Shown here: positions 1 to 64,000 of the stretch, piece by piece | Position numbering within the stretch: position 1 is the first letter of the stretch | Layout of the letters: the number at the start of each line of letters is the position of its first letter | Assembly (NCBI GenBank): GCA_033807695.1 | Contig: CM066303.1 | Location: 3,472,001-3,536,000, forward strand | DNA: 64,000 nt | DNA from: Daedaleopsis sinensis | Lineage: Eukaryota; Basidiomycota; Agaricomycetes; Polyporales; Polyporaceae | Direction of reading: 5' to 3' | Notes under the pieces: model-generated | What the model was told of the DNA's origin: nothing | The model's database searches: none | What the model saw: the letters and a program-made list of their open reading frames with translations, nothing else | Program-made: the position numbers and the translations under genes

Positions 1-2017
1 TGGCACGCAATGTCGTATGAGATAAGCAGAAGGAGAGTGATGCCAAGGATAGTCGAAAATAGTAGATAGTCCATGATGGAGAATCTATTTCGGGCGTAAG
101 CACGGTTCGGCATCGATCAACGAGACGAATTGACCCACTTTTCGCCATTGGGGAAGTCACCAACCGCGTTCTTGCGGACCATCGCATGGCGTGCGCAGAG
201 AACAGCACCCACTCCAGATGCAATGTATCCCTGGCGGCGTAAATTCGCGTTCTGTATGGCTCGGTGCTCGGCCGAACAGCCGTTCTTCTGCACGGCGCCA
301 AGAGCAAGGATCAGCGGGAGGTTTGATGTACAATTGTAAAACGGATACTTAGTCACTTACGTCGGACTGTGTGCCTATTGAGGCAACGTGTGTCTTGAAC
401 TTGCTGTTTTCCACATAGTACGACCATCCTGCGCCAAGCTCTATGTCCTTCAAGCCTCGGTCCTTCAGTTTAGCACGGAAGTTGGCGTCGAGCATGACAA
501 ACAAGGTATAGATCCACCTGTTCATAGCCCGACTCGGAGTGAGCTCACAGCCTCTAACATAGCGAACGATTCGGCGTCACCTTATCTCCGGTGGAGCGGA
601 CTCCCAGTCGTCCGGAAGGTTTTTCCCCGGCTGCGGGCACGCGGGACACTCCAGCGCCAGATCGCCTTCTTGGGTTCCTGCGGCTCCAGCCGGATCGTGG
701 CAGCGTCCACCGCGTTTGAGAGATGTTAGGTGTCTCCACAGTCGGACGACATGGGTCACCTGCTTGTAGCGGTTCTGCAAATCCACGTAATGTGGTTAAC
801 AGATGTAAATTTACCCGGATGCTCGCAGTCGAATCCACTCACCAGGGGCGGCCCTGTGCCTGTGTTGTCCGTGATGCGCTGTAACGACTGCCAGTAGTCG
901 TAGAGATTGGTTTTGCTCTGCAAGTTGAGTTCTTGAAAAGCGCTCAACATGCGAAATGTGAAGGCGGTCGCCGGGCGGTTTGTCGTCGCAGGAAACCAGC
1001 CGAGGCGGAGCAATTGCACCCACTCGTACGTGAATGTCTCCTCCTCGGTCAAGCATTCACAGAACGAGACCTGGACTTCATGGATGCCTGTGACGTCGCC
1101 GATGACGATTCTGCGTGAGTGAGGAGCAGGGTGCGTGCAAACCCCGCCGTCGTGTCCGAGCTGAATGACAAGGCCAAGGTCGCGCAGTGTCTGCTTGATC
1201 CACATGTGACCGTTCCACTCCTGTGGTTCGATGCGAGTCAGTAGCAAGAACAAATCAGTAGATGAGGGCGCCGACTTACCTCCACACGGTGAAGAGGTAG
1301 TTGAGCGTGCTTCGCCACCATACACGACTGGCAGTGGACGCTACGCGCCACACAGGCGCCGCCACAACGGTACACGGTCTTGCCTTGCGCGCCACAGGTT
1401 GCGCACCGCGTATCGTCGCCGTTCAATGTGTACTCGCCGCCGTAGTACCGCAGCAGTTCATCAAGAAACTGCTCCCTCAGAGGGAGCCACTCGACGATCT
1501 TAGACTGTGTGGTGTGTCAGTGTGATCACGAGACGGCGTACGAGCAGGTACGGATAGTACGCACTGCAGCTTGTAGCTCCGGGCGAGCTCGCTTCTTCGC
1601 CGGTTTCGGTATCTGGATACCATCGTCGACTGGTGGTGGTGCGTCGTCGAGAGGGTATTCTCCGAGAATAGAATTGATGTCGGGGCCCCAGGATTGGTCA
1701 GGGCCTGCATCAGGTTCGCTATTCGACGTCGGCCGCATAGACTCCGGAAGGTTGATCGTGCTATTACCGTGCCGTACGCCCAGTCGACCATCAGCCAAGT
1801 CGTACACTTGGAGGTGGGTGGCCTCAACCGTGATGGGAGCTGTAGACTGAGCTGCTGGTGGTATTCCTGATCCCGATGCGGCGGCGGGCCCGGACATTGC
1901 ACTGGGGGTAGGGCCCGCCGGGAGGTTGAAAGGTACTTCGCGCATCTTGAACTTCGAGGCGCGTCTCTTCTTGCTGCTTCTGCCATCAGGACCTGCAGAA
2001 GAGCGCTTCGGTGGCAT
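1..2017 (-). CDS. KDZ-superfamily transposase with CxC2 cysteine cluster (locus 1, partial at left edge)
   Basis: DNA transposase of the Kyakuja-Dileera-Zisupton (KDZ) superfamily, cut by the left window edge after the second catalytic aspartate. The start at 2017 (MPPKRSSAG) opens a basic, low-complexity N-terminus. It is followed by a CxC2-type zinc cluster at about 1430-1290 (CATCGAQGKTVYRC, then C-x2-C and H pairs), the KDZ core with LDANFRAKL at about 510-480 (first catalytic Asp), GYIASGVGAVLCARH at about 235-190, and ISYDIAC at the edge (second Asp). The catalytic Glu block would lie outside. At least five introns of about 50-70 nt can be placed and the joined frame stays open, so the visible part looks undamaged. 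The family, the CxC2 domain and the DDE residues are established knowledge; intron borders are my inference. It is only distantly similar to the copy at 8776-12494. Confidence 0.9.
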
Positions 2018-2613
2018 GCTACACGTGAGACTTGATGGGGAAAGAGGAGGTGTCAAGAGCGGAACGGGCTGGTGGTAGTTGAGAGTAGCAATAGAAACAT
2101 GCATGTAGGACGCCGAAGCCTTCCCGGGCGCGATGACCTCTCCGAGAATTTCGGACATCCTTAGACCACTTAATAATACGTCCTCAACGTCTCTGATACC
2201 TATCAAGGGGTCGCGCCTTAAATTTCTCAATTCTCCGAGTGGGAGAGTATATTATACACGGCGAAGATGACCCCGAGGATGCGAGCGCTTGACAGGAGAG
2301 TCGGCGCTTGGTGGGGTGGAGCGCTGGTAGAGGTGTTCAAGTTCGTACTACCGCAGCACACCCGACTCGACGTCGCCTGCTACTACCATCCTCCCCTCCC
2401 GCCCTCTGGCTGAATCATTGCACTATAGCTCATGTTACTGTCTCTTAGTACCGCACAACATTACGCTGCCTTAGTAGCAAGACATCTGAGGTCGCAGCAA
2501 CAACAGTCGCGGCGCGGCATCGTTCCAGTCACGCTAGGGCACACGCATGGGCGCAGAACAGCCTTTCATTCGCAGGACAGGTACATTGCTAGGGACACAG
2601 GTAAGAATCTCTT
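2018..2613. other. Intergenic interval, no gene recognised
   Basis: This stretch lies between the 5' end of the locus-1 KDZ transposase and the 3' end of the viroplasmin-like gene. Short open frames are present on both strands, but none shows a domain, a plausible exon chain or a homologue elsewhere in the window. It probably holds the transposase promoter. No inverted repeat was found. Confidence 0.4.
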
Positions 2614-3545
2614 CTACGGTAGCACTATGTGAACGTGGCCGGCGGCCTTGTTGCCGTAGTAATGAGCCTCCGCGTCCGCGCGTGTGTCGAAACATTTGTG
2701 CATGTTTCCGGGCACGCGCAGGACGTGGTGCGCCATGTCCACCCATTCTCTCCAGATGCCGACACGCCTCCCGGCGGTGACGACATACCAACGAGTGTGC
2801 ATGTCGTCCCGGGGGGCGATGTACTCGTCTGGTGGTAGATTGTGAGTGTTAGCGAGCGAGTGCGTCTCGTATGACGTCTGGACTCACAGTGGGCAGCGGT
2901 CAAGGGCCCAGCGGGAGCGTTGATGGGCGCGGTGGGTGCCGTGTTCGCGGGAGCAGGAGGAGGAGCTGCTCCGGGCGGTCCGACGGGCTCTTCAACCGGC
3001 TGTTGAACGGGGCTGGTGGGGACGCTCTCGAGACGGGGAGAGGGAATACCCAGGCCATGCAGGAGAGGAGACACAGGAGCTGGGGTAGAGTTGGGGGCGA
3101 CGTTGCCAGAACCCGTGGTGTTGCCGGTGGTCGGGAGAGGAGCTGCGAAGCGCAGGCGCGCGGGGGAGAACTGGGGTGCCCCGACGGCCGGGAAACGCAA
3201 GGCCCGAGGCGCATCCGCATCTTGCGTGGTCTCGGAGGAGGAAGGCATTTGCGCCCCACCCTGGATGACATTGATTGTCACAGGAGTGCCCTGCCCGTAG
3301 ACTGTGATATGAACCGCGCCACGCGAGGGCACGGTGGGGGACTGCGGGTTTCCCGAGTGACCGACGTCGACAGCGGCCCCACCCCCGACCTGGTCTCTGA
3401 TCGAGAGACGCGATAGGTCAGGGAGCCCGTCGCGGGCGGCGGGGAGAGATGAGCCGCCATTAGTGGCGTATGTCGCTGATATCGCAGCATCAGCGGCCGC
3501 AAGCGCCGAGCAGGTGGTTATCGCACTGACCTGCGACGTCGGCAT
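2614..3545 (-). CDS. Protein with C-terminal RNase H1 N-terminal / viroplasmin-like domain
   Basis: Two exons. Exon 1 (3545 to about 2888) encodes a Ser/Pro/Ala-rich, probably disordered region of about 220 residues. The intron has donor GTGAGT and its acceptor ends at 2829. Exon 2 (2828-2614) encodes a compact domain with WYVVTAGRRVGIWREW, then VPGNMHKCF and TRADAEAHY. This is the pattern of the viroplasmin / RNase H1 N-terminal (hybrid-binding) fold, which in RNase H1 binds RNA-DNA hybrids or double-stranded RNA. No RNase H catalytic domain follows, so it is likely a binding protein only. It sits beside a KDZ transposase and is divergent to the gene at 3940, the same arrangement as 16408-17570 with 17925-26134. 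The start codon is the first Met of the open frame; an upstream exon is possible. Family assignment is by pattern and the function is unknown. Confidence 0.72.
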
Positions 3546-3939
3546 GCGACGCTCCTGCGTCCACCACAGGCTTCGTTTCCTGAGTCAGAACGTTGGTGTA
3601 CGCCATAGAGAACGCGTGGGGGGCGAAAATATGGAAGGAACGATGGGGATCGTTGGGGTGGATGGTGAAAACGATGGTCTCTTATACACTGGAGGCACGA
3701 GGTCAGCGGCGGCAGGGCTCGATACTTACCCTGAAACTGCCAGATTGTTCCGTCTTCTGATCACCCTTTCTGATGTCTTGGATTGTTGCTAATACTATTG
3801 TCATCCGTAGGATCTTGTGATAACGGCTCATCAAAGGATAGAAAATGTGCCCGCTACCGTCGTCCTTCTACAACCCACTCCTCTATCTTTTCATCGTCCT
3901 CAACCTCGCTGTCTTACTCGACTTTCTCACCTCTCTCAC

Positions 3940-6394
3940 ATGCCTCGCCCCACTTGGACCACCGACGACCAGCATGCCTGGCTCGCAGAGCGCATCAAGG
4001 CGTTCACCGACGCTCGCGCCTCTCGCGGGACGCGTGCGTTCTTCAACGCCACCACGGAAGCGTTCCTGCAGAAGTGGCCGCCGCTCGCTCCGACTGAAGC
4101 TGAGCTCGCCGAGGTCAAGGGCGACGACGAAGTTTACTTCCAGAACCGTGCTGACAAAATCCGTCGTGTGAGTATTACATTAACGTCTACCCTACCGTTT
4201 AACACAGGAACACTTACAATTCGATTACAGCAGGTCGAATGGTGGTTTCGCAACCGTGCTCGTGCCATGGCGACAGGCAATGCCACTGGTGGGACCGCCG
4301 TCCTCCCTCTAACCCGCCGCCGCCCGCAAAAGCTCCACCCCTACCAGGCCTATATGCGTCTCTACAGTGAGCGGGTCATGCCCGTCATCAAGGCGAACTA
4401 CGTGCAGTACGTTGCGAACCTCCCCTCTGACGAAGAGCCTCGTGAGGCTTGGGGCTGGTCAACCGCCGAGGCCGCACGCCTCCTTGAGCTCGAGACCGAC
4501 AAGGTCAAGGCCGCGGTGACCGCCTACCGCGAGCTACACGCCCAGATCTCTGTCCCGTCGGTCGTTGACATGAAGGAACTCGTGAAGGATGGCCCGGAGG
4601 AGACGAAGCAGAACGTTCGGGGGCTGCAGCAGTACGTGCTTCATCTTTAGTACTTCTCTGCGACATTGCTCACGCCTGTCACAGAAACATCAACTGCCTC
4701 GCGCGCACCGCGTATGAAGCCTGCAAAGCGATCGAGCAGCAGACCGGATGGAAGGCCACGATGCTCCTCGGGGGCCCCAACCCCGAGACCGGACGCATCA
4801 CGACGTTGGCGTGAGTACCCATGTGTGTTCGCTGCATAGGCCCCGACTCACCTGTTCTGCTGCTAGTATACACAACGGCCGCACCGCTGACCTCCAGAAC
4901 ATGTTTTCGGAGGCGACAGAAAAGTGGTCTTTGATTCAAAACGAGTGGGACACATTTGTGGCTCGATGCTTTCGTGAGTAGTCGTATGTTATGCATTCTG
5001 CGTGTATGTTAACCCACATGCGTACAGGTATTGATCTCTGCGAGCGTCTGGAACGCTTCTACCGCGGCGACTTCCGCGACGGCGACTTCCCTTCTGGGCC
5101 CGACGAAGAATCTGAAGAGGACGCTTCCGTAGTCCCTCTCGTAACCGACGATGGTCCGGGTCCGGGTTCCGCTGCTAGCAGCGCCGGCGAGGCACCGGCC
5201 GCCGCCCCATCTCTCTCTTCTGCTGTCCACCCTCCTTCCGACAAGCCCTCCACGCCTGCGTTGCCAGACGCAGGCGCTTTCGAGCGTCAGAGGCTCGCGC
5301 AGATTGCCCAGAACGAAATCATCCTTCAACGCATCTTGAGCGGCGAAGAGTTCGAGAACATCAAACGCGACCTCGCACTCGGGCAGGGCGCCAGCGCTAC
5401 TGCCGCTGCGCAGGACGCGAACTCGGAGGACGTCGTCGAGACCCCGGAGTGGGTCGTCGCCGCCAAGGACTATCTCAATGGCATCAGCGCCGAGGCTTGG
5501 TGGACTGAGATGGTCGACGTGTGGGTTCAATTCGAGCGGGCACTCGGTTTTCCTGAAGGATCTGTAAGTACCTCTTATCCCACTGAACGCGTCATGTGCT
5601 GACCAGTGACGACCGTCCAGGCACAATCAAACTGGCTTTCTCCGAAGGCACGTCCAGAGGAGGTGAAGTACTGGATCGGTCGGGGTCGTAAGTACGACAA
5701 GCCCCCGAAGATCCAGTCCTTCTCCGCCTTTGTCCAACAGTTCTGCAAATGGTGGTCGCGTCTCCAGCCTACCGACCGACGTGATCCGGAAGAGCCTTGG
5801 CCGCTGCTCAAGAACGTGCCGGAGGATGCCGCGGCGTGGTCGACTGTCAAGCGCGGTGGGTGCAATGGACTATTTATGGTCCTGATGTGTCTGTCATGGT
5901 GGAAGCTCGCCCTCGACCACGAGGACACCGACGCAGACTTCTCCGATCTCCAAGAGGCCGTCGACGACGTGGTGTGGACCATCAAGACTATGGTTCCCAT
6001 CAAGAACACCGACAAGACCCCAGTCGACGACTCGGAGCAGCCTCCCGCCACATCGTCCCCGACTCCACCCACCCCCGTTTCGGTGCCTTCTACGACAACT
6101 CCGTCCGAGGCCCCCACGTCCATGCCCCTCCCCGCCTCCGCACCCTCGTCTGCACCCGTGTCCCAGTCGGCTCCACCCGCTGTGCCCCCTGTGCCCGCCG
6201 CGCCCGCTGTGCCCGCCGCAGCCGCTACGCTCGTCGTCAACCCCGTGGTGGCCCCCGTCTCGTCGTCCGAGCCGCCGCCCTCCGAGTCTGCCACTTCGAC
6301 ACTTGCCGGCACGAAGCGTCCTCATCCCGACCTCGGAGACGCTGACGCTCCCGCCGCTAAGAAGCTTCAAGTCGAGGAGACCACTACAGCGTAG
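3940..6394 (+). CDS. Large cargo protein with homeodomain-like WFRNR motif and C-terminal WW-rich domain
   Basis: Six exons can be joined (3940-4167, 4231-4631, 4685-4810, 4867-4973, 5028-5563, 5621-6394), giving a 723-residue frame with consistent splice phases. The N-terminus (WTTDDQHAWL) leads to VEWWFRNRARAM, which resembles homeodomain recognition helices (W-F-x-N-R). A charged helical region follows, then an acidic linker. The C-terminal domain has PEEVKYWIGRG, CKWWSRLQP and GCNGLFMVLMCLSWW. A Pro/Ala/Ser tail ends with basic clusters (GTKRPHP, AAKKLQ) that could be a nuclear signal. It is clearly paralogous to the split gene at 17925-26134. Both have the conserved C-terminal block and both diverge from a viroplasmin-like gene beside a KDZ transposase. 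I do not recognise a named family; DNA binding is an inference from the WFRNR motif. Confidence 0.75.
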
Positions 6395-7003
6395 ATGATG
6401 TACGAGTAGGACTCAGGTATGCCGTCGTCTCGTTTACTCTTTTGTTCCCTTCCTTGCTATACTCCCTCGTTCCGTCTGCCACGTCGCCGCGCTCGTTATT
6501 CCCTTCATTAGTCATCAAAAGTCTGTCACCCCCGCTCTCTATAAAAATCGTAAATCCACGTCATCGCTCTCTCCTCTATTCTGTTCCATCTCCCTCGACC
6601 CCGCTACTATACACTGTAAACCCACGTCATCGCTGCCTTCTATTTAACTATTACTTTTGTTCATGGACTGCATTGTCGTAGTGTCGCAGTAGATAGATGC
6701 CGGCAATATACGCCCGCTTATCTCAGCAACCTCTGTGTGCTCGCGGGCGGCTGTTTCTCACCCTCGGATCTATGTCGGCAATCACAGCACAGGCTGTTCA
6801 CTCGCATTCAAGACTAAGTAGGAGTGCCTAGTGGACTCGGGCGTTCAGTATAGATCAATGTAGAGCGCCCGAGCCTGATTTGCCGTACACCAAGTCCGAG
6901 TAGTGTTCCTGCCTATCTGAGAGGCAATGTAGCATTTACAGTTGTTATACAATAATGGCACAACCACGCTGGATGCACCAGCCTGGCCATCAGAAGTGCG
7001 GCA
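6395..7003. other. AT-richer intergenic spacer, no gene seen
   Basis: Downstream flank of the locus-1 cargo gene. It contains pyrimidine-rich tracts and a short direct repeat (CCACGTCATCGCT at about 6557 and 6625), then unique-looking sequence up to the minisatellite. If locus 1 is itself a KDZ transposon, its right terminal repeat could lie here, but I could not match it to the repeats of the 8297-26826 element. Confidence 0.4.
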
Positions 7004-7760
7004 GTATTACAATATAAGCTGTGGTCCATATTACAGGACTGAGGTTGTAGAACGCTCATATACAAGGTGTATATGGTCCGATCTACAACTTCCGGAGTAT
7101 TACAATATAAGCTGGGGTATGTTTTACAAGCTCGAGGTTGTACAACGCTCATATACAGAGGGTATATGGTCAGATCTACAACTTCCGGGGTATTACAATA
7201 TAAGCAGGGGTCTATATTACAAGCTCGAGGTTGTACAACGCTCATATACAGAGGGTATATGGTCAGATCTACAACTTCCGGGGTATTACAATATAAGCAG
7301 GGGTATGTTTTACAAGCTCGAGGTTGTACAACGCTCATATACAGAGGGTATATGGTCAGATCTACAACTTCCGGAGTATTACAATATAAGCAGGGGTATG
7401 TTTTACAAGCTCGAGGTTGTACAACGCTCATATACAGAGGGTATATGGTCAGATCTACAACTTCCGGGGTATTACAATATAAGCAGGGGTCTATATTACA
7501 AGCTCGAGGTTGTACAACGCTCATATACAGAGGGTATATGGTCAGATCTACAACTTCCGGAGTATTACAATATAAGCAGGGGTATGTTTTACAAGCTCGA
7601 GGTTGTACAACGCTCATATACAGAGGGTATATGGTCAGATCTACAACTTCCGGGGTATTACAATATAAGCAGGGGTATATATTACAAGCTCGAGGTTGTA
7701 CAACGCTCATATACAGAGGGTATATGGTCCGATCTACAACTTCCGGAGTATTACAACAAC
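7004..7760. repeat. 93-bp minisatellite, eight full units
   Basis: Units begin at 7004, 7097, 7190, 7283, 7376, 7469, 7562 and 7655, with a broken ninth from 7748. The period is 93 bp, a multiple of three, so long open frames of a 31-residue repeat appear on both strands; they are not evidence of a gene. Variants differ at the TATGTTTTAC/TCTATATTAC segment and at a final A/G. From the second unit on, each unit contains a near-perfect 18-bp palindrome, TACAAGCTCGAGGTTGTA, centred on CTCGAG. The first unit is the most diverged. Confidence 0.95.
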
Positions 7761-8296
7761 CCCTGGGATGTGTTTCACAACCCTGCCAGTATAGACAGCC
7801 ACTCTCTGTATTACCCTGGCCACGAAGTTATATAATACAGCCCTGGCCACTCCTAGCAACACACTATTAGCAGGTTGGTGGGGTTTTGTAATACAATAGT
7901 GGTAGCCACATGTGCCTTCCATCGATCCGGAGGAAAGCGCATACAAGAATGTGCAGATTTTTATGCTTCAGACCGACATGACACCCCCTTCTCGTGAGTC
8001 CATTTGCCGCATTAAGAGTCTCAGATCGTGTGTAGCTGATTCCCTCTGGAACAGTATTGCTTTGCATTCAGAAGAACCGGCACTCTGTGTTCGCTTCGGA
8101 TGTCACGATAATATCCACTATTCAGGCCATAGTCAGTTCTCATCACAGTCCTATAAAGCTTCGGATTATTAACGTATCCTCCAATCAATGCATATCTGCA
8201 GGAGCCTGCAATGCTTAGCATTCGTCTTGGCGGTCCCGGTCTGTTCTTGTCGTTTGAGGACGGGTATATCCGGGATGAGTTCCTCCAGCAGGTGTT
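7761..8296. other. Flank between minisatellite and left KDZ inverted repeat
   Basis: No convincing gene. The longest frame (7912-8172, plus) has no recognisable domain. This DNA does not match the Ty1/copia sequence found on the other side of the KDZ transposon, so the two flanks do not reconstruct one insertion target. Confidence 0.5.
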
Positions 8297-8691
8297 GTAG
8301 GAATAATGTATCATATACAGGTAGATTGTGTAGCACCTATTACAACAAATACAGGCAGTGCTCCTGATGTAATACACTCTTATGCCTATATGGGGCGGGG
8401 TCCGGGAGGGGGCTTTGGCGACCGCTCGGCACAGCGGCAGCCTTCCTAATTAGGTCAGTGCGCACGCGTGCGCCCGGGCTTTGGGCGGCTACCGTTGGAA
8501 AAGGGTAGAGCGGGCGTCTGGCCTGCCAAATGCGGTCGATGCAGAGCGGCCGGGCGCTACTGTGCCTAAATTGGGCCAGTACACCTGCGCCCTGGGCGGC
8601 TAGCCTTAGGAAAGAGTAGAGCGGGTGTCTGGCCTGCCGAATGCGGTCGATGCAGAGTGGTAGAGGTCGGGTGGGCGTCTGGGCTGCTAAA
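8297..8691 (+). repeat. Left terminal inverted repeat of the KDZ transposon
   Basis: Begins GTAGGAATAATGTATC. It matches the reverse complement of 26442-26826 over its full length with three or so substitutions and a 10-bp length difference near 8650. The inner part contains two tandem GC-rich subrepeats of about 120 bp (from about 8484 and about 8600) sharing GGTAGAGCGGGCGTCTGG-like and GCGGTCGATGCAGAG segments. Such subterminal direct repeats often serve as transposase binding sites; that role is inferred. Confidence 0.92.
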
Positions 8692-8775
8692 TGCGGTCAA
8701 GTGCAGCACAGCCGGTGCTATATCTCCTTCACGGTGGTATAAGTATGATACAGGGATACTGTTAGTACATGTACG

Positions 8776-11700
8776 CTATAATTCAACATCGACAAACAGC
8801 GCGGGGTCGTCCTCAGTCTCCTCAGGCTCCTCTACATGCACGTGGGTCAGGTTCCCTGCCTCCTGCCACTCCTTGTCAACGGTCCAGTTAGGACCCATCA
8901 GTTCCTCCACCTCTGCTCTACAGACTTGAGCACAAGTCGTGCGCATGCGGCGGCGCATCGAGCTCTGTTTGAGCGCATATGAGATTAGGCCCTCGTTCAA
9001 CGCGGCGTCCAGAACCGGTCGAGTGCGAGTGCGCTTCTCCCACTCGTGCTCCTCGTGGAAGTGTGTCGCGAGGACACGGCGTATCTCCTCAGGAAGGAGC
9101 TTGATCTCCTCGTGCCAGCGCATGGTCCGTGCGCGCGCCTTGAGCCACTCGACTCAAAGAGAGTCGATCATCTCGTCCGATCCATTCAGATCTTATGCGC
9201 GCCAGATCCAGGAGATTTTGCGTCGCCCTTCCGCAGGTCCCGGATCCCTGTCGCCACGGTTATGTTGACGCCTCAGAACTGCGGCCGGTTCGTCGTCCTG
9301 AATGCCCCGAACGTCATCGTCTTCGAGAACCTTGAGCTCCTGCTCCCAGTCTCCATGTCCAGACAGCGCGAGCTTGGCACGCCGTCCGACTCGATAACGC
9401 TGCACTGCGCGCCTCTTCCGAGCGTCCTGCGATGAGATCTCTTCGCGCGCGCGCGTGTTTGCGCCCTGATGCCGGACGTGGGTCTTCTTGTAGAGATAGA
9501 GCTGGTCCAGGGCATGCAGCTGATTGCGTATGTCTTGCAGGGCGTCGTGACATTGAGCAATGCGAAGGCGCGCCTCAATCTCTTGAATGCGGGACGAACA
9601 GACAGCGTCGCGACGCGTACTGCTGATTTCGGATGGCAACCCCAGTCGGACCTCCTCGACGAGCTCGACGTCCAATCTGCAGGCTTCATCGTCGCCCAGC
9701 AAGGATATCGCGCGCGGCATGTAGATGGCTTGGAGTTCTCGGAACTTCTGAAGCTTGCGTCGCAAGGCGGTGCGGCGTTCAAACAGGCCGGCGACCTTGC
9801 TTGTGGTCACCTTCTTAGCGTCCTGCTGTATTCGTGTCCTTTGTAGTAATATTAGTGGTGTGTTCGTATTATGTAGCTCATCAGTGTGTCACTTACTTGA
9901 TCTGCTCGAGTTCTAGTCCCATAGAGATGAACCCGACCACGCTGACTTCGTGAAGTGCAACGAAGCCGGGCACCGCGCTAGCTCGTTGCTCCTCGTCCGC
10001 AAGGTCACGCATTGTCTCGGTCTGTGTAGGTGCTGAGATAGTCCATGTAAGTCAGCAGCCATGGTAGCATCAAGATGTGACTCACCCTGCAGCGTGGTCA
10101 CATATGGGTCATCTTGGTTGAACGGGTCGGCTTCCCATAAAGCCACCTGAGTTTCCCATAAGATCAGGTTCTGCGTGTTCCGCAGTGAGTTGGTGAGGTC
10201 TTCGAACTCCTCCAGCTGCTCGCGGTGGGCGTCGCGTGCCTTACGCAACCGGTCGCGCAAGGTCCACGCTGACGACCGGGGCATCACGTCAGCGACGATC
10301 TAGAAAAGACCAAATGTGCGTAACTTACGCATATGCACCGTCTTCCGCCAGTTCGAGTATCCAAACTGGTCTTCAAGAACGCTTTGACGTTGCCCTGGGC
10401 CCATCTGCTTGGTCGCATTGGCGACCGGCTGGATCCACCATCCACGCTCGATCCCCTGCCCATCCGTGCGGGCCGCGCCGACGTGATAGTTGAGAGAATA
10501 TGGCGAGTGTCCCTCACGCTTGTGTGCACGGAAATGCAGCTTGGGGATGACGTACGCTATCGATCCTTCGGGAATTTCGATGCGTAGGTGCTCAGGGAGT
10601 TGCGCAATGCGTTCGAGGAGGCCCAAGGACCACTGGCACGCGATGTCGTAACTGACGATCTTGTTCAGAATGAGGTATCGCCGTATCGCACATACAAAGA
10701 TGTAGTCCATATTAATGTATCTATTTGACCCCTCAGTAACGAACTTTACAGAGGTATAGATGTGAACGACTCACTTTTCGCCCTTCTGAATGTCGCCTAG
10801 TCCGAGCGCTAGCCAGAACTCGTGGCGCGCGCACATTATTCCGCCCACACCGGTCGCGGCGTACCCTCGGGAAAACTTGGTATTTGCGTGATCTACGGCC
10901 GATAAACCTGTGCAAGTGGACAGCTGTGCGCAATGTCAATTCAAGCCTGTAATACATCCAGAAAAGACGACACATACCTCCTTCTGCTCCCCATACGCTT
11001 GCAAGACCTCATGGTAGGCGGTGTCCTCAACGAAGTATCCCCATCCACTTCCTAGGATCGGGTCCTTCTGTTCGTCTGAGACGGCTCGTCGCTTGAGACG
11101 GAAGCATGCGTCGATTGCGACGGTGACCATGTACATATATCTAACAAATGGTACGAAACTATGTTAGTGCCAGGAGAATAAATATAGGAACGAACAGAAA
11201 GACGCACTTGAGATCGTCGGAGACTGTGTCCCAATTGTCTGGGAGGTTGATCCCCGGGTGTGGACACGCCGGACAGTCGACTGCAAGCTCCCCGGGCTGG
11301 GTCCCAAGAACACCGGTCGGGTCGTGCCCTCGGCCGTTGCGCTTCAGTCGCTTGAGGTGCCGCCACTGCGCTACAACGCGTATGAACGCTTTGTAACGGT
11401 CTGCGATCTTCTGAGTGCCCGTGTTGTCTGTCATGCATTCTAGAGCTTGATAGTAGTCGCCCATCGTGACCTTGCCCTGGAGACTCTGTAGATGGTAGTG
11501 TTCGAGCAGGCCGAACGTGAACGCGGTGTTCGGATCGCAGTTGGTCGCCGGCCATAGGTCGTACCTGAGCAGCTGCTGCACGACGGTCCCAGAGCGCGCG
11601 GCGTGATCGCAACCACAGAAGTCGAGCGCGATGAGATGGTGACCGTCGATGTGAATGGCGCAGAAGTCGTCGCGGGATGGGATGGGATTAGAGCAACGGC

Positions 11701-12494
11701 TCGTGTCATGGTGATGACCTAGTTGGATGCGAAGGCCGAGGGCTTTAAGTGTCGTGACCTCGAATGTACGTCCAGTCCACCTCTGGAGCTCAGTTAGAGA
11801 TTATACCAATATATGAGATATAATGTGTCTCACCTTGACCCTGTGGTAAGGATTCGCCTTGTGCGCGGCGACGGCACATCGTTCGCAGAGAAGCGGTCCG
11901 GGGGCGCATGTCGTGCACCGAATGGTAGCCTTCATTGGTGTCGCCTGATCTGGGCATGACATGCACCGTTCATGCGTCGCGAGGCCCCGCCCGTCTCGAC
12001 GGATCATCTCGTCCAAGTACATATCACGTTCCGGTATGAACAACTTCATCGGCTCATCCTATGAGTAGCAAAGACAGATTAGCACGTACTAGCTTGATCA
12101 GGATGGGTGCACATACCGAGCTCATGTACCGACGAGCTGCCTCCGGGCCTCCAGCAGTAGCTCCTTCGGGCGCACCATCCGCATCATCCAAGCCCCAGTC
12201 GTTCAGGGCTGGGTCCCAGTCCTCCCCCTCGAGCTGGAAGGCCCCCGATCCGGACGCTGCCGGTGGATTCGCCGAGGTACCGGCAGGTTGAGATGTTGAA
12301 GGAGTGTCAGAGGGGGTGGGGAGTAAAATTTCTGTGCGGTGGATGCGCCGTCTGTCTTCCGAGACATTGTCGACCGTAAAGTCCCGTGTATTGCGTCTCG
12401 CAGCGTGGGCGGCAGCGGCAGTCACCTCGAAGTCTGCAGAGAGGTCGTCGTTTTGGCGAGTTTTGCGAGCTCGCTTTGCTGGGCGCTGAGACAT
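8776..12494 (-). pseudogene. KDZ-superfamily transposase with CxC2 cluster, two late nonsense codons
   Basis: Multi-exon gene reading leftwards from MSQRPAKRARK at 12494. Seen in order: a basic N-terminus, a CxC2 cluster (CMSCPDQATPMKATIRC, then C-x2-C and H pairs, about 11975-11860), a KDZ core with VAIDACFRLKRR (first Asp, about 11115), GYAATGVGGIMCARH, VSYDIACQWSLG (second Asp, about 10650) and GIERGWWIQPVANATKQMG (catalytic Glu, about 10440). A helical C-terminal region with KISWIWRA and VEWLKARARTMRW ends at 8778. The first about 3.3 kb read open across roughly ten introns. Two in-frame stops, TAA at 9193-9195 and TGA at 9154-9156, then interrupt the otherwise collinear tail, removing about 135 residues. 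Both could come from single C-to-T changes (CAA and CGA). The catalytic core is intact, so activity of the shortened protein cannot be excluded. Confidence 0.85.
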
Positions 12495-12766
12495 ATTGGC
12501 GGGGTAGATAGAGGGCGAGTGATTCTGGGAGGATGAAGGGTGAGCGAGTGTGCGAGCCGGGAGGGTGCTAGTAACGGGTGTGTGAGAGGCAGGAAAACGC
12601 GAGGCGCTGCGGTCACGGGCACCAGCGCTGTGTGACAGGTCGCGTTTAGTGACATCACGCGTCAGTCACGTATATAAATCACGCCCAAACCGTATTCTTC
12701 TGGCCACCTCCGCTTGTTTTCTTCTCTCTTCGTCTCTCTACTCAACACAGTTCCCGCCTGCTATCA
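12495..12766. promoter_or_regulatory. Divergent promoter between KDZ transposase and TET/JBP gene
   Basis: A 272-bp head-to-head spacer. A TATATAAA box at 12671-12678 lies about 90 bp before the TET/JBP start codon. Directly upstream is ATCACGCGTCAGTCACG (12654-12670), and TAAATCACGC overlaps the TATA region. A closely related element, ATCACGCGTTGCGTCAC, lies at 17688-17704 in the other divergent promoter of this transposon. A shared regulator is an inference. Confidence 0.6.
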
Positions 12767-14895
12767 ATGCCTGTCCGAGGTACGTAGCCCTATATCGCAG
12801 TCCCGTCGTGTGCCGGCGCCGTATGTGAGATCCGCCCTTGGATCACTGATGGCGCTCGACGCGCGACGCGACGCATAAACGCTCGACATCGACTAACACG
12901 CGCGATATTGCAGGTCTCCTCGCGCCACAAGTCCTCTCCCCCTTCCGTAAGGTAAGCACGTTATCGGCTTCTTGGTGCAGTCATCATCCAACTCCTGTTA
13001 TCTCCCAGACCCGCTCGGGTCAGGCCTTTTCCCCATGGACCCGCAACATTGGCACCCCCCTTCACGTCCCCGTCGATTTCTCCCTCGAGAAGGCACTCAA
13101 GACGGCGCTAGACGCTGCGAAGGCCGCGCACGCCGACACTTCCTTCGCCGACCAATCAGCTCCCCCAACCACTGACGCTGTGTCCGACCATCCACCCGTT
13201 CACCCCGAAGATCCAGACGAACCAGTTCTAGCGAGCGCGACACTGCCTCCCGACGATGACGGTCCTGTGCATCCCAACAGGATCCAGTCTCTGTTCAACG
13301 GCTTCACGCGTTCCGGGCTGAACCTCGACCTGAAGACCGGCACGGGTGTGGCGCCGCATAGCCCGCGAACTTCCCTCTCTCCTTTAGCCCCCATTCCGAA
13401 AGACACCCGCGAGCGCCCCGCCGATAACCCATCCGCGCGTTCGGCTTCCCTGGACGCGGCCGCTACCGCTCGTACGAAGAAACAACGTGCCAATCACCGC
13501 TCCAAAGCCCATCGTCGCGAGCGCCGCAGTGCTCAGCAGCCCAAGGAGGCCCTCCTGTACCCTGATGGGAAGGGCAGGTCACTGAAGGGTGCGGCGTTGC
13601 GCCAGATCCAGTTTGCGGTCACGTTGATCGCTGATGCCAATCTCGATCACGTCCTTGCGCGCGACAATCAGGCGCTCGCGTCCGAGGCGAGCTCGTCGGC
13701 TCCTATCCAGACAGACCTCAGCCTGAGCAGGGACGACCTACCTCTCACCGCGAGTGCCTACGTCGCGCGCCTCTATCAGCAGAGTGCGCAGGACCGAAGG
13801 CCTATAACCCGTGATGAGGCATGCAGTCTACCGGGGTTTCAGTACGTCAAATGGGACGGGAAGTGAGTGCATTAATCCTCATCCCACGTCGTGATTCTGT
13901 GTCTAACATGTTCACTCCTCTTGCAGAGTCTGCCGCCCGGTGCTGGACGCCGATGACAAGGTAATTACCCTCCTGTGCGGACAACCAAACGACCCCTCAT
14001 ACGAGGCCGTCAACGAGGAGCTGGGGATGATATTCCGGATCCTCGCGTCCTCGTACCGCTTTGCTCGCGCCCGCAAGCCGAACCGTCGCGGCAACTTCGA
14101 GACAATCTCATGTGGGATCTCGTATGGAGGTGGACAGAAGGTTAGTCATTTCTATCCTTTGACTACCGCCCTTACTCACAAGTCTGCAGCGCGTTGGTAA
14201 CTTCGCACTCTCGCACCACAACCAAGAGTTATGGCGAATCGTGCTCACGCTCAAAGCCATTCGTCGTGTGGCCAACTACGCCGACAGTGAGTCCATACTG
14301 TTCGTCTACCATAGAGATCAGTCGCACATCCCTCTCCTGTCGTTCAGCATCCATGCGCATCTTCTTCCCCAACCTGTCCGCGTACTATCATGGGACGCTC
14401 GCCAGCCTGTGCTTCCGGGACAAGACTCTCAAGCGCAACTTCGATGACAATGGTTTCGCCGCCATATCGATCAATCTCGGCCCGCACGCCGTCGCATACG
14501 TACATACAGACCATTTGAACTTGGCGTACGGCCTTTGTGCCATCACCGCGGTCGGCGATTATGACCCTCGGTTTGGGGGCCATCTCATACTCTGGGACCT
14601 TGGCTTGATTATCGAGTTCCCCCCGGGTTCCACCATCCTCATTCCCTCAGCAATCCTACGACACTCCAACACTGCACTTGCTCACCCGGAAGAGCGCCGC
14701 TACGCCTTCTTGCAGTACTCTGCCGGTGGACTCTTCCGATGGGCAGACTGCGACTTCCAGTCGCAGAAGTCCTTCCTCGCCGCAGGGAACAGCATGAAAT
14801 ACGCTGGTAGGGAGCACTGGGAGAAGGGTTTGGCCATGTTCAGCCGCTGGGAGGACCTGAAGGAGCGTCTGCGCGAGAAGGCCACGTCCGGATAG
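12767..14895 (+). CDS. TET/JBP-family 2-oxoglutarate/Fe(II) DNA dioxygenase
   Basis: Enzymes of this family oxidise 5-methylcytosine (some fungal members also N6-methyladenine) in DNA using Fe(II) and 2-oxoglutarate. Six exons fit in phase (12767-12779, 12914-12951, 13009-13862, 13927-14140, 14190-14286, 14348-14895), giving 587 residues. The N-terminal 280 residues are basic and disordered. The catalytic double-stranded beta-helix is C-terminal. It has HTD at about residue 457 (HxD iron ligands), GGHLILWDLGL, PPGSTILIPS, RHSN at about 510 (distal His ligand) and ERRYAFLQYSAGGLFRW (Arg for 2-oxoglutarate). All expected ligands are present and no frame break is seen. It diverges from the KDZ transposase inside the same inverted repeats, as reported for fungal TET/JBP genes. 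The exact substrate cannot be told from sequence. Confidence 0.92.
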
Positions 14896-15468
14896 TTATG
14901 CGCGATATGCAGTTGTATTTCTTGTTTGCATTGTACGAGTACGAGTGCTACTCGAATAGGAGAACATTGGATATCGAATAAGTACCTCGTGAGCTATCAA
15001 GTGTGATGGAGACATTCTCTACTGTGTGATCTGGTGGAAGAGAAGCTAGGATACTACAACTACTGGTCGTACTACATGTTGTCTGCGTACGGGTCTGAGC
15101 GCTGACTCACCGAGCTTCGAGTAGTGGATGTGTACTAGTACAAAACTTCTTGACTATGTCCGTACACAACAATCCCAGTGTGTACGTTATGTCATTCCAT
15201 GACCTTTGAGGTCTTTTTCAGGCCACATTGAGTGGAATAGAACCCAAAACAGTCCTTGTTCACTTTAAGACAGTAAGACGCAGTAAGACGGCGTAAGACG
15301 CCTGGGTGCTGAGCGCTGAGACGCCTGCGAGGCCCCGCAAGCGCCTCGCGCGTCCTCCTTTGCCTCGAGCGGTCACCGTGCCCGCTTCTCTCCCAGGTCC
15401 ACTCACACCGGCTACTACTCGTCTACTGCTTCTTCACGGCGCTCGTCTTGTCAGGTGAACGGCGCGCT
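14896..15468. promoter_or_regulatory. Spacer before the small basic gene, with short direct repeats
   Basis: No gene seen. At about 15265-15305 a short tandem repeat of AGTAAGACG-type units occurs three times (CAGTAAGACG, CAGTAAGACG, CGTAAGACG). It lies about 170 bp before the start codon at 15469 and may belong to that gene's promoter. Confidence 0.4.
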
Positions 15469-16309
15469 ATGTCTTCCATAGCAAGTGTCATAGAAGACGA
15501 CAAGGTCCTACGAGGGAAATTGTTGCGGCAAGCCCGCAACGCACGTTACTACCAGCGCAAGAAACATAAGTGAGTGATGATCTGCTGGGTCCTGCGGAAC
15601 GTTTGCGCTAACTCATCCACAGACCTGTTTCCCTCAAGACTAGGGTATCCCATCCCAATGGGGACTCCTCTGTCCACTCGGATTTGAGGGGTAACAGCGG
15701 CACCAACTCGAGGTCATCCCCGCCAGGTAGCTATTAGTGTACTAGACATTCATACTATCACAGCTGACCACTCTCCCCAATTGCTCCGAAAGTACCCACC
15801 CCGGCGTCGTTGGGGTTGATTATGGCCTCAGCACGCACGCACGCACTAGTAATGCGCAGGTTCGTCACATTCTATGACTCATTGACTACTACTAACATAA
15901 CTCGTTGCTGGACAGGACTCGAGAACGCCTTCTTGCCGTTGAACCAGTGCCATACTGGGGATACACAGGATGTATCGAAGGTCTGAGTGACAAGTTGAGC
16001 GCGTGGGGGTATTCAGAGGATTGGCCGAGCATCGAGGACCGAATCAATCGTGAGTGGCATGACCTGCATCGCGAGGGAGATCCACTGCAACGCACAAAAT
16101 GGTTTGTGGACAAGGAGCATTGGCTACGGGATGGGGATAGGATCTTGGAGCATATCTCACGGCTCTTCCGCGACGAGGACTATTTGAACCAGCTGTCGTA
16201 CGAGGGTATAGGCGAGATGTGGGATGAGCTGTCCGGGGTCATATACCGAGTGATGTACTTCATGTCTGCGGTCGAGGCTAGGCTTGCACTGTACAAGCTC
16301 ACAATATGA
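15469..16309 (+). CDS. Small basic cargo protein of unknown function
   Basis: Four exons join in phase (15469-15569, 15623-15726, 15793-15859, 15916-16309) to give 221 residues. The N-terminus is strongly basic and helical (KLLRQARNARYYQRKKHK), reminiscent of a nucleic-acid-binding basic region. A polar linker follows, then a conserved-looking globular part with PVPYWGYTGCIEGLSDKL, then WHDLHREGDPLQRTKWF, and a hydrophobic C-terminus. I recognise no named domain. It lies between the TET/JBP gene and the double viroplasmin-like gene, inside the KDZ inverted repeats, and is therefore transposon cargo. Splice phases and the lack of stops support a real gene. Confidence 0.65.
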
Positions 16310-16407
16310 GATGGCAACAGGTTGTATGCTCGCGATCTGGGAGAGAGAGAGCAGACAAAAAGCATGATATTCAAACAGCAACATAATTCCGGGCTACATC
16401 GCCTGGT

Positions 16408-17570
16408 TTACTCTGCTACGACCAATTGAGGGATGCCTACCTTCCCAGCCGTGTACTGATACACGAAGTACAGAGCCGCATGGCTGAGAGAGTCGAAGAC
16501 GACCAGCTTCAACCCTGGATTCCACCCAAGGTGGATTAGTGCAGTTACCCTGTTCAATAATACACGTAAGTAACAGTACAGTAACTAAATAATCAGAGCG
16601 TTACCGGTCCATGTAGATGCCCGGATGGTCACCACGAATGACCACAAAGAACTCCCGGTCAGATTCCGATTCAGCCGAAGGCTCTGGAACAGGACGGTAC
16701 GTCCCGGATCCCGAGGCGCGTGGAGGGATCTAAAAACAATAAATACAATCCTCGGGCACCAGTACGATCAGATCGTCAAGATAAGTACCTGAGACTGAGA
16801 CATAGCTCGGGCGGTGCGCCCTTGGGCGGTGGCCGAGCGCGGCTGGGCGGTGTAGGCATCAGCGGGCGCGAGCTCGGAGTTGCGAAGGTGCGGCGTGAAG
16901 GCGGTCCGAGGTGTAATTGTCCCATCGGTGAGAGGAGGGAAGGCATGTAGATATCCGACCGAGAACGCAGACATTGCGGGCGAAGGAGTACGAGAGGGGG
17001 GAGGAGGCGGGCTGTCAAGCTCTGTCTCGTCGTCGCTGCCACTGTCATCCAGCGCCGGGGGCACCAGGCCGGCTGGGATCGAGATGCGAGCGGGGTCAGC
17101 AGGAACCAGGGGGACGTATCCACCTGATTCGCGGTTGCTGGACGCCGCCGACTCCGCCTCTGAAGCGTCGAGGTCGGCCTGAGGGGTCGGTATGGCCTGG
17201 CGTGGACCCGGAGGCCTCCATCGTCCCTCTCTGCCTGGCGGGCCGTCCTCCCAGCCCATGCGTGCTTCAGCAAGAGTGCGGTAACCTTTGTAGCTCGAGC
17301 AGCTGAACCCACAGACCATCGCGTTGGCGAGGCCCCTGTATGAATTGATCGGGGCGATCAGACTGCAAGATATTGCAGTGATGCGGTAAATTTGACATAC
17401 CAGTTATAGAAAAGCCCAAGTTGTCTTCCGCTCCACACGACATAAATTTTGCGGCCCTCTTTTTTGCCGATGGGTATGATCAACCCCTGCCCGTCGTACT
17501 TCGGCATTTCGCCCAGCGATACCGCAGTAGCGTCCCAGTCTCGAATGATCTCGGCCGGAGTAGCAGGCAT
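16408..17570 (-). CDS. Protein with two viroplasmin / RNase H1 N-terminal-like domains
   Basis: Four exons on the minus strand, about 335 residues. The start MPATPAEIIRDWD at 17570 leads to a first domain, IYVVWSGRQLGLFYN, continued after a 38-nt intron by GFSCSSYKGYRTLAEARMGW. This matches the viroplasmin / RNase H1 N-terminal pattern. About 150 Ser/Pro-rich residues follow. The last two exons give a second, weaker copy: FFVVIRGDHPGIYMDR, then GWNPGLKLVVFDSLSHAALYF. It stops at TAA 16408-16410. There is no RNase H catalytic domain. The gene diverges from the cargo gene at 17925, mirroring 2614-3545 with 3940-6394, although that copy has only one domain. RNA-DNA hybrid or dsRNA binding is suggested by the family; the role in the transposon is unknown. 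Confidence 0.7.
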
Positions 17571-17924
17571 TGTGAGTGGACTGGCTTGAACGTTGAAAGA
17601 GAGCTGAGATGAGAGAGGTTGACGGTGGAAGGGAGGATGCAGGGGAGGAGAGAGATGTGGCCATAATCATGCGATCTACGTCGGTAAATCACGCGTTGCG
17701 TCACATGTGTCACGCCGCCGGGTTGTCACGAACGCATACATGACGCGTCTTGTACGCGTTCACCCTCAATCCACACTAGAGCCAGTACCTGGGCAACAGA
17801 TCCGTTATGATTTCTGGTGAGTTCCGACTCTCTTAACGCGCTTGTCTTGGCTTGCACACCAACTCAACTCACATCACCGTCACGCCTACCTCAGCTCCCT
17901 CCCCAAGTCCACTCCGTGCCCTCC
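17571..17924. promoter_or_regulatory. Divergent promoter between viroplasmin-like and cargo genes
   Basis: A 354-bp head-to-head spacer. It contains ATCACGCGTTGCGTCAC (17688-17704) and further CGTCAC/TCACG-type words up to about 17750. The 17-bp element matches the one at 12654-12670 in 14 or so positions. An upstream ATG at about 17810 followed by a donor-like GTGAGT could mark a 5' untranslated intron of the plus-strand gene. Confidence 0.5.
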
Positions 17925-19542
17925 ATGTCCGCTACCGCTCCCAGCCACGACATAGAATTCATCCAAGTCGAGCCCATAGCCCGCAACGGACCATCTAAAG
18001 CCGCGAAGAAGCGTCGCTCCAGGAAGAAGGGAGAGGACACCTCGGGCACGAAGCCGGGGAATCCCGGACACTTCCATGGCCAGCGGGAAGTGTTCCTCCT
18101 CAGCCAACTCCCTGCCTTCATCGCCCTGCGTCGGCGCGGTACGCTCAGCATCACTAAGAAGAACTTCAAGATCGCGCTCTTCGCCAGCTTCTGGAAGTTG
18201 TTCCCGTGGTACGTCCCGCTCGACAAGGAACCGTCCGACTACATCGAGGACCCACCGGACGAAGATCTCGAAGAGGTCCTCGAGCAGAAGGGAGATATCA
18301 TTGAGCTTACTCAGAAGGTATGTGCACATACTATTACACCATTGTCTTACTAACCGTCTTCTCCCAGCGTATTATGTCGCACATGCGATATCTACGCCAG
18401 ATCAACCTGAAGAAGACAAGCAATCCGTACGCAGCACACCTCGAACAGCTCGCTGAAGCAGCGAATCCGTCGTCGTCTCCTCGACAGCTGGCTGACTGGC
18501 AAATGTACATGACCAAGAAGGGCCCTGAAATCGACGCGGAGTTCGCCATGCGCTGGGCCGAAGCCGGCATGCACAGCAAGTATCGCCTCTCCTTCCGGTC
18601 CAAAATCGCGCGCGAGATGCTCAAGAACGAGACTGAAGAGTACCGTGCGGCGCTGGAGGCGGAGGCGGAGGAGCTTCATCTCGCGGACCTCGCAGCCGCG
18701 GAAGAGGAAGCTGAGCGAACGAACGCCACGGCCCCGCCCGACATTCAACAGAGGTATGTAGTCTCTTGTTGTCTGAGTCGCACTCGTCAGAGCTAAGTGA
18801 GCTTAGATGCCGCGACAATATGGCCGAGATCGTGCAGCCTCTGCTTGAGGGACTCAGGAAGCAGACCGGGTTTCACTTGACATTGTTCGCTGGGGTTCCA
18901 TTGAAGGACGGACCACGGGAGTTCCAGCTCAAAGTGTGAGTCATTACTACTATCTCTAGTTTTGACAGGCGAGCACTATCTAACATCCATGGACATATTA
19001 CAGGATCACCGCTGGAAGAAGTGTCGGTCCGACACCTCTTCCCTGGCATCTCGTCGAGAAGGAACCATTCCGGACGGACGTCATGGCCTCTTTCACTCGG
19101 TACCTCACGATGACTGCAGGTCAGTCATGCTCCTATCACTTCCTTGCCTACATTTACTAACAGCTCTGTGTTGACTCGATAGAGTACGAAGAGCGTCAAG
19201 CCGCGATCCGGGGCACCAGCACTCCATCCGCTCAAGAGGATGACACGCCGCGTGCCGCCGCACAGTCCGTGGCGCGCAAGGACAGTGGCCGCAGCAACAA
19301 AGAGTCTGCTACGACTCGCAAGTCGAAAAACAAGACTGTCACGTCGTCCAAGAACAAGGGTAAGGCCAAAGCCACTCCCGCCACCCGAAAGTCCAGACAC
19401 AAGGGAAAGGCAGTCGCCCGAGACAACGAGGAGACTGACGACGACGAATGGTCGTCAGACTCTTCTGACGACTCTTCCGACAACTCTTCCGATAACTCCC
19501 GCCAACAATCGCCCGAGCGATCATCTGCGCGGTCCAAGCTGT

Positions 19543-19550
19543 CGACTGCG
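19543..19550 (+). repeat. Left target-site duplication of the hAT element
   Basis: CGACTGCG, identical to 24628-24635. The 8-bp length is characteristic of hAT transposons. Confidence 0.93.
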
Positions 19551-19806
19551 TAGGGAATGGCAGGGGTGACCCCCCGGGTGTCCTGGACCGTACCCCTACC
19601 CCTACCCCCTCTGTCACCCCACCCCTATACCCCTGTACCCCGAGGGGTGGGGGTACACGGGTAGCAGGGGTAACCCGGGACCCGGCAGCCTATAATACTG
19701 TATACAAGCAATAACATATATGAGTCCTCTGACCGGTATACTACTAGTGCACAACAGTATACTAACAGCGACACAGTGTGCTTCCTGTTCCACAAAGTGT
19801 ACTAGA

Positions 19807-20688
19807 CTAATTTGTAGGACTCAACACTTCAACTAGCTCATCCAGATTCGAGTCCTCGGAGCGGCGGGTGAAAACGCGAGCATGGAGATTGATCCAGATC
19901 TGCGAAATTATAGACTTGTCAGCCTCAAGATATTAGCCTCAAGCGGTATACAAACAGCGCACTGAGAGCAGCTCAGGCTTGGGTATCGGAGAGAGAAAGA
20001 GTCTCCGGACTAGTGATGTGGGGGGAATGCATGGCGAGAAGGGGGAATGCATATGCATGCCAAGAGAGACATTAGAATTGGACATACCTGAAGGTTATTG
20101 TGCACCCACTGCGCCAGAACTCCCCTATCACGAACACTCGTCTGACTGATGTCCACTTTACGCTCGGTGTGACTCATTGCCATGCCCTGTAGCAGCTCCG
20201 TGAGCTCCAGAGGGGTCTTCATGCCCTCGTTCTGACACTCCGTCCGATGGAGGAAGAAATCGCACACATTTGCAAATGCGATCAGCCCGCCGTACTGTAG
20301 GTCCGTGAGGTTCTCTGGCAGGCGGGAAGGGGGAGTCTTGGTGGCGGCCTTCAGAGCTGCTTGCACACGATCTTCGAGCGTATAGATCCAGCGGATAAGT
20401 GCGAATAGGGAGGGAGAGTAGATAACCAGCTGGTGTGGTAGCTGGGTCTGCATGAGTCCGATGATTAGTATCTAGGCAGTGAGTGCCCGGGTACTTTGAG
20501 ATAATCTAATCTGTACTCACCTCGACAGAGACATCCGATTCAGCGTGAGGCTCTACTGGGTGAAGAAGCCGGACCAGGACAGTTTCAATGCGCGTGCCAG
20601 GACGGCCCATCCAGTTATCAGTCTGAAGCTCGAGTTGAAGAGGAGAGTCAAGCATGTGCAGATGATTTCCGGGGAGCGTGTGAGCCAT
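19807..20688 (-). CDS. Second gene inside the hAT element, unknown function
   Basis: Three exons on the same strand as the transposase and downstream of it: 20688 to about 20521, about 20472-20092, and about 19900-19807, giving roughly 210 residues. The start is MAHTLPGNHLHMLDSPLQL. The middle exon contains LVIYSPSLFALIRWIYTLED and a helical segment with LIAFANVCDFFLHRTEC. The end is IWINLHARVFTRRSED, then a TAG stop. Splice sites are canonical and the joined frame is open. No known domain is recognised. It lies fully within the terminal repeats, so it is a passenger of the hAT element rather than of the host gene. Confidence 0.6.
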
Positions 20689-20989
20689 GATAGTCGACGA
20701 GTGTAGGAGGTCAGGAGACGTACAGTCGGACTCAGATTGAAGGTCGCTCAGCGACGGCGACGCCCGAAATTACAACGACGAGGAGACAGCCGCTCAGTCT
20801 TGTAAGGTGCCGATACTTAATCGACTTACTCTCTTGGTTTATGACATCTAATGACCTCGGATTTGCACTACTAGGAGATATCACAATACTACTACTACAA
20901 TGCAGTCGAAACTGATCGTATGTCTACGTACTGCACCGCGCTCCCATCACTAGTATTCGAGCCAGATCGTAATGTGGTTATAGTACATG

Positions 20990-23900
20990 TCAGTCAGCGT
21001 CACTCAGTTCTGCGTCGTCACCGATGGCGTCCCAACCATCTACCATACCATAATCAGACGCATCGTCGTCCACAACTGCAAGCTTGGCAGCGTGACGATA
21101 GTCCTGGGATCGCACCATTCCCTGCAGGGACCACGACCCAAGGCATAGCAGAGCACGAGTAGTCTGTGCGCTGAGGCGGCTGCGGACATGGGATAAGACT
21201 CGCCGTCCTCGGCTGAACACCCGTTCAACGTCGACTGATGTAGCTGTCAAGACTTTGATCAGCAACCTGAGTATCGAGGGAGCGACATCGGATACGCACC
21301 AGGTATCGATAGGTAGTCTAGCGCCATGCGGGAGAGCCGAGGGAATTGGGTTCTGCGATCATCCCACCACTGCAATGCGTCGTCGACATCTTCGACGGGG
21401 GTAGCGAAGTAGCGGGTGATTTCATCCGTAACTGATGCGGACGAAGTCTCCTGACGGCGCGCCTTATTGGCATTGCGCATAGCGTCGAAAAAGTTGCCGC
21501 TGTCTTCTTGTGGCTAGCAATAGGAAGAGGGTGTCAGAGCACTGAGTGGGGCGACTGAGAGACAGCATGCGTTTGATAGGGCACGAATAGGAAGAGCGGG
21601 GAGTAGTATGAGCGAGTGAGTTACTCACCTTGGATGCATTGTCGAGCTCGTCCCGAGTCCTCTTCGCCCCTGCGGAGGTACCTGCAGCCTGAGAACTGGA
21701 AGTAGCGGCGGCCGTGTCGACTCCAGGACGGAGTGCAGCGTAGGAGGCCTCAAATTCTTCCTGCACCATCTCATGGCCCGTTTGGATCCAGCTCTGAGGC
21801 CATCCAGCGTCTTGACAGTAGCTGTCCTTGAGCGCAGGGTGGAGCACTAAACAAACGAGTCAGTTGTATGTGTCTCCATCGCAGGAGACGAACCATACAT
21901 ACAGAGCGCGATACGATATGTGGCAGACATATCCGACAACTTGTAGTACCGGTTAAGGGTCTTCTTCCCAAGGCGCAACGCGGCCCGGATGGCTTCATCG
22001 TAAGTCCACTCATCGCGGGTCTGGTTGGTGAGCAGATTATCGATGTGGTCGATTGCGGGGATGACCTTCGCCAGATTGGGTGTGCCTCTTGAAAAGTAGG
22101 TCGTGCCGTCTTTCAGGATCTGACGTTGTTGATGGCGGACGGCGACAACGATCGCGTGTGGATAGCAGATGCCAGAGTCGCAGAGAGAACAGCGGGCGAG
22201 TAGATGCGTGCAGTATGTGGTGGTGAGAAGGGAGCAACCGCAGCACATCGGGTGGGCGGTTGTGTTTGTGGGTGTCCGTGTGAGCGTGGACAAATAATCA
22301 TATTTGGCCACCACATACCTTCAGTACGTCTCGCAGCTGCTCGGCGATCTGCCACTCTCTTGCAGACAGCTCATACACTCGCAGGCCCGCGTCCCTCTGT
22401 GCACAGATCGCGTCGAACGCCGTCCGATACTTGATAGCGCCATCAAGCATATCGTAACTCGAGTTCCACCGAGTTTTCACATCCCGAGGGATCAACCGAT
22501 CACCAAGGTTGAGGCTCTTCGTCAACGCCCGCCACGCTGGGAGCAGTTTCGTGGTCGAGTGCACAATCTTGAACGCAACCTTGCGGATCTGAGGGACAGG
22601 TAAGCTTCGATTTAACCCCCGGAGCGTTCCCGCGAAGACTTAAATGGACACGCACCTTCACCAGCACCATTTTCACCGGCCGTATCTCATCCTCAAGACT
22701 CTCGCGATCACTTGCGTTCAGGCTCTCTAGCTCGTCGACCCACGACTCGGAATCATCCTCCTCATCCTCCTCTCCCTCGCGAAGATGCTCGTCGGCGGTT
22801 ATGTTCTCCTCGGTGGCGATGTCTTTGGCCAGCTCGAGCAGACGCCGGACGTCGTCGTCTACAATCGCCTCCGGATCCGCGACCTCCTGGACATCGAATT
22901 GGCGGATGATGGACTTGGCTACAAGATTCAAGATGTGCAGGAAGCACCGTGTTCGTGCGTACTGGCCTTGAAAGGCAGGAACGAGCGCGGCGAGCTCATC
23001 CGTCATGGTGTCATTATTGGAAGCGTTGTCCGCGGTGATGCTGAGAATCTGGTCGGGAAATTGGTGAGTCTAGCACTTCTCAGCAATTACCGGGAATGAC
23101 TAACCTTGTGCCCGATTTGAAAGTCGTCAAGAATCTTCGCAAACTCAGCAGCCAAGGTGGCACCGGTATGTGACTACAACCCGACCATCAATACCACCAT
23201 CAGGCATAAATGCAGCCCTGGTACGTACACTGGCTACCTCCACTATATCCAAGAGCATGCACAACGGCTCTCCTTTGTGCTCCAAGTGCACTGTCACCGC
23301 GACAAAGGCGCGATGATTTGGGGAAGTCCAAGCGTCAGTTGCAAAGCTAAGTTTGCCGTCGTAGGTCCTCAACATGTGCGCGATCCGCCTTCGAGTCCTC
23401 GCAAACACGATCTTCACGTCACGCGAAACGGTCGACGGGGAAGGCACGAAGTATCCGGGCCGACCTGTCTTCAGCAGGCTCAGCAATCCACGGTCGCGCA
23501 CAATGTTGAAGGGCCGATCGGATTCGGCACACCACTTCGCGATCTCGATCCTAGCATTCGACACCCGTGAGTGACACTCTTTGCTCACAGACTATAACTG
23601 ACGACTCACCGCTTCTCGATGTCAGTGTGCGCACGGTGGGAGTATGTCACATCTGCGCCCTTCTTGCGCTCGAAGAAGGTCGTGATACTTCCATCCCGAA
23701 GAAGACCTGGAATAATGTTCTTACGGACCTCGTCAGCGTTCTTAGCAAGTCCCGCCTCCTTGACCACCTCAGGCCCCCAACATCTCTTCGCATGGTCGCG
23801 CAGGTTGCTCGTCGAATGGGCGTCCGACGTGTCAAGGAAACGCCGGAGCTTCGAAGTGCACCCCTTGGCCGCACACTTGAATCCATGGTACCGCCGTCCG

Positions 23901-24353
23901 TCGTGATAGCCGATCTCGACATCGTCCTTGTAGAAAGCGTAAATGGGGGCCGTCCATCGCTTGCGCTTCCGCTCTATCTCCCGGTACGTCTATTAATGAT
24001 GTCCAGCCTTAATAGGTCACTGACACACCTAATTCAGCCTCCGAGTCGTCTTCCTGCGCCGCCCCGCCCTCGTCATTCTTGCTCCCTGCCTCGTCCTCGC
24101 TGCCCGAAGGGATATCGATCACAGTACGACCTGCGGCAGCATGTGCCGCTGCCTCCTCCTCGTCCGTCTGAACTGTGGTCCGCCGCTTCTTTGGGGGAGG
24201 GACTTCTTCGACCTCCGAGCTTTCCCCTCCTGGGGACACAACGCGGCGGCGAGCCGAGTGCCGGCTGGAGCTGGAGTTCTCGCTCGACTTGTTCTGTGAC
24301 TTGTCCTTAGACTTTCCTATAGCATTAGCATGTTTCTTCTTCCCTTGAGGCAT
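20990..24353 (-). CDS. hAT-superfamily transposase with BED-type zinc finger
   Basis: Cut-and-paste transposase. From the start MPQGKKKHANAIG at 24353 the first exon is basic and acidic low-complexity sequence. The second (about 23990-23610) holds a BED-like finger, CAAKGC followed by LRDHAKRC. Next come RPFNIVRDRGLLSLL, GRPGYFVPSPSTVSRDVK, and LSFATDAWTSPNHRAFVAVT with the catalytic-core Asp. HTGATLAAEFAKILDDF, ITADNASNND and CFLHILNL follow, then VKTRWNSSYDML. The C-terminal dimerisation region is FPRLSRMALDYLSIP with SVDVERVFSRGRRVLS. It ends at TGA 20990-20992. About nine short introns are needed and no nonsense codon was found in the joined frame, so it may be functional. The motifs are standard for fungal hAT transposases; exact exon borders are approximate. 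Confidence 0.92.
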
Positions 24354-24627
24354 GATTTGTACGGTGTTAGGTCGATAGTCAGAGATCTGCAGCACAGAAG
24401 GCATGCAAATGAAAATATTATTTGTTTACACATGTATTTGTGGCTGACCGAATCCAGCCTGGATCGCAAGCGCTCCAAGTAGCCGACGACGTTCAGTACG
24501 GGTTACGGGTGAGCGGCTACGGGTCCGGGTATCCCCGGGGGTGTCTATAAGTGGTACCCCCACCCGTACCCTCAGGGGTGGGGGTAGGGTACCCCTCCCG
24601 GGTCACCCCTACCCCTGCCATTCCCTA

Positions 24628-24635
24628 CGACTGCG
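24628..24635 (+). repeat. Right target-site duplication of the hAT element
   Basis: CGACTGCG, identical to 19543-19550; directly follows the element's last base. Confidence 0.93.
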
Positions 24636-24959
24636 AGGTCCGAGCCCTCCATCACGCCCTCCACAACGCTGTCGACAGCCCCGAAGGTCTGGGAAAAGGT
24701 CCCGGAAGGCTCTACGATCCCGGCCATCAATGATCTCGGCCTGAGTGTCGCGTCGACTGAGTATCTGAACAGTCTGACGCAGGAAGAGCGTGATGTCCGC
24801 CTGTACTGGATAGGGCGCATGTCATCATTTGCGCGCGGCATGATGCTCACGAAAATCCTTCTCAAGGAGAAGGCCGAGAGGGAGAGGGAGGGGAGACAGC
24901 GTGAAAAGGGACAGGAGTCACAGGCCGGTGGTACGTCGTCCGAGTCTCCAGCCCTCGCT

Positions 24960-25375
24960 GTCCAAGCGTCACAAACCCCCCCCTCGACCACCCCCGCCAC
25001 GTCCGCTGCCCCTGCTCCGCTCGCTGCCCCGCCACGTCCGCTGCCCCCGCTCCGCTCGCTGCCCCTGCCACGTCCGCTGTGTCCGCCGCCCCCGCCGCCC
25101 CCGCCGCCCCCGCCGCGCCCGCCGCGCCCGCTGCCCCCGCTGCTTCCGCCGCCCCCGCTGCTTCCGCCCCGTCTGCTGCGTCCGCTGCGTCCGCCACGTC
25201 CGCTTCACCCGTGGTGCCTGCCACGTCCGCCACGCCCGCCACGCCCGCCACGCCCGCCACGCCCACCGCGCCCGCCGCGCCCGCCGCGCCCGCCACGCCC
25301 GCCTGCCTCGCTGCGCTCGGTACTCCTGCTGCCCCTGCTGCGCTCGCTCCGCTCGCTGCCCCCGCTCGTACGTGG
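24960..25375. repeat. GC-rich coding microsatellite/minisatellite (Ala/Pro-rich)
   Basis: Degenerate repeat of GCCCCCGCC- and CACGCCCGC-type units within the 3' part of the split cargo gene. In the frame of the downstream domain it encodes Ala/Pro/Thr repeats; other frames are open on both strands because of composition only. Two adjacent longer units near 25010-25075 differ by one base at 25030/25031. Confidence 0.8.
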
Positions 25376-26134
25376 TGTACTTTTACCGCGCCACCACCAG
25401 AATGGGGACTTCCTTCGATCATCGTCAACGACGAGGGATGGCCAGCCTGGCTGCGCAAGCCGTTCGATTTTCTCGAGGGCAAGAACTTAGGTGCCATGTT
25501 CAACCACGCGCTAGAGTGGTGGACTGTGCTTGAACATTCGTACAGGTGGAAAACCTCAGTACGTTGATGTTCCTATAATTAGACGTGAGCACATGCTGAC
25601 TTGATGGTGTCTTCAGACCCAGGGCCTATCTTCACAGGACCGACCTGAAGAGATCTTCTTCTGGATCCGTAGCCTTCGGCGCGACCTAGCGAAGGTGCCA
25701 AAAATCGCGGACAAGGTGAAGTATGCGACCTCGTGGTGGAAATGGTGGACAGGCTTACAGCCTCCCTGGCGTGAGCTGGATAGCAACGGTACGCTGGTGA
25801 TCGGTGGACAAGGAGATTGGGAGCAGCTGAGGAAGCCGGGCCAGAACGGTCTGCTGATCGTCCTGCTCTCGCTCGGTTGGTGGAAGGGTGTTGTGACGAC
25901 GCAGACCGAGGCGCAGTGGGTAGCTGCTACAGCAGACGTAGCGTGGGTCATCTCGGCGATGGCTACTCAATTGCCGTCAATGAGCGAGGAGTCTCGGTGA
26001 GTCACCAAGCGCATATGTTAGATTTGTGTCTAATGTGCATATTTAGTAAACGATCAATCGACGACGAGGACAGTGACAACATCACTGTTGGGAAGACTGC
26101 ATCGCGTGCTGCAAAGAAGCCTCGCCGTCGGTAA

Positions 26135-26441
26135 GGTACCTCAGCCAGAATGTTCATCGGGTGTATACGACGTTGTCAGGCTCGTCAACTCGTTTGTCAC
26201 CATGGTCTTTCCTTCTGTCTTTTCGTCCTATGCTCCCCCCTGCGCCGGCAGTCCCTCTTTCAGCTCTCTTTGCTTCACTACTGTTGCACTGCGCGCAGGA
26301 TAGACTACATGTGCTTGATGTATGCTACTATTCCGCTATGCATAATGGACAATCAGTTGCTACGAGCTAGTGTGCGTCAAGCTGCACTCCAATTTGGTAG
26401 TTTAGACGCCTTTGGTGAACCTGGTGCTCATGTGCGACACC
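26135..26441. other. 3' flank of split cargo gene, inside the KDZ element
   Basis: Pyrimidine-rich sequence between the TAA stop at 26132-26134 and the right inverted repeat. No gene or repeat recognised; probably 3' untranslated DNA. Confidence 0.5.
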
Positions 26442-26826
26442 TTTAGCAGCCCAGACGCCCACCCGACCTCTACCACTCGCATTCGGCAGGCCAGACGCCC
26501 GCTCTACTCTTTCCTAAGGCTAGCCGCCCAGGGCGCAGGCGTACTGGCCCAATTTAGGCACAGTAGCGCCCGGCCGCTCTGCATCGACCGCATTTGGCAG
26601 GCCAGACGCCCGCTCTACCCTTTTCCAACGGTAGCCGCCCAAAGCCCGGGCGCACGCGTGCGCACTGACCTAATTAGGAAGGCTGCCGCTGTGCCGAGCG
26701 GTCGCCAGAGCCCCCTCCCGGACCCCGCCCCATATAGGCATAAGAGTGTATTACATCAGGAGCACTGCCTGTATTTGTTGTAATAGGTGCTACACAATCT
26801 ACCTGTATATGATACATTATTCCTAC
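26442..26826 (-). repeat. Right terminal inverted repeat of the KDZ transposon
   Basis: Reverse complement of 8297-8691 apart from a few substitutions and a 10-bp deletion. The outer end reads GATACATTATTCCTAC, the complement of the left end. It is followed directly by Ty1/copia coding sequence. Confidence 0.92.
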
Positions 26827-26828
26827 CA

Positions 26829-27251
26829 CAGCTAGTGTTCTTCGTCTCCAACGCCGCCGTCAGCTGGTCCTCGAAGAAGCAGCCGTCCTGCACTCAGTCC
26901 AGCACTGAGGCAGAGTACATCGCGATGGCCTCATCCGCCAAGGAGGCCCTCTGGTTCCGCACGTTGTTTGAGGAGCTGGAGGAGATCGCGACGGACTCGC
27001 CCGGGCAAGGCACGCTGCTCCTCGTCAACAACCAGTCGGCCATGGCTGTCGCGAAGAACGCCACTTTCCACGATCGGACGAAGCACATTGCCGTTCGTCA
27101 TCATTTCATTCGAGATCAGATCGAGGATGGCAACCTCCGTGCGGAGTACGTCCCCACCGACGACCAGATCGCGGACGTCCTCACCAAGGCCCTGGCCCGC
27201 GAGAAGTTTCACAACTTCTGTGTTGACCTCGGTCTAGTTGATTTGGACTAG
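26829..27251 (+). pseudogene. 3' fragment of a Ty1/copia polyprotein (RNase H end)
   Basis: Reads FFVSNAAVSWSSKKQPSC, STEAEYIAMASSAKEALWF, HDRTKHIAVRHHFIRDQI and YVPTDDQIADVLTKAL, ending GLVDLD and TAG at 27249-27251. This is the C-terminal RNase H region of Ty1/copia Pol. The motif that is normally DNQ.A in this family reads NNQSAMAVA, so a conserved acidic residue is lost. The 5' part of the polyprotein is absent: the KDZ inverted repeat abuts it, and the sequence left of 8297 is not copia. It is truncated and most likely dead. Confidence 0.88.
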
Positions 27252-27288
27252 GTAATCCGCTGATACGCTGAGTGGGCGTGTTATAGTA

Positions 27289-27575
27289 CAGACCATGGAC
27301 TATCCTTTCCTTACTATACGTTACGATAGTCCCCTTCTCTTTTCTTATGGTACATCGTACAGTACTTACTAGTTACGCTGGCTAGACGCTCGTTACATAA
27401 TCCGTAGACGCCGCTCTATCTTTTCATCGTTCGTCTCGCTACTCTTTCCTCAGCTGTTGTCTTCACGCACACAGACTGAGGTAAGATCCACGTTCCTTTA
27501 TCATATGTTCATGTTCATGTAACTAACAGTACCATGTAGACTCGTTCCCTCGTCTAGGTACAGTACTAATGAACA
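27289..27575 (+). repeat. Candidate 3' LTR of the Ty1/copia fragment
   Basis: Begins TGTTATAGTACAGACC, 37 bp after the polyprotein stop and just after a purine-rich AGTGGGCG stretch that could be the polypurine tract. A TG...CA end can be placed at 27575 (GAACA), but no second LTR is in the window, so the right border is tentative. Confidence 0.5.
27481..27539 (+). other. 59-nt GT-AG intron-like segment in the candidate LTR
   Basis: Starts GTAAGATCC, contains a branch-site-like AACTAACA, and ends CATGTAG. The flanking exon-like sequences (CACACAGACTGAG and ACTCGTTCCCTCGTCTAG) occur again at about 27578-27624 joined directly, without this segment. Confidence 0.7.
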
Positions 27576-27577
27576 TT

Positions 27578-27624
27578 AGCTGTTGTCTTCACGCACACAG
27601 ACTGAGACTCGTTCCCTCGTCTAG
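27578..27624 (+). repeat. Apparently spliced partial copy of 27452-27557
   Basis: AGCTGTTGTCTTCACGCACA and the following CAGACTGAG are joined directly to ACTCGTTCCCTCGTCTAG. It equals the upstream copy with only the 59-nt GT-AG segment missing. Confidence 0.75.
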
Positions 27625-29747
27625 CCCGCTGCCCATCCAAACTACAACACACAATACCAGTTCCCTAGGCATCACGCATGCAGCACGCGTGGGCGGATAT
27701 TCGACGGGGTTTCTGGCACCGTGCAAGACAGGTCTGTGTGCACCGGACGAGTTCATAACGAGATGAGCAGGATGCGCTTGCGGGGCTGTGTTCGTACACG
27801 TACCTGTGGGCTTTCTCGCGTTCGGCTGGTGTCCAGATGGGTATGTTACTGAGTTCCGCAGAGATCGCGAAAACGCTGATGCGCGTGACACGCGTGTAGC
27901 ACGCGTTATGAGAGCACGCGAGAGCATACGGAGAGGGGAGGGAATGACGCGCGTCGAGGACACGTCGATGGGGTGGATGCGTACGGCACGCGAGCTTGGA
28001 ACGTCGCGGACCCGTTCAAGCGCATAGAGCGCGTCTGACAACCGCACGGCGAGGGGGTTTGTTCACTTCCAGGGAGCCGGGGGACGAGTTCATGCGTACG
28101 GAGCGCATTCAATATTAATAACTGTGCCTGGCGGTGTGCATGCGCGCATCATGCGCGTGCGCTTTCTCATGTTCAAAGTGTAACGTGTATGCGCAGCGAA
28201 TGCAAGAGCACTGACTCACCGAACCGAACCACACCCACACTGTGTGTCCCTCGTTCGCTCAGGCCATTCCGGAACGTTCATCGGTCTGGGGCCAGGCAGG
28301 CGCAGGTGCGAGGGGACGCGCAGGGAGCGTTGCACAAGAGCCGGGGGGTCGACGGGCACCAGTCGCGCACAGATTCAGAGGGAATGAGTGCAGGAGAGAA
28401 TACATGCGGCGGCAGCGGACACGACGGCAGGAGAGAACGAGGAGCACGAGCGAGAGCGCCCGCGTCTGCGTGCGCGTCTGACGTCATCGACTCTGCCACA
28501 AGCGCCGAACAGGACCACCTCCATCTTCGACGTTCGTCTCTGTGTCGTCTCTATCCTTGCGTCTCCTCCCCATCAGGCTGCAGCTTCTGCTGCTCTGCTC
28601 ATCACGACCGCTTGTGCTTGTCTCCCATAACACTCGCTCTCGCCCTGGCTCCTCCCGACTCACTCGACTCCCTCGACGCGTCTCTCTTGTGACTATCCCC
28701 TCTGCGCATTGCGCCGGCGGCGGCCGCCTCCCTGGAGACTACTGGAGTGCAACTCACGGTTGTCTGAGCCTATGCGCCAGGTAATAACATGTTTTCGGCC
28801 TCTAGATCTACCCCACACAACTGTGTACTCCGTATCCAATATATGCACTGTGTCCCTCGACTCGCCCGCCTATCTGCTTCTCTCTATGCCTGTATGCATG
28901 TCAGTCCTGCCTAGTGTATGTACAATGCCATCTGGACGACTCTCCCGTACCTCTGTTCCGGACTCCGGGCCTAAGCCATTTTCTCTCCATCACTCGTATT
29001 CTCTGACACGCGTGAATATCTAGCTCGCTTCCTCGTTTGTAACTCGCGCAAGACACTGGCACCCCTCGCAAACAAGAAGCCCCCATCCGCTCATGTGTAC
29101 CTCCCCCCTATGAGGCTGGCTTCACATCTCCATCAAGTAGGGTAAGTTCGTCCCCTCCCCACAACTCATCCCTGCTCAACCACATCCCGTACTATGTTCT
29201 CTGTGTGCATATATCGATTCCGCGTTTCACCATACGTGACGTCCTCAGCGTGCTCGAGATCTGGTCATATCGACGGCCTCCATGCATCCTCCCAAGCAAA
29301 GCGACATTTCCTGCTTTTTACTGCGCTCGGCTGCCACGCTATTCTGCGCCTGACCGCACAAACTCTACGCACCGCCCTCGCGGCGGTCGTGACACCGGCC
29401 TACCCAAGTTCCTCGACGTCTCGTGGTCCAACACTCTGCTGACGGACCTCACCTTAGTATCCAGCTCGCGGCCTTTCTAGGACTCGCGGTTGCCGCAAAG
29501 GAGAACCTTAATCCGCTCGTGCACACCTCGCACTCAGGAGTCTCACTGTCATCACGGCTTCCGTGAAGTATGATGCGTCTTTGCACAACTCCTCGCAAGG
29601 CTCTGTCCCACATGTGAGTAAACCTCCGTCTACTGAAGTGCTTCGCGCCAAAATATCTTACAGTCTTCACTACGTCTGCCAAGGACTCTGCATCGGGAAC
29701 GCGGCGACAGCGTTCATGCGATCGTCTTCCACACCTCATCATCCCAA

Positions 29748-30351
29748 ATGGTCCGCCTCACCGTCGCCTTCGTATCCGCCCTCCTTGCCGCGGCCGGCTT
29801 TGTCAAAGGGGTAGCGGTCCCCCGCCACGACGAACCTACGCTTGAACCCATCCCCACCGGCACCCCGACGGCTTCTCCCTCGGCCGGACCGCCGAGATCG
29901 TTAACGGAAGCACCATCTGGGAGTTCCTCGGCGAGGACGCCACCACCGTTAACCCGGATGGCTACGTCAACTCGCCCCCGCCCAAGGAGTCCGCCGCCGT
30001 GCCTGATGTATCCTCCGGTGCGCTCGTCAAGGGCGACAGAATCTACTGCGGCGGCTATGGCCCTGGCGTGACTGCGGACTAGGTGAACGTCGCACAGGGC
30101 TGTGGTCATGTGCCGAGACGGGTTCTCCTTCGATGGGCGGAGCATCGCGCGCGTGTACTCCGACGGCGTCGCCTACGGGTGCAACTGCGCGGGCTCGCCG
30201 ACGTGCACACGACGATCTGTGGCTCTACTCCGGGCTGGTCAACTCCAGGTGCAGCTTCGTGCACGGCTGGTGTGCGAGTGCGTGGTGGTATCGCATCGAC
30301 ATTGTCCGGGCTGCCTACGGCCGCACCAAGACGCGCAGTCGGTTCTGTTGA
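29748..30351 (+). pseudogene. Small secreted cysteine-rich protein pseudogene (unit A)
   Basis: Starts MVRLTVAFVSALLAAAGFVKG, a good signal peptide. After about 45 residues the sensible reading moves to another frame (GFSLGRTAEIVNGSTIWEF, later DRIYCGGYGPGVTAD). It meets an in-frame TAG at about 30079, shifts again to MCRDGFSFDGRSIARVYSDG with GCNCAGSP, and shifts once more to DDLWLYSGLVNSRCSFVHGW ending RFC and TGA. At least three frame changes plus a stop indicate decay; introns alone do not explain them. The residues and signal peptide suggest a secreted fungal protein of unknown function. The unit B copy at 39829-41844 has the same lesions. Confidence 0.65.
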
Positions 30352-31758
30352 ATAGGTGCGCATTTTGTTCCGCTGCATCTCTAATTCTGTGCCTGTCGTT
30401 TCGACCGACAGACGACTGAAGCAGTGAAGCTCAGCGCTTCTAGAAAGAAGAATGAGGCGTAAAAGGTGGTTTCTCGCCTCTTGTTAATTTTGTATGGTCG
30501 TTGTCGGGTTCTCTGTTTGATAATATGGGGAGTATGGCGGTCTCGCGGTGGAGATGCGTGCAAGGACGGATTTCTCAGCTAGTTCAGGCTGGTGTCGGCT
30601 CCGAAGGTAACGGGAACAGCTGAGGTAGTGTGCTCAGCTAGAGGGTGCACATGTGCGTCTTGCACAGTCATCATTCAGATACGTGACACCGCTCATATCG
30701 CTAGCTTTCAAGTATACTCCTGCCGCGAATCCAGGTTCTGAGCGCTGAGCGATGTTCGTGACATCGTCTCATGCGAGCTGTGTCGGTAAGTCTATCGACG
30801 ATTTCGCGTTTCCATCAAGGGCCCGTGTAACGCGCACACTGACAGCGGACATGCCTCGTTCTACCCCCTGCGACTTGAAGAGGTCTAGACGGTGCTGTGA
30901 ACGTCGGATATGTACGTGCTCTCTTTCTCGCAACTTCAGGTCGTCGGATCGTTAAAACCCGATCGGACGTCCCTCCACAGCTCTACACAACGTGCTCGAC
31001 GTTTCTCGCGACTACTTCTACAACGTTCTTCGAGGTCGACTAGTTCATTCAAGGTGAGTCCGAACGCACCTCTGGCGCCCGTCTTCAAATACCAACAGCT
31101 TCATGGAATGCTGGCGCTGTCCACACAGCGCGTTCGACCTTCCACAACGTATATTGGGATGTGGTGGCTCGGTCCCCTTCCGCGGGTGACAGCGAGTGCG
31201 TGCACTCCGGGAATAGGAATAGTCTGTCGCGAGCCATACGACCAGAGTACAGCCGCCATGGCCCGCACAGCTACAATGGCTGTGTCCATGGAGTCGTATG
31301 TATGTGCGGACTGTTTAGCCGCACTCACACACCGGCTGAGCGGTCACTTGCTCAGTGCTGTTAGGAAGACTAACACAGACTCTCATCAGACGGAGCACAC
31401 ACCGACTACCTTAGAGTGCCCTGAACGACGTCATCTTGAGCACGCGGTACATCTTGTGCCCACCCGTGGGGCGAGTACGATAGTGATATCTAGACGCACA
31501 TTTGCAGGCTAAGAGTGCTGTGTTGAGCGATACAGACCACATTGAACGTCCAGCGTTGTTGTTTGACTACCCCAATTAGACATTAACGATCAGATCTGAC
31601 AGTTCTGCATGTCTTCCTCGGCCCTCGTGATGGCTCAGAGCGCGCAGTAGTCTGCTTGGTGTGGACACCTGGCGTACGTACTCTGCCTACTATACTTCCT
31701 CTACCATCCCCGGAAGGCCCCCGCTCACCATCATACAGTCCCCGCTCGAGCTCTCGCT

Positions 31759-34169
31759 ATGTCAGAAGCAGATCACGTACCATCGCACTCCGAAACGGTA
31801 CAGGTCTCCGCTAAATCTCCGGAGCAGAACCGGAATTTGGGTGAGAGTGTACATGATCGCGGTGCAGGCGATGCTACAGCCGTACGTCGCATTGCCGTAG
31901 CCTCCTGGGGGTGATACTGACTGAGTGAGATGTGGATAGAATGCAGGGACCGTACCAGACTCACTTCCGCCCTGGCCCGAAGACTGGTTGCACATACCGA
32001 GCGTGAAGGTAATAGGGTTTCCATCATCACTGGTGACATGTAAGATACTCACGGACGTACTACAGGAACGATGGAAGGAGAGGCAGAGCTCCTTATACAC
32101 CGAAAAGGAGAAGACCGATGCAAGGGAAGAAATCGCGGAGATAGTCAAGCAGTACAGCGATGACATGGTGAAGCGTTGGAAAGAGGAGATGGACACGCTA
32201 CTTGTATACGTGCGTGATCCCGTACATTCATGAGATTGCAACCACCATGCGATCTTCTCTTCAACAGGCCGGCCTGTTCTCCGCTATCCTAACAGCGTTC
32301 AACGTCGAATCATACCCACTTCTCACTCCGCCGCCCCCAGATCCTGTTCTCGCTACCCTCCAACAGATCTCGCTGCAGCTCAACAGCTTCGCAGTCACTC
32401 TTCCACTTGTGAACTCAACGCAGCCGGCGAGCATCTTCACAGCTGCTCCCGCACCACCTCCTGAACGCTGGGCTGTGGTCCTGAACATGCTATGGTTCTC
32501 GAGTCTCATCTTCAGCCTGTCCGCCGCATCAGTCGCCATCATGGTCAAGCAATGGCTCGCCGAGTACAGCACCGGCATTTCAGGATCATCCCCTCATATC
32601 GCACGGATTCGGCAGCACCGACTGAACAGCCTCAGGAGGTGGAGAGTTGCTGAAATCATCGGTGTTCTTCCTGTTCTCCTGCAAATTGCCTTGTCCCTAT
32701 TCTTCGCTGGTGTTCTCGTCCTACTATGGCATCTCAATCATGCTGTCGCCGTCATCGCAACTATCCTTATCGGAGCTCTATTCGTTCTCACATTTGTGAC
32801 GACTGTACTGCCAGCCTTCAGTCGCCACTGCTGCTATATCTCGCCACCCGCTATCGGGTTCGCTTTGGCGATTCTACCTCTCACTCATAAATTAGCCAAG
32901 GCATCTTGGAGGATCTATTGTGCGACATCAGATGGTCACTGGGCAGAGGATACAGCCTTGAAGGTGTACGAATATATGCACTCCTCCGGCGCCACATTGA
33001 CCATCCGCGGAAAGGAGCTCAAGGCTGTTTCAAGCGATCTCGACGATCTCGACGCTGATATGGCTACCACGGCATTCACCACCACCCTGGACACTCGCAA
33101 TATTACCGCCTCTATGCCCATTGTCACAACGCTGGAGGCCGGACCTGCCTCTCGTTACTTCTCGCAGATCAAGGCTGAACTGATGCGACACGAGAAGTGG
33201 CTAGATGTCTACAAACAAGTACCCTGCCATGCATTGTCAAGTGGACTCTTGGCCTTAGCAGCTACTATCGACAGCACGGAAGTAAGCGCTTGGGCAGATC
33301 AGCTCAAATGGTCTATAGAAGACTACCCAGAACGCAACACAGGGCCGTCCGACATATGCATGGACCTTGTGAGCGCAGCTCAAGACCTTGTGACTCAAAA
33401 TATCGTGGTCCCCGGCAATCTCGGGCGGTCCCTTGGACATATCATGTTTCAGGATAAAGGCTCCATACTGAGTGCGCAAGCCGGAAAGCGTGGTGAGCAG
33501 CAGCTATCATTTTGACACCACGAATGAGAGATAAGCTGACTCGGCATGGGTTAGCCGTAGCGTTTGCGCAATGGCGACTAACTCAAGGTCAGGAGGACAA
33601 TCAAACGTTCGGCTTTTGGGAACCTGTCCATCAGTATCGATGGGCGGTGGCCGCGTCGTTTCGCTATTCCCTAATTCATGCAGCAACCGACAAAGATTTT
33701 CTGTTGGTCTGGGCCCATCCGCGTTGTGGACTTGAGCGGATTCTCCGTTTCGCTTTGGCCGCGGACGAGTTCACTGCATACGCTTGGTCAGGCATCATCC
33801 ATGATCTTCGAGATATGCTGGAGACTGGTCGGAACGCGGACGGATTGCTTTTTGATGAGCTCAGAGAGGCATTAAACATCAAGAAAGTGAAGTACTTATT
33901 CGGCCTCGATTTTGAGCCCAGGGAGTGGAGAACGGAGATCGAACGTTGTCAGGTACAAGTCAAGGATTGGATCTCCCGAGTGTCCCAGGTTTTGAACCCT
34001 GTAAGAGTGTTATCCTAGTATTATCAACTCGCGGAGCTGACACGCAATTGATATACAGCCGCCTGTGCAAGAGTCCACTGGTGCATCATGGCAACAGCGG
34101 CATACCCGCGTATTCTCTCGTAGTTGTCTTAGGCTCTCCGACACTCTCCCTCCTCAGCCAGTCTTTTGA
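31759..34169 (+). CDS. DUF6535 membrane protein (unit A)
   Basis: Agaricomycete-expanded membrane protein family of unknown function. The start MSEADHVPSHSETVQ at 31759 is followed by one or two short N-terminal exons whose borders are uncertain. Firm exons are 32066-32209, 32268-33492, 33555-34000 and 34059-34169, and their phases agree. The DUF6535 signature is ERWKERQ, KRWKEEMDTLLVY joined by the intron to AGLFSAILTAFNVESY. Transmembrane segments follow: WFSSLIFSLSAASVAIMV, VLPVLLQIALSLFFAGVLVL and ATILIGALFVLTFVTTVL. The C-terminal about 350 residues are soluble-looking and helical, giving about 685 residues in all. The frame is open, in contrast to the decayed DNA around it. It differs from unit B mainly in the last two exons. 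Confidence 0.85.
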
Positions 34170-35567
34170 TCCTAACTGCGGCTCATGATCTCGGCCGCCT
34201 ACCACCCGCGTCCCGATCCAGGTACTAGCCTGGCTCAATCACTCATTCGACCGCAAGGATTCGCTTCCATATTCCCCACCTGAATCTATTCCTTCGCTCA
34301 TCTCTTCGCATCGTTCAGCATGCGTCCGCATCTCGCATATTCTCTGCGTACCACAAACGCGACTATGGGTGTTCGTCTCTGCCCCCGAGCGTGTAGAAGA
34401 TCACCGGCGTTCCGCACAATCACATCCTCCTCCATCCAACCCACCTGCCGACAGTCGATTCCGTGACCTCCAGACGCGGATAGACGCGCCGCGGTACAAC
34501 CACCTGCCAATGAATACCGCACGGCGCACGGTCGTCTCTATCGCCCACTGGTACCTTCAGAGCTGCATCCCAATCGTCAACTCTGCTCATATTTGGACAT
34601 CCGTACTGCATGAGCTCCCCGACATCATCGATCACCACCCACCATGCTACAACCTCCTACGCCGCTTCATGCTCCGCCTCCACTCGAGAATATATTCAAG
34701 TTCATGTCCGAATGATTGCGTCTCTCACAAACTAGATATCCGAGTCCTTGACACCCACAATCGAACCCCGCTATCTATCGGTCTTTGGCTCGCCATTGCT
34801 CGCGCGTATCCGCATCTCAGGCCGGCTGTCGTGGACACGCACGTTATTGTCCGGTACTGTGATCACGAAGAGGGGTCTAGTCACTGCGCATGCGGCAACT
34901 GATTCCTCAACGAGTTCTCGAGCCATTTCTACCGGCTGCTCAGCGTGCTCTACCTGCCTCTCCTCCCTCTCAATATGCCTGTTGAATCTCAACACTATCA
35001 CACCCTACTCGCTGTCCTACTCGCTGTGGAGTCAAACTACCATGACATTCGAGCACCATAGACCGGCCCTGTCTTCAACAGACTGGCGGTGTCCTGCAGC
35101 CGTTTCACGCTGTTCCCACTTCCAGGAATCCCATGACCCCTCCTTTTCCTTCGATATACTCGTACTCGTACCTAGCTCTCGACGGTTCCAACAACCGGAC
35201 GACTTTCCTCATTCTCTCTGTCTTCAACAGACCGACGGCTTTAAATTCTCCGTGTCCGAACCTGTTCCGCTCGTACCGTACTCTCCGTATCGTCTCTTCC
35301 GTCTGGCTTCCGACGTCGTCCATATCTCTTGGTCCATACACATCTTTTGTACCATAAAACGTTCACTTTCCGACTCGACAACCTCTCGCTCAGCCGACGT
35401 CCAGTCCACTCACCAAGCCTCCTCTACGCTGTCGCTGTCGCATCTCCGAACCCGGCCTGGTCAATATGTGAGTCAGTGGAGGCCTTCTATGCACCGAGCT
35501 CGTTCGCTCACATCTCAGTGCGTTGTCTAGCTGCCCATCCACCTCGCACCTCAGCGGTGCGACCGAG

Positions 35568-35700
35568 CATGCCTGTGCGACAGACGCTCCTACCGGTGTT
35601 CCGTTTGTCACACTTGCTATAGTGAGTCCGGTTTCCGAGCTCCTCGTTCGTCAGGAGCTCACTGAACACCGTACAGGGCATCATGCATGCCCTCCGACAG
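35568..35700 (+). pseudogene. Degraded C2H2-zinc-finger-like relic (unit A)
   Basis: Corresponds to 46470-46620 and 56900-57050. In B the reading is CVVRHNSSSEFAFQSASNLE followed by THRTRHH, and in C CDSESAFRYAHSLEAHCTRHH; both recall a C2H2 finger (F, L, H-x3-H). In A only TEHRTGHHACPPTGQLLGAR remains readable. No complete gene can be assembled. Confidence 0.4.
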
Positions 35701-37593
35701 GACAGCTTCTCGGGGCTCGCCGCTGACAGGTTCGCCGTCGCGACTCGTGGCGGATCCGGCTGCTCCATCACGTCTCTGAGCCCGTGGCAGCCCTCCCGTG
35801 TGCTCGTAACTTGAAGTACACACTCCCCACATACAAGAGCGCAGGGGTGGACGAGAGCCTCAGTACGGGCAATTGTCGTCGATGAGGAACGCTGCTTCCT
35901 GGCGGACTATGTTCGGGAGGTGTACGCGGAGCCGGGGCTCGGCTGCGCGCCCGTCAACTTCCCCGCGACGTACAGGTTGTCTAATCTGAAAAGACACGCC
36001 GGTCTCGCGCGCATCTGAGTCGACGACCTGCTCGCGCTCTAGGAGCTCGGGAAGACGCAACTCGCGTCCGTGTCGGACGAGCAGCGGGGATTTCGCTCCC
36101 CGCAGCCACAAGTCCGATCCACGACCGAAGCCCGCAGACACCGGTCTGGCCGGACACTGGCAGACATCGAGCACGCCCACTGACGGACCCGCTACACGAG
36201 AAGGGGCGGAAGAAGCTCCAGACTCGGCAGACGGTGACGGGGGCGATGTGAAAGCCGAGGTCGATGTGTGTGGGGCAGGGAGCTGTCAGACGACACGGTA
36301 TCGGTATCCTAGTCCAGCGAGTCGACGTAGGCAAGGAGGAGGGGCGGGGGGGACGTCGTATGAGGTTGAGACGGAAATGGCAGCGTCGAGGTGGGGTGGT
36401 TGCGGGGCCTCACAAGCGTCTTGCTCAGAGCACATGTATGTATTATAATATAGCGCAAGGTAGTCTACACACCGCGATCCCACGCGACCTCGGGCGAGCG
36501 CACCCCAAGGCTGGCCGATGCGGATGTGCCGCTCGCCGTTCGGGAGTGCAGGGCCTGTGTGTCGCTTCGTGTCGATGAGCAGCCTCGGGCCTGGTGAGAT
36601 GAGGGGCGTGAGCGCATGTTGTCAAACACCACACTCATGTACTTAGCCGTGGTCGTCCATACGAGTCGCGACATTGACCTTCGGCCTTCTTCCTCCTCCT
36701 CCATATTCCCTCCGCAGTTATGCGCCGCCACGCACTGCAGTGCTCGACGGAACCGCGTCGGCATACGGAGCGTGCGTCTCTCGGTGCTATCTCGAGGGCG
36801 TCAGCGTCCAGACAGCCCATCCCAACACACAACGCGCGTGGCGTCCGTTGCGCTGCACTGAGTGTGTTATGCACCTGCGGACTGCGTCGCGGAGGATGCG
36901 CACGTACCTTCTGTGCGACAATCAAGTCCGCACAAGTTAATTATATGGTACGAGCTGCCGGATGACATGCTTGGGCCTGCGTACGGAAGGCAGAGCTGGC
37001 AGGGTGTCGTATCTTGCCCGTTTCGCAGAGGACCCGGAGATGGAGATGGATATGATCCGCCTCCAGGACTGCGTGCGAGCGGAGAGCCTGTACATGCGTA
37101 TGGCCGTGTCGCGAGCCGTGAAAGATGTGCTTCTCGTGAAGGCGCTCTCCTGGTGCTTGCGTACGGTGCCCTATTCCGAGTCCGAGTGTGGCCCCGCCGA
37201 CGCATCCGGAGTCCGTTTCCGGATAGGTTATGCAAGTCTGTGAAGCCTCAAATGAGCGCACGCACGTCCTGCCAGTGCGTGGCGGCGCATCCCGCACATC
37301 TCATCCTCGATATGTGCAGGATGCGCCCCGACCTGTGCTCGTACCTATCGGGTTTCGCTCCTGGTGTTGAGCGCAGCCGAGCTCGTGCGGATAGTGTAGA
37401 AGCGCAGGGTGTCGCATCGCGAACCGTAACGGATGTGTCGAGTGTTGTCCTGTCGCGACGACGTCGTCCTGGTGATCCACACAGATACGGTACCTGGCGC
37501 AGATGCATTTGGCGTCGGATTCCCGGGTCGGGCTTGCAAAAGTCTGCGGGAAGCTCAAGTGAGCCAATTGCACGCGTACGGTCTCCCGCATGC

Positions 37594-37642
37594 GGCGCAT
37601 CCTGCACATATCGCCCTGAGGACGAGATGTGCAGGATGTGCC
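37594..37642. repeat. Imperfect palindrome of the GCATCCTGCACAT family
   Basis: Arms GGCGCATCCTGCACAT (37594-37609) and ATGTGCAGGATGTGCC (37627-37642), with one mismatch and a 17-nt loop. Relatives lie at about 37282-37325, 48003-48045, 58436-58480 and 58756-58804, each close to a border between array units and followed by related GC-rich sequence with TGTCCAGATGG. Confidence 0.75.
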
Positions 37643-40159
37643 TGCTAGTGCGGGGTCTGGGTTCGTCCTCGCACCTGTTAGCCTGTCGCGGTCGGCCGGT
37701 GCCCGGAGGGATACAATATCCAGTTCCCTAGGTATCGCAAACACGGTGCCAGCGCGCGTTTTGAGATCGCGCGGAGATTCGACGGGGGTTTCTGGCGGCG
37801 TGCAAGACAGGTCTGTGTGCACCGGACGAATTGATAACGAGATGAGCAGGATGCGCTTGCGGGGCCTGTGTGCGTACACGTACCTGTGGACTTTCTCGCG
37901 TTCGGCTGGTGTCCAGATGGGTATGTTACTGAGTTCCGCAGAGATCGCGAAAACGCTGATGCGCGTGACACGCGTGTAGCACGCGTTATGAGAGCACGCG
38001 AGAGCATACGGAGAGGGGAGGGAATGACGCGCGTCGAGGACACGTCGATGGGGTGGATGCGTACGGCACGCGAGCTTGGAACGTCGCGGACCCGTTCAAG
38101 CGCATAGAGCGCGTCTGACAACCGCACGGCGAGGGGGTTTGTTCACTTCCAGGGAGCCGGGGGACGAGTTCATGCGTACGGAGCGCAATCAATATTAATA
38201 ACTGTGCCTGGCGGTGTGCATGCGCGCATCATGCGCGTGCGCTTTCTCATGTTCAAAGTGTAACGTGTATGCGCAGCGAATGCAAGAGCACTGACTCACC
38301 GAACCGAACCACACCCACACTGTGTGTCCCTCGTTCGCTCAGGCCATTCCGGAACGTTCATCGGTCCGGGGCCAGGCAGGCGCAGGTGCGAGGGGACGCG
38401 CAGGGAGCGTTGCACAAGAGCCGGGGGGTCGACGGGCACCAGTCGCGCACAGATTCAGAGGGAATGAGTGCAGGAGAGAATACATGCGGCGGCAGCGGAC
38501 ACGACGGCAGGAGAGAACGAGGAGCACGAGCGAGAGCGCCCGCGTCTGCGTGCGCGTCTGACGTCATCGACTCTGCCACAAGCGCCGAACAGGACCACCT
38601 CCATCTTCGACGTTCGTCTCTGTGTCGTCTCTATCCTTGCGTCTCCTCCCCATCAGGCTGCAGCTTCTGCTGCTCTGCTCATCACGACCGCTTGTGCTTG
38701 TCTCCCATAACACTCGCTCTCGCCCTGGCTCCTCCCGACTCACTCGACTCCCTCGACGCGTCTCTCTTGTGACTATCCCCTCTGCGCATTGCGCCGGCGG
38801 CGGCCGCCTCCCTGGAGACTACTGGAGTGCAACTCACGGTTGTCTGAGCCTATGCGCCAGGTAAGTAACATGTTTTCGGCCTCTAGATCTACCCCACACA
38901 ACTGTGTACTCCGTATCCAATATATGCACTGTGTCCCTCGACTCGCCCGCCTATCTGCTTCTCTCTATGCCTGTATGCATGTCAGTCCTGCCTAGTGTAT
39001 GTACAATGCCATCTGGACGACTCTCCCGTACCTCTGTTCCGGACTCCGGGCCTAAGCCATTTTCTCTCCATCACTCGTATTCTCTGACACGCGTGAATAT
39101 CTAGCTCGCTTCCTCGTTTGTAACTCGCGCAAGACACTGGCACCCCTCGCAAACAAGAAGCCCCCATCCGCTCATGTGTACCTCCCCCCTATGAGGCTGG
39201 CTTCACATCTCCATCAAGTAGGGTAAGTTCGTCCCCTCCCCACAACTCATCCCTGCTCAACCACATCCCGTACTATGTTCTCTGTGTGCATATATCGATT
39301 CCGCGTTTCACCATACGTGACGTCCTCAGCGTGCTCGAGATCTGGTCATATCGACGGCCTCCATGCATCCTCCCAAGCAAAGCGACATTTCCTGCTTTTT
39401 ACTGCGCTCGGCTGCCACGCTATTCTGCGCCTGACCGCACAAACTCTACGCACCGCCCTCGCGGCGGTTATGACACCGGCCTACCCAAGTTCCTCGACGT
39501 CTCGTGGTCCAACACTCTGCTGACGGACCTCACCTTAGTATCCAGCTCGCGGCCTTTCTAGGACTCGCGGTTGCCGCAAAGGAGAACCTTAATCCGCTCG
39601 TGCACACCTCGCACTCAGGAGTCTCACTGTCATTACGGCTTCCGTGAAGTATGATGCGTCTTTGCACAACTCCTCGCAAGGCTCTGTCCCACATGTGAGT
39701 AAACCTCCGTCTACTGAAGTGCTTCGCGCCAAAATATCTTACAGTCTTCACTACGTCTGCCAAGGACTCTGCATCGGGAACGCGGCGACAGCGTTCATGC
39801 GATCGTCTTTCACACCTCATCATCCCAAATGGTCCGCCTCACCGTCGCCTTCGTATCCGCCCTCCTTGCCGCGGCCGGCTTTGTCAAAGGGGTAGCGGTC
39901 CCCCGCCACGACGAACCTACGCTTGAACCCATCCCCACCGGCACCCCGACGGCTTCTCCCTCGGCCGGACCACCGAGAACGTTAACGGAAGCACCATCTG
40001 GGAGTTCCTCGGCGAGGACGCCACCACCGTTAACTACGTCAACGTCAACTCGCCTCCGCCCAAGGAGTCCGCCGCCGTGCCTGATGTATCCTCCGGTGCG
40101 CTCGTCAGGCGCGACAGCATCTACTGCAGCGGCTATGGCCCTGGCGTGACTGCGGACTA

Positions 40160-40164
40160 GGTGA
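40160..40164 (+). repeat. Left target-site duplication GGTGA
   Basis: Identical to 41575-41579. The unoccupied site is a single GGTGA at 30082-30086 in unit A. Confidence 0.93.
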
Positions 40165-40346
40165 TATTGGAAATAGGCAAGAACACGAGCAGAGCGACGA
40201 CGAGCGAAGCGGAAGGATGCAACAGGACTAGAGATTTTGATGTATCTACAATGTACAGTAGATACTACGCGGAATAAGGTTTCGGCCATGGCCGAGCTGT
40301 ACAGTACCGCCCTAAGCGCTCTACAAGCGCCAGGTTACTTTCAACA
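40165..40346 (-). repeat. LTR (3' LTR in element orientation)
   Basis: 182 bp, apparently identical to 41393-41574, which indicates recent insertion. Confidence 0.9.
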
Positions 40347-40380
40347 CGCCCCTTAAGCCTGCGCTTGTGAGCAAGAGCCA

Positions 40381-41217
40381 TTAGTACAAGCGGAGAACCT
40401 CAGTGTCCGAATCATCTATCCCAAAACGCGCAACGTGCGATGAGAGACGCCCCTCCCCATCACCACCTTCCTCCTCCCTGCCTCGAGTCTTCTTCGGCTT
40501 AGCAAACGACTTGGGAGTCGGGCACTCACGAATGTAGTGGCCAACACCTCCGCAGAGGTGGCAGGTGACTTCGCCACGAGCGACGAGCGCATGAGCGCTG
40601 GAGAAGTCCGAAGCACTGGCCTGGGCACGACGAAGTTGAGCTTCGAAGCCAGTGATGCGAGTGGTGACAGCAGAGATGGTGAGCGAGTCGAACGGAAGGG
40701 ACTCGAGCTGCGTGAGGACGGGGGCATAATCGGGGGAAAGGCCTTCGGTGATGACGAGGATGATGTCGATGGTCGTGGCGGGACAAGGGGTGTGAGAGAG
40801 CTCGAGAGCTCGTGCACGAACACGACCGATCCAGCCGATGGCGGACTCGTCCTCGTTCTTGACCATGCGAAGGAAGGAGCGACGGAGAGAGAGGGCAGAA
40901 TTGACTGACGAAGAACGATGCACCTGCTCGAGCGCTTCCCACATCTCGCGAGGGTTTTCCATGCCCAACACGAAAGGCACCTGGGAGGGATCGATGGCAA
41001 GGATGATCTTCGACCTAGCCAGCTCCCGCTTCTTCTGCTGCTCCCGCACTCCCTTCGGACCCTTGGGGATCATCTCCTCGGTCGGGACCTCGGAGGATGG
41101 GCGGACAACGTCCCAGAGATCCAATGCAACGAGGATAGAACTCATCTGAACGCGCCACACCTCGTAGTTGCCCTCGATGAGCTGCGTGATGCGGTGTTGA
41201 CTGGGTCTTTCGTCCAT
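40381..41217 (-). CDS. Ty1/copia Gag-like protein with CCHC zinc knuckle
   Basis: A single uninterrupted frame of 278 residues starting MDERPSQHRITQLIEGNYE. The N-terminal part (LIEGNYEVWRVQMSSIL, LWDVVRPSSE, ARSKIILAID, MWEALEQVHRSS, SLRRSFLRMVK) is typical of copia Gag (UBN2-like) proteins. Near residue 220 is a zinc knuckle CHLCGGVGHYIRECP (C-x2-C-x4-H-x4-C), followed by a basic stretch (KKTRGREEEGG). It would form the capsid-like particle and bind element RNA in the cytoplasm. The frame ends about 35 bp before the 3' LTR, so there is no room for pol. An undamaged gag in a pol-less element suggests that Gag is useful in cis or was only recently separated from pol. Confidence 0.88.
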   Translation of the reverse strand: MDERPSQHRITQLIEGNYEVWRVQMSSILVALDLWDVVRPSSEVPTEEMIPKGPKGVREQQKKRELARSKIILAIDPSQVPFVLGMENPREMWEALEQVHRSSSVNSALSLRRSFLRMVKNEDESAIGWIGRVRARALELSHTPCPATTIDIILVITEGLSPDYAPVLTQLESLPFDSLTISAVTTRITGFEAQLRRAQASASDFSSAHALVARGEVTCHLCGGVGHYIRECPTPKSFAKPKKTRGREEEGGDGEGRLSSHVARFGIDDSDTEVLRLY

Positions 41218-41392
41218 GGTGATGGGGGAGACGGCGGGGGAGATGAGGGGGTAAGGACAGTGGGCTCGGAGTCGAAGACGTGTGTCGGACTGAAGTTGCT
41301 CGGGAGGCTACCGACCGTTTGCGAGCGGTTACGAACGAGTTGACGACGATGACAAGTGAGAACGAGCAGTTTAAGCAGCAGGGCTCATAACC

Positions 41393-41574
41393 TATTGGAA
41401 ATAGGCAAGAACACGAGCAGAGCGACGACGAGCGAAGCGGAAGGATGCAACAGGACTAGAGATTTTGATGTATCTACAATGTACAGTAGATACTACGCGG
41501 AATAAGGTTTCGGCCATGGCCGAGCTGTACAGTACCGCCCTAAGCGCTCTACAAGCGCCAGGTTACTTTCAACA
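41393..41574 (-). repeat. LTR (5' LTR in element orientation)
   Basis: 182 bp; its inner edge adjoins the candidate primer-binding site GGTTATGAGCCCTGC read on the minus strand. Followed on the plus strand by the target duplication GGTGA at 41575-41579. Confidence 0.9.
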
Positions 41575-43260
41575 GGTGAACGTCGCACAGGGCTGTGGTC
41601 ATGTGCCGAGACGGGTTCTCCTTCGATGGGCGGAGCATCGCGCGCGTGTACTCCGACGGCGTCGCCTACGGGTGCAACTGCGCGGGCTCGCCGACGTGCA
41701 CACGACGATCTGTGGCTCTACTCCGGGCTGGTCAACTCCAGGTGCAGCTTCGTGCACGGCTGGTGTGCGAGTGCGTGGTGGTATCGCATCGACATTGTCC
41801 GGGCTGCCTACGGCCGCACCAAGACGCGCAGTCGGTTCTGTTGAATAGGTGCGCATTTTGTTCCGCTGCATCTCTAATTCTGTGCCTGTCGTTTCGACCG
41901 ACAGACGACTGAAGCAGTGAAGCTCAGCGCTTCTAGAAAGAAGAATGAGGCGTAAAAGGTGGTTTCTCGCCTCTTGTTAATTTTGTATGGTCGTTGTCGG
42001 GTTCTCTGTTTGATAATATGGGGAGTATGGCGGTCTCGCGGTGGAGATGCGTGCAAGGACGGATTTCTCAGCTAGTTCAGGCTGGTGTCGGCTCCGAAGG
42101 TAACGGGAACAGCTGAGGTAGTGTGCTCAGCTAGAGGGTGCACATGTGCGTCTTGCACAGTCATCATTCAGATACGTGACACCGCTCATATCGCTAGCTT
42201 TCAAGTATACTCCTGCCGCGAATCCAGGTTCTGAGCGCTGAGCGATGTTCGTGACATCGTCTCATGCGAGCTGTGTCGGTAAGTCTATCGACCATTTCGC
42301 GTTTCCATCAAGGGCCCGTGTAACGCGCACACTGACAGCGGACATGCCTCGTTCTACCCCCTTCGACTTGAAGAGGTCTAGACGGTGCTGTGAACGTCGG
42401 ATATTTACGTGCTCCCTTTCTCGCAACTCCAGGGTCGTCGGATCGTTAAAACCCGATCGGACGTCCCTCCACAGCTCTACACAACGTGCTCGACGTTTCT
42501 CGCGACTACTTCTACAACGTTCTTCGAGGTCGACTAGTTCATTCAAGGTGAGTCCGAACGCACCTCTGGCGCCCGTCTTCAAATACCAACAGCTTCATGG
42601 AATGCTGGCGCTGTCCACACAGCGCGTTCGACCTTCCACAACGTATATTGGGATGTGGTGGCTCGGTCCCCTTCCGCGGGTGACAGCGAGTGCGTGCACT
42701 CCGGGAATAGGAATAGTCTGTCGCGAGCCATACGACCAGAGTACAGCCGCCATGGCCCGCACAGCTACAATGGCTGTGTCCGAAGTCCTATGGAGTCGTA
42801 TGTATGTGCGGACTGTTTGGCCGCACTCACACACCGGCTGAGCGGTCACTTGCTCAGTGCTGTTAGGAAGACTAACACAGACTCTCATCAGACGGAGCAC
42901 ACACCGACTACCTTAGAGTGCCCTGAACGACGTCATCTTGAGCACGCGGTACATCTTGTTCCCACCCGTGGGGCGAGTACGATAGTGATATCTAGACGCA
43001 CATTTGCAGGCTAAGAGTGCTGTGTTGAGCGATACAGACCACATTGAACGTCCAGCGTTGTTGTTTGACTACCCCAATTAGACATTAACGATCAGATCTG
43101 ACAGTTCTGCATGTCTTCCTCGGCCCTCGTGATGGCTCAGAGCGCGCAGTAGTCTGCTTGGTGTGGACACCTGGCGTACGTACTCTGCCTACTATACTTC
43201 CTCTACCATCCCCGGAAGGCCCCCGCTCACCATCATACAGTCCCCGCTCGAGCTCTCGCT

Positions 43261-45746
43261 ATGTCAGAAGCAGATCACGTACCATCGCACTCCGAAACGG
43301 TACAGGTCTCCGCTAAATCTCCGGAGCAGAACCGGAATTTGGGTGAGAGTGTACATGATCGCGGTGCAGGCGATGCTACAGCCGTACGTCGCATTGCCGT
43401 AGCCTCCTGGGGGTGATACTGACTGAGTGAGATGTGGATAGAATGCAGGGACCGTACCAGACTCACTTCCGCCCTGGCCCGAAGACTGGTTGCACATACC
43501 GAGCGTGAAGGTAATAGGGTTTCCATCATCACTGGTGACATGTAAGATACTCACGGACGTACTACAGGAACGATGGAAGGAGAGGCAGAGCTCCTTATAC
43601 ACCGAAAAGGAGAAGACCGATGCAAGGGAAGAAATCGCGGAGATAGTCAAGCAGTACAGCGATGACATGGTGAAGCGTTGGAAAGAGGAGATGGACACGC
43701 TACTTGTATACGTGCGTGATCCCGTACATTCATGAGATTGCAACCACCATGCGATCTTCTCTTCAACAGGCCGGCCTGTTCTCCGCTATCCTAACAGCGT
43801 TCAACGTCGAATCATACCCACTTCTCACTCCGCCGCCCCCAGATCCTGTTCTCGCTACCCTCCAACAGATCTCGCTGCAGCTCAACAGCTTCGCAGTCAC
43901 TCTTCCACTTGTGAACTCAACGCAGCCGGCGAGCATCTTCACAGCTGCTCCCGCACCACCTCCTGAACGCTGGGCTGTGGTCCTGAACATGCTATGGTTC
44001 TCGAGTCTCATCTTCAGCCTGTCCGCCGCATCAGTCGCCATCATGGTCAAGCAATGGCTCGCCGAGTACAGCACCGGCATTTCAGGATCATCCCCTCATA
44101 TCGCACGGATTCGGCAGCACCGACTGAACAGCCTCAGGAGGTGGAGAGTTGCTGAAATCATCGGTGTTCTTCCTGTTCTCCTGCAAATTGCCTTGTCCCT
44201 ATTCTTCGCTGGTGTTCTCGTCCTACTATGGCATCTCAATCATGCTGTCGCCGTCATCGCAACTATCCTTATCGGAGCTCTATTCGTTCTCACATTTGTG
44301 ACGACTGTACTGCCAGCCTTCAGTCGCCACTGCTGCTATATCTCGCCACCCGCTATCGGGTTCGCTTTGGCGATTCTACCTCTCACTCATAAATTAGCCA
44401 AGGCATCTTGGAGGATCTATTGTGCGACATCAGATGGTCACTGGGCAGAGGATACAGCCTTGAAGGTGTACGAATATATGCACTCCTCCGGTGCTACATT
44501 GACCATCCGCGGAAAGGAGCTCAAGGCTGTTTCAAGCGATCAAGACGATCTCGACGCTGATATGGCTACCACGGCATTCACCACCACCCTGGACACTCGC
44601 AATATTACCGCCTCTATGCCCATTGTCACTACGCTGGAAGCCGGACCTGCCTCTCGTTACTTCTCGCAGATCAAGGCTGAACTGATGCGACACGAGCAGT
44701 GGCTAGATGTCTACAAACAAGTACCCTGCCATGCATTGTCAAGTGGACTCTTGGCCTTAGCAGCTACTATCGACAGCACGGAAGTGGGCGCTTGGGCAGA
44801 TCAGCTCAAATGGTCTATAGAAGACTACCCAGAACGCAACACAGGGCCGTCCGACATATGCATGGACCTTGTGAGCGCAGCTCAAGACCTTGTGACTCAA
44901 AATATTGTGGTCCCCGGCAATCTCGGGCGGTCCCTTGGACATATCATGTTTCAGGATAAAGGCTCCATACTGAGTGCGCAAGCTGGAAAGCGTGGTGAGC
45001 AGCAGCTATAATTTTGACACCACGAATGAGAGATAAGCTGACTCGGCGTGGGTTAGCCGTAGCGTTTGCACAATGGCGACTAACTCAACGTCAGGAGGAC
45101 AATCAAACGTTCGGCTTTTGGGAACCTGTCCATCAGTATCGATGGGCGGTGGCCGCGTCGTTTCGCTATTCCCTAATTCATGCAGCAACCGACAAAGATT
45201 TTCTGTTGGTCTGGGCCCATCCGCGTTGTGGACTTGCCGAGGTTCTACGCTTAGCTTTTCCCGCTACAAGAGGCACCGCATGGATTTGGTCTGATATCAT
45301 CTGTGATCTTCGAGACATGCTGGTGACCGGTCTGAACGCGGACAGTATGCTCCTTGACGAGCTCAGAGAGGCATTAAACATCAAGAAAGTGCCGGTGGGC
45401 CCTTACTACGACTCGGCCGATTATGAGTCCAGGGAGTGGCAAACAGAAGTTGAAAGCTGTCAGGTACGGGTCAAAGATTGGATCTCCCGAGTGACCCGGA
45501 ATTTGAATCCGGTAGGAGTGTCATCCTAGTAATCTCGACGTGCGGAGCTGACATGCAATTGACTCACAGCCGCTTCCGCAAGAGACTGTCCGCTCAGTCT
45601 CTGACTCGGATGCCGACGGAGCAGGGACCTCTCCAAACCCCGACTCGGAGCCCATTGGCGCATCATGGCGACAGCGGCATACCCGCGTATCTTCTCCCAG
45701 TCGGGTTCGGCTCTCCGACGCCCTTCCTCCTCAGCTTGTCTTGTGA
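43261..45746 (+). CDS. DUF6535 membrane protein (unit B)
   Basis: Same exon plan as the unit A gene. N-terminus, DUF6535 signature (KRWKEEMDTLLVY plus AGLFSAILTAFNVESY) and membrane segments are nearly identical to A. The fifth coding block diverges abruptly at 45236 (after CGL): B reads AEVLRLAFPATRGTAWIW where A reads ERILRFALAADEFTAYAW. The last exon encodes an acidic tail with SVSDSDADGAGTSPNPDSE and GASWRQRHTRVSS, ending TGA at 45744-45746. No stop or frame break is seen. The function is unknown; members of this family are numerous in mushrooms and are predicted integral membrane proteins. Confidence 0.85.
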
Positions 45747-46469
45747 TACTGCGGCCCATAATCAGTCCCTTGATCAGCCCGCAGACGTCACATACTCGCC
45801 TAGCTCCCTCACTCGAATTCGCTTCAATGCTCTCCACCTACCTGCCTCTGAACGCGACGCCTCTATGTGCAATTCCTCGCTCATAATCATCGCGGCCCAT
45901 CATCATCAAGCATGCACACTTGGTTGTGTATCGTCTTGCCTATACTTTATGCCAACCGCCGACTCCCTGACGATGTTCCTATTCACGCTCCTCTCAAGGT
46001 TTCAGAATATCCTTGAATCGTCCTTTTCCTCAGTGTATACTCGCGCTCGTACCTAGCTCTCGGCGGTTCCAACAGCCGGACGACTTTCGACTTTCCTCAT
46101 TCTCTGTCTTCAACAGACCGACGGCTACCCCGTGTCCCGAACCTGTTCCGTTCTCTCCGTACTCTCCGTACTGTCTCTTCCGTCCGACTCCCAACTTCGC
46201 ACATCTCTTTTGGTCCCCTACACGTCTTTCTTCCCTGCTCAACACCCCTCTCGTGCATTCCCTTCACCAAGGTTCACTCGACGTTCTCGCGCGAGTCGCA
46301 TCCCGGAACCCGACCTAGCCAAAATGTAAGCCGGTGACCAGTTCTACGCTCAAGCTCGTGAACTCACACCTCAGTGCGTCGCCTAGCTAGTCATCCACCT
46401 TGCACCGTGCACCGTGCACCGTGCACCTCGCACCTCGCACGGCAGCAGAGCTTCCGAGCTAGCTGGCCT

Positions 46470-46620
46470 GTCTACGACAGACACTACGACCGGTGCGTCG
46501 TTCGCCACAACTCCAGTAGTGAGTTCGCATTCCAATCCGCATCTAATTTAGAGACTCACCGTACACGGCACCATGGTACCTCAGCAGGACAGGTTGTCGG
46601 GGCACGCTGCTGGCAAGCTC
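46470..46620 (+). pseudogene. C2H2-zinc-finger-like relic (unit B)
   Basis: Best preserved of three copies: RCVVRHNSSSEFAFQSASNL followed by ETHRTRHHGTSAGQVVGAR. F, L and the H-x3-H pair fit a C2H2 finger, with C residues upstream. No start, stop or exon chain can be supported. Confidence 0.4.
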
Positions 46621-49600
46621 GCTGTCGCGACTCGTTCGCGGCGGCTCCGCCTGCCCCGTCCCGTCTCGAGTCCGTCGCAGCCTGCCCGTGCTCGACAGTA
46701 CACGCTCCCCCACATACAAGAGCGGGGAGTTAACGGGGGTCTCAACATGGGCCCGGGTCATTAGCGTCGATGCCGCTGACGGGAGGTGTACACAGGGCTT
46801 GGGCGCTTCCACCGACATACAGTTTCACGAAAGTGGGCGAGCACACCGGCCTCGCGGTGCACCAGTCGCCTGCTCGCACTCTGGGAGCCCGGCGAGATGC
46901 ACTTTCCGTCTGTGTCGAATGAGCAGCAGGGAACCCGCTCCTCGCACGTCCTCGTAGCCCTGAGGCCAATCCGAAACCGCAACGCACAGAGACCGTCCGG
47001 TCAGACGCCGGTGGTCATTGAGCACGCCCGGTTACGGACCTCCTCGACGAGAAGGGGAGGAAGAAGCCCTACTCCTCGCCGACGGTGATGGGTTCGATGG
47101 AGGCCGAGGCTGTAACTGGGGCAGGGCTCTTATGTTGGACGACACGATGCCAATATTCGAGTCCAGCGACGAGGAGCGGCGACGCCGGCGAGCGACACGT
47201 TCCATGGCATTGAGACGGAAATGACTCGTTGGGGTAATTGCGGGGTGTCGCATTGACAAGCGTTGGTACCAGTGAGCCTGTATATATTGCCGTAGAGCAC
47301 AAGCCTGCGTAGTGGACACTGGGTTCTCAGCCGGAGCGCGCTGCGCGAGGGATCCCGGGCGAGTCGATGTCTGTGGCGAATTTCTACACCACCATTTTAC
47401 GCGAGCGCACACGGTGACACCCAAGCTGGCAGATGCGGATGTTCATCGTTCGGGAGGGCGTCGCAGGGCCTGCGTGTCGCTCTACGTCGATAAATAGGCT
47501 GGTGGCTGAGGCTCGTGCCTATCGAGTTTAAGGGCGTGAGCTCATGTCTCCGGACGCCGCTCGCCGCTCTCGCGTAGTCGCGGTCGGTCATACTTATGAC
47601 ACTCACCTTGAGAGTACTGTTCGCCGGATGTCGCACAGCACGAGTGAGAGTGAGCAGCGGATGGGTGCAGAGGCGGATGATCTAGAGGGAAGACGGAGGA
47701 CGATGGAGGAAGACAGAGGACGGTGAAGAAAGACGGAGGCCGGTGGAAGAAGAACGCTCAAGGTCGAACTCCGGGGCTTGATGTAGGGTACGTAGAGCTC
47801 GTGCGCATAGTCGTTTCCGGAGCCGTGTGAGGTGCCCCGGGAAGTTGCCCTCGTGGAGGCGACCTCTAAGTGCATGCATACGGTGCCCGATTCCAAATCC
47901 GAATGTGCCGCGTCGATGCATGCAGAGTCCGTTGCCGGGTCTTGTGCAAGTCTGCGAGCCTTCCCTTGGAATCGCCACCAGGCCACGCACGTCCTGCATG
48001 GCGGCGCATCCTGCACATCCCAGGACGAGATGTGCGGGATGTGCCCGCTAGAGCGAGGTCTGCGTTCATACCAGTACCTGTCAGCTTTGTCGCGGTCTGC
48101 CAGTGTCCAGACATGGATCGCGAGAAGGTGATGCGCATGGTACGTGTATGATACACGTTTTGAGAGAACGCGGAAGCGCCCGAGGGGTTTGACCGGTGTT
48201 CCCAGCGGCGTACAAGGTAGGTTTGCGCGCACCTGACGGGACGCTTTCAAAACGAGAGATGCGACCACGTACCTGCCGTTTGTCACAGTCGACTGGTGTC
48301 CAGAGGGATATCATACCAGGTTGTCCAGGATCCTGAATAGGCGTGTAGTACGTGTTTTGAGAGCACGCGAGAGCGCACGGAGAGGAGAGAGTTGACCCAC
48401 GTTGAGGACACGCTGATGAGGCGGCTGTGTACGGCATACGAGCTTGGGGACGTCGGGGACGCGGTCAAGCGCACAGAGCGCATCTGACACGCGCACGGCG
48501 AGCCGGCGGACGAGTTCAGGCGCATCGAGCGCGTTGGACAGGCGGGCCTGGGGGCGTGCAAGACAGCGCAGCGCAGGTTCGTGCGCACAGGACGCGTCCC
48601 CTGTCTCCTACACGCCGGCGTGTTTTGTGCGTGTGCTATGTCAGAACTTGTGAGATCGTCTTGATGTTCAGGAATGAATACGGTACCGGACTCTCAAACG
48701 CGTAATACGCGTCCAGAACGCGCTTTCTGAGTATGCAGAGAGTGGATTTGAAGTACGGCGGGTGACCGGCGGAGCGCATCTGGACGGTGGGAGGCAGCGA
48801 GGACGGGGGGAGCGGGATGGGAATCCTCCACGGTATATACCTCGTGTAGCCGTGAATGTGAGAGAAAGTACTCACCAGTATGCCCTATATCCACAGTGCG
48901 CTCCATGTACGCTATACGCCCCGCGAACCGCCCTTTTGCTGCCGCTCCGAAAGCTACATTTGCGTCCTTTCTGCAAGGGCGCGGGCCGGGAAGGGGCAGG
49001 TACAAGGAGACGCACAGAGAGCGTTGCAGAGGATCATGGGCTCGGACAGACTCGGAGGGAGTGTGCAGGAGAGGATGCATGCGGCGGCGGCGGCGGACAC
49101 GGCTGCAGGAGGAGCACGAGCGAGAGCGCCCGAGTGCGCGTCATCGACTCTGCTGCAAGCGCCGAACAGGACCAGGGCGCCTGAGGCTGCAGACTGCTCT
49201 GCCTCCGAGCTCCCTCCGTCCGTGTTCGTCTCTCTCCTTGGTCCTCCTCAGACTGCTGCTGTCTACTGCTCCGTTTCTGATGACGCTTGTCCTCACTTGT
49301 CTCTGACTGCTCTTACCCTCGGTCTCCCCTCGCAACTGCGCAACTGCCTTGCGCACTCGACTCCCGAGTCCACGCGTAGGCAAGGCTCTTGTGACTATCC
49401 CCATGCGCATTGCGCCCTCGACTCCCTGGAGACTACTGGAGTACAAATGACGGCTGTTTGTGCATGTGCACTAGGTAAGCAACATGTCTGCCGCTTTTAG
49501 GTCCTCCCAACACACTGTGTGCCCTGTCGACTCCAGGTTCCCGTTGCCGTTGAGCAGCGCCCGCGGCTTCCGCCCTCTCCTCCTCCTCCGGCCATCGCGT

Positions 49601-52600
49601 TAGCCCTGCGAACTGCAAGACTCATATGCTCGTCTCTAGACGCATAGGCTCCACATGATTCTTACCATCACCGATCTCGCGCATGGCCCGACTCGGAGAT
49701 ACTCACCGGTCTGCACATATACAAGGCCACCCGTGACCCGACGTCGTCGGTCGAACATCCCGCCGTGGTCTTGCTGGTCCATCGACACAGAGAGCGCGAG
49801 TGGGTGGATGCGCCATGTGACGCGAGGACGGTGAGCACCCTTCCTCACAGTACAGGTCCTGCACGGTGCCCCAGCCAGTATGCTGATCCTTTCCCCTCTG
49901 CTCTCGATTTACAAGGGCTCACAACACGCAACCTCACCCTCGCCATTCGCCAGTCACTTACGTACTCTTCTCGCTCCCACCCTCCGTTATGAATCTTGCC
50001 TGGCCATCACCAGACGACGACGATGCCCCACCGTGTCTTTTGCACTCTACACTCGCAGCTTCCCTCCGGAGAGAACTGTTGACGTCCTGTCCCTCATACG
50101 CCACGCACAAGCTTCAACCCCTTCAGACCCGGCGCCCGAATGGCACTGCCCGCTTCGCTGGAGGAGTTGACGTTGGGCACGCCTGCGCGACGTCTGCAAG
50201 GCACGGGCGAAAGGATCGACTCCTGACGATCTACATAAAGTCCTCTATCACCGTCGGAAGCCATTCGATGTACTGGTCTCAGCGCAGAAGCTGACGACTG
50301 CGGTGAGTCTCGCTACTGCGATCATTGACCTTACGATGAACTGACAAGGGCATACTCCGTCACACAGTCGCAGGCCTTCGCGGTGAACCGCCGGATGCGA
50401 CTCCAGGCCACTGCGCACGCGCAACGGTCTAGCGGAGCCGCTAGAGAGTGCCACGTCGTGAACGTGAACCCTCTATGCGAATTCTCAAGGCGCAGTGGCC
50501 TTGCTCGTCTGATCCTATTGTGCGTGCGACAACGCCGATCGCGAGCATCTGCGGTCGGTCTGTTCACACCTGCATCTCTATTGGGGCAGATGGTCCTCGC
50601 GTCTACTTGGGAGCCTGCAGACGACTCTCGCCTGTGGCGTTGACAGATGCTAGTGCTCCTCCGTGTCCGCAGCTCTACAGAGAAGCGCGGAACGCACCCG
50701 ACTCTATGCTCACGCCTCGCTCTGTCGTATAACATATCCCGCGCGTAACTCGCATCGCATTCTGAAGGAGCCCCGATAAAGACAGCTTTCAAGTCTCACC
50801 ACTTGTCTAGGCCTGGAGTGCATGATCAGCGCTGTGCGTACAGCGGTCGTACAGGGCTTTGACCTGTCACTCAGGTGCGTGAGTCTCCGCGTATCACTTG
50901 ATAGCTGCTCACGCGTCATAAACAACACAGGCGGCATGCCGCACTCTCGAAAGCGACCCCAATTGAGGCCTAGTCCGTTCTCTGCTCCGAGCGTCCAACT
51001 GACTCAAAGAGCACACACGCAGTAACCTCATCGAGCGCATACTGGCACGTCTCAGCTCGAACTATTGCCCGGAATGCTGCCCACATTGCGCACATCCGAG
51101 TTTCGAGTCCCCGCCGCACATTCACATTCTCTATCCTGACGCCTTCGGATGTACTCGTATCCCGCACGACACTATGCGGCGCTTCACGGGCATCGCAACC
51201 TTCGTCATCCAAGCTGCGGCATCCCTGCATCTCCGCCAGCCCCAGAGCCAGTCCGACGAGTTGAAGCACCCCTTCGGTTACGGCCGTCCGTCTTGTTCTA
51301 CTAGTACAGGGTACAACAAGTCCGCCGAGCGTGAGTGTGGCTGATTGTATCAAAATGTGTAGCAGAAACTCATGCAGAGTCACAAAGCCAGTAGTCCAGC
51401 GCATAAGGCACGTACCGGACCAATGGGACTATGGCGCACACAAGTACTCCACACTTCGCCCGCCGTTGTTTGGCCTCCCCTCCTGCCTCTGTTCCGCGAC
51501 TCTCAGCTCCTGGTCTCCGCTCTGCGCATTGCAGCAAGAACTCGCTCTCCCGGCTTAGTAGTAGGGTTATAACGCCTATGTATTTGATGGTTTCGATACC
51601 CTCTCCTCTCTCCTCATCCATCCGCTTTCGCCCTTGAACGGTGACCGCTATGGATACTAATGGAGTCGACTCGTATCTGGTCATGGGGGTGCACTAGGTG
51701 AGTGCTCCGTCACACCGCTCGTAGGCTACCATGTACTCCGTCCCGTCAGTATATGCGTTCCTTTAAGTTCACCCCATCCCGCTCATCTTTCCCTTTTTTT
51801 CAACACGAATGAACGATCAGCTTCGTGCACCCCGCATTCGCCCTCGATCGCTCGTCCTCACGACCCGAACAAGTCCTCGCCGAACACTGACCCTTCTCTC
51901 GCACGGTGTGCGTAGAAAGCATATCCTGCGTTCCCGCCGCTCATGATACTAACATCATCGCTTAGACACACGACGCCTTCGTAGCGCATCGGCTCGTATG
52001 TATATCTTGTCATCGAAGATCCGACATTTGTGGACACAGCTGATTTCAGCTAGGAGCCGTGACTTTCTCCGCTCCGATGTCTGTACGTCCTGAGCGATGT
52101 TCGCGACATTGTCACACACAAGCTGTGTCATGTTGGTAAATCTAACAACTACTTCGCGCAATACTCAAAGTTTGACACGTGGCATACATACAGCGGACGT
52201 GCCTCGTTTGGCTTCGACTTGACGAGGTCTAGCTAGTCGCCCGTGGACATCAGACATGTACGTGCTGTTTCTCGCAGACATATCGTCAGATCGTTGGAAA
52301 TCGAACGGATGTCCTCTGTCCAGGTCCTCAACGTTTCTTGAACATTCGTCGAGGTCGGACAGTTATTCACGGTGAGTATCCGAGCACTAACAATCATATT
52401 AAATGCAGGTGCTGTCCGCAAAGCACACTCCACTTTACACGAGCATGTATATTACGCTCCGCTCGCTGGATCCTTTCGTGGGCGACGGGGAGTGCAAACA
52501 TGCAGTGAGTAGTCCGCCGCCGCGAGTGGTATGATCAGAGTACGGCCGTGACAAATTGAAAAGCTCAAATGGCTGTTTCTGTATTGCTTTGGGCTATGTG

Positions 52601-53121
52601 CGCACCGCCTAACTGCGAAAACTAGCTGAGCGTTCGTCACAGGGCTCTAGATCACTTGCCCGATGCTGCTAGGAACTTGTCCTATGGGACTAACGCAAAC
52701 TCCGAAGCACGCACTGACTACCTTCGAGTGCACTGACCGACGGAGTGGTTGGGCCGAACACGCGGCACAGTGCACCACTGAAGGCAATCCACCGGCGGGT
52801 CGAAGATGGCCAGGCTGGCAGGTTCAAACGTAGCCGATAGCGACGGATGCACCTTCAAGTTGCTGGATCCTTAAGAGTGCTGTCATGAGCGATACTTACA
52901 GACGACATCGAGTGTCCTGCGTCTGGCTCTAATAATAGACATCTGTTATAAGGTTTGACAGCTCTGAGTGTGACATGTCTTCTGCGGTCCTCGTGGTGGC
53001 TCAGAGCATGCAGGAGCCTGCTTGGTGCGCACACCTGGCCTACGCACTCTTCCCCCTGCCTCTACCATCCCCAGCAGGCCCCCGCTCACCATCGTACATT
53101 CTCTGCTCACGCCCTTCCGTA

Positions 53122-55634
53122 TGTCGAACGAAGAGCCTGTACCACCGCAATCCGTAACAGCAGCACTCTCCGCTGGATCTCCAGAGCAGAACCATGAATC
53201 GGGACCTACTATTCGTGACCCCGCACATAGTTCGGAAGGCAGCGGTGCTACATCTGTACGTCGCAGTCCCGTAGTCTCTAAGGTTATCTTGGCTGAGTGT
53301 GAGTGATATGGATAGGATGCAGAGTCTACCGTATCAGAGCCACTACCGCCCTTCCTACAAGACGACGACGAGATACCGAGCGTGCAGGTATGAGTTGCCA
53401 TATCATCATCGGTGTCTTGTGATATACTGATTCCAGAACAGGAACGATGGAAGGAGCGGCAGAAGACCTTATTCACCGAAGAGGAGAAGACTAAATCGAG
53501 AGAGGAAATCGGGGGAATAGTCAAGCAGTACAGCGATGACATGGTGCAGCGTTGGAAGGAGGAGATGGACACACTACTCGTATATGTGCGTGATTACGTA
53601 CCTCCATGACATTGTAACCATGCGAGCTTCTCGTAAATACTAGGCCGGCCTGTTCTCCGCTATCCTGACAGCGTTCAACGTTCAATCATACTTACTGCTC
53701 ACTCCGCCGCCTCCAGATCCCGTCCTTGCTACTCTCCAACAGATCTCGCTGCAGCTCAACAGCTTCGCAATAAATCCTCCTCTCGTGAACTCGACGCAGC
53801 CTGCGAACACCTTGACAGCCGCTCCCGCACCACCTCCTGAACGCTGGGCCGTGGTCCTGAACGTGCTGTGGTTTTCGAGTCTGATCTTCAGCCTGTCCGC
53901 CGCGTCAGTTGCCATCATGGTCAAGCAATGGCTGGCCGAGTACAGCACCGGCATCTCAAAATCATCCGCTCATATTGCACGAATTCGGCAGCATCGGTTG
54001 AACAGCCTTAGGAGGTGGAGAGTTGCTGAGATCACCGGTGTTCTTCCTGTTCTCCTGCAAATCGCCTTGTCCCTGTTCTTCTCCGGGATGCTCGTGCTAT
54101 TATGGCATCTCAATCGTACTGTCGCCCTTGTTGCGACGATCCTGATTGGAGCTCTATTCGCTTTCACGCTCGTCACGACTGTCCTACCGACCTTCAGTCG
54201 TGACTGCTGTTACATCACGCCACCCGCTAGTGGGTTGACGTTCGTGGTCTCTTCTCTCGCTTGTACGTTCCTCCGGCTGTCCAAGAAGGTCTATTACGCG
54301 ATACCGGAAGGTCACTGGGCAGATCATGCGGCCTGGAAGGTGTACAAATATATGAAGACCTCTAGCGCATTGTTGACCATACGCGGAAAGGAGCTCAACG
54401 CCGTTTCGAAAGACCAAGAGAAACTCAACGCTGATATGGCTACAACGGCATTCACCACCACCCTAGATCCTCGCAATATCACCGCCTCTATGCCCATTGT
54501 CACAATGCTGTACAAACACGCCTCTCGTTACTTCTCGCAGATCAAGGCTGAAATGACACGACACCAGCTTGCATGGAATTATGCCTTCGACCAAGTACCC
54601 TGCCATGTATTATCTAGCGGACTCTTGGTGAACGCTGCTACCGTAAGGGACTACATGCAGGACGCAGAAGTAGGCAAATGGGCAGATCAACTCGAATGGT
54701 CTCTACGAAAATACCCAGAACGCAATGCAGGTCGATCCGACATGTGCATGGACCTTGTGAGCGTAGCTCAAGACCTTGCAGCTCGGGATCCGGCGTGCGA
54801 ATTTCCCCTGCCTTGTCGTGATCTGTCTTTGTCGCTTCAACATATCTATAAGAATTGGGAGACACTGAGTGCACAAGCCAGAAAGCGGGGTGAGCAGCAG
54901 CTAGAGTCTTGAACACCACATCGCGGAATAAGCTGACATGTGTGCCTTAGCCGCAGCTTTTTCAACACAGCTACGAGGTCAAATTCATGCGGGTCTTGAA
55001 CAAAACGATCCCGTGATTGTCTTCTACTATGGATGGGTGGCCACCTTGCCGCCGTTGCTCTATGCCCTATATCATGCAGCAAGCGATGAAGATTTTCTGC
55101 AGGTCTGGGTCCATCCGCGCTATGGACTTGAAGGGATTCTCCGTCTCTCTTTGCCCGCTACCAGGAGGACCGCATGGATTTGGTCTGGCATCATCCATGA
55201 TCTTCGAGACGTGCTGGAGACTGGTCGGAACGCGGACAGATTGCTCTTTGACGAGCTCAGAGAGGCCTTGAACATCAAGACAGTGGCTGGGTTGCTGGAC
55301 TTTGAGCGCGGGCAGTGGAGAACGGAGATCGAACACTGTCAAAGGCGGGTCAAGGATTGGATCTCACAAGTAAGGCAGAATTTGAACCCGGTAAGAGCAT
55401 GATCTTGGTTTTGTAGACTCTTCGCAGAGCTGACATGCGATTGATATACAGCCGCCGCCTCCGCCGCAGACCGTCCGCCCAATCTCTCACCGGGATGTTC
55501 ATGAAACCGGGTCCTCTCCAACTCACCCCGACTCAGAGTCCATCGGCGCATCATGGCGACAGCGGCATACCCGCGTATCCTCTAGCAGTCGTCTTAGGCT
55601 CTCCGACGCTCTTCCTCCTCAGCTTGTCTTTTGA
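53122..55634 (+). CDS. DUF6535 membrane protein (unit C)
   Basis: Starts MSNEEPVPPQSVTAALSAG; the borders of the first one or two introns are uncertain. It continues EPLPPFLQDDDEIPSVQ, ERWKERQKTLFTEEEK, QRWKEEMDTLLVY, and after an intron AGLFSAILTAFNVQSYLLL. Membrane segments: WFSSLIFSLSAASVAIMV, VLPVLLQIALSLFFSGMLVL, ATILIGALFAFTLVTTVL. After an intron starting near 54891 the C-terminal part follows (AAAFSTQLRGQIHAGL, FLQVWVHPRYGLEGILRL) and a final exon rich in Pro (PPPPPQTVRP), ending TGA at 55632-55634. The frame is open. It is a diverged paralogue of the A and B genes with the same intron positions. Function unknown. Confidence 0.83.
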
Positions 55635-56899
55635 TCCTGCGACACATCATCAGCGGCTTGACCAGCCCGCAGACGTCACATACTCGCCTATTCCCCCCAC
55701 TCGAATTCGCGTCAATGCTCTCCGCCTACCTGCCTCTCAACACGACGCCTCCATGTGTAATCCCTTGCTCATCATCCTCCCATCACCAAGCATGCACACT
55801 CGGTTGTGTTGTTCTGGCCTTCCCTGATCGCACATGCGAACGGTATTCTCAACACAGCTATATCCTCCATGCCTATATGCCAACGGCCGACTCCCTGACA
55901 TCTGGGATCGACTGAACGCATCGCAGAGCATCCATGTCGTCGTTTCGTGCATGCATCGTCTCTTCCCGTGGTCTTCCTCCCCATGATGTACACACCAGTA
56001 CCGCTCGGAAGAAAGTCACAATCGCCGAAGTTTCTCGGACTGGATCTCCGCACTTCCCGTCCATCGATCCCGCTATCTACTATCTCTAGTCGGCTCCAGC
56101 TGCAGATCGCCAGAACGTATCCACATATCAGGCCGACGATCAAAAACGCGTGCATGGATGTCCAGTGTTGCGACGACAGAGACTCGGAGGAGTCGGTGGT
56201 TGGGGATGCTCCTCCGAAAGGACGTGCTTGAGCCATCTCCTGCGGGCTCTTCAGTGTGCTCCACCCACATCGAATCTATCTCGTCACACCCGAATCTCAA
56301 CACTATCACACCCGCTCCCTCCCGATCCTCCTCGATGTGGCTTCAAGCTACCATACCGACCCCGAGCGCCGTATACGCGTCCCGTCTTCAACAGATCAAC
56401 GGTGTCTTGCGGCCGTTCCTCGCTTTTCTCGCTTCCGGAAATCCCGTAACCCTGCCTTTTCCTTCGATATACGTGCCTGTCTCATGAAGATTCCAACAAC
56501 CGGCCGACTTTCCTCGTTCTATCCGTCTTCAACAGACCGACGGCTTCCCCATGTCTCGCACCTGTTCCCGCTCGCTCCATACTCTCCTCAATTCGGTCCC
56601 GGTGACCGGTGACTTCGCACATCTCTCTTCAATCTTGGTCTCCCCCTTTTCTGTACCATACAATGTTCGATCTCCCTCTTGACAGCTTCCCGCTCAGCTT
56701 CCCGCTCAGCTTCCCGCTCTCGACATCCAGTCCACTCACCGAGGCTTACTCAATCGCATTTTCCTATCTCCAAGAGCGACCTAGTCAAAACGTAAGTCAG
56801 TTACAGCCTTCTGTACCGAGCTCGTTAACTCATCTCAGTGCTTTGTCTAGCTGCCGTCCACCTCGAACTTCGCACCGCAGCAGAGCTACCGGGCATGCG

Positions 56900-57050
56900 T
56901 GCTTGCCTGCGATACGTGTTGCTACCGGTACTTATTCCGTTCGTCACATCTGCGATAGTGAGTCCGCTTTCCGATACGCACATTCGTTAGAGGCTCACTG
57001 CACACGGCACCATAGCGATCCGACAGGGCAGATTCTCGGGGCTCGTTCGT
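56900..57050 (+). pseudogene. C2H2-zinc-finger-like relic (unit C)
   Basis: Reads SVRHICDSESAFRYAHSLEA then HCTRHHSDPTGQILGAR, matching the relic in unit B. Incomplete and without a supportable gene structure. Confidence 0.38.
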
Positions 57051-60000
57051 GGCGGCTCTAGACGCTCCATCGCGTTTACGAGCCCGTGCACTCGAAAGTA
57101 CACTCCCCTACATGCAAGAGCGCGGGGGTGTATGACAGCCTCAGCGCAGGCCAATAGCGTCCATGAAAAACTCAGGAGGGCTGGTCTCTGGCGGATGATG
57201 TTCGGGAGGTGTACGCGGGACCGGAGCTGGGCTGCAGCGCGCCGTCAACTTCCCCCCGACGTACAGGTTCACGCACTTCAGCAAACACATCGGTCACACG
57301 CGCATCCGAGTCGGCCACCTGCTCGCGCTCTGGGAGCTCGAGGAGACGCACATCGCGTCCGTGTCGGATGAGCAGCCCACTCATCGCTGCCGCGCACTCG
57401 TTCCACGACCGCAGGCCGCAGAGACGCGACCGGCCGAACGCTGGCGGACATCGAACACACCTCGTGTTGGGTCGGCTCGACGAGGAGGGGGGGAACAGGC
57501 CCACGACTTCGCCGACGGTGACGGCTGTGATGGAGGCCGTGGCCGAGATGCGGGGCAGGCGAGACCGAGACGTGCGGCAGGGAGCTGTCGGCCCACCCGA
57601 TATCGGTGTCCGAGTCCAGTGACGAGGAGGAGCAGCGAGGGGAATGTCGTATGGGGTTGAGACAGAAATGGCAGCGTCGAGGTGGGGTGGTTGCGGCGGC
57701 TCGCACAAGTATGTATTATAATATAGCGCAAGGTGGTCTACACACACCGCGATCCCATGCGATCTCGGGCGAGCGTACCCGAGGCTGGCCGACGCGCATG
57801 CACCACTCACCGTTTGAGAGCGCAGAGCCTACGTGTCGCTTCACTCGGACCTCTCGAGATGAGGGGCGTGAGCGCATGTTCCCGAATACCAGTAATGCGT
57901 AGTCGCGGTCGTCCTGCGGTGCTAGACGGAGCGGCCGCGTCGGCGTAGGGTACCGGTGTGTGGCTCGTTTCTCGGCGCCGTCTCGAGCGTGCACGCCATG
58001 TCAGCGTCCAGACAGCCCATCCCGACACACAACGCACCTGGCGTCCGTTGCGCTGCACTGAGGGCGTTATGCGCGTGCGGACTGCGTCGCGGGGGATGCG
58101 GTCGTACCGTGTGTATGTGTGTCGATAGACAGCGCACGAGGTGCATGTTGCTCCGTTTTGGTCCTTGCGTACGGAAAGGCAGGATGTCGTATCGTACCTT
58201 TCAAAGATGAGATGTACAACGTCCGCCTCCAATGCAGCGTACGAGCAAGAAGCGCATGCGTTTGGTCGGGTAGGGTGCCCCGGGACGTTGCCCTCGTGGC
58301 GGCGGCCTCCTCGTGCGTACGTATCCGATTCCGATTTCGCATGTTGCCGCGCCGACGCATCCAGCGTCCACTCTCGGGTCCTGTGCAAGTCTGTGAGAAG
58401 CGCAAAATAAGCATCGTACGTCCTGCATGCAGCATGGCGGCGCATCCTGCACATCTCATCCTCGATAAGTGCAGGATGCCCTTCCGACGCGGTCTCTCCT
58501 CGTACCTATCGGGATTCGTCCCGGGTGTTGAGGGATGAGCGCGGGGCGTCACATCGCGGGCCGTGACACCGTGAAGGAATACACCTCGGGAGTGGTCGTG
58601 CCGCGTCGACGACGTCCCGGTTCGCTGGATCGATGGGGTACCAGGGGCCAACGCATCCGGCGTCCGTTTCCGCGTCGGCCTTGCACTGAGTCACGTCGAC
58701 TGTCTACAGGAAGTTCAAAATGAGCGCATCACACGCGTGTGCGGTCGATGCATACGGCACATCCTGCACATATCGTCCCGAAAACGAGATGTGTAGGATG
58801 TGCCTGTCGGGAGATCTGTGCTCGTACTCGTACCTGTCGGCTTCGTCGAGCCCAGCCAGCGTCCAGTGTCCAGATGGATATCGCACTGCGTTCCCCAGAC
58901 GGTGCATGATGCGCATGCAGTGGGCGGTTAGAGCGCACAGGAGCGCACGGAGAATCGGTAGGTTCTCCCGGTGGCGTGCAAGACAGCTCTGCGCGCACCC
59001 AACGCGACGCGTCAAGGACGAGACGAGTAGAATGTGCCTCCGGAGACTGTGCTCGCACACGCATCTACCGGCTTTGTCGCGGTCGGCCGCACGTGTCCAG
59101 ATGGATACGGTGTTGGGTTCGAAAGGATCGCGAGGACGGCGATGGGCATGATACGAGTGTAGCACGCATTCGGGGAGAGGACGACCCACGTTGAGGACGC
59201 ACCGGTGGGTCGGATGCGTACGGCAGGCGTTCTTGGGGACGTCGGGGACGCGTTCAAGCGCATAGAGCGCATCTAACATGCGCACAGCGAGCGGATTGGA
59301 TGACCACCAGGGAGCCGCCGAACGATGTCATGCGCATGGAGCGCATTGGAAAGGTAGGCCTGGGGGCGTGCAAGACAGCGCAGCCCAAGTTTGCGAGCAC
59401 CAGACGCGTGCGCTGTCTCCAACACGGCGGCGTGGTCTTCGGACTTGTCTGTGGTGGGATCGTATTGGTGTCTCAAGGATGGACACGTGCCAAACGCTCG
59501 GACACGTACTACGCGTCCGGGACACGCTTCCCAGACCCTAAGCAGAGAGGAAACGTACGGTGGGTGAGCGGCAGTATGCGCACGGAGCGCATCTTGACGG
59601 GGATGTACCACAGTTTATCGGACCTCGTGTAGCGGCGAATGCAGAAGTAGGGACTCACCTGTAGACCATACCCCTCGTACACTATACATCCCTCGAATCG
59701 CCCTTTCGCTGCCGTTCAACCGGACTACACATTTGCGTCCTTTCTGAGAGGGCGGGGACCGGGCAGGCGCAGGTTCGAGGGGACGCGCAGGGTGCGTTGC
59801 ACAGGGGCAGGGGAGTCGACTGGCACCGGTAGCGCACAGACTCGGAGGGAGAGCGCAAGAGAGGATGCATGCAACGGCGGCGGAGACGAGAACGAGAGAA
59901 CGAGTGAGAGCGCCCACGTATGGATGCGCGTCATCGTTTCTGCCGCAAGCGCCAAAACAAGACCAGGGCGCCTGCAGACTGCTCCTCCTCCTTCATCCTC

Positions 60001-61074
60001 GTCTCTATCCTTGGTCCTCCTCACGCTGCTGCTGTCTACTGCTCTGCTCATCCAGACCTCTTGTCTTCGCCTCGTTCTGATTGCTCTACCCTGGGTCTCT
60101 CCCTCGTCAGTACTGCCTTACGCTCACCCGACTCCGACTCGACGCGTCTCTCTTGTGACTATCCCTATGCGCTTTGCTCGCCGGCCTCCCCGAGGCTTCT
60201 TCGAGACTACTGGAGTTCAGCTCACGGTTATATGCCAGTTTGCCAGGTAAATGATGTATCCGCATCGTCTAGATCCACCCCACACGCTGCCAGTATGTAC
60301 TCCTGTCCCTCGTCTCGCCCGTCTATCCGCTTCGGGCACGAATGCTCGATGTTGCATCTGCTTGGTGTGGTGTTTGTGCTATCTGTATGCATGCGAACTC
60401 TGCCTAGCATACGTAGAGTGCCATCTGGACCACTCTCCCGTACTTCACGCTTGACTCCGGCCCTAAGCGATTTTTTCACGACTCGTATCGTCTGACACCG
60501 TGAATTTCCAGGTCGCGCGTTTTTTGCCACTCGCACATGACCTGGTAGCCCCCGCAAACAAGAAGTTGTAGATGCTTACTGCACATCTGCTCCCATCAAG
60601 TACGGTATGTTCGTCCCCTCCTCACCACTCGTCCGCGCTCAGCTGCATCCCACGCTCAGCAGCACGGACTCCGTGTTACAACGTCTCCAGCCCACGTGAA
60701 TATCCTGACGATTCAAATCGTCGGCTTTCAAGCCTTCTCGCAAGCAATCGGACAATTCCTGGTTCTCGCCACTCTCGATTGCTACGGCTATGCGTGTTCT
60801 TCGCCGCGCTCGACAACACAGCCTGCCGAACCAGCCGTAGATTACCGTTTCCTCCCCCCCTTCCCCTGCTCGGAGCTCTATACGCTTCTCGGCTGTGTCG
60901 ACGGCTCCATCGAGACTCTAACGATCTTCATGGGGGTTCACGTCGCCGCTCGCTACAGGACACCAGCCCGAACCTCCTCGGTGTGCTCCCCTCCCTACCC
61001 TTCTGCCCTGAAACCACAAGATCGGCTGCTGTTCGCGCAGTGGTGCATTGGTGCGTCGTGTTTAGTGATGTAGG

Positions 61075-61830
61075 GTCTCTTCGGCCTCCTGCGCGCCGAG
61101 GACGACACCGTCGAAGCTCCGCACGCGCGACGCGAGTACGAAGACATCATTGCGAATGTCGCACTCGAGAAGGAGCATTCCACTCGTAGCGTATACGTCT
61201 CCATGTTCTTCGGCCTACGCCGGCCTGCACGCCGCGCGTCGTGTGCAGCTCTCCATTGGCTTCAAGTCGTCCAGGAGTACGTACGACACCCCTTCCGACC
61301 TTCTCGTCGACCACCATCGACCGCCTCGGTCGTCGCGTCGAGCTCTGTGGGGGCGCCCTCGGCCAGGGCATCCCGCTCATCCACCGCGGCGCGTTCGCAT
61401 GGCTGCTGAAGGACCACTCGGAGAAGTCGGCGCAGTAAGGCCTCACGGCGGTGCGCTTTGTGTTGATGTATGCGCGCGGTGGGGAACGCGTTTGTGTCTT
61501 CGGCTGGTCGATCGGTGCGCGTTCTCTAGTCGTGTTGGGCTTGGCGATATGGGCGCTGACAGCGCGTCGCGCGCACTCGCTCACGACTGTCAACAGACAA
61601 CGGGCGGCTGACACTCCTGAACCTGGTCATGTTCGCGCAGATCGGACAGAACACGCTGCACGTCTCCGGCACGATCAACCTCCTGAGCATCCCGCTGGTG
61701 TGGGCGTTCTATCCCGAGACCGCGAACCGGACGGTCGAGGAGCTGGACTACCTGTTCATGAGGAAGAGCCCGTTCGTGCGTGCGGGACGAGTAAGCGAAC
61801 TTATAGAAGATGAAGGAGGAGGCGGAGCGG
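61075..61830 (+). pseudogene. MFS sugar-transporter relic (unit D)
   Basis: Fragments in the right order but in different frames: LRAEDDTVEAPHARREYEDI followed by SVYVSMFFG (central loop of fungal sugar transporters), WLQVVQEY, DRLGRRVELCGGALGQGI (the D-x-x-GRR motif), and after a gap MFAQIGQNTLHVSGTINLLS then WAFYPETANRTVEELDYLF (the C-terminal PET-x-x-R-T-x-E-E signature of this family). The N-terminal half is missing or unreadable. Frame changes and stops make it a pseudogene of a proton-coupled sugar permease. Confidence 0.72.
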
Positions 61831-63207
61831 AACCGCGTGGGGGGAAGGATGGCGCTGCCGGATGCGGAGCAGCACCATCGACACCTCGCACTCGCGCACG
61901 ATTGCGCGTCTTCACGATCCAGACACGTCCTCGCCAAACACTGTTCCGTTCCCCGCCTAGTGTGCGTCTAACGGCGTATCCTGCATCCCCGCCACTCATG
62001 GCACCTATCTCATGGGTCCTCATCACTTAGACACACACGACGTCTTCGCGGCGCACCGGCTCACAAGTATGTATATCTTCTCATCGAAGATCCCACATCT
62101 CTTGGACCCGGCTGATTTCAGCTAGGAAGCGTGACATTCTCCGCTCGGATGACTGTATGTCCTGAATGATGCTCGCGACATTGTCGTACACAGGTTGTGT
62201 CATATTGGTAAGTCTAACAACCACTTCGTGCATTAATCAAGGCGGCCTCGCAGTCTGACACGCCTACGTACAGCGGATGTACCTCGCTCACGTCGTCGGA
62301 TCGTGGAAATCGAACGGACGGCATCTGTCCAGCTCCTTAATGTTTCTCGCGAATACCTGGGTACTTTTCCAACAACGTGAACGTTCGTCGAGGTTGGCCA
62401 GTCATTCATGGTGAATGCGCACCCTCCTCTCACGCCCATATCCGAGCACTAACAGTCATATAAAAAATGCAGGCGCTGTCCCCAATGCACGATCGACTTT
62501 CTAAGATGTATATTCACTCACTTTGAATGTATCCACACTCTCAGTAGACGCAACCAGCAGATCAGATACGCGAACCGTGCTGTATATTACGACGTACTGG
62601 CTCGGTCCCCTACCGTGGGGGGCGGCGAGTGTGTGCACTTCGCGAGTAATCCGCCACAAGCTATAGGAGCAGAGTACGATCGCGCCAGATCGCACAGCTA
62701 CAATGGCTGTGTCCGAACTGCTTCGACTGGTAAGTGTGCATATGCGCACTGCCCAGCCGCATTTATACCGGCCGAACGTTCGTCGCAAAGATCTAGGTCA
62801 CTTTCTTACCGTCGCTAGGAGCCTTGTAAGACTAACACAGCTCAATACCTCGAGCACATTGATTAGCTTTCAATGGCCTGAACGACGACGTCCGGGGGAC
62901 ACCGCATGACACAAAGTGGTCACTCGCGGTGTGAAGATGGGGGAGGAGGGATTGTATTTAAGAATAGCAGGCGCACATGTCTTAGCCGATTGCGATTGAC
63001 GCACCAAGTTCAATTTGTTTGCTAATAGTACTGTCATGAACGATACATTCGGCGGACCTTAATAATAGACATTCGAGATAAGGTTTGACAGCTCTGAGTG
63101 TCTTCTTCGGTCCTCGTGCTGGTTCAGAGCGCGCAGGAGCGTGCTTAGTGCGGACACGTGGCCCACGCACTCTGTCCCCTTCCTCTGCCATCTCCAACGG
63201 TCCCCCG

Positions 63208-64000
63208 TATTGGAAATAGGCAAGAACACGAGCAGAGCGACGACGAGCGAAGCGGAAGGATGCAACAGGACTAGAGATTTTGATGTATCTACAATGTACA
63301 GTAGATACTACGCGGAATAAGGTTTCGGCCATGGCCGAGCTGTACAGTACCGCCCTAAGCGCTCTACAAGCGCCGGGTTACTTTCAACACGCCCCTTAAG
63401 CCTGCGCTTGTGAGCAAGAGCCATTAGTACAAGCGGAGAACCTCAGTGTCCGAATCATCTATCCCAAAACGCGCAACGTGCGATGAGAGACGCCCCTCCC
63501 CATCACCACCTTCCTCCTCCCTGCCTCGAGTCTTCTTCGGCTTAGCAAACGACTTGGGAGTCGGGCACTCACGAATGTAGTGGCCAACACTCCGCAGAGG
63601 TGGCAGGTGACTTCGCCACGAGCGACGAGCGCATGAGCGCTGGAGAAGTCCGAAGCACTGGCCTGGGCACGACGAAGTTGAGCTTCGAAGCCAGTGATGC
63701 GAGTGGTGACAGCAGAGATGGTGAGCGAGTCGAACGGAAGGGACTCGAGCTGCGTGAGGACGGGGGCATAATCGGGGGAAAGGCCTTCGGTGATGACGAG
63801 GATGATGTCGATGGTCGTGGCGGGACAAGGGGTGTGAGAGAGCTCGAGAGCTCGTGCACGAACACGACCGATCCAGCCGATGGCGGACTCGTCCTCGTTC
63901 TTGACCATGCGAAGGAAGGAGCGACGGAGAGAGAGGGCAGAATTGACTGACGAAGAACGATGCACCTGCTCGAGCGCTTCCCACATCTCGCGAGGGTTTT
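63208..64000 (-). mobile_element. Second gag-only LTR retroelement (partial)
   Basis: Same element as 40165-41574. The LTR at 63208-63389 differs from the other copy by one base (GCCGGGTTAC against GCCAGGTTAC). The gag region is nearly identical but lacks one base near 63592, within the zinc-knuckle codons, which shifts the frame. The right part lies beyond the window. It sits a few tens of bases before where a fourth DUF6535 start codon would be expected; the candidate target duplication CCCCG (63203-63207) cannot be verified. Confidence 0.9.
63424..64000 (-). pseudogene. Gag-like gene with frameshift (partial)
   Basis: N-terminal coding begins outside the window. MWEALEQVHRSS and SLRRSFLRMVK are present. 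The frame then reads GEVTCHLCGVLATTFV instead of CHLCGGVGHYIREC because one C is missing near 63592. Downstream residues (GHYIRECPTPKSFAKPKK) lie in another frame. The zinc knuckle is thus broken in this copy. Confidence 0.8.

Follow-up and report, generated by a model that had tools for sequence, protein, structure and literature searches.

A Kyakuja-like KDZ element with long inverted ends in Daedaleopsis sinensis carrying a divergent TET/JBP-like dioxygenase and companion genes

In the genome of the polypore Daedaleopsis sinensis, two long inverted repeats enclose a transposase, a putative dioxygenase and three further genes, which raises the question of whether this assembly is one mobile element and what kind of enzyme it carries. 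The association of KDZ transposases with TET genes in basidiomycetes is said to have been described by Iyer et al. in PNAS in 2014. The window, i.e. the whole stretch of 64,000 nucleotides analysed here (contig CM066303.1, positions 3,472,001 to 3,536,000), holds one copy of the assembly, denoted A. The assembly is probably a Kyakuja-like member of the KDZ superfamily, a DNA transposon of approximately 13.5 kb that moves by cut and paste and harbors core helper genes and a TET-g3 module.

Copy A spans 8286..26837 (18,552 bp, no strand assigned) and is bordered by a left terminal inverted repeat (TIR) on the transposase side (8286..8691, + strand, 406 bp, with internal sub-repeats) and a right one on the g5 side (26442..26837, - strand, 396 bp). 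A previous sequence-only reading had reported nearly identical repeats of 395 and 385 bp. They are present as reported, and alignment confirmed both arms (8290-8645 against 26478-26833, 99%; 8655-8691 against 26442-26478, 100%), the mismatch in length being a single 10-bp indel. By comparison with the ends of other copies, the true termini lie about 10 bp further outward, with CAGCAG (from 8286) terminating the KDZ side and CTAGTG (to 26837; CACTAG when inverted) the g5 side. Seven copies have both ends, A and its duplicate B among them, and in each the two arms agree at 95-99.5% of 398-530 alignment columns, so chance is excluded as their source. Without a nested hAT transposon and one copy of the hAT target duplication, A measures 13,467 bp; B, which lacks the hAT, measures 13,458 bp, in accordance with the size of about 13.4 kb proposed earlier for a delimited KDZ element.

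Copies ending at different points, or inverted repeats spread over the genome without genes between them, had been named as findings that would speak against such an element. A common terminal motif was found in 11/11 elements with a readable end. The end sequence has 21 matches in the D. sinensis genome, 19 of them in gene-bearing elements (in one, copy D, g5 alone was detected), and the remaining two have no KDZ match beside the end. A collection of plasmids, uninformative for a fungus, contained no match to the end sequence. Exact 7-bp target site duplications (TSDs) border three of the seven independent elements with both flanks available (E, Fin and H; ACTCCCG, GCTGAGA and GATCTCG), and element I shows an imperfect one (5/7 bases). 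None was found at the flanks of A/B, Fout and G, so that the window copy is devoid of a TSD. Fin is located inside Fout and shows an empty site: its flanks, when joined, match element G across the junction (query 341-731 of 800, 69.8%) and also align to element E with small gaps. Defined ends with target duplications in several copies are characteristic of the KDZ superfamily, and 7-bp TSDs together with CA..TG termini correspond to Kyakuja as defined in the accessible text of PMC12730594. To the right of copy A lies the end of a reading frame (26838..27251, + strand) that was named by eye as Copia-type RNase H; a Pfam scan of this flank gave no match at 0.1.

The transposase gene g1 (8779..12494, - strand, about 10 exons) was modeled approximately on copy B, with the start codon taken from the reading frame. 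The spliced model contains the KDZ domain over its full length (PF18758, E 1.2e-50) and the CxC2 cluster (PF18803, E 1.1e-36), both over the Pfam cut-offs, which agrees with the CxC2-KDZ transposase recognized before and with the domain composition of the KDZ superfamily. Ends, duplications and empty site are observed features; that this transposase recognizes the inverted ends of about 400 bp and inserts with 7-bp duplications is the step we infer.

The proposed search for further copies in the host genome revealed that order and orientation of KDZ(-), TET-like(+), g3(+) and g5(+) are kept in 19 elements, a count in which the outer element of H was assigned by eye. g4(-) precedes g5 in seven of them, plus one more. 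Nineteen of 20 g3 matches are located near a TET-like match, and 8/8 g4 exon matches lie between TET/g3 and g5. In Daedaleopsis nitida, relatives of g3 and g5 bear locus tags two apart and are on contigs of identical length. The set encompasses near-copies (A/B, E/Fin and probably C4:65500/C4:3332327), and the number of independent cases is therefore lower. It might be supposed that a KDZ transposon of simple make-up accounts for the inverted ends, the four genes besides the transposase being host genes or repeats of other origin that were trapped by chance or co-duplicated. A and B share their flanks and hence are one event on their own, and 11 of the 34 g5 matches are compact KDZ-g5 pairs without TET, both as this explanation would predict. 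Against it, the same gene order and orientation occur in diverged elements on several contigs with different flanks (25-35% DNA divergence where alignable), g4 exon matches are confined to such elements, and pN/pS does not exceed 0.50 in any tested pair (0.10-0.50 in 38/38 pairs and five exons, copy I being left out for KDZ, g3 and g5N). Chance capture between repeats is ruled out by the recurrence of the gene set, and the explanation as a whole is highly improbable. For the pair G-Fout, dN/dS amounts to 0.04 for KDZ, 0.07 for TET, 0.17 for g3, 0.20 for g5C and 0.31 for g5N; dS is saturated in most copy pairs.

Copy B lies 113 kb from A, and a recent segmental duplication is the best explanation for the two sister copies. 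The hAT transposon nested in g5 of copy A (19551..24627, - strand, 5,077 bp) was identified by its junctions and a Pfam Dimer_Tnp_hAT match (E 1.9e-6). Junction comparison showed an 8-bp target duplication, CGACTGCG (left 19543..19550, + strand; right 24628-24635), and the insertion site is uninterrupted in copy B, which lacks the hAT, so the nested insertion noted earlier is well founded. Since g5 was broken by the hAT after the duplication, the window copy is probably not autonomous.

The dioxygenase gene g2 (12910..14892, + strand, approximate model) carries HTD and distal RHSN motifs in its last exon (about 14346-14892). It had been taken for an intact TET/JBP gene, a description that has to be abandoned: judged by its sequence, g2 is a divergent TET/JBP-like 2OG-Fe(II) dioxygenase, a distant relative of enzymes removing DNA methylation and not a canonical AG-type TET/JBP. 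All five g2 copies scanned missed the curated Pfam Tet_JBP cut-off (34.9 bits; 13.9 bits for the best copy listed, 12.3 for the window exon), and the canonical type resides elsewhere, at 22 other loci of the genome, all beside another CxC2-KDZ gene. Profile comparison (hhalign) with canonical TET/JBP yielded a probability of 84.3, E 7.2e-6 and a score of 42.6, as against best values of 12.4, 0.0023 and 27.1 in 60 column shuffles; an earlier comparison with a five-row profile was weaker (probability 47, E 1.9e-4). HxD, the GS turn and the distal His of g2 are aligned with their canonical equivalents, giving the facial triad (HxD...H) of the TET/JBP superfamily, for which a DSBH fold is predicted. 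HxD is found in 7/8 window-type rows, copy I having HTN in place of HTD, and this distinguishes them from the PE type with HxE. In copy C, the dioxygenase exon is interrupted by a stop.

Two other identities of g2 have to be weighed. It could be an ordinary AG-type TET/JBP, producing 5hmC like CcTet: its carrier resembles Kyakuja and has a basidiomycete host, a setting known from the accessible text of PMC12730594, and g2 shares HxD and the distal His with CcTet (PDB 7vpn, 7w5p, 8jkk). However, at the places of CcTet Gly331 and Asp337, which define the AG type, Asn and Cys are found in 8/8 window-type rows, whereas canonical rows of the same genome hold Asp337 in 10/10 and Gly/Ser331 in 9/10 cases; the AG-type enzymes in the text of PMC12730594 likewise retain both. 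CcTet shows no detectable sequence match to the window enzyme, while the canonical paralogues, which adjoin the other KDZ group, match it at E 1.6e-26 and make it remote kin. Together with the missed Pfam cut-off, this renders an ordinary AG-type enzyme quite unlikely. A somewhat better, still low chance is given to another DSBH oxygenase acting on protein or RNA and unrelated to TET/JBP. The weak Pfam scores are compatible with it, as are the structural searches: the single sequence found no PDB match at E 0.1, the profile only chance matches (E 0.39-0.78), the g2 core none at E 10, and AF2 of the core exon gave a failed fold (pLDDT 39.6). The profile controls, moreover, consisted of shuffled, reversed and unrelated profiles without any other DSBH family. 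On the other side, HxD, GS turn and distal His align well above these controls, and no family except Tet_JBP is matched by two or more of the five copies (3/5 at E 1 or better).

The distant TET/JBP relative is accompanied by three genes. g3 (15442..16306, + strand) encodes a small protein that is basic over a stretch close to its N-terminus; no Pfam family was over cut-off, and a homologue search found one relative. g4 (16768..17570, - strand, intron at about 17336-17400) encodes an RNase-H1 N-terminal (viroplasmin-like) protein with a long tail. A double viroplasmin-like protein had been assumed, but the spliced model contains a single RNase-H1-N domain (E 9.9e-10, over the Pfam cut-off), and two such domains are rejected. 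The large protein g5 (17925..25997, + strand) is continuous in copy B. It consists of a helical N-terminal portion, in which one stretch may resemble an HMG box, a disordered middle and a W-rich C-terminal domain, and by appearance looks weakly DNA-binding. It corresponds to the large WW-rich protein proposed earlier, whose gene is disrupted by the hAT in the window copy. AF2 of a full-length relative gave a mean pLDDT of 55 with confident regions at about 41-130 and 161-225, and Foldseek with this model returned nothing at E 0.001. At least two g5 homologues were found, and at least five when the N-terminal part alone supplied the search words, in searches that scored just the candidates with most shared words.

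A compact relative without TET and g3 is located at 756..6394 of the window (no strand assigned), comprising CxC2-KDZ(-), an RNase-H1-N gene (2665-2790, - strand), a g5-like frame assigned by position only (3811-4650, + strand) and a C-terminal frame that matches g5 (5603-6394, + strand). Its left end may lie outside the window; a search for inverted ends within it gave a single 21-nt pair (81%), taken as chance. Genome-wide, 10/17 Cauli_VI matches are 1.5-1.9 kb from a CxC2 match on the same strand. Because such compact KDZ/RNase-H1-N/g5 elements exist, TET-g3 looks like a module, which would have been added between the transposase and the region of g4 and g5. The linkage of g5 to KDZ, and that of the RNase-H1-N protein in elements that have it, is observed even without TET; these proteins would therefore be helpers belonging to the core and most likely bind nucleic acids. 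Alternatively, the compact elements may have arisen by loss of TET-g3, TET being ancestral in the lineage. Losses appear easy, as the g4 exon found no match in E, F, G and I; identity to the window g5 is, however, 29-36% for compact copies versus 47-59% for most TET-like-bearing ones, consistent with an older split in an unrooted tree. Loss is rated the less likely of the two directions.

The substrate of the TET-like enzyme is most likely methylated bases in the DNA of the element itself, whose oxidation would permit escape from host silencing. CpG depletion was considered as a sign of protection and rejected: CpG o/e is alike in the TET-like element (1.04) and the compact one (1.08), and the sequence thus bears no sign of protection. 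Lowered values occur in copies I (0.87) and C (0.88), and less so in Fout (0.95).

In December 2025, a publication described complete Kyakuja elements that carry TET and are flanked by 7-bp TSDs (Kojima 2025, PMC12730594). According to the accessible text, they share with the present element a KDZ transposase, a TET-type dioxygenase, 5'-CA..TG-3' ends, 7-bp TSDs and hosts among the Agaricomycetes including Polyporales. The earlier suggestion that the element may be undescribed is restricted accordingly: long TIRs in Kyakuja, g3-g5 and the window type of dioxygenase go unmentioned in the main text and legends of that paper. Kyakuja-1/2_LB of L. bicolor are described there as lacking TIRs, whereas those found here measure about 400-530 bp; absence of TIRs is not made a rule for all Kyakuja in this text. 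KDZ1 of Cryptococcus neoformans, whose mobility was observed, is likewise a KDZ element (about 11 kb) with long TIRs (241 bp), but differs by CxC1 in place of CxC2 and 8-bp TSDs, with TET unmentioned in the accessible part of the report (PMC12810828). For mushroom KDZ elements, the presence of TIRs as such has a precedent, because KDZ TIR motifs were characterized alongside Plavaka elements in Marasmius oreades; companion genes are unmentioned in the accessible part of that study (PMC8290104).

A more far-reaching but less likely reading is that the TET/JBP-like dioxygenase of this transposon belongs to none of the published types (PU, AG and PE). It would work in a multi-protein module with g3, the RNase-H1-N (hybrid-binding-like) protein and the DNA-binding-like g5, and its chemistry or substrate on element DNA would differ from that of the canonical TETs of the sibling KDZ lineage. 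The substrate becomes a testable question, as the residue reported to be essential for 5mC in CcTet is absent. One fungal genome hosts two KDZ groups, each with a TET-like enzyme of a different kind, and in addition compact elements that have none, a natural experiment on the benefit that a transposon gains from a DNA-modifying enzyme of its own. As the recurrence of the companion genes suggests, KDZ transposition, a poorly understood process, may require more than the transposase.

The KDZ element of the window (element A) is a true multi-gene transposon, which carries genes for a CxC2-KDZ transposase (g1, minus strand), a TET-like dioxygenase (g2, plus), a small protein with a basic stretch (g3, plus), an RNase-H1-N protein (g4, minus) and a large W-rich protein (g5, plus). 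The inverted repeats reported by the sequence-only reading are present at 8297-8691 and 26442-26826, and comparison with other copies sets the termini at 8286 and 26837. The nested hAT element it described was borne out, with an 8-bp duplication, and both KDZ and CxC2 domains were found in the proposed transposase. The supposed double viroplasmin-like protein does contain an RNase-H1 N-terminal domain, which is single, not double.

In the host genome (51.6 Mb, 24 contigs), the left-repeat query yielded at least 21 matches. Nineteen are ends of elements bearing genes of the set, namely A, B, C, D (g5 being the sole gene of the set detected), E, Fin, Fout (in which Fin is nested), G, H, I and J (end match at C11:1088506, C1-C11 before coordinates denoting contigs). 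The remaining two are an end on contig C3 without an adjoining KDZ match and a weak 45-bp match on contig C10. B, about 113 kb away, is a duplicate of A, with shared flanks, a length of 13,458 bp and no hAT; the two differ by 24 substitutions and one 9-bp indel. The substitutions are clustered, 20 of the 24 lying within 17311-17546, and this suggests a gene-conversion tract. Over this 236-bp stretch of g4, A deviates and the copy C protein matches B. Paired matches and common flanks indicate a segmental duplication on contig C4 (~3437k-3500k and 3552k-3608k, shift ~113-115 kb) that takes in A/B and neighbouring KDZ elements. Lengths are 13.5-13.8 kb for B, E, G and Fout (minus its nested element), 13.3 kb for I, 17.9 kb for Fin and 38.9 kb between end matches for H; copy C lacks its KDZ-side end. 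CpG observed/expected is ~1.0 in A, B, E and G, versus 0.88 in C, 0.87 in I and 0.95 in Fout, where depletion comes with TpG excess, the pattern expected from decay of methylated CpG.

In the seven copies with both ends, left and right arms are 95-99.5% alike across alignments of 398-530 columns, and the end of A is only 69-78% alike to those of more distant elements. The terminal six bases are polar, with CAGCAG on the transposase side and CACTAG on the g5 side in all 11 elements with a readable end (sides assigned from own-genome search matches). Exact 7-bp flanking duplications were found at E, Fin and H, and five of seven bases agree at copy I; comparison of the flanks gave no 7-bp duplication at A/B, Fout or G. 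Fin is inserted inside the dioxygenase gene of Fout. When the flanks of Fout are joined without Fin, the alignment to G spans the junction, which constitutes an empty site. Searches of open literature turned up one close paper, on TET-bearing members of the Kyakuja lineage of KDZ transposons, with 7-bp duplications and CA..TG ends, for which escape from methylation was proposed (PMC12730594); no mention of companion genes or long terminal inverted repeats (TIRs) was found in the main text and legends of that paper. Long TIRs by themselves are not new, since one paper reports having characterised, in its supplement, the TIR motifs of KDZ elements from a mushroom (PMC8290104) and a KDZ element with 241-bp TIRs was described (PMC12810828).

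Gene linkage was assessed by comparing the places of matches from six own-genome searches. The TET-like exon gave 31 rows, counted as 30 places because two neighbouring rows on contig C1 were merged. In 19 of the 30, g3 has the same orientation and lies 1.0-1.9 kb downstream, and all 19 have the N-terminal part of g5 downstream (at 3.4-4.2 kb in 18; in the outer element of H it was assigned by eye, past a nested element). In 15 of these elements the transposase is 2.75-3.2 kb away, on the opposite strand; in four the opposite-strand KDZ match is more distant, in Fout owing to nested Fin and in the other three presumably owing to inserts. All eight g4 matches are on the opposite strand ahead of g5, seven within the 19 elements and one in an extra element on contig C3 with TET, g4 and g5 but no g3 match. 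Neither g3 nor g5 accompanies the remaining 10 of 30 places. At C2:670138, C4:4264854 and C6:3055658, the dioxygenase of the type found in A (window-type) has a same-strand CxC2-KDZ match ~5 kb off and unmatched g3/g5, a predicted third architecture. Because some of the 19 are near-copies of one another (A/B, E/Fin, probably C4:65500/C4:3332327), they amount to fewer than 19 independent cases. Across five exons, pN/pS was 0.10-0.50 in 38 of 38 pairs (copy I left out for KDZ, g3 and g5N), with dS saturated in most. G-Fout, the least saturated pair in four of five exons, gave dN/dS of 0.04 (KDZ), 0.07 (TET), 0.17 (g3), 0.20 (g5C) and 0.31 (g5N).

Two features would draw a specialist's attention, the divergent dioxygenase and the modular make-up of the gene set. 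The window-type enzyme reaches at best 13.9 bits against Pfam (cut-off 34.9), sequence, profile and core-exon searches of the PDB gave no meaningful match, and structure modelling failed. The same genome has 22 other, canonical (AG-type) TET/JBP loci over the Pfam cut-off, each with a same-strand CxC2 match at 1.3-2.4 kb; judged by sequence, they are a second TET-bearing KDZ group. A canonical profile, aligned from 10 of the 22, matches the reference enzyme CcTet (E 1.6e-26). The window-type profile, built from eight untouched translations, matches the canonical one with prob 84.3, E 7.2e-6 and score 42.6, its HxD and its distal H each aligning with the canonical counterpart. The best of 60 column shuffles reached prob 12.4, E 0.0023 and score 27.1, and the reversed profile E 0.18. 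When typed and spliced rows were compared, E was 1.9e-4 (five rows) and 1.5e-5 (eight rows; best of 30 shuffles, E 0.011), and the g5 profile, an unrelated control, gave E 0.42 and 0.74 against the two dioxygenase profiles. The places of CcTet Gly331 and Asp337 are described as conserved among AG-type Kyakuja enzymes, and Asp337 as essential for 5mC (PMC12730594). They hold Asn and Cys in all eight window-type rows; canonical rows have Gly/Ser (9/10) and Asp (10/10). The window-type dioxygenase is most aptly described as a divergent enzyme of TET/JBP-like kind.

Modularity is suggested by compact elements without TET and g3. Of 34 matches to the C-terminal part of g5, 19 lie in TET-like elements (outer H by eye), 11 in compact KDZ-g5 pairs (spacing 4.6-6.5 kb, no TET) and four in neither. 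Ten of 17 Cauli_VI matches are 1.5-1.9 kb from a same-strand CxC2 match; an opposite-strand g5 match lies at 2.9-3.7 kb in eight of them, at 17.6 kb in one and is absent in one. This co-location makes KDZ (minus), the RNase-H1-N gene (minus) and g5 (plus) common to both element kinds, and only one kind has the TET-g3 pair between KDZ and the RNase-H1-N gene. We infer that the RNase-H1-N genes of both are orthologous and that TET-g3 was either inserted or lost, either direction being conjectural. A compact element occupies 756-6394 of the window (CxC2-KDZ, RNase-H1-N gene at 2665-2790, g5-like gene), and contig C4 has four such copies, as two pairs linked by the segmental duplication.

A tandem array (6913-7835, unit ~93 bp) separates the compact element from A. 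The region 27651-64000 contains several multi-kilobase direct repeats, e.g. 30081-34073 versus 41574-45584 (97%), which are possibly nested LTR elements.
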